This document shows positions 1-38,413 of a DNA stretch of 38,413 nt, one piece after another. Both the position numbers and the translations under genes were made by a program. Below the pieces are notes generated by a model, which did no database searches, was not told where the DNA came from, and saw only the letters and a list, made by a program, of their open reading frames with translations. The stretch lies in IMG/VR virus record IMGVR_UViG_3300028581_000105, positions 1 to 38,413 of that record. One strand, written 5' to 3'. Position 1 is the first letter of the stretch. Each line of letters begins with the position of its first letter. The stretch comes from a virus.

Positions 1-118
1 TCCTTGCTACAATAAATTCAGCCTTACTTCTTAAAAAGATCTTTTTATTATCCCACGTTTCATGGTATCCAATGTAACCCCTATTTTTAACACTACCTTT
101 TTTTACTTTACCTCCCAT
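1..118 (-). CDS. Free-standing homing endonuclease, N-terminal fragment (cut by window start)
   Basis: An open frame begins with ATG at 118-116 and runs off the window at base 1, giving 39 codons. The start reads MGGKVKKGSVKNRGYIGY and later has IFLRSKAEF. This style (GYIGYH, then FLRSxxEFIxAR) is what I associate with phage homing endonucleases of the Vsr-like type found between split-intein halves. It lies directly downstream of the gene for the N-half of the split reductase, with 53 bases between. A copy of the ATATTTAT motif (132-139) is 13 bases upstream of the ATG. The C-terminal intein half and the rest of the reductase should follow beyond the window. The frame and position are seen; the endonuclease identity is inferred from a short fragment. 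Confidence 0.55.
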   Translation of the reverse strand, partial: MGGKVKKGSVKNRGYIGYHETWDNKKIFLRSKAEFIVAR

Positions 119-131
119 ATTGTTTTATTAT

Positions 132-139
132 ATAAATAT
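132..139 (-). promoter_or_regulatory. Candidate late promoter motif (ATATTTAT)
   Basis: ATATTTAT is read on the minus strand 13 bases before the ATG at 118. It is one of about ten intergenic copies in this window that sit 4-20 bases upstream of minus-strand starts. The promoter role is inferred from this recurrence. Confidence 0.4.
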
Positions 140-171
140 ACGGGAGGTAGGTAAAAAGATAACGAATTTTG

Positions 172-2367
172 TTATTTCATTTCTTGTATGTCATCCTCTT
201 CTGTTAAATCTTTAGCTTCAACCCAACCTCTATTAATTGTGTAAAATCTGTGATCATCAGTACAAGTTATTTGTTTTTCAACACCATCAACATCTACGGT
301 TAATCTAATAACTGGGCTATCTTTTTTAGTTAGTTGTCCAGCAATAACTTTTTTATTTTCGATTACACCTGTTTCAATGTTGAATGTAGGTACTTCCAAC
401 TGTTCACCATTATTAATCATTTCCACTATATCTCTAATGGTTTTAACATTACCACCACATTCTATTTTAGTATCACCAATAAAACAACAAGGATTAGTCC
501 CCCAATCTTTATCGTTAGTTAAATAGATTCCTGGTTCTCCAGCCCCACTTAATTCAATACGTTTCCAAAGGTCGTTAAAAAAGTCTTGTGTAATCTTATG
601 ACGTACCAATACTGCTGAATTGTTTGCTCTACCTCTTTGTGGGTTTTGTTCCCACCAATTACCAGACTTACAAGCAATCATCTCTTCATCATCAGCAGAG
701 AACAAACTAATCAAAGCTGCCCTACGAATACCACCTGCTAATACTGCGTCAGCAATATAACAAACCACATCGTGTACCTCAATCGGTGTTACTTTTTCAC
801 CGTCTTCTTTATTGTCCAAAACTTTTTTAATATTGTGTAAACAATCTTTAAGTGGTTGAGGTCCTGGTGCTTTACCGCCTGAAGTCACCAATCTAGCTCC
901 TTTTGGGCGAATATCTGAAAAATCAAATATTGGTGTTGATGATTTGCCACCAAAATAAGATTCCATTAGTATTTTAATGGCGTCAGCCCAACCTTCGATA
1001 GAATCACCGATAAGATATCTTCTAGTTCTATTTGGGTTTGGTTTTTTAATTTCGGGTAACTTATCGACATGATGTTTTTGTACAGAATACCCAACACCGG
1101 TACCACCTAATAAAAGAAACATGGTTTCAGCAAAAGCGTCTGTATGGTCAATTGGCATATATGCACAATTACCGGTCACAATACCACCACTCAATACAAA
1201 AGAGTGGTCATCTTCAACTTCTAAACACCAAACTTCTGATATTTCAATATTTTTTTCAATGTTTGTAACAACCCAAGTGGTTTGTGGTTTACTACCAATA
1301 TTTGAACTTATAGAATATTTTTTACTATCTGGATTTCTTTTAACATCATCACCTAAATTTGACGTTAAATCTTCTATATTTTTTTCAGTTAAAATATATT
1401 GTCCTACGGTTTCAAAAACTTCCTCAACAACTTTTTGATGTACTTTATCTGAAACATATATTGATTTGTATTTTGATAATTTTTGGTTTTGGTACCAGTC
1501 AGGATTTTTATAGGCATCCGCACATAAATAACCATCAACAAAAGCTTTTACTAAATTAATATCGTCAACATTTAAATCAGGAAATTGTTTTAAATATTTT
1601 CCAGTGTAAACCATTGAATCACCTTTTATTGATAAACTTTCGGAACTTTCAAAACCCATTTCGATAAATCTATCTAAATACTTTTGTTTGTCGTCACCGC
1701 AAAGTCTAACCATAGAGTATTTGTAATCTCCATTTTTATCTTTAACATTTGTTCCGTCACCAAAAACATAACCATAACACCAGTAAAGCCTTTCAAAAGG
1801 TGTTGCCTCATAATAATCAAACGACCCAAAATTTGGTGTTTTAAATATTTTACCCCCTACGGTTAAGTCAGTGGTTTCTTCACCACCATATAAAATCCAC
1901 CTATGATTATTTGTTGCTTTAACTTTTTTAACACTTTTACCCCTATTAAATGTTATTTCATTTAAAGTTTGTTTACCATAATTTTTAACTACAGCTTTTT
2001 TCCAATTACCTAAATGTGTTAAAACGGTAATTTGATCACCATCTTCAAAATCTTCAAAAGATTTAACACCTTTACTGGTTATAAATTTAGTATCTTCACT
2101 AAAACAATTGTAAATTCTGTTCGGGCTTATCTCAACAGGTTTACCACCGAACTGTAAACTTCTCATTGACGGTAAAACTTTTTTGTTGTAAACCAACTTA
2201 TAGACTTTTTCAATATCTTCTTTTAGTTGTGGATATTTTTTTTGGTGCATCTCTTTATTTCTGGTCACCAATTCTTCCCAAGTTTCTCTTCTGTTTAACT
2301 CTGGGATGTATTTTGCGTATTTCATATAGACAGTTAAGTCCGAGAGTATTTTGTTTGAAATCTCCAT
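172..2367 (-). CDS. nrdJ: Class II (adenosylcobalamin-dependent) ribonucleotide reductase, N-terminal part, carrying one full intein and the N-half of a split intein
   Basis: This makes deoxyribonucleotides for phage DNA synthesis using a B12-generated thiyl radical. Extein residues 1-87 and 401-627 of the 731-residue product resemble monomeric RTPR: CAYMPIDHTDAFAETMF at 401, LLLGGTGVGYSVQ, SGGKAPGPQPLKDC near 497, AGGIRRAA near 544, and NPC at 625-627. C401 corresponds to the redox cysteine (C119 in the Lactobacillus enzyme) and C627 to the radical cysteine (C408). Residues 88-400 are a contiguous intein. Residues 628-731 are an N-intein that ends in a stop codon, so this gene alone cannot give a full enzyme. 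The C-terminal part, including the C-terminal redox cysteines, must be in a separate gene beyond base 1, to be joined by trans-splicing. The ATG at 2367 directly precedes the extein sequence. It is last in the replication module. Confidence 0.9.
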   Translation of the reverse strand: MEISNKILSDLTVYMKYAKYIPELNRRETWEELVTRNKEMHQKKYPQLKEDIEKVYKLVYNKKVLPSMRSLQFGGKPVEISPNRIYNCFSEDTKFITSKGVKSFEDFEDGDQITVLTHLGNWKKAVVKNYGKQTLNEITFNRGKSVKKVKATNNHRWILYGGEETTDLTVGGKIFKTPNFGSFDYYEATPFERLYWCYGYVFGDGTNVKDKNGDYKYSMVRLCGDDKQKYLDRFIEMGFESSESLSIKGDSMVYTGKYLKQFPDLNVDDINLVKAFVDGYLCADAYKNPDWYQNQKLSKYKSIYVSDKVHQKVVEEVFETVGQYILTEKNIEDLTSNLGDDVKRNPDSKKYSISSNIGSKPQTTWVVTNIEKNIEISEVWCLEVEDDHSFVLSGGIVTGNCAYMPIDHTDAFAETMFLLLGGTGVGYSVQKHHVDKLPEIKKPNPNRTRRYLIGDSIEGWADAIKILMESYFGGKSSTPIFDFSDIRPKGARLVTSGGKAPGPQPLKDCLHNIKKVLDNKEDGEKVTPIEVHDVVCYIADAVLAGGIRRAALISLFSADDEEMIACKSGNWWEQNPQRGRANNSAVLVRHKITQDFFNDLWKRIELSGAGEPGIYLTNDKDWGTNPCCFIGDTKIECGGNVKTIRDIVEMINNGEQLEVPTFNIETGVIENKKVIAGQLTKKDSPVIRLTVDVDGVEKQITCTDDHRFYTINRGWVEAKDLTEEDDIQEMK
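175..486 (-). other. Split intein N-half (NrdJ-1-like) in the ribonucleotide reductase
   Basis: This codes for 104 residues beginning CFIGDTKIEC and ending in a stop with no C-terminal splicing motifs, which is the form of an N-intein of a split intein. The insertion follows the NPC radical-cysteine motif exactly, the site of the described NrdJ-1 split intein (native junction NPC / SEI). Shared features with NrdJ-1 as I recall it include the length (about 105), IxEVVEI-like spacing, a TRCTPDHPVYTKNRG-like block (here ITCTDDHRFYTINRGW), and an acidic tail after ADELT (here AKDLTEEDD). The C-half is expected upstream of base 1. Confidence 0.85.
1168..2106 (-). other. Contiguous intein with LAGLIDADG homing endonuclease in the ribonucleotide reductase
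   Basis: This codes for 313 residues (C88 to N400 of the reductase reading). Block A is CFSEDTKFIT. The C-terminal splicing block is SFVLSGGIVTGN followed by extein C401. The penultimate residue is Gly, not the usual His, as in a minority of active inteins. Two LAGLIDADG-like motifs are visible: CYGYVFGDG near intein residue 110 and AFVDGYLCADA near 188, so the endonuclease looks intact. The insertion is immediately before the redox cysteine of the enzyme. Removal by cis protein splicing restores the sequence IYN-CAYMP. Confidence 0.88.
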
Positions 2368-2394
2368 TTTTTTATTTTTTATTAAATTTAGTAA

Positions 2395-2856
2395 TTATTT
2401 TCCTTTTTGTAACTCTTTTGCTCGTTGAATTCTTTCACGAACATGACCTTCTTTTCTTTCATCTTGTTTCTTTTCGTAACCCAAGAATGTTTGTGAACTT
2501 TCAGTATCAATATAAACTTTTCCGTTGTCAAATGTGCAGTCATCAAAAATAACACCATCTTTACCGAAACGTGATTTTAAAACAGCAATTGTCGCTTTAC
2601 CCGATTCTTTTTGTGGTAATGTTCTAGCGATTGACATGATAAAATGTCCGATTTGTGCTTTCTTAATAGAACCACCCATTTGGTCTCCTGTTACAACGTC
2701 TGCCGATATTGATGAATTATGTGTATAGATGTTGTTAGCATAAAACATATGTGTATCCTCAACACTTATGTCTATTGTGTCCATATCACCAACTAACTCA
2801 ATGGATTCAATCTCATCTAATATGAAATCATCTAAATTTAAATTATGTTCTCTCAT
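2395..2856 (-). CDS. 41: Replicative DNA helicase gp41, C-terminal part with split intein C-half
   Basis: The product has 153 residues. Residues 1-47 are an intein C-half ending HMFYANNIYTHN. Residue S48 begins the C-extein: SSISADVVTGDQMGGSIKK, then a DnaB-like end containing GHFIMSIART, GKATIAVLKSRFGKDG and a basic tail. Joined to the 355-residue N-extein of the next gene upstream, this gives QGNR-SSISADVV and a 461-residue helicase, close to T4 gp41 (475). The product unwinds the phage replication fork as a hexamer. The ATG at 2856 follows the stop of the small endonuclease remnant by four bases. It is 27 bases from the reductase start. Confidence 0.9.
   Translation of the reverse strand: MREHNLNLDDFILDEIESIELVGDMDTIDISVEDTHMFYANNIYTHNSSISADVVTGDQMGGSIKKAQIGHFIMSIARTLPQKESGKATIAVLKSRFGKDGVIFDDCTFDNGKVYIDTESSQTFLGYEKKQDERKEGHVRERIQRAKELQKGK
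2716..2856 (-). other. Split intein C-half (gp41-1-like)
   Basis: This is a 47-residue C-intein with the typical block FYANNIYTHN followed by Ser+1. The described gp41-1 C-intein is about 37 residues and ends FYANDILTHN-SS, so this one has an N-terminal extension of about ten residues. The match of the final block, the Ser+1 and the host protein are all as in gp41-1. Confidence 0.88.
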
Positions 2857-2860
2857 TTTT

Positions 2861-3031
2861 TTATTTGTTTAAAAAATTTATACAATCATTTATTACTATT
2901 TCTGGGTTTTTCTTATATACAGATTCTCGTATTCTTAATAAAGAATAACCATTTTCCATTAAAAAGTCATCTTTTTTATTATCTAAAATTTTAGTTTCTT
3001 CCATATCATGCCAATGTTCAAAAATTTTCAT
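2861..3031 (-). pseudogene. Remnant of a Vsr-like homing endonuclease between the split-intein halves
   Basis: A 56-codon ORF occupies the whole gap between the two helicase genes. Its ATG overlaps the upstream stop (ATGA), and its TAA is four bases before the next ATG. Motifs run EHWHDMEETKILDNKKDDF then ENGYSLLRIRES. This resembles the C-terminal end of Vsr/DUF559-like nucleases (D..K..F..ENGY.LLRI.E). The N-terminal part with the first catalytic residues is absent, so it is likely a decayed homing endonuclease of the kind reported inside split-intein genes. It could alternatively be retained as a small expressed peptide that couples translation of the two halves. The ORF is certain; the origin is inferred. 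Confidence 0.65.
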
Positions 3032-4365
3032 TTTTTTGTGAGTAATAAATCACCTACTTTTAATCCATTGGATATAGATTTTAATTTTCCATATTTAACC
3101 GGAAATTCATGTTTGGCAGAAACTTTTATCGTTTTACCGGATTTTGTTTTTATCTCATAAACTGGTTGTTTTTCGATTGGGAATACTTTAGTTACCCTCT
3201 TAAACCCATCATGTGTTAAAATTTCATCTCCTTCATTTATTGTACCGATCTCTATTACCCCTCTATTTTTAGTCTCAACTTTTTCACGAAGAAAGATACA
3301 CCGGTTTCCTTGAACCGCAGTCCAACCAACAAGTCCGAACTCACTTAACATTGACTCAAACCCTCTCATGACATTACCTTCACCTGACCATTCGTCGGAA
3401 TAAATTTTAGATGACTCGACACAATCTATATAATCTAAAACAATTAAATCTGGTTTGAACCCTTTTGATATTTCGTGTCTAATAAATGATTTTATGGCCT
3501 GAATTGTTACACCCTCAGAAGAAAACTTTTTGATTTTTAAATCGTTTGTTTTGTTTAAAGTAACTTCTTTGTGTTTTTGTAAAACTTCTTCTTTTCTTTC
3601 AGACAATTCATTTAATTCAATTCCAGACCAACATGCCAAATGTTTTCTTTTAATAACATCTGGCATATCTTCAAAAACAATTTGTAAAACATTATAACCT
3701 TCATTGTAAGCCGTATTTGCCATTTTTGTTAATACGGTAGTTTTTCCTGTACCGTATGGGGCCAAGACAACACCAAGTTCGCCTCTTGATAACCCACCAT
3801 CGGTCAGTTCGTCAATACCATTTATTCCCGTAGGAATTGGATGTCTAAAATCCTTTTCTAAAACTGCTTCAATATTTTCACTTATAGATGTTCCATCATC
3901 TTTTTCAGAACCAACAGAAAGTGCGTCTCTTAAAATTTCTGCACACTTTTCATAACTTTCAAAATCACCGTTATCGATAATTTTGTTAATTTTTTCATTC
4001 GCTTTCTTAAGCTCTTGTTGTCGACAAAAATTTAATGCCTTTTGTTGAACAAATTCCCAGTCTTCTACCGCAAGATTATTGATTTCTTTTAACATTTCAA
4101 AAACATAGTCCTGGGTGATTTTATCCTTTACCTCCATTCTTACTATGGTTTCTAAAGTTTCATTTGCTGGAACTTTTTCATATTTCTCATAGTAATCTTT
4201 AAGTTGAGCCATGATAAGACGAAAATATTCATTATCAAAATACTTTGCGTGAACAATATCAATGATTCTATCAGAAAACTTTTTATTTGCGGGATGTAGG
4301 ATTTGGTTTATTAATTCCATTTGAAACTTGTAACCAAGGTATCCTAAAGTAACATTTTTAGTCAT
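3028..4365 (-). CDS. 41: Replicative DNA helicase gp41 (DnaB-like), N-terminal part with split intein N-half
   Basis: The product has 445 residues. Residues 1-355 are the DnaB-like N-extein with Walker A APYGTGKTT at 202-210, Walker B DLIVLDYID at 306-314, and an end at GWTAVQGNR, just where T4-type gp41 continues with the C-terminal arginine-finger region. Residues 356-445 are an N-intein. The complete helicase requires trans-splicing with the product of the gene at 2395-2856. The first 150 residues form the helical N-terminal domain typical of the family. An ATATTTAT motif (4386-4393) lies 20 bases before the ATG. The stop overlaps the next ORF by ATGA, suggesting coupled translation of both halves. 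Confidence 0.92.
   Translation of the reverse strand: MTKNVTLGYLGYKFQMELINQILHPANKKFSDRIIDIVHAKYFDNEYFRLIMAQLKDYYEKYEKVPANETLETIVRMEVKDKITQDYVFEMLKEINNLAVEDWEFVQQKALNFCRQQELKKANEKINKIIDNGDFESYEKCAEILRDALSVGSEKDDGTSISENIEAVLEKDFRHPIPTGINGIDELTDGGLSRGELGVVLAPYGTGKTTVLTKMANTAYNEGYNVLQIVFEDMPDVIKRKHLACWSGIELNELSERKEEVLQKHKEVTLNKTNDLKIKKFSSEGVTIQAIKSFIRHEISKGFKPDLIVLDYIDCVESSKIYSDEWSGEGNVMRGFESMLSEFGLVGWTAVQGNRCIFLREKVETKNRGVIEIGTINEGDEILTHDGFKRVTKVFPIEKQPVYEIKTKSGKTIKVSAKHEFPVKYGKLKSISNGLKVGDLLLTKK
3031..3300 (-). other. Split intein N-half (gp41-1-like)
   Basis: This is a 90-residue N-intein starting CIFLREKVET and ending GLKVGDLLLTKK before the stop. The gp41-1 N-intein has 88 residues, with the same plan: NVQVGD-like INEGDEILTHDGF, VTKVFP, KITLEDGK-like IKTKSGKTI, a conserved CSEEHLFP-like block (SAKHEFPVKYG) and SNGLKVGD near the end. 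The insertion site (after GNR, before SS) is also that of gp41-1. Confidence 0.9.
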
Positions 4366-4385
4366 TTATTTTTTTATCGTTTTTA

Positions 4386-4393
4386 ATAAATAT
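4386..4393 (-). promoter_or_regulatory. Candidate phage promoter motif before the helicase gene
   Basis: ATATTTATT on the minus strand lies 20 bases upstream of the ATG at 4365. It is the same motif as before the structural genes. No TTG is seen at the expected -33 distance. Confidence 0.4.
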
Positions 4394-4411
4394 TCAAGAA
4401 AGTTTTGTTCT

Positions 4412-4834
4412 TTAGTTTTCCACAGAAAAATATTCTTGCGATAACGTTTCCTGTATTGAATAAATAATATTAGGAATAATGTCTCGAATATCAACACTGT
4501 ATCTTACTCTCTGGGGGTAAACATTACCTGTAAATCTTTTAGCTGCAATAACTCTTTCATCGATTCTAATTTCAAAATCAAAGATGTCTTCTTTTTCAAA
4601 AATAGGGGTTCTATTTATTTGTTCTAAAGTTTGAGTGTCGTATGGGTTAAACTGGTTCCAGATATAATCAACGGATTTCTCCACCATTCTTTCTTGAATC
4701 ATAGAGACACAATCAGAAACACAGTAAAGTATATCCAAAGATTGGACTGACTTTGGGCTAAAATTTCTGACAGCGAAATAACGTTGGCAGATGATGTTCC
4801 CGTTAATTTTAAGTAAAAATTCAAATTTTTTCAT
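4412..4834 (-). CDS. Conserved-looking phage protein of unknown function with an internal duplication
   Basis: I do not recognise this 140-residue protein. It consists of two related halves. Residues 1-48 (FEFLLKINGNIICQRYFAV, then SLDILYCVSDCVSMIQE) align with residues 85-133 (FDFEIRIDERVIAAKRFTG, then SVDIRDIIPNIIYSIQE). This suggests an alpha/beta unit duplicated in tandem. It has no membrane segment or signal peptide. It sits between RNase H and helicase genes, so a role in replication or nucleotide metabolism is possible, but nothing in the sequence shows it. Confidence 0.8.
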   Translation of the reverse strand: MKKFEFLLKINGNIICQRYFAVRNFSPKSVQSLDILYCVSDCVSMIQERMVEKSVDYIWNQFNPYDTQTLEQINRTPIFEKEDIFDFEIRIDERVIAAKRFTGNVYPQRVRYSVDIRDIIPNIIYSIQETLSQEYFSVEN

Positions 4835-4930
4835 AATTTTAATTTAAGATATTAGTATTTTTTTAAATTCCTGTTTGTTTTACTACATAAGGATTGTAGG
4901 TTTTTGTGATGAAACAATTTTAATATTTCA

Positions 4931-5953
4931 TCATGATTTTGAGTTTTTATAATTTGTTCTTTCTTTCTTGGATAATTTAATGAACGGTTCTAAAAAACTT
5001 AAGTACCCATTTTCACCACCAGGTATAGTATACATAATACCGTCTTCAAACATCATTTTTAAAACATTTTTATGATTACGTCCTTCAGGATTTAAAGGTA
5101 AATTTACCAGATTTAAAACTTCTTCTTTTGCTTCATCAGTTAAAAGGGGTTGATGTAAGTCAATAATTGTTTTATTAATCTCGTAAACATTACCTTTATG
5201 TTTTCCTTTAGTTTTTCCTTCTATTATAGCATCAAATATCTTTAATTTTTTTTCTTCTTTCAAACCCTTTGTTCTTTCAATAATCTCTTCTAAAGTTACT
5301 TTTCGTTCTTTAATTTCAGGAAAATAATTTATGAGTGTTGTTTCGGTTACACCTTCAATGCCTTTTATATTATCGGTTACACATCCTTCGATGATTTTTA
5401 CTAATGCAGCATTTTCATAATGATGTTTAAAATACCAATTATAATTACCAATTCCAAGTAGTATTTTTTTATCCGCTAAATAAAGGTTTACCTCTTCAGT
5501 GATTAACTGACATAGGTCTCTATCATTTGTGTATATGATAACATCCTCATTTTGTTTTTTATTAAGAGAATAGTAGGCCAATAAATCATCAGATTCACAA
5601 TCTGGATTTTCGTATTGTCGAAGAAACAAATCTTCGGCGTAAGCTTTAACTCTTAATTTTTGTATTTCATAGTTTTGATCAAAAAAGGTTGGTCGATTGT
5701 TTTTGTATTCAGGGTAATAATTTAATCTTAAATACCCGTTTCTTTCACCATCCCATGTAATGATAACTTTATCAACAGCAAGTTCAACAATTAACTTTCT
5801 AAGTGTTGCATAAAACTGATAGATACCACCTATATGGGTTTCCTTATAGAATAAATTTTTGGCTCCGTTATAAGAACGTTTCATTAAAACGTTGCCGTCA
5901 ATAAGTAATGTTTTGGTGTTTTCTTTTTTTCTAACCTTCTTGAGACCTGTCAT
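4931..5953 (-). CDS. rnh: T4 RNase H-like 5'-3' exonuclease (FEN-1 family)
   Basis: This removes RNA primers and flaps during lagging-strand synthesis. The 340-residue product has the acidic metal ligands of the family in order: LLIDGNVLM (D19), ITWDGERN (D68), a CESDDLLAYY block (E120, D122, D123), IIYTNDRDL (D144, D146) and GCVTDNIKGIEGV (D194), the last in a helix-hairpin-helix-like region. I chose ATG at 5953. The frame is open to a TTG at 5980, but that start would overlap the upstream gene by 50 bases. GGAG lies just before this ATG, which still overlaps the preceding 73-codon gene by 23 bases. It is the fourth gene of the gp32-uvsX-unknown-rnh operon. Confidence 0.92.
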   Translation of the reverse strand: MTGLKKVRKKENTKTLLIDGNVLMKRSYNGAKNLFYKETHIGGIYQFYATLRKLIVELAVDKVIITWDGERNGYLRLNYYPEYKNNRPTFFDQNYEIQKLRVKAYAEDLFLRQYENPDCESDDLLAYYSLNKKQNEDVIIYTNDRDLCQLITEEVNLYLADKKILLGIGNYNWYFKHHYENAALVKIIEGCVTDNIKGIEGVTETTLINYFPEIKERKVTLEEIIERTKGLKEEKKLKIFDAIIEGKTKGKHKGNVYEINKTIIDLHQPLLTDEAKEEVLNLVNLPLNPEGRNHKNVLKMMFEDGIMYTIPGGENGYLSFLEPFIKLSKKERTNYKNSKS

Positions 5954-6152
5954 TCTCCATGAAATTAAATGGTTTGACAATTTGTTTTTCTTCTTCGTTT
6001 GGTAGTAATATACCTAGGTGTTTTAATTCGGATATTTCAATGGTTGTTGCGTGATCATGAAGGTAACTTCTAACCATATCATGTAAGATAGATTCCATCT
6101 CTGATGATGTAATACCCGCAACAACCGCTTTATATTGACCCCAATTTATCAC
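5931..6152 (-). CDS. Small protein of unknown function between uvsX and rnh
   Basis: This is a 73-residue protein starting with GTG that shares a base with the uvsX stop (TAGTG), so it is probably translated by coupling. It begins MINWGQYKAVVAGITSSEME and is predicted largely helical and acidic, with no recognisable domain. Its position inside a tight replication operon suggests a recombination or replication accessory role, which is inference only. The 3' end overlaps the start of the RNase H gene. Confidence 0.75.
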   Translation of the reverse strand: MINWGQYKAVVAGITSSEMESILHDMVRSYLHDHATTIEISELKHLGILLPNEEEKQIVKPFNFMENDRSQEG

Positions 6153-7231
6153 TATTCAGTTCCTCCAAATATTTGAAAATCGTTTCCTTCTTCTTCTTCC
6201 AAAGAAAAATCCGCTCCACCAGATATACCTAACTTTTCTTTCCAAAAATCAGAGTATTGTTTTTTGTATAAATCAACCGCTTCTGGTGTATCTTCAATGT
6301 ATCCGTGTGGTACGGCAACTATCCTACCGTCTTTATATCCTAAGCCATTGACGTGGTTTTTAAGAACCGATACTTTAGTTCTAATACCGAAACCAATTTT
6401 TCTTTTGTCTTTGGTTGCCATAATATGTGAGATACCAGATTTCTTTTGGTTACCAAATAAGAAAACCAAAGTCGATGCTAACCAAATGGCCTCACCACCT
6501 TTTGCCTTAATTTCTGGTTGTCCAAAAGGATTGTCAGGTAAGTCAACCCACGGTTGGTTTACAATAACCAAGCTATTTTCATATGGGTAATCTTCTTTTT
6601 TTGATTTTGCAATACGACCACTTATACCTAATCCAATTTTATCAGCGAGAGCTGATGCGTTATGCATCTTACCACCCTTGCCTTCAAAAGTCATTTTACA
6701 AGGTACAGAACCAACTGAATCCCAGAAGAAAGCCAAACTATGTGGTAGTTCACCCTTTTCCTGAAGAGTCAAAAGTTCGTTCATATAATCAGTGATTTGT
6801 TCGATATAATCAAAATCATCACGAAAAAAGAAAAAACCTTCCCATTCTCCATCAGCGTTTTTTTCACACTGAAATCCTAACTCTTTTGCGTGGTCAAAAG
6901 ACCACTTTCTTTCGGTAATTATGAAAACAGGGAGTTGTCCCTTTTTTTGTGCGTCAGCCGCTGCTTTAATTAAAGCAGTTGTTTTGGAAGAGTTACTATG
7001 TCCTAAGAACATTGAAATCCCACAAGTTACTGGTCCTGGAAGACCACAAGCTTTATGAAAAGCTTCCCCACAATCAAAATATTGGGTTTCTTTATATTTT
7101 GTTTTAGCACTGAACTTATTTTTCAAAGTATCAATCGAAAACTCTTTTTTACCAATAGATTTCTTTTTCTCTACTTTCTCGGTCTTTTCTACTTTCTCAG
7201 CTTTTTCAGCTTTATCTACTTTTTCTGACAT
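6152..7231 (-). CDS. uvsX: UvsX-like RecA-family recombinase
   Basis: This is a strand-exchange ATPase for recombination-dependent replication and repair that works with gp32. The 359-residue product has Walker A GHSNSSKTT at 77-85, Walker B LAFFWDSVG near 166-174, ALADKIGLGISGRIAKSK and VIVNQPW downstream, and KAKGGEAIWLAS like the RecA L2/GG region. The N-terminal 30 residues are a lysine/glutamate repeat (KAEKVEKTEKVEKKK), unusual for the family and probably disordered. The C-terminus is acidic (SLEEEEGNDF). The start is 10 bases after the gp32 stop. Confidence 0.93.
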   Translation of the reverse strand: MSEKVDKAEKAEKVEKTEKVEKKKSIGKKEFSIDTLKNKFSAKTKYKETQYFDCGEAFHKACGLPGPVTCGISMFLGHSNSSKTTALIKAAADAQKKGQLPVFIITERKWSFDHAKELGFQCEKNADGEWEGFFFFRDDFDYIEQITDYMNELLTLQEKGELPHSLAFFWDSVGSVPCKMTFEGKGGKMHNASALADKIGLGISGRIAKSKKEDYPYENSLVIVNQPWVDLPDNPFGQPEIKAKGGEAIWLASTLVFLFGNQKKSGISHIMATKDKRKIGFGIRTKVSVLKNHVNGLGYKDGRIVAVPHGYIEDTPEAVDLYKKQYSDFWKEKLGISGGADFSLEEEEGNDFQIFGGTE

Positions 7232-7241
7232 AATTTAAATA

Positions 7242-8084
7242 TTAAAACGGCAACTGATCGTCATCACCCATATCAGTATCTTCATCAACTGCAGGTGCGA
7301 CATATTTTGTACTAGTTGTGGTTGTTTCTTTTTTAACCGTTTCATCACCCTTTGGAACAAACTTTTCTAATCTTTTATCCCATACTGGTGTATCACCGTT
7401 TGCGATAATTTCAAGATAATCTATTGGTGATGCTTTATAAACAGTTTTCCATGTAGACTCATCTTTCACCCAAGCATTTGCTTTGGTTTTATCACTTGTT
7501 AACATTGAAGGGTCTTCTGCCATAATTGAAGTGATTTTGGTATTGTTTTTATCACCACGACCTAACATGATAACCAAATCACGACCTTCTCTTGGATCAG
7601 AGATATCACCTTTTTTAGTGAACAACGGAATCATCTTGTCAAGTTCACCCTCACCTTTGTAGTTGTGTTTAAAACGCCAAATTTTAATTCCGTCTTCTTC
7701 TTTAGCTCTGTCAATAACACGAGCCATATAGAACTTAGAAGCTTGATAAGTTTTGGCTAACTTCTTATCCTCTTCATTACCTGTAGATTTTAAGGCTTTT
7801 TCAACCTCACACAATGGGCAAGTTTCACCGTCATTGTGTTGTCTACAATAAAGTTTTCTCCATTGACCGTTAACCTGTACAACATGGAAATGCCCTTCCT
7901 CAAACGGTGAACCACCTTTTGTTTTGGAAGGCATAAGACGAATAGTTACTTCGCCGTTTTTTTCACCTTCTTCCAAACGAGGATTAAAATACTTGGAAAA
8001 ATCTGGTTCAGTAAATTTTCCAGTAGAGGTGCTTTTGTTTTTTTCATACTGGGACATTATTGCCCCTAAAACGTCATTACTCAT
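7242..8084 (-). CDS. 32: gp32-like single-stranded DNA-binding protein
   Basis: This coats single-stranded DNA at the fork and coordinates UvsX and helicase loading. The 280-residue product begins with a short N-terminal cooperativity segment. It has a zinc site C80-x2-H83-x5-C89-x2-C92 (YCRQHNDGETCPLC), the arrangement of the T4 gp32 core, and a strongly acidic C-terminal tail ending DMGDDDQLPF, which resembles the protein-interaction tip of SSB proteins. It is the first gene of the replication operon and has its own strong promoter directly upstream. Confidence 0.93.
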   Translation of the reverse strand: MSNDVLGAIMSQYEKNKSTSTGKFTEPDFSKYFNPRLEEGEKNGEVTIRLMPSKTKGGSPFEEGHFHVVQVNGQWRKLYCRQHNDGETCPLCEVEKALKSTGNEEDKKLAKTYQASKFYMARVIDRAKEEDGIKIWRFKHNYKGEGELDKMIPLFTKKGDISDPREGRDLVIMLGRGDKNNTKITSIMAEDPSMLTSDKTKANAWVKDESTWKTVYKASPIDYLEIIANGDTPVWDKRLEKFVPKGDETVKKETTTTSTKYVAPAVDEDTDMGDDDQLPF

Positions 8085-8126
8085 TTTACTTTTTTTAAAT
8101 TGTTAAACATTAAATTACTTATTACA

Positions 8127-8154
8127 ATTATAATTCAAAATATTTTATTGTCAA
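8127..8154 (-). promoter_or_regulatory. Promoter of the gp32 operon
   Basis: On the minus strand TTGACA (8154-8149) and TATAAT (8132-8127) are separated by 16 bases, an exact sigma-70 consensus pair. The promoter begins within the T-run of the terminator of the preceding gene. The predicted start near 8120 leaves a 5' leader of about 35 bases. TATAATTG is also a near match to the Bacteroidota -7 box TAnnTTTG, with a TTG 19 bases upstream. Confidence 0.65.
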
Positions 8155-8155
8155 T

Positions 8156-8180
8156 AAAAAAAGGGGTTCATCACCCCTTT
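8156..8180 (-). terminator. Rho-independent terminator after the 8203-8994 gene
   Basis: On the minus strand AAAGGGGT / ACCCCTTT form an 8-bp stem with a 5-base loop (8180-8160), followed by a run of seven T. It ends the tail/unknown operon just ahead of the gp32 promoter. Confidence 0.85.
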
Positions 8181-8202
8181 CTTTGTTTTTTTATTTTTAT
8201 AA

Positions 8203-8994
8203 CTAAATTCTTCTCTTTTTTGACCTTGACTCAGGAACAAAAGATTTTTTAATATCTGTTGCACTATAATCCTTGACATCTTCTGGGTCTAACTTCCAAA
8301 CTTTAACACTTCCATCTGCGGATTTGCCGTCTGGTTTTCCAGAAGTTATTTCATAATTATCTTTTAATTTTTCATCATCCCAATAGTCAGTTAATTTAAC
8401 ATTAAAAGGATAAGAGTCTAAGGAACGTAATTCCATTTTTTGTTTTGGTTTTTGTGACTGTAAATCTGATTTAATAATGTTTAATTCGTTTGCGACCATA
8501 TCTATTTTTGAAAGTGATTGTTGTAAAGAATCAAATTTCGACATTAAGTCTTGAATCATGTTTTTTCCTTGTTCAGCCGCTGTTACAGCTCTTTCAGCCG
8601 AACCTTTAGCGTCATCAGCTCTTTTAACTATATCAGTAACGTCTATTTCTTCGGTTTCATCACTCTCTGGTTCTAATTCGTCTGCGGCACTAAATTCATC
8701 TGCGGTACCAAACTCATCACCTTCATCCTCTACTTCTTCGGTTTCTTCGGTTTCTTCTTCACCCTCTTCTCCACCAAAATCAAAATCAGCATTATCCGCC
8801 CCTTCGGTTTCCTCAGTACCTTCTTCACCAAAGCCTTCGGTTTCAGTTTCCTCAGTTTCTTCTTCACCTTCAGCATAATCAGTATCATCACTATATGTGT
8901 GATATCTTTTTTCGGTAATTGATTGCCCACCAATTTTTGGATCATACCCCAATAATTGTTTATATCTTTTTAAATCTTCGTTTAAGTTTGCCAT
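8203..8994 (-). CDS. Acidic, low-complexity protein of unknown function (possible virion or scaffold-like protein)
   Basis: The 263-residue product has an N-terminal segment LNEDLKRYKQLLGYDPKIGG, a long Glu/Thr-rich acidic stretch at about 40-115 (repeated EETEETE), a helical coiled-coil-like part at about 125-185 (AERAVTAAEQGKNMIQDLM, LQQSLSKID), and a folded C-terminal segment ending in a basic cluster (RSKKRRI). The mix of an acidic region and a coiled coil resembles scaffolding or head-associated proteins, but no family is recognised. The start is three bases after the stop of the small gene upstream. It is followed by a strong terminator. Confidence 0.8.
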   Translation of the reverse strand: MANLNEDLKRYKQLLGYDPKIGGQSITEKRYHTYSDDTDYAEGEEETEETETEGFGEEGTEETEGADNADFDFGGEEGEEETEETEEVEDEGDEFGTADEFSAADELEPESDETEEIDVTDIVKRADDAKGSAERAVTAAEQGKNMIQDLMSKFDSLQQSLSKIDMVANELNIIKSDLQSQKPKQKMELRSLDSYPFNVKLTDYWDDEKLKDNYEITSGKPDGKSADGSVKVWKLDPEDVKDYSATDIKKSFVPESRSKKRRI

Positions 8995-8996
8995 GA

Positions 8997-9188
8997 TTAG
9001 TTTGTATATTCACTTAATAATTGTCTACCATCACTGGTAATTATTTTTTTATGTTCTCTTTTAACAATCTCTTCAGGGTTTTTTATTTCACATTCTTCCC
9101 CGAAACACTCTTGAGATTTGTTTTTCTTTAAGAAAGAATTCAGTTTTGTTTGAAGTTCAGTTTCTTGTTGTTTTTTATTGTCCATCAT
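8997..9188 (-). CDS. Small protein of unknown function
   Basis: The 63-residue, highly charged protein begins MMDNKKQQETELQTKLNSF and has two close cysteines in ECFGEECE. There is no recognised domain. An ATATTTAT motif (9202-9209) 13 bases before the ATG suggests it starts a transcript shared with the acidic protein gene that follows. Confidence 0.65.
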   Translation of the reverse strand: MMDNKKQQETELQTKLNSFLKKNKSQECFGEECEIKNPEEIVKREHKKIITSDGRQLLSEYTN

Positions 9189-9201
9189 GATCTTTTATTT
9201 T

Positions 9202-9209
9202 ATAAATAT
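9202..9209 (-). promoter_or_regulatory. Candidate late promoter motif (ATATTTAT)
   Basis: ATATTTATAA on the minus strand starts inside the stop codon of the upstream gene (TGATATTTAT) and lies 13 bases before the ATG at 9188. Confidence 0.4.
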
Positions 9210-9613
9210 CACCATTTTATAAAAAATCTTTCTATGGGTATAATTTCTAAATTTTCATTTTTTATTAAAATGATTTTATTGTCGAATTCTTGCCAATCGA
9301 TTTTATATTCTTTATGTTCAACATTACCTGCCAAGCCACTTTTAAATTCGACTAATTTGTTTAACGCATTAATTGTGAAAAATGTATTTAATTTTTTATG
9401 TATTTGGATTGTTTTTGGTAATTCTTTTTTAAAATTTATCCTTCTTTCAAAATCAATATAAATTTTGTAGGTTAAAAATGTTTCAGCATTCTCGGTTTTA
9501 AAAAAGAAAATACTTTCTTTTTTGACGTTAAAATTTTTTTGTATCTTCTCTAAAAAATTAGGGATTTCATTTTCACTAATGAAGGACGCTAAAAGCAGGG
9601 TTTTTTGTTGCAT
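9209..9613 (-). CDS. Unknown phage protein
   Basis: The 134-residue product (LLLASFISENEIPNFLEK at the start, FFTINALNKLVEF and ILIKNENLEIIPIERFF later) has an alternating strand/helix pattern and no recognised family. It overlaps the preceding 208-residue gene by 38 bases, so the two are almost certainly co-translated and may form a pair. It lies between the hub gene and the acidic protein gene. Confidence 0.75.
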   Translation of the reverse strand: MQQKTLLLASFISENEIPNFLEKIQKNFNVKKESIFFFKTENAETFLTYKIYIDFERRINFKKELPKTIQIHKKLNTFFTINALNKLVEFKSGLAGNVEHKEYKIDWQEFDNKIILIKNENLEIIPIERFFIKW

Positions 9614-10202
9614 CGTTATATATTAAATATGGAATGTATTTAATATCAAAATATTTAAGTTCGGTTTTAAATTCTTTTTCTTTGTTTTCAAAAAATTTAG
9701 TTTCTTTTTTTAAATACTCCAATACCTCATTACTGTCAAAAGATATAAACTTTAAGAGTTCTAAATCTAATGATATTATGCTAGAATTGTGGTAAATATA
9801 AACAATTCTATTACCATATAAATATGTAAAGCTTTCCGTAAATTTTTGTAATTTTTGAATCAGCTCCTCGGTGGTTTTGATTCTTAAAATAATAGGGTCT
9901 AAAGCGTAATAAGGGATGTTTTTTGTATAATCGTGATATGATTTTTGAATAAAACTTTTTAAATCGTTTTCAAAAATGGTTCGTTTTTCTGTTGGTGAAA
10001 AAGTCCAGTAAAGATTGTCATCAATTTTTTTATTTAAAATGGAACTTTGTGGTAGTATTTTTTTAGTGTTTTCCCACCCAACAAATAAGGTTGGTGCTGA
10101 AAGTTCTTTTTCATAACTTTCAAAATTAATAACATTAAAATTATTCGGAATACTGGTTATACCATCTTCGGTCACAATATTTCCAACAGTAATTATCGCC
10201 AT
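9576..10202 (-). CDS. Unknown phage protein
   Basis: The 208-residue product begins MAIITVGNIVTEDGITSIP and contains APTLFVGWENTKKIL, LYWTFSPTEKRTIFENDL and YALDPIILRIKTTEEL. I do not recognise the family. It has no membrane segment. It is divergent from the zinc-ribbon gene at 10251; the 48 bases between hold that gene's promoter. Its own promoter is not clear. Confidence 0.78.
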   Translation of the reverse strand: MAIITVGNIVTEDGITSIPNNFNVINFESYEKELSAPTLFVGWENTKKILPQSSILNKKIDDNLYWTFSPTEKRTIFENDLKSFIQKSYHDYTKNIPYYALDPIILRIKTTEELIQKLQKFTESFTYLYGNRIVYIYHNSSIISLDLELLKFISFDSNEVLEYLKKETKFFENKEKEFKTELKYFDIKYIPYLIYNDATKNPAFSVLH

Positions 10203-10207
10203 TTAAA

Positions 10208-10250
10208 TTTTATTTCTTATATTTGTATTCACAAAAGATAAGAAATAAAA
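10208..10250 (+). promoter_or_regulatory. Promoter with long inverted repeat before the zinc-ribbon gene
   Basis: TATATTTG at 10218-10225 matches the Bacteroidota -7 box TAnnTTTG; no TTG is present at the -33 distance. A 13-bp inverted repeat (10208-10220 and 10238-10250) surrounds it and reaches the start codon. Nested inside is TTTGT (10222-10226) with ACAAA (10231-10235). This looks like an operator or a 5' leader hairpin. Function is inferred. Confidence 0.55.
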
Positions 10251-10706
10251 ATGGAAAAAGAAACCCACAAACTTCAAAACAGTAATCTTAGGAAATTTAT
10301 TTTTGCGGGTAACGCAACATTCACAGTTCTTAATGAGGTTACAGGTAATCGTTTTACGTTTAAAATTAGAAACGCCAATTACAAAAAACCTGAACCTAAA
10401 GTAGCTTCCGATATTTTTTACGTTTCGGTTTTAACTGGGCAAGATAATAATTCTGCTTATACCTTTTTAGGTACCTTCTTTGGTGGTAAAAATGAGGCTT
10501 ACAGACATTCTGTTAAAAGTAAAATAACTCTTGACGCTAATTCCAATAAGGTTGCTAGTTGGTTTTTTAATTCTTTTCTTAAAAATCCAAATGCTTATAC
10601 CACTATTAAGGTTTATCACTCAGGTAAATGTGGGAGATGTGGTAAAAAATTAACAACCCCCGAATCTGTTGAGTCTGGTTTAGGTCCTTATTGTGGAAAT
10701 AGGTAG
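10251..10706 (+). CDS. DUF6011-like zinc-ribbon protein
   Basis: The 151-residue product has a C-terminal segment CGRCGKKLTTPESVESG followed by LGPYCG. This is the C-x2-C...C signature of the small zinc ribbon known to me as DUF6011, usually at the end of proteins of unknown role. The N-terminal 110 residues are beta-rich (FIFAGNATFTVLNEVTGNRFTFKI), with no recognised fold. It is one of few plus-strand genes and has its own promoter and a dyad symmetry. It ends four bases from the convergent hub gene stop. It probably belongs to the early or host-takeover class by promoter type. Confidence 0.85.
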   Translation: MEKETHKLQNSNLRKFIFAGNATFTVLNEVTGNRFTFKIRNANYKKPEPKVASDIFYVSVLTGQDNNSAYTFLGTFFGGKNEAYRHSVKSKITLDANSNKVASWFFNSFLKNPNAYTTIKVYHSGKCGRCGKKLTTPESVESGLGPYCGNR

Positions 10707-10710
10707 GTTA

Positions 10711-13700
10711 TTAAACCACCACATTTTTGTTAGGTGGTTTTACCCCTACTATTTCTGCAATTTTTAAAACATCCCTTCCAATTATTTCAGAACTATTCCT
10801 ATTTAACCCTTGAGCATAGAGCCACTTATAATCTAAATTAGCTAATAATAAATCATCATTTGTGAAATTAGGATTTTTGTCATAAACTTCTATTAGATTT
10901 ATTGAGTGGTATTGAAAAAATTTCGGTCCATTATAACGAGATCTTACAAAAGAAAAATATAACCTTTGATCATTTTCTATTATACCTTTTAACTTAGGAG
11001 AATTTTTAAAATATGTCTTTAAAAGTTCATCTGTCGCATCAACCGCTATTCCAGCACTTAACTTTTTTAATTTTTCACCATCGGCACCTGGGGGTACGTA
11101 ACCATATGTCCAACCATTAACATTAAGAAGACTTTGTAAAATCTTGAGATCCCAACCTTCGTAAATAACTTTACCATTATTTTTGGTTTCTGTTGTAGTA
11201 TGGGTTCTACTGTAGTTTTTAGTAGAAGTTGCACCGGCAGTTGGTAATGTTGTTGATAACGTTCCGTAATTTCCGTAACCACTTGACTTATCTACTAAAG
11301 CCCATAATTCTACCCCTTTCGATGAATTTTCTGTTTGTCCAGCTGCTCTATCTTCACCAAACATAGTTTCACCACTCTTGTCAAGAAGCCCATAACCTTT
11401 TTGTGTACCTTGATTACCCAACTTTGGATTATACCAATGTACTGGGTGATAGTATCCACCCTCTACACCGGTTTGTATCACTTTTATTGTGTCCTCTTTA
11501 GTACTAGTAGATGTTATTTTAGGTGTGATATTTGTTTTTATTTGATCTTTCCAGTCTAAATTAAATAATTGTGTGTTTCTATTTATCGACCTTAACGATG
11601 TCCCTGTTCCGGTACCTGTAGCATTTTCATCAAAAGTTAAATTCATTGCAATTGACGCACTAGTTACTAAAGGAACAATTGTTCTTGGTTGTCTAACACC
11701 TTTAAATGTTGTCGAAACATTATTTGGTTTTACACTATGACTAACTTCGGTTATTAAATAAGCCCCACTAAACATAGGTACTCCTTGTAAATCAAAATAA
11801 GTCATCGGCTGAATCATCATATTACCCATTGATTCTATTGTACAGGTATAAGAACGTGTTAAATAGGCTGAGTTTAAATTTTGACCTTTTGTGGTTCTAT
11901 CACTACCTTGGTTTTGTGCTAACTTATCAATAACATTTAAAGATTCTGCTGTTTCGGTAAACTCTGATTGGTCTAACTGAATATTTTTAAAATGGTTTTG
12001 GTTTTGAATACCGTATAGAACTTTAAATGCGGTAAAATTACCTGAAGCCATGTCTGTTGGTTGATCTATATCCGTCAAACTAAAACCGTCATCGTTAACA
12101 TTTTTTAAAACCTCTTTTACCTCATCATTATCAACTTTACAGTTAGTTTCACCTATTTGTAGAGCCAATTTTCTAGAGACACCACCAACATACATTGAAA
12201 CAAAAAGTGGTCCACAACTAGAATCTGAAATATCTAAAATTGGTCTAAACATATCTTTTAAATCTTCCTCCTTCATTCCTTGTCCTGTTAGATTTATATA
12301 GGATGGTAACGCAAAAAACAAATATTCATTGTCACTCAATATATCTGTTATAATCTGATATAAGGATATTTTTTTATTGTCTTTAAGTTCGTTTAGTTTT
12401 GTGATATCAATATAAGATTTATCACCAATATCCCCCCAAACACGATTTACATAAGTAAAATGTGATGCTAGTGTTGATTTTTTAGACGCACCATTTTTAC
12501 ACGTCTTACCATCGGTACCACCAACATTAAAAAATAAATCGTTATTAGATGTTCTTTGAATCCATTTTTCACTTAAAGATTTAAATGACCTATACAACGA
12601 TAATTTTAAATCTTCATCGTCTATAGGTGATCCGTTACCTGATTTATCTTTTTTCTCATCTTTTAATTCTTGAAGTCTTGTCGGTAAATTAAGTCTATAT
12701 GTATTAAAAAAACTTGTTAAATAAGTATTAAATTGTTTTTCAGAAACAACAAACCCATCTTCGTAAAATTGATTACTTTTAGTTGGGTTATTGTTAGTTT
12801 CATTTTGATAACCATACCAAATTTTTGGTGTTGAATTTAAAATCCAATATTGGTCTGTTAGTAACCTTAATAAAGTTTCGTTTGGGTTTAGTGTAATGAT
12901 AACATTATTCTCTGGGTTTGATGAACGTTTTATTGCCTCAGCAGGACTTTTCTCACCTTTTCTATAACTATAAGAATCTAATAAAGAACCTTTTGGGGTG
13001 AAATTAACTGGGTCTACTATTTGTAATAATTTTTCCCATTCACCCCCCTCACTTGTCCAATCCTCAAAAATTTGTACGATTTCGTCTTTAATGCCATCTG
13101 GAATGTACTGAAAAATCATCCCTAAATTACCGTCTTCATATTTCGACCTATGGGTATGTCCTAGTTCGTCGGAATTATTTTTTTCGTTATATGACACACC
13201 ATCCATTTTGTTTGGCATTATTGTTTGGTAATCTTGTCTGCCGATGTAGTCGTCCGTTATAAAAATAAAATCAGCCCCTTCTCCATTTCTACCATCATTA
13301 AATTTATCGGGTAAAACATAAGGTATATGATGTGGTGCAATATAAACTTGTGGCCAACTATATTTAATGTTAGCCCCTTCGTTTGGTACTGGACCAAGTC
13401 TATTGCTTATCTCACCCACTTGGTCTTTGTAAAGGTTAAAATAATAAAAAGCCAAATAATCTTCACCACCGTTAATCGCTGCGTTTGGGCCTATTCTATT
13501 TTGATAGTTATACCCAAAAACTGTTGGTATGGTGTTGTTATTGTAATTAACACCGGGAACCCCACCGTATATTCCTAATAAATAAGATTTTACATCATTC
13601 CTAAGTTTCTTTATTGGGGAATTGTCCTCCAAATAATATCTATCCTTAATACCCGACATATCATATCCCGGCTGTATTAAAGGATCATTACCTACTGGTC

Positions 13701-16700
13701 GGTCTGTTGAGGTATTTTGAGAACATCCTTCACATATTAATGGTTTTCTCCAGCCCCCATCGGTTTTTTTCCCCGTAAACTCTCGCCAACGCCAAAGTTG
13801 CGCACCTAAAGTTAATAACCAAGCTTTTGGTACTTTTGCTATACCACCAATTGTGTTAAAGGCTCTATGTGACCATATTAAACTTGGGCCATATTTTTCT
13901 GGTTCTGTATCACCATCCTCATCCACATAAAAAAGATCACCATCATCAGATATAATTCTTTGGACAAAAGGTGTTGGTTTTAGTGTATGAAGAAAAAGAT
14001 AAGCTAAATTTCTATTTTGGTGTTCTGTTGTGTAATTAGTGTTACTACCCGGTTTAACTTTTTTTCTAAACTCTATAACATTGTCTAACCACATTGGGGT
14101 TGTTATTAACGGTGAATAAATAAAATCCCTAAATACCGATATTGGATCCTTTTTTGTGTTATCGATTGAAATCCCAGAAAAAGTGTTTACGTTTTGATAT
14201 TTTACTAAGTTAACTCCGTGAACATAACCACCCTCAGCAGTGTCCCAAAATGTTAACATACCCATGTTAGAAACAATGCCACCACCTATTGAGTTTTCTG
14301 TTTGTGTTGTAACATCTGCCTTATTGGTCCACCAAGTATCTGCATCATCCGACCCATCAAAACACATTGCTAATGTCGTATACAATTGTGGTTTATCAAA
14401 AGAAACCAGTTGTTGATTTGGGTCAATAACGGAATAAGTTAAATCGGGGTTGTATTCTGTGGTTTTAAAATCAATATCTTTAACACTTTTTTCTAAAGCT
14501 TTTACATAGGTATCATTTAAAAAAGTTTTAAATTTCTCGTTAGTTAAATTAACTCCACGTACACTTGTAGTGTCTTCTTGTTTTATTATTTTTATTAAAT
14601 TACTTGATTCCATTTTAAACGGATTCGGGTGTATCCAAATGGGTTGGTCATCATCATTGTTCTTTATAGATATACCATTGGCTTTATCCGACATATAACT
14701 ATAATAGTTGTCATTAGTTTTAAAGCCGTGATTATCGTCCCCAACAACAGCTGTTTTTTTAATATCTATCCCTGTAAGTTCCTTTAACCCTGTAAGTTCG
14801 TTTTTAACCGCGTTAACAAAACTAGTTGCGTCATTATAACTACTCAATAACCCTTGTAATTGTTTTTCATTAGTGGTAGAATTTAATAAATTCCAAGAAT
14901 CTAATTGTGCGATATTTTCAATAAAGACATCCTTTTTTAATGGGTTCCAATCACCTTTACCGATACCCTTGTTTGGTCCTTGTCCTATTAATAAAGCATC
15001 TGTGGTCAACCTAATTGGTTGAAAAGTGCTGTGGTCTAAAGCGATAAATAAACGTTCACCAATAACTTTAAATATTTCTTGGTTACCAACCAAGTCTAAA
15101 TATTTATTAGGTGTGTTTGGAAACCAAGCAGGTGATTCTAAAGGGTTTATTGGTGCGAAATTATCATAACCAGGTTTACCTTCATAATTAACGTTTAATA
15201 GGTCAATTTCTTTTTGTAATTGTAAGAAAGCCTTTAAAAAATCCTCCACAAAAATAACTTCTGGCCAGTTTTGAAATAAAACATTATTACCAGGGAATTT
15301 TTGTTCCTCGCTTGGTGGGTTAGTATTTTTTACACTATAAGTTGGCCAAGAATAAACAGTTTTGTCCGCAGTAGTATTAGTTTCAACATTTGTATCACCT
15401 GGTGGGTTAGTTTTGTGGTATGTTTCAGCTTGAATAGAAACTGTTTTTAAAACCTCCATAAAAGCCTCGGTGTTTGACAATAAGATTGTAAAAACATTTC
15501 TAATTGTCGGCTTGAAGTTTAGTTTTTCTTCAATAATCCTATCTATCTGTTCGTTAACTACTTTTTGTTTGTCAGTTATTTTAATATTTAAACCTTCAAT
15601 TTCTGAATAAATGTCTTCCAAAATATAACCAAAATCAACAAAATATTGGTCAGGGTTAGAGTCGTAACTTTTAGAGGGTTTATACCCGTATGTAACTGAT
15701 GATCCCGCAGTTTGTGTATCACTCCAAAAATTTTGAGGTCCATACCAAGATTTACCAGTTATTTTTGAACTATTAAATATGTTATAAGTAGTTGTGTTTG
15801 AATCTTGAAACTGACTAGGGGGGTCACATAAACAACTTATTTTTTTAACATCTAATTGGTATGGGTAACTGTTACCTATTTTAGTGGATAGGATAGTTTT
15901 TATACTACTTAAAAAAGAACCACCAGTTGTGTTAAAAGCGTTCGCTAAACTGCCACCTGTACTTATTTCTGTTTCAACGGTTTTACGACCGGTTTCTGAG
16001 TTACCATAAATAATCGTTAATTTTCTTCCTTTAACCGAGGGGTGTATGGAGTTTGTAAGACCAAGGGTTCCTTTTGTGTTAGTTTTTACAACTTCTTCTA
16101 CGGTACTTCTATACTCATTATATAATTTAGCCACCTCCTTTAGTTGAACCAACTCTTGATACTCTGGTGAGTCAATAATTTTTTGTTTATCTACCTTTTC
16201 AAATGAATTTAATCCTTTTAGTAGTTGTAAAACGGTGATACACCCGTTTGGCCCACTGCAAAAATAAGTCTCATCATAATCATTTCCCGCAACATTTTCT
16301 TTATAAAATTTATTTGTTTTGTCATAGATCTTTTCTAATGTATCTTTAAATCCATAATTGTTTGGTAATAAAGAAGCTGCCATAACATACCCCATGAATA
16401 TATCTGACAGAAAGGCAAAAGAATACCCAATAAATTCTGCTCTACATTCCATATTACCAGTTTCAGAATTAAATTTAGTATTAAATTTAACCAAGTTTAA
16501 GTAATATGTTGCGGCCTTACCATAATAACCTTTAACCGTTAACTCAAAAACTGGATACGGTAATTGAAAGAAAAAACCATATGGTGAACAAGAACCTTGT
16601 TCAAAGAGTGTCGCTCCACGAACATCTACAAAATCAATTGTGACGGTGGGTGACACCTGACTTTTAATATTAATATCAATACTTGTAATCCCAAAGCCTT

Positions 16701-17085
16701 CGTAATCAGTCCCTGTTTCCCCAAAAGCACTTTTAAACCCACCAATCTCAGTCCAATCAGTTGTTAAATTAGGTTTGGTTTTAAATAAAATATCCCCATC
16801 AACAGTCGTACTTTTATTTTGTGGTGAAGATAGACTAACCGTGTTACCGTTTAAATTAGAAATTGAATATTTTTTATCGGGGTATTGAGTTAATAAACTT
16901 TTTGGTCTTGTGTTAGCTTTTAAATTAACGTAAATAAATAAATCCTCGTGTGGTACAATTTCTTGTCCAGGATTTGGGTCTATTAAAGTAACTTTTGTTG
17001 TTGGTTTCGAAGTACTACCTCTTTCTGTTGTAGTACCTTCTGTTTTTAAAATTGTTGGGCTGTATGTTGTTGGTGTGTATGCCAT
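10711..17085 (-). CDS. Very large baseplate/hub protein with C-terminal lysozyme-like domain
   Basis: This is a 2124-residue virion protein. The N-terminal 250 residues (ITSIDINIKSQVSPTVTIDF, YPVFELTVKGYYGKAATYY) look like a repeated tail-type beta fold. Near 1740-1800 a gp27-like hub pattern occurs (MTYFDLQGVPMFSGAYLITE, VSHSVKPNN, FKGVRQPRT). Near 1870-2020 an EGGYYHPVHW motif followed by SGETMFGEDRAAGQ suggests a muramidase/transglycosylase domain, with the Glu of EGGY as the likely catalytic acid. It would puncture and locally digest peptidoglycan during infection, as T4 gp5/gp27 do. The start overlaps the previous stop (TAATG). The structural assignment is good; the enzyme domain is inferred from motifs. 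Confidence 0.8.
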   Translation of the reverse strand: MAYTPTTYSPTILKTEGTTTERGSTSKPTTKVTLIDPNPGQEIVPHEDLFIYVNLKANTRPKSLLTQYPDKKYSISNLNGNTVSLSSPQNKSTTVDGDILFKTKPNLTTDWTEIGGFKSAFGETGTDYEGFGITSIDINIKSQVSPTVTIDFVDVRGATLFEQGSCSPYGFFFQLPYPVFELTVKGYYGKAATYYLNLVKFNTKFNSETGNMECRAEFIGYSFAFLSDIFMGYVMAASLLPNNYGFKDTLEKIYDKTNKFYKENVAGNDYDETYFCSGPNGCITVLQLLKGLNSFEKVDKQKIIDSPEYQELVQLKEVAKLYNEYRSTVEEVVKTNTKGTLGLTNSIHPSVKGRKLTIIYGNSETGRKTVETEISTGGSLANAFNTTGGSFLSSIKTILSTKIGNSYPYQLDVKKISCLCDPPSQFQDSNTTTYNIFNSSKITGKSWYGPQNFWSDTQTAGSSVTYGYKPSKSYDSNPDQYFVDFGYILEDIYSEIEGLNIKITDKQKVVNEQIDRIIEEKLNFKPTIRNVFTILLSNTEAFMEVLKTVSIQAETYHKTNPPGDTNVETNTTADKTVYSWPTYSVKNTNPPSEEQKFPGNNVLFQNWPEVIFVEDFLKAFLQLQKEIDLLNVNYEGKPGYDNFAPINPLESPAWFPNTPNKYLDLVGNQEIFKVIGERLFIALDHSTFQPIRLTTDALLIGQGPNKGIGKGDWNPLKKDVFIENIAQLDSWNLLNSTTNEKQLQGLLSSYNDATSFVNAVKNELTGLKELTGIDIKKTAVVGDDNHGFKTNDNYYSYMSDKANGISIKNNDDDQPIWIHPNPFKMESSNLIKIIKQEDTTSVRGVNLTNEKFKTFLNDTYVKALEKSVKDIDFKTTEYNPDLTYSVIDPNQQLVSFDKPQLYTTLAMCFDGSDDADTWWTNKADVTTQTENSIGGGIVSNMGMLTFWDTAEGGYVHGVNLVKYQNVNTFSGISIDNTKKDPISVFRDFIYSPLITTPMWLDNVIEFRKKVKPGSNTNYTTEHQNRNLAYLFLHTLKPTPFVQRIISDDGDLFYVDEDGDTEPEKYGPSLIWSHRAFNTIGGIAKVPKAWLLTLGAQLWRWREFTGKKTDGGWRKPLICEGCSQNTSTDRPVGNDPLIQPGYDMSGIKDRYYLEDNSPIKKLRNDVKSYLLGIYGGVPGVNYNNNTIPTVFGYNYQNRIGPNAAINGGEDYLAFYYFNLYKDQVGEISNRLGPVPNEGANIKYSWPQVYIAPHHIPYVLPDKFNDGRNGEGADFIFITDDYIGRQDYQTIMPNKMDGVSYNEKNNSDELGHTHRSKYEDGNLGMIFQYIPDGIKDEIVQIFEDWTSEGGEWEKLLQIVDPVNFTPKGSLLDSYSYRKGEKSPAEAIKRSSNPENNVIITLNPNETLLRLLTDQYWILNSTPKIWYGYQNETNNNPTKSNQFYEDGFVVSEKQFNTYLTSFFNTYRLNLPTRLQELKDEKKDKSGNGSPIDDEDLKLSLYRSFKSLSEKWIQRTSNNDLFFNVGGTDGKTCKNGASKKSTLASHFTYVNRVWGDIGDKSYIDITKLNELKDNKKISLYQIITDILSDNEYLFFALPSYINLTGQGMKEEDLKDMFRPILDISDSSCGPLFVSMYVGGVSRKLALQIGETNCKVDNDEVKEVLKNVNDDGFSLTDIDQPTDMASGNFTAFKVLYGIQNQNHFKNIQLDQSEFTETAESLNVIDKLAQNQGSDRTTKGQNLNSAYLTRSYTCTIESMGNMMIQPMTYFDLQGVPMFSGAYLITEVSHSVKPNNVSTTFKGVRQPRTIVPLVTSASIAMNLTFDENATGTGTGTSLRSINRNTQLFNLDWKDQIKTNITPKITSTSTKEDTIKVIQTGVEGGYYHPVHWYNPKLGNQGTQKGYGLLDKSGETMFGEDRAAGQTENSSKGVELWALVDKSSGYGNYGTLSTTLPTAGATSTKNYSRTHTTTETKNNGKVIYEGWDLKILQSLLNVNGWTYGYVPPGADGEKLKKLSAGIAVDATDELLKTYFKNSPKLKGIIENDQRLYFSFVRSRYNGPKFFQYHSINLIEVYDKNPNFTNDDLLLANLDYKWLYAQGLNRNSSEIIGRDVLKIAEIVGVKPPNKNVVV
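10713..10740 (+). terminator. Possible terminator for the zinc-ribbon gene, inside the convergent hub gene end
   Basis: AAACCACC (10713-10720) pairs with GGTGGTTT (10733-10740) across a 12-base loop, with only a short T-run. It lies immediately after the zinc-ribbon stop and covers the last codons of the opposite gene. Confidence 0.4.
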
Positions 17086-17411
17086 TAACTGTTAATATTG
17101 TATAAAACATTGTAATTTTTTACTTCTTGTTGGTAACTTTGTAAAGCACTTATCAAAGGAAAGGGTACTCTAATAGTACTGCCTTCTGGAATATCAAACT
17201 CTAAACCACCATATTCTGGGTTTGCTTGCATGATTAACCAACCGTAATACGGTGAACCATAATAGGTATTTGAAACAATGTCAAGCCTGGTTCTACTAGT
17301 GTACCCAATAAAGATGTCACCGTCGGATATTGGTATTTTTATAAAAGGTAATACCTTAACTTGATTATCGTTTCTAAACTGCTGATATCTGTCGTAATAT
17401 TGTTTTGCCAT
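17085..17411 (-). CDS. 53: LysM-type baseplate wedge protein (gp53-like)
   Basis: The 108-residue protein contains TRLDIVSNTYYGSPYYGWLI, then ANPEYGGLEFDIPEGSTIRVPFP, the LysM-like pattern of small baseplate proteins such as T4 gp53 and Mu-type protein X. These join the tail tube base to the wedges. It lies in the baseplate operon between the 1361-residue protein (15 bases upstream) and the hub (TAATG overlap), which fits. Confidence 0.8.
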   Translation of the reverse strand: MAKQYYDRYQQFRNDNQVKVLPFIKIPISDGDIFIGYTSRTRLDIVSNTYYGSPYYGWLIMQANPEYGGLEFDIPEGSTIRVPFPLISALQSYQQEVKNYNVLYNINS

Positions 17412-17426
17412 AATTTTTTATTTTAA

Positions 17427-20400
17427 TTATATTTTTAAAGCAGCGTTTTTAGAGTCTGTATTGTTACTAAAGTACACATACACACTGTACTGTTCACCAC
17501 TAGTGTTAATAGGTGAAGGTGGAAATATACTTATATTAGTAATTAAAGAAGAAGCTAGAATTGTTTCACCTACCGGAATGTTTTTAATACTATTACTATC
17601 ATCGTTAAGGGCTAATATATTTACGTTAGTTATGGTATAGTCATTATTTAAAGACGAACTATCTGACGATTCTTTTCTGCCAAAAACTAATTGAATTTCG
17701 GGACCGACTTTTTCGGCTGACATAGTTAAACGTTCCATATCTGTACTAACATTTGCTGTCGGTGGGTTGCCACTAGAAGATACTGGTGGTGGTGCTGGTT
17801 GGGAGTTACTAATCTGTGTTGTTGCGGTACTAGAAATGGGTGTGTTAGTACCTACCGATGTTGTATTAACACTTTCTAAGTTTTGTTTAACCGAAACGTC
17901 TTGTACAACACCTAAACTAGAATTTATGTTTCCGTAAGCAGTTTCAGCGTCTTCAGGTGACATAAATGCCCCATATATAAATCTTTGTTTTTGGTTTATA
18001 ATTTCTTCTGTATACTTCCACGGTTGGTAAACTCCAGTGTTAGCATAAAAATTATATGAAACCGCGTTTTGTAATTGTTTTATTGGGCCTCCTAATGAAG
18101 AACCACCAATAAATTTAAAACTCATAGTAACCTTTGCTAACATAGGCTGTACACCAATACCTTCTGGATTTAAATCCCATTGTAATGGATCATAACTTAT
18201 ATTCACAGAATCAACCACAATTTTGGTGTTATAAAAATCACCAATTCTTAATACACAAATAGGTGGTCTACCAAAAACCATGTTTTGTGGTTTTGTTGAA
18301 TCTAATATTTGTGGTCCTTGTCTAGTACACTGGTTTAAAAAAGTTAACCTACTATTAAGACCTTCAGGTGTCATTGAGTGGAAAGCAGGATGGAATCCTT
18401 TTATTTTTTCCTGTAAAGAAGTATAAACAAAGGGTTGATCTCTTTTTATTGCTTCAAAGTATTCACATTCGGTAATAAATTCTTTTGCGAACTGGTTTAC
18501 CAAATCGTTTCTTTCATTTTGAAACTTATCTGTTGCAACTTTTTTATTGTCCTTTGTAATACCTTGTAATAAATTATTTTGTATTGCCTTGTTTTCTTCT
18601 AAAGTTATTATTGCATATCTAGCTTCTTTTGAAGCTCTAGAATTTGGATCGTTAGTACCTAAACTATTACACGGATTACCGTAAGCAACATTTCCTGTTA
18701 AATTTTGTGAACCAGGATTTGCCTCACCTTTAACATCCCATCTATCAGGATTATTTACCAAATCTTTCTCTGTTGGGTAAGAAGGGTAGTTTGGGTTTCC
18801 ATACAATGGTGGTGGGTCGGTTTCGAGAGCTATTAATTTAGTATACAAATACTCTTTAGTATTAGTAGCTCTAGCGGTAGCTAATTCTTGGTTATAAGTA
18901 GAGGTTGGGCTATCTACCGATGTGTAAGCTACAATTTTTATTTTATAATTTTTCCCATCTTCGGTTAATAAAAAAGAAACTAACTGGTCTATTTTATCCT
19001 GTGATACCGTTTCTAAATTTAAATAACTGTAAGTGTTTGCAGAAGCAGGACCACAAGGGTATAAAGAAGCGTTGTTAGGCCATTCACCTTGGTTAACCCC
19101 ATCCAACGAAATGTTTGGATAAACAACTTCGTACAAATCCAAATCAACAACTCTACCCACATTTGTACTAACGTTTCTAGAGTTTTCAAAATATATTTTA
19201 ATATTATTAAACGGTGGTTGTGTTACATCACAAGGTTTTGTTTGTAAAGTGCCATCCTCGTTAAAGGTTATCTCTGTTTTTGACACTTCTTTATCTACTA
19301 AACTTCTTAATGTATCGATATCACAACCAGCGAAAAAAGAATGATACGGTTCGTCACTAATTATTTCACTGCTAAATCTATCCCTAATTTGATTTAAAAC
19401 AGCAGGATGGTCAACAATAATAGTAAAATCTAAGGTACCACTTCTTTCAGAGTTATTATAAGTATATATGTTTTCTCCACGACCAACAAAAGAAGTACTT
19501 TCCCAGTTAACACTATTGTTTTCACTGAAGCTTATGTCGTAAGGTGGAAACCACATAATCCTACCACTATTAGGTCCCTTTTCACATTCTGGTAGTTCAA
19601 CGTACTGTGGAGCATCTTTCCAGGCTAAGTTTTCGATTGAAAACATATACGGTATTGCCGCACCCTGTGTCCCACTTTTTAATTTTTTTAATATTTCCAG
19701 ATCTCCCTTATCGAAAGATATCTTCGGTGTCCCTTTCGGGTCGTCACCCCAATTCATGGTCATATTTTTATTACTTTCCTGTCCTCGCCACCAATTACCA
19801 CTCTTCCTTGTTAAATTATTCCAAGTATGGAATTTTTGACGTGAAGACCAAGAACGACAATAGTAGTCACCACCACTGTCAGTTTCAAAATTATAGTTTC
19901 TTGCTGTGTTACCTCTTGACGGTCTTTCAGGAACAAGATCAGAACTTTCCACTCCTGATTGGTGAAATCCAGTTTCATTTATGGCCCCAGTTTTTCCTAT
20001 GGAATCAAAGTACCCGATATAACCTGCCGCATCACCTAATTTAGATTTGTTAACTAAATTTTGCGTGTACTGTAAAATACCTTTAGTAAATTTATTATCA
20101 CCTTTCCTAATTCGCCAATCAAACTTTTCGTTTACAGTCCCATAGTTGGCAGACCTTGCCATTATTTCCGATGGTGTACCAAGATATGTGGTGTCTGGTT
20201 TCTCGTTGTCATTTACTGTATACTCATTTATAGCCAATTCTTGACCTAATCCAATAGCCGAAGAAACGGACTTATTAACAATACCTATTGGTTCGTATTT
20301 ACCATAAAAACCACCATACTTATCTCCTGTCACACCTTCTAAAGGTGTCTCAGGAAGTGGTGTTAAATAAGTACCTTCATTTTTAACTTCATAATCTTCG

Positions 20401-21512
20401 TCAAAATTAGGACCGTATTTATTATTTTTTATGTTATCGAATAAAATTTCTCTGGTAGCTTTCCCCGTTCTATTCAATAAACTAGACTTAATATCTATTT
20501 CATTTAAGTTATTAGGGTCAGCTTGGTTACTTAAAGTACCATCTTTGTTGAATATACTTAAATTAAAATCAAAATCTTGTAGAATACTTACTGGTAAACT
20601 AAAACCTCCTAAGTCGGATAAAAATTGTGCAGCTCTTCCAATGAATTGTGCTGGTCTGGTTATTGCAAAGTCTCTTTGAAATAAATCGTTTCCAGTTAAT
20701 AAACTTAATGGATTTAAGTTTACACTTCCAATGGTTTCGTCAATAAAATTAATTCTAACCCTTTCTTTAACCTCAAAACCTCTTCTTTCTCTAGCAATTC
20801 TATCTAACTCCGATATGTTTTCACCGTCAGGTTTGTAATTAATACCTGAACCTATTGTACTAAAAGGAATAATCCCAACACCAAGAGTTCGGTTAAATAT
20901 TTCATCTCTAAAATCATTTTGAATCCCTGGATTATATTGTATTAACCCTGTGTTTGCTTTAACTAAAACTTCTTGAATATCAGAATCATATGACACTAAT
21001 GAGTTGGGGCCATACTTATTTGTTTTCTTTTCGTTGTTTATAATCTCGTCGTTTCTATTAACAGATAATCCGTCTTGAAACCACTTTTCAACATTACCAA
21101 CAAATCCTAACTGTAATGTTGCCCCAACACTGTATTGGGTTTTATAATCATTAAACTCTTGATCAAAAACACCGTAATAATTTGGGTACCAACTAGCCAA
21201 TTCTGCCAACGTTGGATTTTTTGCCAAGTTGTCGTCTAAGGGGTTTGTAAAGTTATTGTATACCGAAGGTGTTTGAGATACCGTTGTAACGTCTGGCGTA
21301 TCTACAATGTTGAATGAAGACTGACTAACGTCGTACTCGGTTCCTCTACCAGCTTGTACTGGGTTTGTAATCCCTAATGTATTAGCGATTGCAGGTTCTA
21401 TATTTTGAAGATTATGTGAAACTAAATAATTTAAAAAATTACTGTCTGTGATAGGACCTAAGTTGACACTATCAAAATAATCTATGGTATAATTAAACGG
21501 ATTTATTGGCAT
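17427..21512 (-). CDS. Large baseplate/tail protein with an OmpA-like segment
   Basis: The 1361-residue virion protein is Asn/Tyr-rich. Residues around 830-970 carry an OmpA C-terminal-like pattern: YKIKIVAYTSVDS, then YNQELATARATNTKEYLYTK, and ASKEARYAIITLE, the last two matching the peptidoglycan-binding helix and final strand. Around 1090-1180, ICVLRIGDFYNTKIVVDSVN, DLNPEGIGVQP and SFKFIGGSSLGGPI resemble tube-initiator or baseplate-tube proteins of contractile tails (T4 gp48/gp54 or CIS tube-cap type). Together they suggest a baseplate component that meets the cell wall. The candidate late promoter 21533-21540 is upstream. Confidence 0.75.
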   Translation of the reverse strand: MPINPFNYTIDYFDSVNLGPITDSNFLNYLVSHNLQNIEPAIANTLGITNPVQAGRGTEYDVSQSSFNIVDTPDVTTVSQTPSVYNNFTNPLDDNLAKNPTLAELASWYPNYYGVFDQEFNDYKTQYSVGATLQLGFVGNVEKWFQDGLSVNRNDEIINNEKKTNKYGPNSLVSYDSDIQEVLVKANTGLIQYNPGIQNDFRDEIFNRTLGVGIIPFSTIGSGINYKPDGENISELDRIARERRGFEVKERVRINFIDETIGSVNLNPLSLLTGNDLFQRDFAITRPAQFIGRAAQFLSDLGGFSLPVSILQDFDFNLSIFNKDGTLSNQADPNNLNEIDIKSSLLNRTGKATREILFDNIKNNKYGPNFDEDYEVKNEGTYLTPLPETPLEGVTGDKYGGFYGKYEPIGIVNKSVSSAIGLGQELAINEYTVNDNEKPDTTYLGTPSEIMARSANYGTVNEKFDWRIRKGDNKFTKGILQYTQNLVNKSKLGDAAGYIGYFDSIGKTGAINETGFHQSGVESSDLVPERPSRGNTARNYNFETDSGGDYYCRSWSSRQKFHTWNNLTRKSGNWWRGQESNKNMTMNWGDDPKGTPKISFDKGDLEILKKLKSGTQGAAIPYMFSIENLAWKDAPQYVELPECEKGPNSGRIMWFPPYDISFSENNSVNWESTSFVGRGENIYTYNNSERSGTLDFTIIVDHPAVLNQIRDRFSSEIISDEPYHSFFAGCDIDTLRSLVDKEVSKTEITFNEDGTLQTKPCDVTQPPFNNIKIYFENSRNVSTNVGRVVDLDLYEVVYPNISLDGVNQGEWPNNASLYPCGPASANTYSYLNLETVSQDKIDQLVSFLLTEDGKNYKIKIVAYTSVDSPTSTYNQELATARATNTKEYLYTKLIALETDPPPLYGNPNYPSYPTEKDLVNNPDRWDVKGEANPGSQNLTGNVAYGNPCNSLGTNDPNSRASKEARYAIITLEENKAIQNNLLQGITKDNKKVATDKFQNERNDLVNQFAKEFITECEYFEAIKRDQPFVYTSLQEKIKGFHPAFHSMTPEGLNSRLTFLNQCTRQGPQILDSTKPQNMVFGRPPICVLRIGDFYNTKIVVDSVNISYDPLQWDLNPEGIGVQPMLAKVTMSFKFIGGSSLGGPIKQLQNAVSYNFYANTGVYQPWKYTEEIINQKQRFIYGAFMSPEDAETAYGNINSSLGVVQDVSVKQNLESVNTTSVGTNTPISSTATTQISNSQPAPPPVSSSGNPPTANVSTDMERLTMSAEKVGPEIQLVFGRKESSDSSSLNNDYTITNVNILALNDDSNSIKNIPVGETILASSLITNISIFPPSPINTSGEQYSVYVYFSNNTDSKNAALKI

Positions 21513-21532
21513 TTTTTAAAAATCTTTTTTTA

Positions 21533-21540
21533 ATAAATAT
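21533..21540 (-). promoter_or_regulatory. Candidate late promoter motif before the 1361-residue protein
   Basis: ATATTTATTA on the minus strand lies 20 bases upstream of the ATG at 21512, in a 121-base gap downstream of the tape measure gene. Confidence 0.45.
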
Positions 21541-21583
21541 TTACATTCAAAAAATTTGCATATAATATTAATGCATATCCGGT

Positions 21584-21617
21584 TTTTAATAAAGCATTAA
21601 TTTTAATAAAGCATTAA
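21584..21617. repeat. Perfect tandem duplication of 17 bp
   Basis: TTTTAATAAAGCATTAA occurs twice head to tail (21584-21600, 21601-21617) in the gap after the tape measure gene. On the minus strand AAAGCATTA just after the tape measure stop can pair with TAATGCTTT from the near copy, so the repeat may form a weak transcript-end hairpin. Confidence 0.7.
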
Positions 21618-21633
21618 ATAATAAATAATGCTT

Positions 21634-24321
21634 TTAAGCAAATTTATTAGTAGCACCGGCTTTGCCACCATTTCTATCTGAATAACTTTTGCCAATAATA
21701 GCATCTTTAAGTTCGGATATCCAGTTAGACTCGGCTAATAGTTTGTCTTTAACACCAGATAAGGAACCTTCACCTTTGATTGTTATCTCACCGTCTACCG
21801 TTAAACTTTCATCGAACTTGATTGTTGTGGTTCCACCTAATAAGGCCATCCAAGTGGTTAAAGATTTTAAAGCATCTAATTTATCTTGGTCAACTGAGTT
21901 AATAGCCTTAATAGATTCTTTTAAACCGTTGGAACCCCCAACAGCATTTAAAGATTCCGCCGTATTGACTAACATACTTGTAACACCACCTAATATTAAC
22001 AATCCAGGTAACGCTAATAGTGATGCCGCACCCATCGCGACTAATGAAAGTGTTAAAACCCCGATACCGGCTGCCATCATTAGAAATCCAGCACCTGCCA
22101 TCATAGCACTAGAACCATTATCACCGACAACCGCAAATAAATTAGTGAAAGAATTAACCAATATTGCCATTCCTGTTGCCGCCAAAAACACCGCCCCACC
22201 AATCATTAACATTCCGGCACCCAACCCAAGTAAAACTAATGCCGCGACCTCACCAACACCACTCATAGCTAAAATAGTTAAAATTGCGACAAAAGCCCCT
22301 AAACCTACGGCTACGTTATATAACAAATCTTTATCAACTGTCTGTAGTTTTATCAAAGCATCAGCAAAAATATCTAAAGCTTTTGCAACCATCATTAACG
22401 CCGCACCAACTGCCAAGATTGTTGCTGCAGTACCTAAAGAACCCATGAGACTTCCCATACCACTAGCTTTTGCTGCGTTACCAGTAGCAGTGGTCATTGC
22501 CGCGTTACCTTTCGCTTGAGCAAGTGCTTGTGAACCCGTATTCATACCTCCACCGACCACACGATTTCCTGCCATTGCGGCAGATATTTGTCCTGCTGCT
22601 GTAGCCCCTCCAGTGGTCATAGAAGTTGATATTGTTCTTCCTAAGAAAAGTGATTTTGCCACCCAAAAAGCGGCACTCGCCAATCCACTTTTAGCGAAAG
22701 CAATTAACCCTATAGTAAGTTCTGGGAATTTGGTAACAAGGTTTCCTAACATCACAAAAAAAGGTGAAACACCCTTAATAAAATCAGACAAACCTGTAAT
22801 AAATTTAGTCATGTTGGTGGAAATTCCATCAGCAGCTGGTTTAAAAACGGCCATCAACTCTTCCAATAACGGATATGTTGCTAATATAAATTGGTTGAAT
22901 AAATTTTCCCATTGTTCTTTAACACCTGTTGCTTGTTGTGCCGCCTCTTCTGCTTGTTTTTTCTGTTCTAAAGCTTCTAACAATTGTGTCTTACCTAAAG
23001 ATTTAAGGTCTTTCATATTAGCTTTACCATCGGGAGTGAAACCCATTTGTATTTGTGCTGTCCCGTCTTTACTAACCTGAGCCATCATGGCGAGAGCTTC
23101 CTTTTGTTCAGGGTCCAAACCTTTTCCACCTAACATATTTTCAAAACGAGATATTTTCGCGGTTTGTTTTGCCGTTTGGGCTAACTCATCATAACTTAAC
23201 CCAAGGGCATTTGCGGCCTCTTTTAACCTATCCAATTCATATGCACTAACCTCAAACTCACCTGTTTTTTTATTAAAGGTAGCTGATGCGGCAGCAGCTT
23301 TCGCTAGGTCTTTGGTTAATTCTTCGGGTGCGTTTCTGGCTTTATACATTAACTGAAACGGGTCACCCATTGCGGCTAAACTTCCACCCAATACTTGTAA
23401 CTGTGCGGCAGCCTCAATAGCACCTTCAGGTCTGAAAACTTTATCAGCAACGGCCGCAACCGATTGCATACTAAGTTTAAACTTTTCCGAATATTTTGCC
23501 ATCTGCTCCAAACCTTTAACTCCAGCTTTAAAATTTAATTTATTTAAAAGACCTAAATTTTGTTGAAAACTTTTAATAACTTTAGTAGAATTAAGACCCA
23601 TTTGGGCTGAAGAAGAGTACATTTCAAAAATAAACTCTGACGATTGTTCAGCACCAAGACCAAAAGCCTCCATTTCTGCCGTTAAACCTGCCATACCTGC
23701 CATACCAAGACCGGTTGCTTTACCTATTCTTGACATATTGGTTAAGGCCTGGTCACTCAGGATAACTGCACGACCTAGTTCGTCAGAATACGCTTGTTGT
23801 GCTTCCAAAGCCTCTGTTGTGGAAACACCGTATTTTTGCATTTCAATACTCGCGGAAATAACATTATTTCGCATGATTTGCATTCTTTGACCACCAAGAC
23901 CTATTTGAGCCGCAACGTCACGAGCTTTTTGGTCGAAATCTAAATATTTGGTTGTTGCGTCACCTAGAAAACCAAGAAGAGCTTTTCCTGCCGCTAAAGG
24001 GGCTTTTTTAGCCAGCTCCTTATTAATTTCTCGTATCTGTTTTGTTTTCTTTTCTAACTCCCTATTTTCTTGTTCTAATAGTGCGGCCTGTTTTTTATCT
24101 TCTTCATTTTCAGATTGTTTAAGTTGTAAAATTAATTTTTGATTCTCTTTAATTCTAACATTTGTTTCTTGTAAGTCTTTAAAGTTATCTACAATGGTTT
24201 TACTGTAATTACCTAAATCACCGAAACTTTTAACGTTGTCTTTAACGGCTTCATTAATTTGTTTCTGTAACTTGAGACGTTCTCTTTGGTCGTCTAAATT
24301 GGATTCGAAATTATCTGCCAT
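21634..24321 (-). CDS. Tail tape measure protein
   Basis: This 895-residue protein sets tail length and is ejected on infection. The N-terminal 130 residues are a charged coiled coil (EENQKLILQLKQ-type heptads, QENRELEKKTKQIREINKEL). Residues 140-400 are helical and Ala/Gly-rich (QAYSDELGRAVILSD, GMAGLTAEMEAFGLGAEQ). Long hydrophobic segments at about 634-774 (TAATILAVGAALMMVAKAL; LILGGVTSMLV) are typical of tape measures. It lies downstream of the gp26-like baseplate gene and upstream of the large baseplate genes. It starts three bases after the preceding stop. Confidence 0.9.
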   Translation of the reverse strand: MADNFESNLDDQRERLKLQKQINEAVKDNVKSFGDLGNYSKTIVDNFKDLQETNVRIKENQKLILQLKQSENEEDKKQAALLEQENRELEKKTKQIREINKELAKKAPLAAGKALLGFLGDATTKYLDFDQKARDVAAQIGLGGQRMQIMRNNVISASIEMQKYGVSTTEALEAQQAYSDELGRAVILSDQALTNMSRIGKATGLGMAGMAGLTAEMEAFGLGAEQSSEFIFEMYSSSAQMGLNSTKVIKSFQQNLGLLNKLNFKAGVKGLEQMAKYSEKFKLSMQSVAAVADKVFRPEGAIEAAAQLQVLGGSLAAMGDPFQLMYKARNAPEELTKDLAKAAAASATFNKKTGEFEVSAYELDRLKEAANALGLSYDELAQTAKQTAKISRFENMLGGKGLDPEQKEALAMMAQVSKDGTAQIQMGFTPDGKANMKDLKSLGKTQLLEALEQKKQAEEAAQQATGVKEQWENLFNQFILATYPLLEELMAVFKPAADGISTNMTKFITGLSDFIKGVSPFFVMLGNLVTKFPELTIGLIAFAKSGLASAAFWVAKSLFLGRTISTSMTTGGATAAGQISAAMAGNRVVGGGMNTGSQALAQAKGNAAMTTATGNAAKASGMGSLMGSLGTAATILAVGAALMMVAKALDIFADALIKLQTVDKDLLYNVAVGLGAFVAILTILAMSGVGEVAALVLLGLGAGMLMIGGAVFLAATGMAILVNSFTNLFAVVGDNGSSAMMAGAGFLMMAAGIGVLTLSLVAMGAASLLALPGLLILGGVTSMLVNTAESLNAVGGSNGLKESIKAINSVDQDKLDALKSLTTWMALLGGTTTIKFDESLTVDGEITIKGEGSLSGVKDKLLAESNWISELKDAIIGKSYSDRNGGKAGATNKFA

Positions 24322-24323
24322 GG

Positions 24324-25598
24324 TTAAGAAACTAATATTTTAGCTTTTATAGGTTTATCAAAAATATCTTCTCCGGCAGCGTTGGGTTGTATATCAATAG
24401 TTTGTCGTTTTTTAAGGGTAACACCTTGGTTAATTTTACAAACTAGAGCGTTATTATTAAACTCTACAATAAAAACTGTGTTATCAGTAATTTTTTTACT
24501 TTTTCTGATTTTTGTTTCTCCATTGTAACTTGTGCCTCCGATAATATTTTTTATTTCATTAAAAACCGACTGTTGTTCAGGATCTAAACCAGAATCATTT
24601 AACTCTAATTTTACATTAGCTAGTAAACCATTTTCAGGTAAAGTGTTTATTAGTCCATTCCATTTAGTTGAATCACCACCTTTTTTACTGCCATAATTTT
24701 GGATATCTCCAGCTCTTCGTGCTTTTGCTTTAGGTCCTAAAGTAATATCTTTGATATAAATTCTGCCTTCATAACCTTTGGAATCGTCAGTCTTCTCTTC
24801 TGTGGGATTAACATCCACTTCTAAAAGTAATTCTTCTATTTCATTAAAAATATTTTCTTGTGTTTTACCAGGATTCGGTTTGGTTGCTAAAAATTTTTTA
24901 TTGTTAACAACAAATTTAAAAAACCCGTTTAAATCATTGAAAAGAGTTTCTTTGTTAACCTTCCCTCCACCTTTTCCCTCTTTTTCTTTATCAACATCTT
25001 TTTCTTCTTTACCATTTTCATCATCAGAACCTTTTTTCATAACACCCAATAAATCACTACTTAGAATAACATTATAAAATTTACCTTTATTACTTCCAGA
25101 TTCAGCTTTTAAAGCTCTGATACTTTTTTTAGTACCAGGTAAATTGGTGACCACTTCTTTTTCATCGAATTGAATTGTAAATGACGTATCACCACCCTCT
25201 GTTTTAACCTCTAATATAAAAGGTGAATCACTTATAACTCTTGCTAACGTACTAAATTTTGGTGGTTTGGGGATATTAAACTCTTCCTGTAATTCCGGTA
25301 CCTGCAGTACAAAATCAAATTCAAAAGGTTCTATAGCTAACTGTTCAGTGGTCATGATGCCATCTAATTCTGGAATGGCGTATACACCTAATTTTTGTAA
25401 TCTACCCTTAACTCTGTCTAAAGCATCTTCACCTGCCGCAATGTTTGCCGCACCCTTATCACCAGTTATTTCGGCTTCAGAACCACCAAACTTACCATAA
25501 GGGTCCATTAGGGCGTCTTTAACTTTTGTACCCCTACTTCTAGGGTCGGACAATGTCGCCTCTTTTAATTCTTGTTTTATTATTTTTTTAATATCCAT
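24324..25598 (-). CDS. Unknown structural-region protein with leader-like N-terminus
   Basis: The 424-residue product starts MDIKKIIKQELKEATLSDPR. I chose ATG at 25598 because the longer frame to 25655 runs back through a terminator hairpin and the promoter motif. The first 13 residues are a basic amphipathic helix with LKE, like the leader shared by five genes at 28-33 kb. The body has an acidic low-complexity linker (KEEKDVDKEKEGKGGGK near 200) and folded parts (FEFDFVLQVPELQEEF; GRIYIKDITLGPKAKARRAG). It has no recognised family. Its position directly before the tape measure suggests a tail or baseplate component. Confidence 0.8.
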   Translation of the reverse strand: MDIKKIIKQELKEATLSDPRSRGTKVKDALMDPYGKFGGSEAEITGDKGAANIAAGEDALDRVKGRLQKLGVYAIPELDGIMTTEQLAIEPFEFDFVLQVPELQEEFNIPKPPKFSTLARVISDSPFILEVKTEGGDTSFTIQFDEKEVVTNLPGTKKSIRALKAESGSNKGKFYNVILSSDLLGVMKKGSDDENGKEEKDVDKEKEGKGGGKVNKETLFNDLNGFFKFVVNNKKFLATKPNPGKTQENIFNEIEELLLEVDVNPTEEKTDDSKGYEGRIYIKDITLGPKAKARRAGDIQNYGSKKGGDSTKWNGLINTLPENGLLANVKLELNDSGLDPEQQSVFNEIKNIIGGTSYNGETKIRKSKKITDNTVFIVEFNNNALVCKINQGVTLKKRQTIDIQPNAAGEDIFDKPIKAKILVS

Positions 25599-25614
25599 GA
25601 AAATGGTTTTTATT

Positions 25615-25622
25615 ATAAATAT
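25615..25622 (-). promoter_or_regulatory. Candidate late promoter motif before 24324-25598
   Basis: ATATTTATAA on the minus strand lies 16 bases before the ATG at 25598 and just after a terminator. This gives a clean terminator-promoter-gene order and supports the promoter reading of this motif. Confidence 0.5.
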
Positions 25623-25632
25623 CGTGTAAACA

Positions 25633-25659
25633 AAAAATGGGGTTATTAACCCCATTTTT
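25633..25659 (-). terminator. Rho-independent terminator after the gp26-like operon
   Basis: AAAAATGGGGTT / AACCCCATTTTT form a 12-bp stem with a 3-base loop, with a T-run on the minus strand. It begins within the stop codon of the small gene upstream. Confidence 0.88.
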
Positions 25660-25801
25660 ATTTTTTACTTTTTGATTTAACCTTATCGTATTCTTGTTTT
25701 TGTTCCTCTAGTTCTTTTTGCCATAGATCCAAATAAACCCGACGTTCCCAAACTGGTATTGCTAAAACAGCTTCATAAGAAAATCTCATATGTTTAACCA
25801 T
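25658..25801 (-). CDS. Small tail protein downstream of the gp26-like gene
   Basis: From ATG at 25801 this gives 47 residues (MVKHMRFSYEAVLAIPVWER, then a charged helical tail). GGGAG lies nine bases before the ATG. The pattern (KH.-FSYE.V...PVWERR.YL) is like the small proteins I recall after gp26 homologues in T4-like cyanophages. The frame is open upstream to a TTG at 25873, overlapping the gp26-like gene. A longer 71-residue form, or a fusion made by frameshifting at the T7 run in the overlap, cannot be excluded. The gene ends at the operon terminator. Confidence 0.65.
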   Translation of the reverse strand: MVKHMRFSYEAVLAIPVWERRVYLDLWQKELEEQKQEYDKVKSKSKK

Positions 25802-25829
25802 ATAATAAATCTCCCTCCTAAGGGCGATA

Positions 25830-26600
25830 CTATATTCTAACGTTAGGCCAAAAAAAGTTGAGTCCGATGGCAACTGGAGCTTGAAAGGTACCTGTCGGCC
25901 CCTCCACTTCCACCGACATGTCTATACCTGGTTCAATCGAATCTGAGTATTCTCTAAATTTAAGAGAATCAAAAGCTGGCATCACATTAACGTATTGTTG
26001 AATGTAGTTAATATCACGGTTACCATCAATTTCTTTAATTTGTGCTTGTAACCTATAAGTTAACATATTGGAAACTTGTGATTTAGTTGCTTTTTCGTAT
26101 TTTTCAGCACGAGACATAATCGACTTTTCATCACCAACGGTTAAAAGTTTAAATTTAATTTTCAGTTTACTTTTTGGAAGTTCAAAAGAAAATTCACCTC
26201 TTTCGTCTGGTTCAACACCATCAGGGAGTTCTTTATTTTTAAGTTCACTTAAATTGATCTCATAATCAAATTCAACACCACTACCTGGGTCGGTTAACTT
26301 AACTGGGTACATTTCACCGTAACCTGTGGCTCTCAACCAAATCATGATGGCATTTCTATCACCCACCAAAAGGTCTTCCATTGGAACTGGGGATTCTTTA
26401 ATTTTTCTTTCTAAAAGATATTCTAAAACCTTCCCACTTTTAATTAAATTTTGGGAGGTTAGGATGTTTTCGTCCATTGCGGTAAGATACTCAACTTTTA
26501 CCATACCATTTTGACCTGGGTATAAAAGCCCTTTTGAAGGTAATGGAATAACATCGAATGGAACTTGAATTTGAAACTCTTGGGTTTGTTGTTTTGACAT
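25830..26600 (-). CDS. 26: gp26-like baseplate hub/assembly protein (T4 baseplate family)
   Basis: The 256-residue protein contains VIPLPSKGLLYPGQNGMVKV, YLTAMDENILTSQNLIKSG, DLLVGDRNAIMIWLRATGYG, FKLLTVGDEKSIMSRAEKYE, MPAFDSLKFREY and a C-terminal GLNFFWPN. The order PLPSKG..YP, TA.DE.IL, DRN....R...YG and the final FF.P is the pattern of the T4_baseplate family, needed for hub assembly. Spacing to the divergent Dda gene is 125 bases, with a near match to the late motif (CTATTTAT at 26676-26683). Confidence 0.85.
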   Translation of the reverse strand: MSKQQTQEFQIQVPFDVIPLPSKGLLYPGQNGMVKVEYLTAMDENILTSQNLIKSGKVLEYLLERKIKESPVPMEDLLVGDRNAIMIWLRATGYGEMYPVKLTDPGSGVEFDYEINLSELKNKELPDGVEPDERGEFSFELPKSKLKIKFKLLTVGDEKSIMSRAEKYEKATKSQVSNMLTYRLQAQIKEIDGNRDINYIQQYVNVMPAFDSLKFREYSDSIEPGIDMSVEVEGPTGTFQAPVAIGLNFFWPNVRI

Positions 26601-26725
26601 TTTAAAACTTTTTTAATATACTTATTATTTGTAACTAACTTTAAACTTTATGCTTTAATAGTAAAGTTTATAAAAATAAATAGTTATTTTTTGATTTTTT
26701 TTTACTATATTTAAAAAAAAGTTTA

Positions 26726-28096
26726 ATGGAGACTGAAATATTAAAACCTAAGATAGTACTTAACCCTGAACAACAGTTAGCGGTTAATCAAATAACAGAA
26801 TTTATAAAAAAAGGAAGTTCTGATGAATGGTTTATGTTAGAAGGAAAAGCTGGGGTTGGAAAAACAACAGTGGTTACCGAATGTTTAAAACCTTTTCTTT
26901 CTAAAAAAAGAATTATACTTTCAGCCCTTTCACATAAAGCAAAAAAAGTTATATTAGGAAAAATCAAAGAAAACTTTGATGAAGCAGAACTTAGGGGTCT
27001 TTATGCTTCTAGTGTTGCTTCCATGTTAGGTATGACGTTTGATTTGGAAACGGGTAAATTCGTTAAAATATACGGCAAGAAAAAACCAACCATTAAAATG
27101 GTAGATGTTATTGTTGTCGACGAAGCTTCTATGATTAACGAAGAAGGTTTGGCTTTAATAATGTCGGAAAAAAAGAAATCAGCGAAAGTTATTTTCTTAG
27201 GGGATATTGGACAGTTACCACCAATTAGAGAAGTTGATGATGAAAATAGTGGAAAACCTAGCTCAACATTTAAAACAAAAAACAAATATAAGTTAACCAA
27301 AAGGGTTCGACAAACAGAAAATAGTTCCATATTACCTTATTCAGATTATTACTGGAATAATTCCGTTTTAAATACAGAACCTGAAGAAGACCCAGTTCCT
27401 TTAGAAATCCGAAAAAACACTTCTGAAATTATTTTTACAACCAATTTAGAAAAAACAATTATTGAAAATAAAGAACACTTTTTAAAGTTAAAAGAAGTTC
27501 AGAATCAAGATTTAATTAAAGTTATTGTTTATAAAAACAAAACCAGAGAAGCAATTAATTGGTATATTAGAACTATTATATATGGAGAACCAAAAGAATT
27601 TGAAATAGGTGATGTTCTTATTTTTAATGATAACTACAGTGAAGGTGATGAAATTATGGTGGAAAACGCAACCGAAGTTACAATTGTTGGCATCAAAAAA
27701 GAAAAGTTTAATGCAAAATGGGATGGTTATAAATTAGACGTTACCGATAATGAAAGTTTTTGGACCGTGGATGTTTTATCAAAAACAAGTTTAGAGGTTT
27801 ATAATAAACATATTTCAGACCTTTTTAAAGCCGCAAAAAATCTACCCTTTGGAAAAGAAAGAAACCGACAATTAAAAAAAGCTTGGGATTCCAAAAGAAG
27901 GTTCGCAAATTTAGATTTTGGTTATGCAATAACATCACATAAAAGCCAAGGGTCGACATATAAATACGTTATTGTTGTTGAAGACGATATTTTATCGGTT
28001 TCAATGATAAATGAAGTTGAGAAATCACAATCGTTATATACAGCAATAACCAGGGCGTCAGATAAGGTTTGGATTGTTTCGGAATTAAATGCATAA
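26726..28096 (+). CDS. dda: Dda-like SF1B DNA helicase
   Basis: This is a 5'-3' helicase acting at origins, R-loops and stalled forks in T4-like phages. The 456-residue product (T4 Dda 439) has Walker A GKAGVGKTT at 40-48, motif II VVDEAS at 130-135, motif III GDIGQLPPI at 159-167, motif V GYAITSHKSQGST at 399-411, and motif VI YTAITRASDKVWIV at 438-451. It stands alone on the plus strand between minus-strand tail genes, as early genes often do. A TATATTTA close to the -7 box lies 13 bases before the ATG but lacks a correctly spaced TTG. It converges with the gene at 28124. Confidence 0.93.
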   Translation: METEILKPKIVLNPEQQLAVNQITEFIKKGSSDEWFMLEGKAGVGKTTVVTECLKPFLSKKRIILSALSHKAKKVILGKIKENFDEAELRGLYASSVASMLGMTFDLETGKFVKIYGKKKPTIKMVDVIVVDEASMINEEGLALIMSEKKKSAKVIFLGDIGQLPPIREVDDENSGKPSSTFKTKNKYKLTKRVRQTENSSILPYSDYYWNNSVLNTEPEEDPVPLEIRKNTSEIIFTTNLEKTIIENKEHFLKLKEVQNQDLIKVIVYKNKTREAINWYIRTIIYGEPKEFEIGDVLIFNDNYSEGDEIMVENATEVTIVGIKKEKFNAKWDGYKLDVTDNESFWTVDVLSKTSLEVYNKHISDLFKAAKNLPFGKERNRQLKKAWDSKRRFANLDFGYAITSHKSQGSTYKYVIVVEDDILSVSMINEVEKSQSLYTAITRASDKVWIVSELNA

Positions 28097-28123
28097 TTTT
28101 AATTTATCACAAAAGCCTATGGC

Positions 28124-29401
28124 CTAAAGACTTGCTTTATCCCAGTTAAGTTTCTTAAAAGATGTCGTTTTATATGTTGTTAACACATTTCTTTTATGGG
28201 TTATCTCCAGCATATACACGCATAAAGCCATGGCTTCTTCATAACTTAAACCATAATCTTCGTTTAATTTTAACCAAATTTGTTGATGATCTATCCATAA
28301 AAGAGGAACTTTTCCACCTTTGTTAATGTCATCCGCCATTAAAGTTTCACCCATTTCATTCTTATAAAGCATCCATCCTGAGTGTTTTTTTGATTCTACC
28401 ATCCTTAAACTGGACATTAAATCATATAAAAATTTGTACCTTTCTTCTTTTTGTTTCTTGGTGGGTACATAGATTCTTTCTAAACCTGAGTCTCCGTATG
28501 TTTTTGGGTTTATACAATAAAAACCTGTAGCATCCCCGTTAATTTTTTCTAAAATAGAATATACCGTAGATTTAAATTCAGGCCTACCATTTCCATACAT
28601 GCTATTACTAGGTACCAAAACAAAATCATCAGGATTTTTTTCATTTATATATGGTTTAATATTTAAAACAGCTAAAGGATTATTGATATTTTTATCATTT
28701 TTATTAATTAAATAAGAAATTAAAGAACCTTCTTTAACTTCATGGATTAAATATTTAACATTTTCACCCTCTTCTTTTCTATCTTCAATTTCAGATTTTA
28801 AGTTTTTTATTTTTTTTAAAATATTAACATAATTTGGGTCTTCTTTTTGTAAAGAACTTAATTTATTATTTAAGGTGTTCATTTGGTTAAATAACACCTC
28901 AACTCTTTTAGAACTAGTATGACCCATTGTCATACAGTTAGTCCAATTTCTATCGGTATCAGAACCCGCAATATCATAAGGATGACGAGAAATAACAACC
29001 ATTAAATTATCGATATCAGAGGTTAAAGCTTTTCTTGCTTCATCGGAAACAAACTTTTTCATTAAATCATCAGCTTTTAATCTAGTTAAAACTTTACCGA
29101 TCGAGGTTGTGTTTTTAGACTCACCAAATTTAGCAATACCTTTAATATAATCCAAAACTTGATATCCATTTTGAGTTAAAAAATCAGTAACTTCTTTTTC
29201 AACATTAGAAACAGGGCCAGATTTTTCTTCTTTTCCTAGTGGTATGTAAATACGATAATAATTTTTATCATGTTCATATTCATCACCTAATTTTTTAAAA
29301 ATATCGGTATATCTTTCACGATTAAAAGCTTTAACATATTTTCTAAATTGGGATGGTTTTAAGGCTTCTTGTAATAATATTTTATGGATTATGTTTCTCA
29401 T
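28124..29401 (-). CDS. Putative internal/injected protein with leader, WTNCM domain and shared C-terminal domain
   Basis: The 425-residue product has three parts. Residues 1-13 (MRNIIHKILLQEA) are a capsid-targeting-like leader with LQE. Residues about 130-300 hold SRHPYDIAGSDTDRNWTNCM, LISYLINKNDKNINNPLAVL and a YG.....F..TV block, a pattern I recall from many unannotated phage proteins. Residues 324-409 (FLYDLMSSLRMVES to THKRNVLTT) are homologous to residues 34-119 of the product of 30532-30903. No catalytic function is recognised. A late motif (29418-29425) lies 16 bases before the ATG. The head-packaging idea rests on the leader only. Confidence 0.75.
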   Translation of the reverse strand: MRNIIHKILLQEALKPSQFRKYVKAFNRERYTDIFKKLGDEYEHDKNYYRIYIPLGKEEKSGPVSNVEKEVTDFLTQNGYQVLDYIKGIAKFGESKNTTSIGKVLTRLKADDLMKKFVSDEARKALTSDIDNLMVVISRHPYDIAGSDTDRNWTNCMTMGHTSSKRVEVLFNQMNTLNNKLSSLQKEDPNYVNILKKIKNLKSEIEDRKEEGENVKYLIHEVKEGSLISYLINKNDKNINNPLAVLNIKPYINEKNPDDFVLVPSNSMYGNGRPEFKSTVYSILEKINGDATGFYCINPKTYGDSGLERIYVPTKKQKEERYKFLYDLMSSLRMVESKKHSGWMLYKNEMGETLMADDINKGGKVPLLWIDHQQIWLKLNEDYGLSYEEAMALCVYMLEITHKRNVLTTYKTTSFKKLNWDKASL

Positions 29402-29417
29402 AATGAAATCTTTTTTA

Positions 29418-29425
29418 ATAAATAT
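29418..29425 (-). promoter_or_regulatory. Candidate late promoter motif before 28124-29401
   Basis: ATATTTATTA on the minus strand lies 16 bases before the ATG at 29401. It shares the short intergenic space with the divergent plus-strand promoter at 29446. Confidence 0.45.
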
Positions 29426-29445
29426 TTAGTTTTCAATAAAAAAAT

Positions 29446-29495
29446 TTGCCAAATCAAAAAACTTTCTTATATTTGTATACTAAAATTTATACAAA
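29446..29495 (+). promoter_or_regulatory. Bacteroidota-type promoter with operator-like dyad, metallopeptidase gene
   Basis: TTG at 29446-29448, 19 bases, then TATATTTG at 29468-29475 is an exact TTG-N19-TAnnTTTG promoter. A perfect inverted repeat TTTGTATA (29472-29479) / TATACAAA (29488-29495), with an 8-base spacer, overlaps the -7 box and ends at the start codon. This suggests repressor control. Confidence 0.7.
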
Positions 29496-30347
29496 ATGAA
29501 AACAACAGAAGAAAAACTTAACCGATTAAAAGAAGTTCTTTCAATACCAACATACTCACAAGATGAAAAGTTAATGATTGAATACCTCCAAAAAGTTTTA
29601 ACCGAAAAAGGTTATGGCCATTACACAGATGTACACGGTAATGTTTACGTTACTAAAGGTCAAACAGAAAGTTACCCTTGTTTTATTGCCCACACCGATA
29701 CCGTTCACAAAGTTAATTTAAATTTAACCGTTGTTGAAAGTTACCATAAGGGAGAAACCATTCTTAAAGGTGTTGATAGTTCTAACGGAAAAGCAACTGG
29801 TATTGGTGGCGATGATAAATGTGGTATTTTCTTGGCACTTGAAATGTTAGACACATTACCAAATGTTAAAGCAGCTTTCTTTGTATCTGAAGAAATTGGG
29901 TGTAGAGGTAGTATGTACGCTGACCCTGAGTTTTTTAAAAACGTTGGTTACGCCATTCAGTATGATTCGCCAGAGGGTGATTCAATGAGTTTGACTTTAA
30001 TGGGTAGATATCTTTTTAATCAAAAATCGGAGTTTGCTAACAAAGTAACTGGGTTAATTAAAGAACACGGTATTAATGATTGGGCATACCATCCTTATAC
30101 CGACGCATGGCAAATCGTTGAACAGTTTGAAATTGCTTGTTTGAATCTTGCGGCAGGATATTACCAATATCATACAGCAAATGAATATGTTTCAATCAAA
30201 GATGTTGAAAACGGATTCCAATTGGGATTAAAACTGGTTGAAACTTTGGGTGAGAAAAAATATGGTAACAAAAAAGAAAGCAAATATCAAATTTTAAATG
30301 AAGGTTATAACCAGAGAAAAAAGTTAGATTACGGATATAACGATTAA
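29496..30347 (+). CDS. M20-type zinc metallopeptidase (compact, no lid domain)
   Basis: This is a di-zinc aminopeptidase/carboxypeptidase-type hydrolase. All usual ligands are visible in the 283-residue product: AHTDTV (H66, D68), GIGGDDKCG (D106), the general base and ligand in VSEEIG (E132, E133), YDSPEGDS (D157) and YHTANEYVS (H226). Cellular M20 enzymes have about 370-420 residues, with an inserted dimerisation domain; this one lacks that insertion and keeps only the catalytic domain. It is rare in phages and may release amino acids or process a peptide signal. Both roles are inference. It is a single-gene unit, with its own promoter and strong terminator. Confidence 0.88.
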   Translation: MKTTEEKLNRLKEVLSIPTYSQDEKLMIEYLQKVLTEKGYGHYTDVHGNVYVTKGQTESYPCFIAHTDTVHKVNLNLTVVESYHKGETILKGVDSSNGKATGIGGDDKCGIFLALEMLDTLPNVKAAFFVSEEIGCRGSMYADPEFFKNVGYAIQYDSPEGDSMSLTLMGRYLFNQKSEFANKVTGLIKEHGINDWAYHPYTDAWQIVEQFEIACLNLAAGYYQYHTANEYVSIKDVENGFQLGLKLVETLGEKKYGNKKESKYQILNEGYNQRKKLDYGYND

Positions 30348-30373
30348 AAAAAGGGACTCTAGGTCCCTTTTTT
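30347..30373 (+). terminator. Rho-independent terminator of the metallopeptidase gene
   Basis: AAAAAAGGGAC (30347-30357) and GTCCCTTTTTT (30363-30373) form an 11-bp stem with a 5-base loop and a T6 tail, starting at the stop codon. Confidence 0.92.
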
Positions 30374-30418
30374 GTATTATATAAAATACGGTAATTTAAT
30401 TTTTAAGATAAAGCCATT

Positions 30419-30616
30419 AACACCCTTCGTTTATGGGTCATTTCCAGCATACGGTACTCGCTGGATTGCCGATTATCGGATGTCAATACCTTTCGTTTAT
30501 GTGTCATTTCCAGCGTTTATTCACTCGCCAATTATAAATCATCAGTTGTCAATACCTTTCGTTTATGGGTCATCTCCAACATACGTAAGCATAAAGCCTT
30601 AATATCTTCCGTTTTT
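30419..30616. repeat. Three degenerate 66-bp tandem repeats at the 3' end of gene 30532-30903
   Basis: Units start at 30419, 30485 and 30551, each with a well-conserved first part (AATACCTTTCGTTTATGGGT, then CATTTCCAGC). The unit at 30551 codes on the minus strand for the end of gene 30532-30903 (RMLEMTHKRKVLTTDDL). The other two stay in the same reading frame (TLEMTHKRKVLTSDN and RMLEMTHKRRVLMALS) but lie beyond two TAA stops. They look like decayed duplications of a 22-codon segment. Confidence 0.85.
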
Positions 30617-30903
30617 AAACCATAACCTCTTAATTTTACCCAGATTCTGTCATAATCAACATATAAACTAGGGTTTTTGGTACCGGTATTGATATCATCT
30701 GCCATTAAATTTTCCCCATTTTCATTCTTGTACACCATCCAATTTTTCGATTTTTCTGATTCTGATTCTACCATCTTTAAACTGGACATTAGATCATATA
30801 AAAATTCTTCAGCAGGGGTAAATTGTTTAACATTCTGTTGAACCCATTCAAAATTTTCAGGGTCAAATTCTTCTTTTAATATTTTTTTAATTAAGTTTTT
30901 CAT
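30532..30903 (-). CDS. Small leader-bearing protein, paralogue of the C-terminal domain of 28124-29401
   Basis: The 123-residue product starts MKNLIKKILKEEFDPENF, a basic amphipathic leader with LKE. Residues 34-119 (FLYDLMSSLKMVES, NWMVYKNENGENLMADDI, MLEMTHKRKVLTT) align closely with residues 324-409 of the 425-residue protein at 28124. It thus looks like a version lacking the middle domain. It is the last gene of an operon beginning at 32928, and its start overlaps the preceding stop (ATGA). Function unknown. The 3' end lies in a 66-bp tandem repeat. Confidence 0.75.
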   Translation of the reverse strand: MKNLIKKILKEEFDPENFEWVQQNVKQFTPAEEFLYDLMSSLKMVESESEKSKNWMVYKNENGENLMADDINTGTKNPSLYVDYDRIWVKLRGYGLKTEDIKALCLRMLEMTHKRKVLTTDDL

Positions 30904-31271
30904 TTTAAAGTTAAAAGATATTTTAACTTATTTATTTCTCCAAGCATTTCATCACGAATATTTAACAAATCGGTATCTTTTTGTGGGTCTAAAGAATTAC
31001 TTAAAGACATTAAAAATTCTAAATTTTGATTTAAAAATTCGTTTAATCCCAAGTCATTGGTATTTTTTAAAACAATGGTTCCTTCACCTGAAGCAAATTC
31101 AACACGGCCATATTTACCCATGTAAACTTCAATAAAGCCGTCAATAAGGCCGTTTAATGCATCATAAATACCGCCGTAAGCGTTATGTCTTGCATATGAT
31201 TTTGTTTGCCAATGTAAAACTCTAAATTGTTCTTGTAGAGTTATAAAGTTAATCATTAATTGTTCTTTCAT
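30900..31271 (-). CDS. Dps/ferritin-like protein (DUF5856-type)
   Basis: The 123-residue, all-helical protein contains LHWQTKSYARHNAYGGIYDA followed by LNGLIDGFIEVYMGKYGR. H20, H29, D44 and E48 match the ferroxidase ligand order of Dps (H..H...D...E). The H-to-D spacing of 15 and D-to-E spacing of 4 are as in E. coli Dps; the two His are three residues closer. This suggests an iron-oxidising or cage-forming protein protecting DNA, or a structural use of the fold. Overlaps TAATG (upstream) and ATGA (downstream) show operon coupling with the caspase-like peptidase and the small paralogue. No leader is seen. Confidence 0.75.
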   Translation of the reverse strand: MKEQLMINFITLQEQFRVLHWQTKSYARHNAYGGIYDALNGLIDGFIEVYMGKYGRVEFASGEGTIVLKNTNDLGLNEFLNQNLEFLMSLSNSLDPQKDTDLLNIRDEMLGEINKLKYLLTLK

Positions 31272-32368
31272 TATCTGTAGTATATTCTTTGTTTGTTATA
31301 ATCTATTATTTGGTTATTATCACCGTTATAGATGTTTTTAAAAACATCAACAGAATTCGGTGATTCTATAGGTAGTGCTGCTTTTAAGGCTTTAGTGAAT
31401 AAAGTATTTGAATATTGTAATTGTACATCATCACAACCATGTACTTGACAATAATTTGCTTCACATAATTCTGATATTACCATACCAGTATAAAAACCAT
31501 GTAAATCATGTGGTACAACAAATTTATCTGCATTACACCAAACAGCCACAATCGGTTTTGTTTTTAAAATATTTAAAAAGTCATAACCAATGGAGTAATT
31601 ATTATATTTAACATATTGACCATTATCGTTTAACTCAACACCATTAACACCACCAATCATACTTAACATTAAACCACCTGGTGACCCATGACCCATCATT
31701 ATAATTCTTCGGTGATTTTTCACGGTTTCCTTTAAATTATACATATCTTCTTTAGTTGTTAAAACTGTTGCGTTTAAACCGGCATAAGATGCTTTTAAAA
31801 AGTCAGTAGTTCTATCATCTGGGTGTATGATTAATGTGCCACCTTTTTTGACGTTTCTAGTTAACATCTCTTCTAACTCTTCTGGAGTATAAGATTTAGT
31901 GTCTATTGTGTTATCATAAGTGCCGTAACCACCATAAGTGCCGTAACCACCGTAACCACTAGAAAAATCTTTTTTGTTTTTAATATGAAAACATAATTCT
32001 TCAACCGCATACAAAGTGTATACATTAATATTTCTTGGTGACTTTAAAATTTTATAATATATCTCATCTGGAACATCTCTTAACGATTCTAAGACATCAC
32101 GAACAACAAATCTGTTAATATGTTTAAGATTTTTATGGAAACATTCGGCAGCTGAAACTACGGCTTCTAAGCTTTCAACATCAAACCCACCTAATTCATT
32201 AGCTTCAATAATCATCCATTCCAAATATCCATTATTACCAGAAGGATCTGCCATGGATAAATCTCTTATGGCAACTTCTGGGACTTCATATTTAGAGTAT
32301 TTTTTTATAATATTCTCTAAGTGACTCTCATTTAATATGGTTTCTAAAATAATATGTTTAAGATTCAT
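31271..32368 (-). CDS. Leader-bearing caspase-like (clan CD) cysteine peptidase
   Basis: The 365-residue product has several parts. Residues 1-14 (MNLKHIILETILNE) are a leader with LNE. Residues 30-130 are a helical domain (ADPSGNNGYLEWMIIEA; AAECFHKNLKHINRF). Residues 137-151 are a Gly/Tyr linker (GYGGYGTYGGYGTY). Residues 175-305 are a caspase-type core: strand TLIIHPDD, then IIMMGHGSPGGLM with H227, then PIVAVWCNADKF with C278 and GFYTGMVISELCEA. The His-Gly and Cys after a hydrophobic strand, 51 residues apart, are the clan CD dyad arrangement (48 in caspase-1). AGGAGG and GGAGG lie just upstream. The TAATG start overlaps the coiled-coil gene. Substrate unknown. Confidence 0.75.
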   Translation of the reverse strand: MNLKHIILETILNESHLENIIKKYSKYEVPEVAIRDLSMADPSGNNGYLEWMIIEANELGGFDVESLEAVVSAAECFHKNLKHINRFVVRDVLESLRDVPDEIYYKILKSPRNINVYTLYAVEELCFHIKNKKDFSSGYGGYGTYGGYGTYDNTIDTKSYTPEELEEMLTRNVKKGGTLIIHPDDRTTDFLKASYAGLNATVLTTKEDMYNLKETVKNHRRIIMMGHGSPGGLMLSMIGGVNGVELNDNGQYVKYNNYSIGYDFLNILKTKPIVAVWCNADKFVVPHDLHGFYTGMVISELCEANYCQVHGCDDVQLQYSNTLFTKALKAALPIESPNSVDVFKNIYNGDNNQIIDYNKQRIYYR

Positions 32369-32928
32369 TATTCCTCCTTTCCTCCTGTGAGTAACTTACT
32401 TAATTTTTCTTTTAAATCAGCTATTTCTTCTTCCATTTCTTCAACCTCAGTATCTCTATCACTTAATTTTTCTTTTAGGTCTGCCACTTCTTCTTCTAGA
32501 TCTTCAACCTCACCATCTCTGGAATCACGACCTTCATCATAACCTTCTTGCCTCGCATCGTTAACTCGTTCTCTATGGTCTTCTTCCCAAATATAATCAT
32601 CACAACAACCATCACAAGAACAATCATTGCTAGAACCATAATCACGACCCAGATCCCAAGCTACATTAAATTGGCTATATAATTCATCAGCAATATCGTT
32701 TAAAATATCTAATTTTGTAATACCGTTATCGACCAACAATTCAAAAGTATCATCCATGTCAACACTCCATTCACTTTCAATTCTACGCCAACTTTTTTTA
32801 AACTGTTTTTCACCTCTACTGACATCCAAATCATTTACCCAAGAAAATTCGTCACCAACATCTTCCTTTATGATTTTAACAACCAATTTTTGGATGTCGT
32901 TTTCCGTTAATTTAATAATTTTTTTCAT
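32368..32928 (-). CDS. Leader-bearing coiled-coil protein with a cysteine cluster
   Basis: The 186-residue product starts MKKIIKLTENDIQKLVVKII, then KED. The form K(L)TE.D...LV..I..E recurs at the N-terminus of many Bacteroidota phage proteins in my memory. C103, C105, C108 and C109 (CSCDGCC) could bind a metal. Residues 140-180 are a coiled coil made of a 21-residue unit repeated twice (EVEDLEEEVADLKEKLS at 140, EVEEMEEEIADLKEKLS at 161). No family recognised. It is the first gene of the operon 32928-30532, preceded by the palindromic late motif at 32933-32950. Confidence 0.78.
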   Translation of the reverse strand: MKKIIKLTENDIQKLVVKIIKEDVGDEFSWVNDLDVSRGEKQFKKSWRRIESEWSVDMDDTFELLVDNGITKLDILNDIADELYSQFNVAWDLGRDYGSSNDCSCDGCCDDYIWEEDHRERVNDARQEGYDEGRDSRDGEVEDLEEEVADLKEKLSDRDTEVEEMEEEIADLKEKLSKLLTGGKEE

Positions 32929-32932
32929 TAAA

Positions 32933-32950
32933 ATATTTATTAATAAATAT
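32933..32950. promoter_or_regulatory. Palindromic copy of the candidate late promoter motif
   Basis: ATATTTAT-TA-ATAAATAT is a perfect 18-bp palindrome. Read on the minus strand, the copy at 32950-32943 lies 14 bases before the ATG at 32928. Confidence 0.45.
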
Positions 32951-32972
32951 GCATAATTTTTAAAAAATTATT

Positions 32973-33011
32973 TTGCCAATCATATATTTAAAAGTATATT
33001 TGTATCACAAA
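32973..33011 (+). promoter_or_regulatory. Bacteroidota-type promoter of the small RNA
   Basis: TTG (32973-32975), 19 bases, then TATATTTG (32995-33002), an exact consensus match. TTTGT (32999-33003) and ACAAA (33007-33011) form a short dyad over the -7 box and the predicted start near 33008. Confidence 0.65.
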
Positions 33012-33156
33012 ATTAAAACACAGGGTTGAATCGGTTAATCCCTTAAGCTTAATCGACGTAATGTGACGAAACAACATGGTGAAAATCCACAATCTTTAAC
33101 AGATATTAAAGATGAAAAATAAAAAACCCATCGGTCAGAATACTGGTGGGTTTTTT
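33008..33156 (+). ncRNA. Stand-alone structured small RNA candidate (about 150 nt)
   Basis: A consensus promoter and a strong terminator frame a segment with no credible ORF. Hairpins: TCGGTTAA (33031-33038) with TTAATCGA (33049-33056), including one G-U pair; ATCTTTAA (33092-33099) with TTAAAGAT (33106-33113), loop CAGATA; and the terminator. A middle part, GACGAAACAACATGGTGAAA, looks single-stranded. CCC in the first loop could pair with GGG at 33023-33025 as a pseudoknot. It lies on the plus strand between two minus-strand genes, overlapping the terminal codon of 33155-33553. It may be a regulatory RNA or a mimic of a host RNA; no known family is recognised. Confidence 0.6.
33121..33156 (+). 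terminator. Rho-independent terminator of the small RNA (possibly bidirectional)
   Basis: AAAAAACCCA (33121-33130) pairs with TGGGTTTTTT (33147-33156). Inside, CGGT pairs with ACTG, giving a nearly continuous stem with loop CAGAAT. It also immediately follows the stop of the minus-strand gene 33155-33553 and has a T-run on that strand too. Confidence 0.85.
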
Positions 33157-33553
33157 AATTGCCAAACAATTGCAATTGATCACGACCAATTTCAAAATCT
33201 TTTTTATTCATTACGGTAACAATATTTAATATCCATTGATAAGGGTCAACCATTTCGGGCTCAATAACAATATTTAAATAAGGGTATTTGGTGTCGGAAA
33301 TAATAAATCTAACCTTATCCTTAATCTCATCGACAGCAATTTTAAAAGCAATATCATCCAAAACCTTTTTAACCAAATTAAGAATGTCGACATCATGAAT
33401 AACAACACCTTTTTCTGCAACGTGACGCCATTGTCTTTTTTTGGAATGTTCACTTGGATCGTGTCGTAAATTAAAATTAATAAAAATATTAGCTTTTAAT
33501 TGTGCAATTCTTCTTTCCAGAATTAATTGTTCTTTAATAAGTTTTTTAATCAT
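33155..33553 (-). CDS. Leader-bearing protein of unknown function, weakly DUF4258-like
   Basis: The 132-residue product starts MIKKLIKEQLILERRIAQLK, a basic amphipathic leader with IKE and ILE. The rest has H-x3-R-x2-R (EHSKKRQWRHVAEKG), a helical middle, then FIISDTKYPYLNIVIEPEMV and WILNIVTVMNKKDF. The order H..R..R, helix and beta strands ending TV is reminiscent of DUF4258 and related BECR-fold nucleases, but the match is weak. A copy of the late motif ends only four bases before the ATG, so either the transcript is leaderless or a later start is used. Confidence 0.7.
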   Translation of the reverse strand: MIKKLIKEQLILERRIAQLKANIFINFNLRHDPSEHSKKRQWRHVAEKGVVIHDVDILNLVKKVLDDIAFKIAVDEIKDKVRFIISDTKYPYLNIVIEPEMVDPYQWILNIVTVMNKKDFEIGRDQLQLFGN

Positions 33554-33557
33554 AATA

Positions 33558-33565
33558 ATAAATAT
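33558..33565 (-). promoter_or_regulatory. Candidate late promoter motif before 33155-33553
   Basis: ATATTTATTA on the minus strand lies four bases before the ATG at 33553 and directly after the stop of the endonuclease gene. Confidence 0.35.
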
Positions 33566-33566
33566 T

Positions 33567-35150
33567 CTAATAATTGGAAAATTGCCATCTTATATGACCA
33601 CAATCATATATTCGATATATTTTACGATTAAACATTATTTCTTTTTCGGTTTGTTTAACATCAAAGCCTTGTTTAATTAACTCAGATTTTTTGAAATTTA
33701 ACCTATGGTATCTAATACCGTTATGGATATACCAATAATTTGGTTTTGTTGACCCACAATTTTCAAACCCTAATTTTGTGTAAACACCACCGTTAAACCA
33801 ACGGTTATCTGAGTATGATATAATTTTTTTAACCCTAAAATTTTTGGTAAAAAAACTAAATAATCTGGAGGCCGCTCCCACCACAATCGTATTTTTCTTA
33901 TTACAAAATCTAATTAGTTCCCAATCGATATTATTACCAACACCATTTCTTTTTCCAAAAGTCATCAAAGAAACTAATTCGTCTTTATAGTACAATCCAA
34001 GTTTAACAGTAGAAGACACATTTCCCTGTATATGGTTTTCAGATAAAAAAAGTTTACTTTCATTAGGTGTGACTTTTTTTATTTCACAGTTTCTGGAATA
34101 TATTTTAGTTGAAATTAGTTTAAGTTTATTTTTTAATATGGATAAAACAATCTCTTGTTTAAACAACCATTCATCTTCGAAAATATGGATTAAATCAATA
34201 TTAGATTTTTTACATAAATTAGTTTTTACTAAATGGTAATCATTTGCCACATATAATTCATTATGCCAATAAATTCCGTCAAACTCAATAGCTGTTTTTA
34301 TTGATGGGATATAAATATCAATTTCAAGAGAAGAATTTGGTATTCTATTGTGTCTTTCATATTCGATACCCCAATCATCTAATATAGAACATAGTGAATC
34401 TTCATGCGACGACGAAAAACTCATGCCAATTGGGTTACATTTTGTGCATAGAACGTAATTATGTTTTTTCCTTTCTCGTAATAAATTTTGTGTTATAGAA
34501 TACACATCGTCACATTTATTACATTTAATATCGAGCATAGATAAATCGGTGGTAATTTTTTGGATTTCTAACTCTGGGTATCGTTCAATAACCTTATTGC
34601 TTAATAAATTTTTATAACTATCCGATTTAGCAAAGTTATCAACCCCATATTTTATATTACAAGTTTCTTTATACTTTTCAAAATTATTATACATTTTACT
34701 CCCATATAATTTTAATTTTGTTTGTAACATTTTTTCAGTATTGTTATAGTTTTTATCACCATAACACTCAATTTTGGTTTTATCACGTTTTTTAATGAAG
34801 TCTTTGTGTTGGGTGTAAAACTCCACATTATGGTTTTTTAAGTTAGATTCTTTGATTTTATTAATCAATAACCCACTGTTATTTGCACATTCTAAAGAAC
34901 AAAACTGATTGTATCCACGGTCAAATCTTTCCGAAAATTTAACTTCAGTATTACAAGACTGACATTTTGGTTTTTGTGTTAGATTATTGAAATAAAACCA
35001 TATTTTTTCTTTAAAAGAAGAATCTGGTTTTAAATACTGTTGACAATACGATATTATATCAACGTATTCTTGAGGGTAATTTTTTGCAAACCACGCCTCT
35101 TTGGTTTTGTGACCAGATTTATTATCTGTTGTAAAAAAAGAAAAGTCCAT
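33567..35150 (-). CDS. Homing-type endonuclease with zinc fingers and Vsr-like nuclease core (copy 1)
   Basis: The 527-residue protein is probably a mobile site-specific endonuclease. From the N-terminus: CQSCNTEV...FCSLECAN zinc finger; repeats with a KYG core (KIECYGDKNY, KLKLYGSKMY, NIKYGVDNF) typical of phage DNA-binding repeats; a second zinc knuckle (CNKCDDVY...CTKCNPIG); nuclease core EIDIYIPSIKTAIEFDGIYW, followed by IDLIHIFEDEW; and a C-terminal domain (NHIQGNVSSTVKLGLYYKDE, SYSDNRWFNGGVYTKLGF) resembling a GNAT-like fold. I chose ATG at 35150 (MDFSFFTTDNKSGH) because it aligns with the start of the paralogue at 35809; the frame is open to 35195. Confidence 0.85.
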   Translation of the reverse strand: MDFSFFTTDNKSGHKTKEAWFAKNYPQEYVDIISYCQQYLKPDSSFKEKIWFYFNNLTQKPKCQSCNTEVKFSERFDRGYNQFCSLECANNSGLLINKIKESNLKNHNVEFYTQHKDFIKKRDKTKIECYGDKNYNNTEKMLQTKLKLYGSKMYNNFEKYKETCNIKYGVDNFAKSDSYKNLLSNKVIERYPELEIQKITTDLSMLDIKCNKCDDVYSITQNLLRERKKHNYVLCTKCNPIGMSFSSSHEDSLCSILDDWGIEYERHNRIPNSSLEIDIYIPSIKTAIEFDGIYWHNELYVANDYHLVKTNLCKKSNIDLIHIFEDEWLFKQEIVLSILKNKLKLISTKIYSRNCEIKKVTPNESKLFLSENHIQGNVSSTVKLGLYYKDELVSLMTFGKRNGVGNNIDWELIRFCNKKNTIVVGAASRLFSFFTKNFRVKKIISYSDNRWFNGGVYTKLGFENCGSTKPNYWYIHNGIRYHRLNFKKSELIKQGFDVKQTEKEIMFNRKIYRIYDCGHIRWQFSNY

Positions 35151-35164
35151 ACATTTATTTATTA

Positions 35165-35172
35165 ATAAATAT
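35165..35172 (-). promoter_or_regulatory. Candidate late promoter motif before endonuclease copy 1
   Basis: ATATTTATTA on the minus strand lies about 14 bases before the ATG at 35150. A further ATATTTAT at 35217-35224 is in the same gap after the tail tube gene. Confidence 0.35.
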
Positions 35173-35264
35173 ACGGACTTTTCGTTGGTTGTCAAGTATG
35201 TACTTATTTAAGAAAAATAAATATATACAGAGAAAACAAAGTTTGTATTTGATAGAGAAATAAA

Positions 35265-35753
35265 TCAGAACACACTAATAGCTCTGTCAAAACGGAGCGT
35301 TGCAGTGATTTCAGCAATTTCAGATGTACTATAATCTAAAGAACCGAAGTCAACATCGTTCAACATGGTTCCCTGAAGAATCCATTTTTCGATTACAACA
35401 CCCGTTGGGTCTAACATTTCTAATTCAATGTCTTTCTTGTAACCAGCAGCATAACCTTGTCTGCCCGTCACTGATTCTGAATGTAAACGTACCCACTCCA
35501 TAAGAGCTTGGGTAGCCGAAGGACCAATCGGGTCACGGAAAGTTACACTGATAGTTTCCCATTTAAACCTACCAACCACAAAGGTAGAGGTGTTAAGGAA
35601 TTGAATTTCAGTTTCTTCCGATGTGTATTTAGGTCTAGAAGCTGATTTTACATACCACTCCTGGATCCCAAGCGGAGATGGAAATCTTAAAATAAATCGG
35701 TTTTGTTTTTTTGGTTCGTAAGGAATGGGCATCCTCATCAATAAATCTGCCAT
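35265..35753 (-). CDS. 19: gp19-like tail tube protein
   Basis: The 162-residue protein forms the stacked rings of the inner tail tube. It shows the gp19 pattern: RFILRFPSPLGIQEWYVKSA near the start, ETEIQFLNTSTFVVGRFKWE, ISVTFRDPIGPSATQALMEW, a Gly/Tyr-rich loop (GRQGYAAGYKKD), DIELEMLDPTGVVIEKW and TATLRFDRAI at the end. T4 gp19 is 163 residues. GC content is visibly higher than in its neighbours. The gene is flanked on both sides by paralogous endonucleases. Confidence 0.93.
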   Translation of the reverse strand: MADLLMRMPIPYEPKKQNRFILRFPSPLGIQEWYVKSASRPKYTSEETEIQFLNTSTFVVGRFKWETISVTFRDPIGPSATQALMEWVRLHSESVTGRQGYAAGYKKDIELEMLDPTGVVIEKWILQGTMLNDVDFGSLDYSTSEIAEITATLRFDRAISVF

Positions 35754-35800
35754 TTTCTATTGTTTTTTAATTTTTTATTATTATACTTAATTTCATACTT

Positions 35801-35808
35801 ATAAATAT
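35801..35808 (-). promoter_or_regulatory. Candidate late promoter motif before the tail tube gene
   Basis: ATATTTATAA on the minus strand lies 47 bases before the ATG at 35753, farther than other copies. On the plus strand it abuts the endonuclease ATG, so it is unlikely to serve that gene. Confidence 0.35.
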
Positions 35809-37452
35809 ATGATAAACGAATATTTTTTATTTTTTATGGATAATAAATCTGGTTGGAAAACCAACGAAAAAAAATTATCCAAAAAAGAACCAAAAATTTA
35901 TGAAGAGGTTAAAATTTTTATTGAAAAAAATTCATTAAACTATTTACCTTTTCAACAACAAGTTTGGCACTTTATTAATAAATATATCGAAATACCAAAA
36001 TGTGCAGAATGTAATAAAAATTTAAATTTCAAAAGAAGTTTAAAAGAAGGGTATGGGAAGTATTGTTCTTTAATTTGTACCAATAAAAATAAAGATCATA
36101 TTCAAAATGTAAAAAACACTAATAATAAAAAATACGGCGGTAACGCACCAATAAATTCTCAGTCTGTTAAAAACAAAATAGAAAAAACTAATTTACAAAA
36201 ATATGGTGTTGAGAACACTTATAATAGAATCGATTTAGTTGAAAAAGGTTTTTTACAAAAATACGGTGTTAATCATGTTTCCAAAGTTGAAGGTGTTACC
36301 GAAAGGAAAAAACTAACCAATATCGAGAAATACGGAAAATCTACAATTTTATCAACCTCAGAGGTCTTGGGTAAAACGCATGATACTAGAAGAAAATATT
36401 TTATCGAAAAATATGATAAATTTGATTTTATAACATACACAGGTGACACCTTAAATATTATTTGCCAGGTATGTAATAAAAATTATGATATTCACCGTAA
36501 TAGTTTTAGATATCGTGTATTAGCTAATGTTAATCCTTGTACATTGTGTAACCCAATAGGTGAATCGACTTCTATCCAGGAAAAAGAATTACAAAAATTA
36601 GTAGCAGAAATAACTAACGGTAATTGTTTGCTTAACGATAGAAGTTTAATCTCGCCAAAAGAGTTAGATATATTTATCCCAGATAAAAAACTGGCAATAG
36701 AATTCAATGGGGTTTATTGGCATAATGAATTTTTTGTTGAGAAAGAGTACCATTTAAAAAAGTATTTAAATTGTAAATCTAAAAATGTTGACTTAATACA
36801 AATATTCCAAGATGAGTGGGAGGTTAAAAAAGATATTATAACCTCTTTAATAAAAAATAGGCTGGGGATTAACGGTAAAAATGTAATATACGCCAGAAAA
36901 TGTGAAATAAAAGTGGTAGGTAATAAAGAGCATAATGATTTTTTAAATAAAAACCATATCCAAGGAAAGGTTAACTCTTCTGTTAAGTTAGGTTTATACT
37001 ATAACGATGAATTAGTATCTTTGATGACGTTTGGCAGGCTTAGAAAATCTTTAGGATCTAAACATGTTGAAGGTGAATGGGAGTTAATAAGATTCTGTAA
37101 TAAATTAAATTACAATGTTTTAGGCGGGGCTTCTAGGTTATTTAAATCTTTTATAAAAACGTATGACCCTAAAAAAATATTATCTTTTTCTGATAACAGA
37201 CTTTTTAACGGTAATATGTATAAAGTATTGGGGTTTGAGTATGAGGGGTATTCGAAACCGTCTTATTTTTATGTTATAAACGGAATTAGATACCATAGAT
37301 ATAATTTTAGAAAAGATGTTTTAGTTGCTGAAGGGTATGATAAAGATAAAACTGAACATCAAATAATGCAAGAAAGGGGTATCCCTAGAATCTACGATTG
37401 TGGTAATAAAAAATGGGTCTGGAAAACCCAAACCCATTTTAATGATGTTTAA
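35809..37452 (+). CDS. Homing-type endonuclease with zinc fingers and Vsr-like nuclease core (copy 2)
   Basis: The 547-residue paralogue of 33567-35150 has the same domain order: zinc finger CAECNKNL...YCSLICTN; KYG repeats (NNKKYGGNAP, NLQKYGVENTYN, FLQKYGVNHVS, NIEKYGKST); second zinc knuckle CQVCNKNY...CTLCNPIG; nuclease core ELDIFIPDKKLAIEFNGVYW, with VDLIQIFQDEW; C-terminal domain NKNHIQGKVNSSVKLGLYYN and SFSDNRLFNGNMYKVLGFEY. It is oriented opposite to copy 1, with the tail tube gene between. The last 15 codons contain a hairpin that serves as a terminator for the convergent gene. No clear promoter is seen. Confidence 0.87.
   Translation: MINEYFLFFMDNKSGWKTNEKKLSKKEPKIYEEVKIFIEKNSLNYLPFQQQVWHFINKYIEIPKCAECNKNLNFKRSLKEGYGKYCSLICTNKNKDHIQNVKNTNNKKYGGNAPINSQSVKNKIEKTNLQKYGVENTYNRIDLVEKGFLQKYGVNHVSKVEGVTERKKLTNIEKYGKSTILSTSEVLGKTHDTRRKYFIEKYDKFDFITYTGDTLNIICQVCNKNYDIHRNSFRYRVLANVNPCTLCNPIGESTSIQEKELQKLVAEITNGNCLLNDRSLISPKELDIFIPDKKLAIEFNGVYWHNEFFVEKEYHLKKYLNCKSKNVDLIQIFQDEWEVKKDIITSLIKNRLGINGKNVIYARKCEIKVVGNKEHNDFLNKNHIQGKVNSSVKLGLYYNDELVSLMTFGRLRKSLGSKHVEGEWELIRFCNKLNYNVLGGASRLFKSFIKTYDPKKILSFSDNRLFNGNMYKVLGFEYEGYSKPSYFYVINGIRYHRYNFRKDVLVAEGYDKDKTEHQIMQERGIPRIYDCGNKKWVWKTQTHFNDV
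37410..37440 (-). terminator. Terminator of 37460-38413 embedded in the endonuclease 3' end
   Basis: On the minus strand AAAATGGGT (37440-37432) pairs with ACCCATTTT (37418-37410), with a T6 tract. The hairpin codes on the plus strand for the last residues of the endonuclease (KWVWKTQTHF region). Confidence 0.65.
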
Positions 37453-37459
37453 TTTTTTA

Positions 37460-38413
37460 TTAACTTATTTTAAACATTAAAGATTTAATCTTATTAACCT
37501 CTTCTGTTAATAAAGGATTTCTTTTTTTAACTGATTCTTCTTGTGTTGCAGGGTTTTCTTCTTTTGGTTTACCTTTCTTCTCTGTAGTACCACCACCAGA
37601 AAGTTTACCTTCTTTTTTCAATTTATGCATGTATTGGAACATGTTCATAAGTTCAAAAATAAAATTATTTAAATGCTTTTTGAAAGAACCCCTATCTTGT
37701 GCATCTTTTAAAAATGATTTATTTGGTTCATCGGCATTATACCCTTTTTCTTCGTAGATATAAGATTCCTCCATTTTATTAATGTTACCACCACCTAAAG
37801 TGGCCATCTTGTCAACCATACCAACTAGTTTTTTGTTTTTACCAGAGTAAATAACATTAAATAATTCATCAATAAAGCCTTTCAATGATTGAACGCCTTT
37901 TGGGTTATCTGATGGTACGTTGAACATTTTAACAAAATCTGTGGCTATCAAAGGGTTTGATTTCATTTTTTTCACAAAATTATTAATAACCTTATCGTCT
38001 GTATTACCCATTTTTTTAACTTTATTTCGGATAATTTCTAGACGAGTTAAAAGCTCTTCAAATTTCTTAATTTTATCTACACTACTTTTTTTGGTTAAAT
38101 ACTCTAAAGTTCTTTTGTCCTTTATAAATTTACCTTCTATTAATATTGTATTATTTTTCATAATATTTTCATTTATTTTTTCTACTTTTGAACAATTTAT
38201 TGCAAATGGAGCGTCATTACTATCTTTTTTCTTTATCTGAACCAACCCATTGTCTAATAATTGTGTAACAACATGTACAGATTTTTCGCCCCTTTTTGAT
38301 GTATATGAAACTTCTGTATTAACTTTTAACCCGTAACAAGGGTTATCTCTTTCTTTTTTTGATACTAAAGCGTCACCAGATAGAGTACCTTTAGTGTTTA
38401 AAAATTTTTTATT
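37460..38413 (-). CDS. Unknown phage protein, 5' end beyond the window
   Basis: The frame is open from the window end (38413) to the TGA or TAA-type stop at 37460, giving at least 317 codons. A TTG at 38245 is not needed as a start because the upstream sequence reads on as protein (GTLSGDALVSKKERD, GEKSVHVVTQLLDNGLVQIK). The visible part is lysine-rich and mostly helical (KIKKFEELLTRLEIIRNKVK, SLKGFIDELFNVIY), with a disordered Lys/Glu/Pro linker near the end (GGGTTEKKGKPKEENP) and a final helix NPLLTEEVNKIKSLMFKIS. No family recognised. It is upstream of the tail tube gene in the late direction, so it may be a virion protein. Confidence 0.75.
   Translation of the reverse strand, partial: NKKFLNTKGTLSGDALVSKKERDNPCYGLKVNTEVSYTSKRGEKSVHVVTQLLDNGLVQIKKKDSNDAPFAINCSKVEKINENIMKNNTILIEGKFIKDKRTLEYLTKKSSVDKIKKFEELLTRLEIIRNKVKKMGNTDDKVINNFVKKMKSNPLIATDFVKMFNVPSDNPKGVQSLKGFIDELFNVIYSGKNKKLVGMVDKMATLGGGNINKMEESYIYEEKGYNADEPNKSFLKDAQDRGSFKKHLNNFIFELMNMFQYMHKLKKEGKLSGGGTTEKKGKPKEENPATQEESVKKRNPLLTEEVNKIKSLMFKIS

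What the first reader, a model, noticed from the sequence alone, without database searches (positions are those of the whole stretch)
2395..4365. Helicase gene fractured by a gp41-1-like split intein
The sequence shows two genes: one ending in a 90-residue N-intein after GNR, one starting with a 47-residue C-intein before SSISADVV. Joined exteins give a 461-residue gp41. gp41-1 is known as one of the fastest split inteins, and it was found in metagenomic data. Here it is seen in genomic context, with an extended C-half (47 against about 37 residues), a possible new natural variant.
Basis: partly seen in the sequence, partly recalled or inferred. Interest (0 to 1): 0.85.

Follow-up and report, generated by a model that had tools for sequence, protein, structure and literature searches.

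The report
Split-intein helicase gene, mobility gene decayed
A virus of bacteria carries its essential DNA-unwinding enzyme as two separate genes whose protein halves are predicted to be stitched together by a split intein; this is a known kind of arrangement, but here the DNA-cutting gene that normally sits between the halves has shrunk to a 56-codon stump, and relatives show every stage of that decay.

Summary
On the minus strand, gp41 (DnaB-like replicative helicase) is broken into a 355-aa extein plus 90-aa N-intein (4365-3028) and a 47-aa C-intein plus 106-aa extein (2856-2395). Catalytic residues are intact (Cys1, block-B His, C-terminal His-Asn, +1 Ser). A near-identical contig has the same split, and a close relative has the intact 461-aa gene. 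It is a member of the known "fractured gene" class. The 47-residue C-half is normal for this family (44-50 aa in relatives), not a new variant, and the site is probably the gp41-8 site rather than gp41-1.

The nuclease motif is gone. Among 52 distinct alleles at this site I see full endonuclease, truncated, absent, and twice a re-fused contiguous mini-intein nested among split ones. The intein diverges far more than the exteins, and the flanks carry a co-conversion signature, so it arrived by homing. The adjacent ribonucleotide reductase gene carries a cis-intein plus a second, NrdJ-1-like fracture. Splicing itself was not tested.

The parts
3301..4365 (-). gp41 DnaB-like helicase, N-extein (355 aa), ends ...WTAVQGNR
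   Evidence: ORF; PHROG 19 DnaB-like replicative helicase E=2.3e-51; T4 gp41 structures 8due/8dtp match the intact homologue L007
3028..3300 (-). N-intein, 90 aa (C1...LLLTKK) plus stop codon TGA 3030-3028
   Evidence: gp41-1 PDB 6qaz match; alignment A1, invariant C1 and block-B H64
2861..3031 (-). 56-codon ORF, C-terminal remnant of an EDxHD/Vsr-like homing endonuclease; ATG overlaps the N-half stop, stop lies 4 nt before the C-half ATG
   Evidence: translation; aligns to the end of the 372-404 aa endonucleases of L005, L006, L024, L035, L037, L049; profile match over positions 329-380 of 380, E=2e-15, in the identical copy in L002
2716..2856 (-). C-intein, 47 aa, ends ...FYANNIYTHN
   Evidence: alignment A2; intein C-terminal model TIGR01443 above cut-off
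2395..2715 (-). gp41 C-extein, 106 aa, starts SSISADVV, plus stop
   Evidence: 99% identical to the corresponding part of uninterrupted gp41 in L007
172..2367 (-). Neighbouring B12-dependent ribonucleotide reductase N-half, with a contiguous 313-aa intein (2106..1168) and ending in a 104-aa NrdJ-1-like N-intein (486..175): a second fractured gene, C-half outside the window
   Evidence: PHROG 367; NrdJ-1 intein structure 8ubs E=8.7e-14; coordinates
1..118 (-). Start of the homing endonuclease ORF of the second fracture (runs off the window)
   Evidence: translation; complete 323-aa homologue with NUMOD3 in L005

Best explanation
This is a fractured gp41 gene. The two ORFs are translated separately, the 90-aa N-intein and 47-aa C-intein associate into one Hint domain, and class-1 protein trans-splicing (Cys1, terminal Asn, +1 Ser) joins R355 to S356 to give the 461-aa replicative helicase (inferred from intact residues and conservation; not shown experimentally). 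The element entered this phage by homing driven by an EDxHD (I-Bth0305I-like) endonuclease encoded between the halves (inferred from relatives and from conversion marks). That endonuclease has since been deleted down to its last 56 codons without the E-F-D-G part of its catalytic motif (shown), so this copy can probably no longer home by itself. The split intein stays because the helicase is presumably essential and only a precise deletion or a re-fusion would be tolerated. In this intein family endonuclease loss is frequent and recent, and at least twice the split intein appears to have been healed into a contiguous mini-intein.
For: Intact gene with empty site in relative L007, 8 of 461 residues different. 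Intein conserved residues and 6qaz match. Mini-ORF aligns to the end of complete endonucleases, whose nuclease domain matches PDB 3r3p, a mobile-intron protein, at E=2.6e-5. Mobility: window versus L005 exteins are 87-92% identical in DNA, inteins only 66-71%; window-L007 differences cluster at the insertion, 15 of 97 within 17 of 461 codons, 0 of 100,000 permutations; +1 serine codon is AGY in 44 of 45 distinct empty alleles and TCN in 7 of 8 distinct fractured relatives. Endonuclease and intein distances correlate, r=0.92. Recent loss: L098 versus L086 have 99.9% identical flanks and intein, endonuclease deleted; L003 versus L005 99.4% identical, endonuclease truncated. Split inteins in lineages that lost it evolve under strong constraint, dN/dS 0.05-0.11.
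Against: No splicing, expression or proteomic data. Window and L002 are the only copies of this exact remnant and nearly identical, so selection on it cannot be measured. The +1 codon and flank signatures could partly reflect shared ancestry of the fractured alleles rather than independent conversions. Dassa et al. 2009, which defined the class, is not in the library, so details of that paper are from memory.
Confidence: 0.9

Rival explanations
1. The mini-ORF is not just debris: it is kept as a translational bridge, so that ribosomes ending the N-half restart on it (ATGA overlap) and deliver to the C-half start 4 nt beyond its stop, keeping the two splicing partners balanced.
For: All 5 truncated-endonuclease lineages keep the 3' part, as an ORF starting within about 50 nt of the N-half stop and ending between -4 and +14 nt of the C-half start. 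Most no-endonuclease loci keep a short endonuclease 3' scar at the C-half start.
Against: 11 lineages manage with gaps of up to about 100 nt and no such long ORF, and one has the two halves overlapping. The retained 3' end may simply hold the C-half initiation region. Remnant dN/dS between L090 and L092 is 0.31, against 0.05 for their intein, i.e. relaxed.
Confidence: 0.2
2. It is a true gp41-1-type intein at the gp41-1 site with an unusually long C-half.
For: Best solved-structure match is gp41-1, E=1.2e-17.
Against: 47 aa is the family norm at this site. The +1 to +3 residues are SSI, while the native gp41-1 junction is SSS (PMC7090010). The alignment to T4 gp41 puts our site a few residues before the SSDV segment, where I recall gp41-1 sitting.
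Confidence: 0.07
3. The two halves are a pseudogene or work as an unspliced two-subunit helicase.
For: No splicing data exist for this locus.
Against: All catalytic residues intact; exteins nearly identical to the intact gene; strong purifying selection on split inteins in related lineages.
Confidence: 0.03
4. The copy is still mobile in trans: an endonuclease of a related co-infecting phage (L005 type) cuts empty sites and the endonuclease-less allele is copied in.
For: Closely related phages carry full endonucleases at the same site, and conversion marks are sharp.
Against: The conversion may predate the deletion; nothing dates it.
Confidence: 0.25

Closest known systems
Fractured genes with split inteins (Dassa et al. 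2009, NAR, gkp095; paper not held, cited via PMC7891396 and PMC10882715)
   Same: Enzyme gene broken by a split intein, free-standing endonuclease between the halves in relatives, phage gp41 and RNR as hosts
   Different: In this phage the endonuclease is reduced to a 56-codon stump without its full catalytic motif
gp41-1 split intein (PDB 6qaz, 6riz)
   Same: Homologous Hint domain, same break point, class-1 residues
   Different: Only moderate similarity; C-half 47 rather than about 37 aa; probably different insertion site
gp41-8 split intein (one of the fast set in PMC7090010)
   Same: Probably the same insertion site and C-half length (from memory)
   Different: Sequence not available to the tools, so not aligned here
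NrdJ-1 split intein (PDB 8ubs)
   Same: Matches the N-intein at the end of the adjacent RNR gene
   Different: Different gene; its C-half lies outside the window
I-Bth0305I EDxHD homing endonuclease (PDB 3r3p by my recollection; family in PMC3943268)
   Same: Catalytic domain of the full-length endonucleases in relatives
   Different: The window copy lacks the first half of the catalytic motif and all N-terminal repeats

Membership tests
Class-1 split intein | Cys1 nucleophile, block-B His, C-terminal His-Asn and +1 Ser/Thr/Cys | tested here: met
   C1, H64, H46-N47, S48 in alignments A1 and A2
Class-1 split intein | Two halves on separate ORFs, broken at the usual endonuclease insertion point | tested here: met
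   Separate ORFs with stop and start; aligns with the gp41-1 break
Class-1 split intein | Trans-splicing activity | not testable with these tools
   Needs co-expression or proteomics
gp41-1 orthologue | Same insertion site and about 37-aa C-half | tested here: inconclusive
   C-half length not met (47 aa); site probably differs (SSI here, SSS native to gp41-1 per PMC7090010), but the full native gp41-1 flanks were not available
gp41-8 type | Insertion after the QxNR segment, C-half about 45-47 aa | not tested
   Features agree with what I remember; the gp41-8 sequence was not found in the library
Fractured gene sensu Dassa 2009 | Host enzyme gene interrupted by a split intein | tested here: met
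   Empty-site homologue L007
Fractured gene sensu Dassa 2009 | Free-standing endonuclease gene between the halves | tested here: not met
   Only a 56-codon remnant here; intact in L005, L006, L024 and others. The locus is a decayed derivative of the class
EDxHD homing endonuclease (mini-ORF) | Complete catalytic motif | tested here: not met
   EFDGDYWH of relatives is reduced to EHWH in the remnant

The most novel reading that the evidence does not exclude
Split inteins of this family run through a full life cycle: invasion with endonuclease, endonuclease truncation (the window), complete loss leaving the gene split, and finally natural re-fusion into a contiguous cis-splicing mini-intein. The re-fused forms (L133, L136, L138-L141, L156; separately L150) sit inside the split clade, the first group with flanks mostly 81-94% identical to split sisters, so natural split inteins can be healed. 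I did not find this described in the papers I could search, but the founding paper was not available.
Probability: 0.7. Interest if true: 0.6.

Novelty: new member of a known kind. Interest (0 to 1): 0.42.

Why it matters
Fast natural split inteins are widely used tools, and this locus adds dozens of natural sequence variants of one allelic family, including self-contained mini-intein versions with near-identical split sisters, which are ready-made pairs for asking what splitting costs or gains. It also gives an ordered series for how a selfish element decays once its nuclease is lost, and shows that a phage helicase gene can remain split after the nuclease between its halves is gone.

Tried and rejected
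Assembly artefact: rejected (L002 99.75% identical with the same split, many relatives). New variant because of the long C-half: rejected (47 aa is the norm). Literature sources for the gp41-8 junction and for Dassa 2009 or Carvajal-Vallejos 2012: not held. No match to this C-half in 50,697 phage records, no near DNA match of window 2000-26000, and no relative of the N-intein found in bacterial and archaeal genomes. A dN/dS value for L101-L103 (1.29), and that for L103-L092, came from a two-codon misregistration; corrected value for L101-L103 is 0.085. Most loci first labelled 'HENfrags' proved to be intact ORFs hit twice by the profile. I did not fold the fused N+C intein, since it is not contiguous in the DNA and would not have been accepted.

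Full report
WHAT IS THERE. On the minus strand the window carries three consecutive ORFs where relatives have one gene. ORF 4365..3028 is a DnaB-like helicase (PHROG 19, E=2.3e-51) that runs for 355 residues to WTAVQGNR and then continues into a 90-residue N-intein. ORF 2856..2395 starts with a 47-residue C-intein ending YTHN and goes on as 106 residues of helicase. Between them lies a 56-codon ORF, 3031..2861, whose ATG overlaps the stop of the first half and whose stop lies 4 nt before the second half.

THE INSERTION IS REAL. Relative L007 encodes an uninterrupted 461-aa gp41 that differs from the joined exteins at 8 residues; the intein is absent exactly between R355 and S356. L002 is 99.75% identical to the window over 8,220 nt and has the same split. 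The intein pair matches the gp41-1 crystal sequence 6qaz at E=1.2e-17. Cys1, the block-B His, the terminal His-Asn and the +1 Ser are invariant in the eight-sequence alignments, and Cys1, HN and +1 Ser hold in essentially all the distinct alleles collected (the exceptions are two contigs that end inside the C-intein and one allele with Tyr1).

THE MIDDLE ORF. In L005, L006, L024, L035, L037 and L049 the space between the halves holds a 372-404 aa ORF with repeated YGEIEGPKKW-like units and a C-terminal IIEFDGDYWH-type nuclease motif. Its end matches the solved mobile-intron protein 3r3p at E=2.6e-5, which I identify from memory as I-Bth0305I, the EDxHD type (family described in PMC3943268). 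The window's 56 codons align only with the last 52 positions of that profile, E=2e-15 in the identical L002 copy, and resume at ..HWH, so the E-F-D-G part is gone. The remnant is therefore very unlikely to cut DNA (inference).

HOW IT GOT THERE. Against L005, the window's exteins are 87-92% identical in DNA but the intein halves only 66-71%, so intein and host gene have different histories. Differences from L007 pile up at the insertion point: 15 of 97 fall in 17 of 461 codons, a concentration not reached in 100,000 codon permutations. The +1 serine codon is AGY in 44 of 45 distinct empty alleles but TCN in 7 of 8 distinct fractured relatives; that switch needs two base changes. This is what co-conversion of flanks during homing leaves behind, though shared ancestry of the fractured alleles contributes.

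DECAY SERIES. Profiles of the N-intein and C-half brought in 52 distinct interrupted alleles, all at the same Qx(N/G/S)R|C...HN|S site where both ends could be read (nearly all NR). About 28 have a full-length endonuclease ORF (326-418 aa), five lineages including the window a truncated one, 11 complete ones none, and five sequences are contiguous. Endonuclease and intein distances correlate at r=0.92, so they travelled together. Loss is recent in places: L098 and L086 have 99.9% identical flanks with and without the gene, L003 and L005 are 99.4% identical upstream with truncated and full gene. The endonuclease state changes at least 14 times on the intein tree, but that tree has many weak branches and the count used the first labels, in which L104 counted as truncated and L149 as having an endonuclease. 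Split inteins that lost it remain under strong constraint (dN/dS 0.05-0.11). The 3' end of the endonuclease is what survives in every truncation, most simply because it abuts the start region of the C-half.

RE-FUSION. In L133, L136, L138-L141 and L156 the two intein halves read as one ORF. Flanks of L133 and L139 are mostly 92-94% identical to split sisters L134 or L154 (L139 against L134 upstream 84%); L138 against L134 is 81-85% next to the site. L150 is a second, sequence-distinct case. A single clade of contiguous forms is rejected (AU p=1.7e-13, group named after the first tree was seen) and they nest among split forms, so re-fusion is the more economical direction; the reverse, insertions of co-evolving endonucleases into contiguous inteins, is not formally excluded.

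COMPARISON. This is a member of the fractured-gene class. It resembles gp41-1 but most likely sits at the gp41-8 site; the literature needed to prove that was not held. The adjacent RNR gene holds a 313-aa contiguous intein that the close relatives checked lack and a second, NrdJ-1-like fracture (8ubs E=8.7e-14) with its own endonuclease running off the window; L005 shows the whole arrangement.

LIMITS. Nothing here shows splicing. IMG/VR contigs are fragments. Tree support inside the family is modest.

Noticed in passing
L161 (ON528746.1, record 21146-28409), gp41 at locus 2382-5362: Shigella phage ESh36, filed as a T4-like Tequatrovirus (record marked UNVERIFIED), has gp41 broken into two ORFs with a gp41-1-like N-intein (6qaz E=3.3e-17) and a Vsr-like endonuclease ORF between, at a different site (DIAE|C ... 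KN|SAGLP); hundreds of related phages match only the flanks. A cultured model for fractured gp41, if the record is right.
   Followed up: partly
1168..2106 (minus): 313-aa contiguous intein in the RNR gene with LAGLIDADG-like segments; the corresponding DNA is absent in L003, L005, L007, L008 and L010.
   Followed up: partly
33567-35195 (minus) and 35809-37452 (plus): Two large free-standing homing-endonuclease genes (PHROG 3339) in opposite orientation flank a tail tube gene (35265-35753), a further sign of a phage rich in mobile nucleases.
   Followed up: no
L006, L008, L009, L024, L045-L047, L050, around gp41 residue 208: A second insertion of about 0.8-1.1 kb near the Walker A region of gp41 in several relatives, with weak N-intein similarity in some.
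   Followed up: no
L156, about 3590: Contiguous mini-intein with Tyr instead of Cys at position 1, otherwise like L138: a sequencing error or a splicing-dead allele.
   Followed up: no
L153, 6226-6333: Split allele without endonuclease whose two halves overlap by ATGA, close to a contiguous form.
   Followed up: no

What the first reader, a model, noticed from the sequence alone, without database searches (positions are those of the whole stretch)
2861..3031. 56-codon relic of a Vsr-like homing endonuclease bridging the split-intein halves
The gap between the helicase halves is filled exactly by an ORF that overlaps the upstream stop (ATGA) and ends four bases before the next ATG. It keeps only the C-terminal end of a Vsr/DUF559-like nuclease. 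This looks like a late stage of the homing cycle, in which the endonuclease is lost but the reading frame and translational coupling remain. A retained role in coupling expression is possible.
Basis: partly seen in the sequence, partly recalled or inferred. Interest (0 to 1): 0.72.

Follow-up and report, generated by a model that had tools for sequence, protein, structure and literature searches.

The report
Stump of a lost homing endonuclease
Between the two halves of a phage helicase gene that is broken by a split intein lies a 56-codon reading frame that is the leftover tail of a roughly 380-400-residue DNA-cutting mobility gene; relatives show the same gene intact, half-deleted or gone, so this is one frame of a selfish element's decay rather than a new gene.

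Summary
The 56-codon ORF (2861-3031, minus strand) overlaps the upstream stop as ATGA and ends 4 nt before the next ATG. It lies between the halves of a DnaB/gp41-type helicase gene broken by a gp41-1-like split intein. The relic interpretation is supported. The ORF matches the last 52 positions of a 372-418-aa EDxHD (Vsr/MTES_1575-like) nuclease encoded at exactly this place in relatives (56 bits; best of 1812 scored shuffles 9.7). A single deletion of about 1.02 kb from such a locus reproduces the window. The ORF lacks the DNA-binding repeats, the N-terminal part of the nuclease fold and three conserved acidic residues. Of 56 distinct inserts at this site, 32 hold a full-length or nearly full-length nuclease region, 10 a truncated one, 12 essentially none, and 2 are contiguous inteins. 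Two near-identical genomes differ by a 1270-nt nuclease deletion at a 10-bp repeat. One correction: the ATGA start is not inherited from the nuclease; it comes from the intein-N stop plus spacer. Only the 3' junction is inherited, probably because the nuclease's last codons carry the A-rich start region of the downstream half (inferred). No same-length independent gene was found. A coupling role remains possible but unproven.

The parts
3301..4365 (-). N-extein of the DnaB/gp41-like replicative helicase (355 codons)
   Evidence: PHROG 19 E=2e-51, DnaB_C E=4e-10; relatives continue without a break into the C-extein
3031..3300 (-). gp41-1-type split intein, N half (90 codons, starts CIFLRE, ends LLLTKK); its stop is 3028-3030
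   Evidence: PDB 6QAZ gp41-1 E=1.2e-17 for IN+IC; Intein_splicing E=3e-5
2861..3031 (-). 56-codon ORF: C-terminal stump of the homing endonuclease (residues 5-56, approx. 2864-3019, nuclease-derived; residues 1-4 come from the intein-N stop and the old spacer)
   Evidence: HMM of 20 intact nucleases from the same site: 56.3 bits, model 351-402; alignments A1, A4
3014..3022 (-). deletion junction (approximate): about 1.02 kb absent relative to an L087-like intact locus
   Evidence: exhaustive single-deletion fit, 67 of 90 nt matched with no other indel
2716..2856 (-). gp41-1-type split intein, C half (47 codons, ends YTHN before S+1)
2398..2715 (-). C-extein of the helicase (106 codons); stop 2395-2397
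   Evidence: matches the contiguous helicase of intein-free relatives from residue 46-48 of this ORF onwards, 83-97% identity in the closest ones

Best explanation
The ORF is the 3' stump of a homing endonuclease gene that once sat as a free-standing gene between the two halves of a fractured helicase gene. Shown: relatives have a 372-418-codon EDxHD/Vsr-like nuclease here; in the window a single deletion of about 1.02 kb can account for the join between the spacer just after the intein-N stop and the codons at the nuclease's W-H motif. Gone with it are the spacer element, the start codon, the DNA-binding repeats, the N-terminal part of the nuclease fold and the acidic residues equivalent to E324, D340 and E349. 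Inferred: the stump has no nuclease activity, so this intein can no longer home by itself, while the intact split intein still trans-splices the helicase. The tail was left because its last codons double as the A-rich translation-initiation region of the intein-C/helicase-C cistron, so deletions reaching that far tend to be selected against. If translated, the stump only carries ribosomes up to that start. Confidence below is for the relic reading; the reason for the tail's survival I hold at about 0.5.
For: Same-site intact nucleases and a full decay series. Profile match of 56 bits versus at most 9.7 in shuffles. One-deletion reconstruction. Conserved E324, D340, E349, H356, D365 in 20 intact copies, of which only the H and D equivalents survive in the window. 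Nuclease profile matches I-Bth0305I (3R3P) at E=2.5e-7, and the model's top fold hit is 3R3P, TMt 0.73, although its Foldseek E is only 0.09. Independent deletions in relatives: L004 versus L006 (937 nt, 98-99% identical flanks) and L181 versus L184 (1270 nt at a 10-bp direct repeat, 99.9% flanks). A spacer with TTTTGT and TATATTTATA elements upstream of most intact nucleases is lost here. In intact loci the nuclease stop lies within -15 to +26 nt of the intein-C ATG except in three (-39 to -43), with an A-rich leader formed by its last codons. Several otherwise nuclease-free loci keep about the last 7-12 nuclease codons (L181, L167, L196, L218, L194).
Against: The stump is not visibly decayed: its 74.3 bits are just under the lowest of 15 intact copies in a leave-one-out test (74.9-101.4, mean 86), so either loss is recent or some constraint remains. 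AlphaFold gives the 56-mer a confident beta-alpha-beta-alpha fold (pLDDT 94), so it could be a stable peptide. L162 keeps an N-terminal piece instead, L188 an N-terminal piece with only a short tail, and L180, L158, L154 and L151 show no clear tail, so keeping the tail is not a strict rule.
Confidence: 0.88

Rival explanations
1. The stump is translated and kept by selection as a ribosome bridge: ribosomes ending at the intein-N stop restart at ATGA, cross 56 codons and restart at the intein-C ATG 4 nt further on, keeping the two helicase halves in balance.
For: ATGA overlap and 4-nt gap; open frame and near-intact profile score; L187 and L180 also have the upstream stop overlapping the intein-C ATG; a shared stump in L190/L193 has dN/dS 0.31, Fisher p=0.01 against 1.
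Against: Gaps of 36-101 nt in other reduced loci; a nonsense codon in the L202 stump and decay of L217; L190/L193 dN/dS of 0.31 is 5-10 times that of the intein halves (0.06, 0.03), and may include time before the deletion; overlapping starts also occur elsewhere in this genome (for example at 6152).
Confidence: 0.12
2. An independent small phage gene unrelated to the nuclease.
For: Direct searches with the 56-mer alone found only one near-identical contig and weak matches.
Against: Profile match E=2.8e-16 at the orthologous position; no free-standing short homologue among 63 loci, the one short frame being a copy of the L190-type stump.
Confidence: 0.01
3. Assembly artefact joining two pieces across a repeat.
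For: The window is a metagenomic virus contig.
Against: A second contig has the same junction; independent deletions of the same kind occur in several lineages.
Confidence: 0.02

Closest known systems
Fractured genes with gp41-type split inteins and Vsr-like endonuclease genes (Dassa et al. 2009, NAR 37:2560; content known to me from memory, full text not held)
   Same: Helicase gene broken by a gp41-1-like split intein, with an endonuclease ORF between the halves; a second, NrdJ-type fractured gene lies next to it
   Different: Here the endonuclease is reduced to its last ~52 codons and its start and spacer element are gone
EDxHD homing endonucleases (I-Bth0305I, PDB 3R3P)
   Same: Intact relatives at this site match the catalytic domain by sequence and fold
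   Different: The window's ORF keeps only the H and D positions and the last helix-strand-helix, without the DNA-binding region
Homing cycle / mini-inteins (reviewed in PMC3229294)
   Same: Endonuclease lost while the splicing element persists
   Different: Decay happens in a separate cistron between split-intein halves, leaving a spacer ORF instead of a shortened intein

Membership tests
Fractured gene / split-intein locus | Conserved gene broken in two by matching intein halves at a point where relatives are contiguous | tested here: met
Fractured gene / split-intein locus | Intact free-standing endonuclease gene between the halves | tested here: not met
   Only a 56-codon stump in the window; intact in relatives
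Fractured gene / split-intein locus | Protein trans-splicing of the two halves | not testable with these tools
   Residues look intact (C1, C-terminal HN, S+1) but activity needs a bench test
EDxHD / Vsr-like homing endonuclease | Sequence descent from the family | tested here: met
EDxHD / Vsr-like homing endonuclease | Catalytic acidic residues of the domain present | tested here: not met
   E324, D340 and E349 equivalents absent; H356 and D365 equivalents kept
EDxHD / Vsr-like homing endonuclease | DNA-binding repeat region | tested here: not met
   ORF matches model positions 351-402 only
EDxHD / Vsr-like homing endonuclease | Site-specific cleavage and homing | not testable with these tools
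   No assay; expected to be absent given the missing residues
Independent conserved small gene | Homologues of the same length in diverged genomes under purifying selection | tested here: not met
   Only one near-identical contig has this length, with an identical protein, so selection on this very ORF could not be measured
Homing-cycle decay intermediate | Related loci show intact, degraded and lost endonuclease with the splicing element kept | tested here: met

The most novel reading that the evidence does not exclude
The stump is translated and kept by selection as a translational bridge and start region, so that a parasite's tail has become a regulatory part needed for balanced synthesis of a split helicase.
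Probability: 0.13. Interest if true: 0.6.

Novelty: new member of a known kind. Interest (0 to 1): 0.42.

Why it matters
On its own the ORF is an ordinary relic. Together with its relatives it gives an unusually complete picture of the homing cycle in a fractured phage gene: empty sites, intact nuclease loci, fresh deletions between near-identical genomes at short direct repeats, stumps, full losses, and two contiguous inteins that look like split inteins joined again. It also suggests a simple reason why the nuclease's 3' end is so often the last part to go: it holds the start region of the gene's second half.

Tried and rejected
The 56-mer alone was a poor query: one near-identical contig in viral contigs and no match better than E=0.03 in phage records; the helicase and intein halves were needed to reach relatives. 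MAFFT alignments put residues MKIFE against KIIEF of the nuclease, which would need a second 12-nt deletion; the single-deletion fit was preferred. A whole-insert breakpoint fit against L177 was too diverged to place the junction. A selection test against the near-identical contig was uninformative (20 differences in 7.8 kb, identical protein for the ORF). The Dassa 2009 paper is not held. The intein tree is weakly supported (6 starred branches of 46) and its root is not inferred, so the count of changes (13) is a rough guide; one nuclease-free insert (L196/L200, 450 nt) dropped out of it because that locus also holds a second insert. An early count of 130 intein-free loci includes contigs counted twice; 75 come from the single search.

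Full report
1. Observation. The ORF at 2861-3031 (-) is 56 codons. It starts inside the stop of the upstream ORF (ATGA, 3031-3028) and stops 4 nt before the next ATG (2856). The upstream ORF is a DnaB/gp41-type helicase (PHROG 19 E=2e-51) ending in a 90-residue intein N half. The downstream ORF is an intein C half followed by the rest of the helicase. Joined, the two intein halves match the solved gp41-1 intein (6QAZ, E=1.2e-17). In 75 relatives from one search the helicase is contiguous at exactly this point.

2. What the ORF is. Searching IMG/VR with the helicase and intein halves and with the nuclease tail gave 56 distinct inserts at this site in the analysed set: 32 hold a full-length or nearly full-length nuclease region, 10 a truncated or internally deleted one (the window included), 12 essentially none, and 2 are contiguous inteins. 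A few of the 32 frames are interrupted (for example L221 and L216 give only 76 and 148 codons from an ATG). The uninterrupted genes are mostly 372-418 codons. The window ORF aligns to the last 52 positions of their profile (56.3 bits, E=2.8e-16; best of 1812 scored shuffles 9.7). The intact proteins match Pfam MTES_1575 and DUF559 and, by profile, the EDxHD homing endonuclease I-Bth0305I (3R3P, E=2.5e-7). An AlphaFold model of the L006 protein (pLDDT 85, pTM 0.34) has 3R3P as its top fold match (probability 1.00, TMt 0.73, but Foldseek E only 0.09). EDxHD as a homing endonuclease family exemplified by I-Bth0305I is described in PMC3943268; which residues correspond to E, D, H and D here is my reading of the conserved columns E324, D340, H356 and D365, with E349 also invariant. 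The window keeps only the H and D positions.

3. How it arose. Fitting one deletion to the closest intact relative (L087/L177) reproduces the window junction with no other indel: about 1021 nt are absent, from the spacer after the intein-N stop to just before the codons for Y-W-H (67 of 90 nt matched). Residues 1-4 (MKIF) therefore come from the intein-N stop and spacer, and the ATGA overlap is a by-product. The lost spacer carries, in most intact loci, a TTTTGT...TATATTTATA element upstream of the nuclease start; its role as a promoter or start signal is a guess. The same TATATTTATA stands upstream of the nuclease start at the window's NrdJ site (131-140).

4. Other loci at the same site. L004 and L006 have 98-99% identical flanks and differ by a 937-nt deletion inside the nuclease. 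L181 and L184 have 99.9% identical flanks and differ by a 1270-nt deletion between copies of TTACAAAAAA. L090, L190 and L193 are open C-terminal stumps; L202 is a stump with a nonsense codon; L217 is badly decayed; L162 and L188 keep N-terminal pieces; L257 has an internal deletion. Twelve have essentially no nuclease, though several keep about its last 7-12 codons. L224 and L225 are contiguous inteins that branch inside a clade of intact split loci. The tree needs at least 13 changes between intact and reduced states, but is weakly supported.

5. Is the stump functional? In a leave-one-out test the stump's tail scores 74.3 bits, just under the lowest of 15 intact copies (74.9-101.4, mean 86); it keeps 11 of 15 strongly conserved positions versus 12-15 in intact copies. 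This fits a recent deletion or weak residual constraint. The one pair with a shared stump, L190/L193, has dN/dS 0.31 against 0.06 and 0.03 for the intein halves: clearly relaxed, but below 1 (Fisher p=0.01); the pair's divergence may partly predate the deletion. No free-standing homologue of this length was found. A 56-mer model folds with high confidence (pLDDT 94), which shows it could be stable, not that it is made.

6. Mechanism. Nuclease loss stops self-homing but does not touch the intein halves, so the helicase can still be assembled by trans-splicing (inferred from intact residues). In intact loci the nuclease stop lies within -15 to +26 nt of the intein-C ATG in all but three, and the leader of that ATG is made of the nuclease's last A-rich codons. 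Deletions that run into this leader would harm a replication gene, which would explain why the tail tends to survive (inferred). Strict coupling is not required: reduced loci show distances from overlap to 101 nt.

7. Verdict. It is a new member of a known kind (fractured genes, Dassa et al. 2009, cited from memory because the paper is not held; homing cycle, PMC3229294). Whether partly deleted nucleases in such loci have been described before I could not check.

Noticed in passing
L181 and L184 (insert coordinates 256-266 and 1526): Two genomes with 99.9% identical flanks differ by a clean 1270-nt nuclease deletion between copies of TTACAAAAAA, a deletion caught shortly after it happened.
   Followed up: yes
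L224, L225 versus L169-L175: 387-nt contiguous inteins branch within split, nuclease-bearing loci of the same helicase; looks like a 1288-nt in-frame deletion that rejoined a split intein. Direction not proven, as the tree is unrooted.
   Followed up: partly
window 172-2367 (-) and 1-118 (-): Class II ribonucleotide reductase with one contiguous intein containing LAGLIDADG-like stretches (about 1171-2109) and a second split intein N half (about 175-486), followed by the start of another endonuclease gene cut by the contig end. Close relative L006 has only the split one with at least 310 codons of its nuclease; L004 has neither.
   Followed up: partly
window 131-140 (-) and spacers of intact loci: TATATTTATA, often with an upstream TTTTGT, stands shortly before nuclease starts in most intact fractured-gene loci; a possible control element brought in with the nuclease.
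   Followed up: partly
L190 and L193: Intein halves and stump differ at dS about 0.4 while the helicase N-extein is saturated at synonymous sites, so the intein moved between distant helicases, either before or despite loss of its nuclease.
   Followed up: no
window 33567-35195 (-) and 35809-37452 (+): Two related free-standing genes of about 545 codons (DUF7487, with an IEF(D/N)G-YWH nuclease-like motif) flank a short gene at 35265-35753, probably tail tube (my guess).
   Followed up: no
L196, L200: A second 1453-nt split-intein insert of the same intein class lies in another gene with no match to this nuclease family.
   Followed up: no

Follow-up and report, generated by a model that had tools for sequence, protein, structure and literature searches.

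Probable capsid-targeting leaders, different in sequence from that of phage T4, on diverse proteins of an uncultured T4-like phage contig and its relatives

Background

Proteins are loaded into the phage T4 head by a tag, as was shown decades ago, and some of these proteins disarm host defences; IPI, for example, counters a type IV restriction enzyme. Beyond the close relatives of T4 and the phiKZ/SPN3US group, injected proteins are, to our knowledge, mostly unknown. The T4 capsid-targeting sequence (CTS), MKTYQEFIAE, is carried by IPI, IPII, IPIII and, as a propeptide, by Alt. The targeting sequence, its cleavage and the ejection of its cargo all have their precedent in T4 (PMC9026906). In T4, propeptides also sit on shell and scaffold proteins: gp24 starts MAKINELLRE↓S and gp22 starts MLKEQLIAE↓AQ (the arrow marks the junction). 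In the SPN3US/phiKZ group the prohead protease gp245 removes N-terminal propeptides of ejected head proteins after x-x-E (PMC5694885).

The N-terminal leaders described here occur in a virus contig of 38,413 nt (IMG/VR record IMGVR_UViG_3300028581_000105, the whole of which is called the window below) and in its relatives. They very probably act as capsid-targeting propeptides that are cleaved off, in the manner of those on the T4 internal proteins. As in T4, a short N-terminal leader that ends in L/I-x-E stands ahead of the predicted mature body of otherwise unrelated proteins; close relatives of the window have an S77 protease and a gp23-type capsid protein. The sequences are different: MKxLIxKILxE, MKKxIxLTESDLxxIVKRVIxE or MxxxITEEEKxxILSLYxIxE here, and the window leaders differ from MKTYQEF. 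The leaders would thus be a variant that works like the CTS, not a member by sequence, and such propeptides are apparently undescribed for these phages. Far more proteins are tagged per genome than in T4, and packaging and cleavage are predicted from sequence. The short leaders, and the scaffold starts of this group, are close to the starts of T4 gp24 and gp22, but the leaders are on diverse cargo rather than on shell and scaffold proteins. The SPN3US/phiKZ propeptides are likewise on head proteins and are removed after x-x-E, a cleavage that is predicted here, but they end in A-x-E (S/A/G-x-E in phiKZ), are often >100 residues long and belong to another phage group.

Tagged proteins of the window

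The six similar N-termini reported in the initial annotation are all present, on the minus strand. The features are as follows.

25560 to 25598, minus strand: leader 1, MDIKKIIKQELKE↓ATLS, N-terminus of the protein at 24324 to 25598
24324 to 25598, minus strand: tagged protein 1, 424 aa, between baseplate-hub-like and tape-measure-like genes
29366 to 29401, minus strand: leader 2, MRNIIHKILLQE↓ALKPSQF, N-terminus of the protein at 28124 to 29401
28124 to 29401, minus strand: tagged protein 2, 425 aa, with a phrog_17056-like domain
30871 to 30903, minus strand: leader 3, MKNLIKKILKE↓EFDPE, N-terminus of the protein at 30532 to 30903
30532 to 30903, minus strand: tagged protein 3, 123 aa, with a domain in common with the C-terminus of protein 2
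32327 to 32368, minus strand: leader 4, MNLKHIILETILNE↓SHLEN, N-terminus of the protein at 31271 to 32368
31271 to 32368, minus strand: tagged protein 4, 365 aa, DPSGNNxYL domain and a region with GHG...WC residues
32863 to 32928, minus strand: leader 5, long type, MKKIIKLTENDIQKLVVKIIKE↓DVGDE, N-terminus of the protein at 32368 to 32928
32368 to 32928, minus strand: tagged protein 5, 186 aa, acidic coiled coil
33515 to 33553, minus strand: leader 6, MIKKLIKEQLILE↓RRIAQ, N-terminus of the protein at 33155 to 33553
33155 to 33553, minus strand: tagged protein 6, 132 aa, phrog_12814 match from residue 13
38135 to 38161, minus strand: possible seventh site, MKNNTILIE↓GKFIKD, in the ORF at 37460 to 38161 (tentative)
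35265 to 35753, minus strand: tail tube protein of the T4 gp19 type, leaderless

Leader 1 starts at an internal ATG at 25598, not at the first ATG of its ORF; the homolog in relative G002 (406 aa) starts at the leader with an identical MDIKKIIKQELKE, and the same synteny slot holds different leaders in L006, L007, L009 and G008. In G001:93063 and G003:8199 the DPSGNNKYL domain of protein 4 follows different leaders; in G001:73151 it is leaderless. The Arg at P1' of leader 6 is unusual. The counterpart of the seventh site is an internal LISE↓GKFIKD within an 825-aa relative in G001. The tail tube protein ties the contig to T4-like myoviruses; the capsid and protease genes are both absent from the 38-kb window, a fragment without the head cluster. 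A Bacteroidota host is plausible, because Flavobacterium is the host of immuto, a relative (judged by tail tube and protease) that encodes S77.

The leaders had been described as amphipathic and the bodies as unrelated, with a peptidase among them. Hydrophobic moments bear out the first description for two of the six leaders, with a third borderline, and leave the others unsupported. Leaders of about 7-20 residues do sit on otherwise unrelated proteins, except that proteins 2 and 3 have an 89-aa region in common (63% identity). The peptidase was not recovered: protein 4 has no Pfam match (E 0.1) and no PDB sequence match (E 10). A caspase-like or other peptidase was suggested by its GHG and WC residues only, and the candidate was set aside with no detectable peptidase domain. 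AlphaFold models of proteins 4 and 2 (pLDDT 52.1 and 57.8) were too poor to use, and PDB sequence searches returned nothing meaningful. The real peptidase of the window lies at 29496-30347 (PF05343/PF01546, M20/M42). It has no convincing leader and was rejected as a tagged protein, since its start resembles what we take to be the natural N-terminus of the M20/M42 family.

Occurrence of the leaders

The feature originally used to define the leaders, L/I-x-E anywhere in the first 22 residues, is present in them but is nearly uninformative alone: 25.3% of control phage proteins pass. The count is 12 of 31 ORFs in the window vs 9.0 in shuffles, and 343 of 1053 proteins (33%) in the clade vs 262. 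The control figure counts in favor of an origin of the leaders by chance plus paralogy, Lys/Ile/Leu-rich helical starts being common in AT-rich phage genes and duplicates having starts in common; protein 3 does have several paralogs, and those in G001 bear the same leader. A strict rule was compared with composition-preserving shuffles: a basic, proline-free leader with aliphatic P4 and P3 and Glu at P1. It is satisfied by 4 of 31 ORFs in the window (0.52 in shuffles), 12 of 111 in G001 (1.5) and 18 of 182 in G003 (2.9). Pooled and de-duplicated, these phages gave 72 of 1012 proteins vs 14.1±3.7, the maximum in 300 shuffles being 23; control phages gave 2 of 269 vs 2.6 expected. When the P1 residue of the rule was swapped, the counts were 72 for Glu, 12 for Asp and 9 for Asn, i.e., the excess is Glu-specific. 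A type-agnostic test for similar first residues, from which pairs with homologous bodies were left out, found 60 pairs in G000-G002 vs 18.9±4.7, and controls show no such excess. The shuffle and pair tests, with the leader swaps described below, largely refute chance and paralogy, which we consider highly improbable.

The strict rule has exceptions in both directions. ThyA of G013 fits it through its natural N-terminus, a point in favor of chance, and was judged a false positive, as were Rossmann-type epimerases. The P3 requirement is broken by the LR756502 leader (KKFE↓A) and by some G016 leaders. Leader length is 10-24 residues (mode 11), and P1' is usually small, with Glu, Arg or Asp in some. 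A tblastn search of phages with a 22-aa consensus leader gave no matches, short peptides being beyond the reach of tblastn. Comparing the median alignment start between leader-bearing proteins and the rest gave no information, since leaders are held in common by close relatives.

Leader exchange on conserved cargo

The strongest evidence comes from natural leader swapping. Homologs of protein 2 in different phages carry unrelated leaders, each ending in Glu precisely at the start of the conserved domain: MRNIIHKILLQE↓ALKPSQF, MGKFIITEEEKKHILSLYSIDE↓ALTPSQY, MRLRLTEPELKKVIIKMVNE↓VLKPSQF, MKHLNSFKNFNE↓ALKPSQF, MRITDFKKFE↓AISPSQF and MQYTDLIE↓ALKPSEY. Identity is 16% in the leader vs 62% across the next 30 residues, and the Glu is kept in 9/9. 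No homologs of this protein were found in bacterial genomes. In the MFFSNL cargo family the junction Glu is kept in 15/15 despite leader swaps, the long type (that of leader 5) replacing the short type in some members. The family encoded just downstream of MCP (FAM8) keeps it in 17/17, with the mature start ATSDSGGGRGSY compared with ATSDGSSGSFET for MCP, and the HAD family has 35 distinct N-termini, all with Glu shortly ahead of the domain. Other cargo families also swap leaders with the Glu kept; the leader is exchangeable between cargos and the junction residue is not.

The leaders might instead be a general localization or docking helix (for membrane, tail or another phage structure), uncut by the prohead protease, with Glu capping the helix. 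Tagged genes do occur among the tail genes too, and control-phage N-termini are mildly enriched in L/I/V-x-E (30% vs 24% of Glu). A helix-capping Glu should, however, accept Asp, contrary to the 72 vs 12 above, and in the swapped families the Glu lies exactly at the domain boundary, matching the MCP site and mature start. We regard a docking helix as unlikely.

Junctions, capsid protein and protease

The leader junction agrees with the predicted cleavage site of the clade's capsid protein, (L/I)(N/T)E↓(A/S/T), and also with the T4 gp22, gp23 and gp24 sites. The leaders end in the gp21 motif L/I-x-E, as does the predicted propeptide of the capsid protein, which is seen in relatives only. The propeptides of 76 MCPs end at predicted sites (L/I/M)(N/T/S)E↓(S/T/A/N/G), and the immuto scaffold starts MSNKDLLKQAIAE↓AK. 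Other junctions predicted in immuto are MKKSQLRQIIKE↓A, MKKSELVKLIKE↓E, MKKQILSEQFRRMQKLAGIITE↓S and, in MCP, ...IVSE↓A. A gp21-type (S77) protease and a gp23-type capsid are present in the close relatives G001, G008 and G011. The tagged relatives G003, G005, G013 and G016 gave no S77 match and are perhaps fragments or diverged; Peptidase_S78 (PF04586), an alternative protease, was found in none of seven relatives. An upstream motif, TATTTATWA, picked after inspecting the window, precedes 15/34 leader genes vs 48/259 other genes (p=0.001) and also stands ahead of tube, sheath, portal and protease genes.

Among other large phages, the S77-positive Atu_ph07 and LR756502 have tags that end in Glu, and the S77-less Lu11, HRDY3, Yoloswag, Alexandra and JA29 have the same cargo without Glu; the correlation (p=0.048) comes from seven complete but non-independent genomes. 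In LR756502 (642 kb), about 100 proteins encoded by one half of the genome carry a tag, MKHLKxYKxFE↓S. The homologs in Lu11 and Yoloswag were initially taken as leaderless, an idea dropped because each of these phages has a shared, Glu-free tag of its own. These tags (Lu11 MKIQLAVA, HRDY3 MELxLALA, Yoloswag MEIVVSLS), in phages without S77, are what a docking helix would also allow.

Packaging and fate of the tagged proteins

What is observed directly is the leaders themselves, an occurrence that exceeds chance and is specific for Glu, the exchange of leaders between phages with Glu retained where the domain starts, and the agreement with capsid, scaffold and core sites of the clade. With S77 and gp23 in relatives, these observations give good, if indirect, support to the T4 capsid-targeting analogy drawn in the initial annotation. 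By that analogy, the usually basic and probably helical leader of 7-23 residues would dock its protein on the prohead core, and the gp21-type (S77) prohead protease would cut it after (L/I/V)-x-E. The mature protein would then remain in the head beside the DNA and be present in the virion; delivery into the host at infection may follow, and is less certain.

It is possible, if somewhat doubtful, that the leaders mark prohead-core components, which enter the prohead and are cut, and of which many then serve assembly and are degraded or left behind rather than injected as effectors. Packaging and cleavage would be the same, and only the fate would differ. Scaffold and core proteins bear the same junction, the head gene cluster holds several tagged proteins (FAM8 after MCP, G001:80275, G001:93063), and in T4 the proteins of the core are cleaved and largely expelled (PMC9026906). 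Many tagged bodies are, however, enzyme-like (SprT-like, ferritin-like, RNA 2'-phosphotransferase plus GNAT, 5'-nucleotidase), which is odd for a disposable scaffold, and most tagged genes are scattered outside the head cluster. The location of protein 1 and of the HAD family among tail genes is a caveat to head packaging itself.

Significance

Each large tailed phage may have a short N-terminal address tag that is specific to its lineage and recognized by its own machinery of head assembly. Many would package a much larger number of protein species than T4 does (tens in relatives of the window, about 100 in LR756502), with the phrog_17056 cargo of protein 2 wearing the local tag in each; we hold this generalization to be evenly balanced. 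If true, knowing the tag of an uncultured phage could be enough to tell which proteins are packaged in its head. Should the leader serve for loading in the window's group of abundant, uncultured phages, sequence would suffice to list their cargo, with possible counter-defence proteins and enzymes among it, and the long-open question of injected proteins would become testable in the isolated relative immuto. The tag may thus list, from sequence alone, the proteins that these phages carry in their heads and perhaps inject.

Leader-bearing proteins of the window and its relatives

The window, which is the whole of a 38,413-base IMG/VR record, is judged from sequence to be part of the genome of a T4-like myovirus. 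The tail tube protein, 93% identical to those of two close relatives, G001 (108 kb) and G002 (70 kb), matches phrog_4542 strongly and PF06841 weakly. Flanking its gene, two related large ORFs (33567-35195 and 35809-37452) resemble homing endonuclease genes that have inserted between tail genes. Intein-like sequence (CFIGDTKIECGG, CIFLREKVETKNRG) was seen in 172-2856 (large ORF 172-2367) and in the helicase-like ORF 3028-4365.

The initial annotation described six proteins with a basic N-terminal leader containing L/I-x-E, and all six leaders are present in the window. The start of window:24324 (minus strand) has to be placed at an internal ATG at 25598, the equivalent of the start of its 406-aa homolog in G002. 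No match was found for most tagged proteins; those with a recognizable relationship include the following.

Tagged proteins of the window and related phages
G001:80275, SprT-like zincin
G003:24337, ferritin-like protein
L193:9860, RNA 2'-phosphotransferase-like and GNAT fusion
immuto (Flavobacterium phage isolate) 109856, 5'-nucleotidase
G005:21119, M23 peptidase
window:28124 (28124-29401, minus strand), G001:93063 and G003:5675, proteins sharing phrog_17056

The L193 fusion resembles T4 Alt solely as a candidate head-carried modifying enzyme, its function being predicted. Copies of the small tagged protein typified by window:30532 (minus strand) are scattered in G001 (1520-2329, 36099-36473, 72148-72525 and 81151-81537), and its domain also occurs as a C-terminal fusion in 28124. 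The recognizable helicase, RecA-like, portal, terminase, tail tube and sheath proteins of the window and G001 have no leader. In window 31271-32368 (minus strand), GHGSPGG and VWCNAD residues hint at a His-Cys (caspase-like) site, for which Pfam profile and PDB sequence searches gave no support.

Leader exchange between homologs

In the 28124 family the conserved domain begins (A/V)(L/I)xPSxxR. Across nine phages or phage fragments, mean identity is 16% in the leader and 62% in the next 30 residues, yet every leader ends in Glu at one common alignment column; this junction was set by alignment. In the MFFSNL family, short (MRNLDRLIKKVLLE) and long (MKRVIRLNETDITNLVKRVLNE) leaders interchange, ending [LIV]-x-E in 15/15. 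A family encoded directly downstream of the major capsid protein has widely differing leaders with the same ending in 17/17 N-termini; in these two families the junction was placed via the Glu, and the counts represent consistency rather than an independent test. The pattern recurs in the HAD-type, DPSGNNKYL-domain and RNA 2'-phosphotransferase-like families. Such swapping looks like that of a removable tag whose cleavage position stays constant, and would be hard to explain otherwise.

Leader frequency

L/I-x-E near the N-terminus, the mark originally proposed, does not by itself exceed chance: it occurs in residues 2-22 of 32.6% of 1053 clade proteins (262 proteins expected from shuffling) vs 25.3% of control proteins. 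A stricter rule required Glu at residue 10-26 with L/I/V at P3, Ala or a hydrophobic residue at P4 and, a helical turn before that, a hydrophobic residue, together with absence of proline and a net positive charge. It selected 72 of 1012 de-duplicated clade proteins vs 14.1 ± 3.7 in shuffles; replacing the P1 Glu gave 12 (D), 9 (N), 27 (S) or 30 (K). Among controls, drawn from portions of the Cellulophaga phages phi38:1 and phi14:2, of crAss001 and of T4, 2/269 proteins qualified (2.6 expected), one being T4 gp61.1 (MKTFKEFIKE).

The stricter rule was drawn up once the leaders were known, and a more independent test counted same-genome protein pairs with similar first residues and bodies unrelated by BLAST, against shuffles. 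Pairs were in excess in G000-G002 (60 vs 18.9 ± 4.7), G003 (78 vs 17.7), G013 (127 vs 23.5) and immuto (46 vs 13.8), but not in G011 (9 vs 7.5) or phi14:2. T4, the positive control, gave 28 vs 17.7, its top cluster being the known MKTYQEFIAE.

Head proteins and the prohead protease

A gp21-type (S77) protease (PF03420) and a gp23-type capsid protein (PF07068) are encoded in G001, G008, G011, immuto and Mel-JY01; the protease search gave no match in several tagged genomes. Alignment of 76 capsid proteins by their conserved VRR(V/I)F block gives a predicted propeptide end of (L/I/M)(N/T/S)E, the next residue being S, T, A, N or G, at the position of FLTE↓AEIG in T4 gp23 (↓, cut site, predicted outside T4). 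The putative mature start of the downstream-of-capsid family, ATSDSGGGRGSY, is similar to the predicted mature capsid start, ATSDGSSGSFET. The immuto scaffold start, MSNKDLLKQAIAE↓AK, parallels MLKEQLIAE↓AQ of T4 gp22, and T4 gp24, MAKINELLRE↓S, closely resembles the short leader type.

Several other large phages, going by their protein N-termini, have tags of their own: MKHLKSFxxFNE in G016 (230 similar-start pairs vs 49), M(K/R)WxQL(T/S/N)E in Atu_ph07 (58 vs 16) and MKHLKxYKxFE↓S in the 642-kb phage LR756502 (1734 vs 52.6 in shuffles). The last forms a cluster of 103 proteins with non-homologous bodies in 320 kb, half the genome; residues 8-15 include Glu in 75% of its tag-like proteins vs 44% of others, whereas Asp is unchanged (39% vs 41%). 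The S77-less phages Lu11 (MKIQLAVA), HRDY3 (MELxLALA) and Yoloswag (MEIVVSLS) carry Glu-less tags, each on 6-10 unrelated proteins including a 28124 homolog. Among complete public genomes with such a homolog, a Glu-ended tag is found in the two with S77 (Atu_ph07, LR756502) and absent from the five S77-less genomes (Lu11, HRDY3, Yoloswag, Alexandra, JA29; p=0.048, the genomes not being independent).

Upstream motif

The sequence TATTTATWA lies 11-28 nt 5' of many leader and virion genes (upstream regions within window 24324-33553; G001, G003). Similar motifs occur within 60 nt upstream of 4/6 window leader genes, and in G001 plus G003 before 15/34 leader genes vs 48/259 others (p=0.001). The motif was chosen from the window, so that G003 alone is the fairest test (7/20 vs 26/162, p=0.045). 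In G001 it is concentrated 15-fold upstream of ORFs, including those for the tube, sheath, portal, protease and core proteins. The T4 late promoter, TATAAATA, is similar, and the motif is possibly a late promoter itself.

Relation to the T4 capsid-targeting sequence

The P1' residue varies among leaders. Window:24324 and its counterparts lie between the baseplate hub and tape measure genes; either a head-loaded protein is encoded among tail genes, or non-head proteins can carry the tag as well. The tagged proteins may be injected, although in T4 the core proteins, with sites of this type, are for the most part expelled ahead of DNA packaging (PMC9026906). The T4 capsid-targeting sequence (CTS) is long established (PMC9026906, PMC5694885), and CTS-like basic proteins have also been noted in T4's close relatives. 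No description of leaders like these in phages of Flavobacterium or Bacteroides was found in the open-access literature, a weak negative confined to that literature. By analogy, the leaders are classed as a variant of the CTS that would work like that of T4 while differing from it in sequence, with a putative role in packaging.

Follow-up and report, generated by a model that had tools for sequence, protein, structure and literature searches.

A gene at positions 31271..32368 (minus strand) of the viral DNA analyzed here, a stretch of 38,413 bases referred to as the window, encodes a 365-residue protein in which a leader and an N-terminal module precede a peptidase domain of a new family, predicted to have the caspase fold. 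The best explanation of this gene, which we consider about evenly poised between right and wrong, is that it specifies a cysteine protease that is packaged in the virion, injected and directed against host proteins. The window belongs to a T4-like tailed phage, with genes for a UvsX-like recombinase, a DnaB-like helicase, and baseplate and tail-tube proteins. A protein identical to the focal one was found in two other virus contigs, each of about 20 kb.

Translation from the ATG start begins with the capsid-targeting-type leader (residues 1–14, MNLKHIILETILNE; 32327..32368), for which cleavage by an S77 protease is predicted after E14, at an L/I-x-E site. The leader opens an N-terminal module with the stretch DPSGNNGYLEW (residues 1–125; 31994..32368). 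An 18-bp tandem repeat (31915..31955) lies in the Gly/Tyr-rich linker joining this module to the caspase-fold peptidase domain (residues 173–365; 31274..31852). The domain holds an HPDD motif after strand 1 (residues 182–185; 31814..31825), the predicted catalytic residues H227 in GHG (31688..31690) and C278 in WCNAD (31535..31537), and E303 in ISELCEA (31460..31462), all on the minus strand. Residues 5–100 match a 931-residue protein adjoining the terminase-like gene of phage genome G001 (E 2.2e-9), and the N-terminal module is thus common to another phage protein. The 931-residue protein (15064-17859(-) of L071, which is from the G001 record) and a 579-residue protein (L053:6445-8184(+)) both carry the module DPSG(N/S)NKYL and share the conserved stretch YGxGTKWCT, and neither gave a confident Pfam match. 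Scanning with the N-terminal module returned nine loci, L085–L088 among them matching weakly; the L085 match was counted as chance, since a nearby ORF is methyltransferase-like by eye.

An earlier note on this DNA had proposed a His/Cys dyad formed by H227 in MMGHGSPGG and C278 in VAVWCNADKF, 51 residues apart, and both residues and their spacing were borne out in the ORF. The window protein was aligned with 53 relatives from Bacteroidota chromosomes, T4-like phages, and Lak and other huge phages. Loci L020, L026 and L045 were excluded (spurious start, frameshift, truncated start), as were L048, L049, L051, L065, L068 and L069, which are copies or near-copies. The other rows are 19–79% identical to the window protein, and the distance between His and Cys varies from 32 to 86 residues. 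Residues G226, H227, G228, L233, C278, A280, M296, E303 and N358 are invariant in all 54 rows, and W277 is replaced by F in two. With G226-H227-G228 and C278 unchanged throughout, conservation of the dyad is, as judged from the aligned sequences, beyond chance. The segment TLIIHPDD (residues 178–185), which the note had read as a strand of a Rossmann-like core, lies on strand 1 of the model and includes the conserved motif HPxD; of the 52 rows with a residue at these positions, 49 keep H182 and 50 keep D185. Compared with L050, the peptidase domain has a dN/dS of 0.116, and residues 1–172 have one of 0.35.

Structure prediction indicates that the peptidase domain very probably has the caspase fold. 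In the AlphaFold model of the full-length window protein (mean pLDDT 76), most of residues 175–365 score above 90 and the N-terminal half is weak; a 182-residue bacterial relative was modeled with a pLDDT of 95.9 and a pTM of 0.91, giving six main and two short strands. According to PMC4357240, the catalytic His of clan CD peptidases and caspases follows the third main strand and the Cys the fourth. In the window model, strand 219–225 is followed by H227 and strand 273–276 by C278, these being main strands 3 and 4, and the two residues occupy the same places in the bacterial model. Aligned with VIA-align, the bacterial model reached Z 10.5 with SAVED-CHAT (3.7 Å, 159 aligned residues), 9.1 with gingipain RgpB, 9.0 with DdvA, 8.8 with legumain, 8.6 with caspase-4 and 8.5 with Craspase. 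The window model also matched SAVED-CHAT (Z 9.4, 3.4 Å, 151 aligned residues), the next matches having Z 7.1 and lower and flavodoxins 6.2–6.4. Among the best 37 rows for the bacterial model, 34 carry one of the titles caspase, c-FLIP protease-like domain, legumain, gingipain, C11, CHAT/Craspase/Csx29, Raptor or mTORC1, and GPI transamidase, and the remaining rows are two of DdvA and one of GSU0716. The chain matched in the mTORC1 rows is presumably Raptor.

Foldseek gave a chain of a caspase-4 complex as the best match of the window model (E 1.2e-4) and E 3e-3 at best for the bacterial model, and by itself was weaker than VIA-align; a BFVD structure search gave no match below E 0.001. No single score carries the fold assignment, which comes from model, ranking and dyad layout all pointing the same way. 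Two features of clan CD, the caspase/haemoglobinase α/β fold and the placing of His and Cys after strands 3 and 4, are seen in the predicted models. The structural comparison with caspase and CHAT folds that the earlier note had called for thus returned clan CD peptidases as the best matches of both models, in keeping with its proposal of a clan CD dyad on a Rossmann-like core. As modeled, the protein is quite likely an active peptidase.

None of the Pfam, NCBIfam, PADLOC or PHROGs models matched the peptidase domain. With the window protein as query, the only Pfam match at E ≤ 1 was CutA1 (E 0.16, residues 15–52), with no C14 and no CHAT, and the single NCBIfam match (0.11) covered residues 153–193; C14 and CHAT are also absent from the 22 families listed for the 54 members. 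A sequence search of the PDB gave nothing below E 0.79. The best profile match in the PDB was FetB (E 0.29), located on the GHG motif; it was rejected, as fold searches give it no support. Profile–profile comparison by hhalign with 20 C14 and 20 CHAT regions from Bacteroidota gave non-significant values of 2.4% and 0.5%, respectively, and controls from seven other families gave 0.0–0.8%. The C14 profile match was set aside, its alignment leaving the dyads unpaired. Because no library model recognizes the domain and the profile comparison falls short of C14 and CHAT, it is a new family, with a caspase fold in the predicted structures. Distant kin were found in L077 and L078 (family profile E 5.5e-13 and 4.4e-10; hhalign 98%), which keep GHG and have SC in place of WC. 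In these two Bacteroidota genomes the distant caspase-fold relative, a conserved protein without a name and an HATPase_c protein are encoded side by side.

The window family is like SAVED-CHAT, the TPR-CHAT of Craspase and clan CD generally in its predicted fold and in the placing of His behind strand 3 and of Cys behind strand 4. In contrast to SAVED-CHAT and Craspase, it matches neither CHAT nor C14 significantly by sequence or by profile, the window protein has no recognized sensor domain, and the domain is short, at about 180 residues. The titles and abstract openings searched, a partial coverage and hence weak evidence of absence, name no phage-encoded or virion-packaged caspase-fold peptidase, and the word 'caspase' occurs 0 times in a survey of jumbo phages (PMC7824862).

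The focal gene lies in a run of four overlapping genes (32928-30532), as deduced from junction overlaps of one, one and 4 bases. One base is shared between its start and the stop of the upstream gene (TAATG), and likewise between its stop and the start of the next gene; the junction after that is the 4-base overlap. The upstream gene (32368..32928) has the leader MKKIIKLTENDIQKLVVKIIKE and a coiled-coil-like body, the downstream gene (30900..31271) is assigned to DUF5856 / phrog_858, and the second downstream gene (30532..30903) has the leader MKNLIKKILKE. Other leader-bearing genes are found at 33155..33553 (MIKKLIKEQLILE) and 28124..29401 (MRNIIHKILLQE), all of these being on the minus strand. 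The neighbors of the focal gene are tail genes, with no head cluster there. The T4 late promoter TATAAATA is at chance level, with 7 sites against an expected 7.87 in the window and 6 against an expected 4.71 in L071; terminator-like sites within 30300–33700 are likewise at chance level, and the window has no tRNA or Rfam matches. Two homing-endonuclease-like genes (phrog_3339; 33567-35195(-) and 35809-37452(+)) flank the tail tube gene, and a gene for an M42/M20-type metallopeptidase (29496-30347(+)) adjoins the cluster. A 66-bp tandem repeat of 2.5 copies (30422-30585) is intergenic and runs into the end of 30532-30903.

The leader, termed packaging-type in the earlier note, gained support by inference, from its L/I-x-E end, the S77 protease of a relative, and related leaders on head-cluster proteins and on the L053 peptidase. 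T4 gp21 cleaves after L/I-x-E (PMC9026906). Residues 1–14 of the focal protein end in I-L-N-E, of which L-N-E fits this rule at residue 14 as a bare sequence motif. The T4 CTS proteins IPI and Alt are ejected (PMC9026906, PMC3012670). An S77 prohead protease is encoded by G001 (E 7.8e-30), in which the homolog of the focal protein is 79% identical. The protease was found in one of six relatives' records, the other five being shorter and probably fragments, and all six being linear and possibly fragments; none was seen among the scanned genes of the window, itself a fragment record. The gene order in G001 is protease, a leader-bearing gene, a gene with a start near-identical to that of window gene 30532..30903, and a scaffold-like gene. 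Likewise, L091 has a protease homolog (by eye), leader-bearing genes, and then scaffold-like and major-capsid-like genes.

The leader pattern LTxxDIxxLVxxI(I/L)xE is present in the window gene upstream of the focal gene, in a G001 gene between the S77 and scaffold-like genes, and in the L053 peptidase itself, and had no match in the bacterial loci searched. The L052 peptidase begins MAVKETIKKFLKE. The leaders of L052, L053 and the focal protein differ, so the leader borne by the domain varies from one T4-like phage to another; an extra N-terminal leader is absent from many other viral members. A stricter rule (basic, hydrophobic), devised after looking at the data, is failed by all three of these leaders. 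Pass rates in these phages, whose sets overlap in ancestry, were 4/29 for window ORFs, 2/12 for L071 and 6/30 for L050/L052/L053, against 6/359 for bacterial loci and 3/144 for other viral loci. From this gene-level analysis, packaging of the focal protein in the virion is judged somewhat probable.

The arrangement resembles T4 IPI/IPII/IPIII and Alt in the short L/I-x-E leader on diverse proteins and in the S77 protease of a relative. It differs in that the cargo is a predicted caspase-fold domain with an extra module of about 100 residues common to another protein, and in that packaging is here a prediction. Phage polyvalent proteins, as described in PMC5512222, are similarly predicted to be injected multi-domain proteins able to hold peptidases, whereas here the peptidase is the sole recognized enzyme domain and delivery would be CTS-like; the word 'caspase' occurs 0 times in that text. 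A SprT-like metallopeptidase of G001 (L071:2276-2752(+)), starting MKAIIKKILRE, has the same leader type beside the scaffold-like gene and is possibly a second packaged protease. The head-gene cluster of L071 also includes a glutamine synthetase-like gene (5378-6517(-), by eye), and the portal-like (7412-11815(-)) and terminase-like (11879-15010(-)) genes of L071 have apparent intein-like interruptions (by eye).

Relatives were drawn from 40 loci in genome contigs, all titled Bacteroidota or subgroups, and from 22 loci in viral contigs. In the phage collection, tblastn with the Lak-B1 protein reached a coverage of 80% or more in 15 Lak phage records, and a pattern scan (P0003) of viral contigs found no relative. 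By profile search, 3 of 395 Bacteroidota genomes carry the family, as do 22 of the 201 from one Bacteroidota family, several being partial, so it is accessory and non-core. Bacteroidota are the center of the domain family in the sequences collected; the domain stands by itself in bacteria, whereas in T4-like phages it is joined to leaders that differ. A quick tree, in which several long branches make placement unsure, groups the window, L050, L052 and L053 as one clade (SH-aLRT 99) inside a group of mixed and mainly viral membership; 6 changes of the virus label are required on this tree, at least 3 of them forced by starred branches. MT837816.1 (L004), filed as phage, resembles a piece of Prevotella chromosome, its protein being that of L008 at 97%. 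L062, filed as viral, is probably bacterial, being near-identical to a Prevotella locus.

At least one of twelve counted gene clusters was found in 27 of the 40 bacterial loci and none in 13. ADP-ribosylglycohydrolase (ARG) was inside the fetched flanks of 8/40, phosphatases fell into clusters c1 (10 loci), c6 (8), c5 (7) and c9 (5), and a gp30.3-like protein was found in 9 and Nudix and vWA in 5 each (the last two by motif only). Flanks are short in many loci, and L039 and L045, in which clustering missed the focal ORF, were uncounted yet kept in the denominator. ARG matches number 24 across the roughly 36 Mb of twelve of these genomes, which were partly chosen for ARG; a 10-kb neighborhood would therefore contain one by chance in <1% of cases. 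ARG-centered systems have been predicted to be a host answer to phage ADP-ribosylation (PMC9503650), and part of the bacterial relatives share ARG, DSP/rhodanese-type phosphatase, Nudix and vWA nearby with such islands. Some bacterial relatives thus lie in islands resembling predicted anti-phage systems. The word 'caspase' occurs 0 times in the text of PMC9503650, and the scanned window genes include no ARG, no phosphatase and no such island.

We infer packaging, trimming, injection, activity and target as follows. The leader would draw the caspase-fold cysteine peptidase (H227/C278) into the prohead core during head assembly, and the phage S77 prohead protease would trim it off, probably after E14 (ILNE↓S). 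The trimmed protein would remain among the packaged DNA and be ejected with it into the cell, and early in infection the peptidase would cleave a host protein or a few of them. The most plausible targets would be components of host conflict or signaling systems, by extension from the bacterial islands to the phage protein. Injection and action on host proteins have, in our judgment, an even chance of being right. A role in maturation of internal proteins, suggested in the earlier note, is less likely because a dedicated S77 prohead protease is already encoded in a relative.

A rather unlikely alternative is a caspase-fold peptidase made late in infection and left unpackaged, serving virion maturation or host takeover, with the N-terminal module as a localization or assembly domain. 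Such a role would suit the position of the gene among tail genes and the many viral members that have no extra leader; the dedicated protease of the close relative and the related leaders that mark head-cluster genes argue against it. That the protein is no peptidase at all, being a flavodoxin-like or other Rossmann-type protein using its conserved His and Cys in other chemistry, is quite improbable. Flavodoxins do reach about Z 6–6.7, and searches recover no known peptidase family. Nevertheless, clan CD entries outrank them, flavodoxin-type rows starting at rank 38–39 for the bacterial model (Z 6.7, 6.6), and span the whole domain (residues 1–182, versus about 1–152 for flavodoxins), and the dyad layout fits clan CD.

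The remaining alternatives draw on the bacterial relatives. The phage protein might be a copied host conflict-island peptidase that works as a decoy or antagonist, binding the partners or substrates of the host enzyme with no need for cleavage of its own, since part of the relatives lie in predicted conflict islands; we give this little credence, as a pure decoy would require neither an invariant dyad nor the strong purifying selection on the domain. It is scarcely probable that the peptidase is a weapon protecting the infected cell from competing phages and other mobile elements. Distant relatives do stand beside HATPase_c and a third conserved protein, as a regulated effector might, but no such sensor or partner was recognized in the window. 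The packaged, injected protease is retained as the preferred reading. Its wider history can be put forward tentatively: T4-like phages of Bacteroidota may have captured a caspase-fold peptidase of a host conflict-island family, added a capsid-targeting leader more than once and delivered it with their DNA, so that infection would open with caspase-like cleavage of host immune or signaling proteins.

Caspases bring about cell death in animals, and caspase-fold enzymes are executors of bacterial anti-phage immunity. A phage-borne, probably virion-packaged caspase-fold enzyme would turn this tool of bacterial immunity round and, if injected, would amount to a novel type of opening move by a virus. 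C278A would offer a built-in catalytically dead control for finding what an injected protease cuts. Moreover, this small domain is also found in huge phages, Lak among them, and in islands of gut Bacteroidota, and this would provide a second, genetically accessible route to the substrate.
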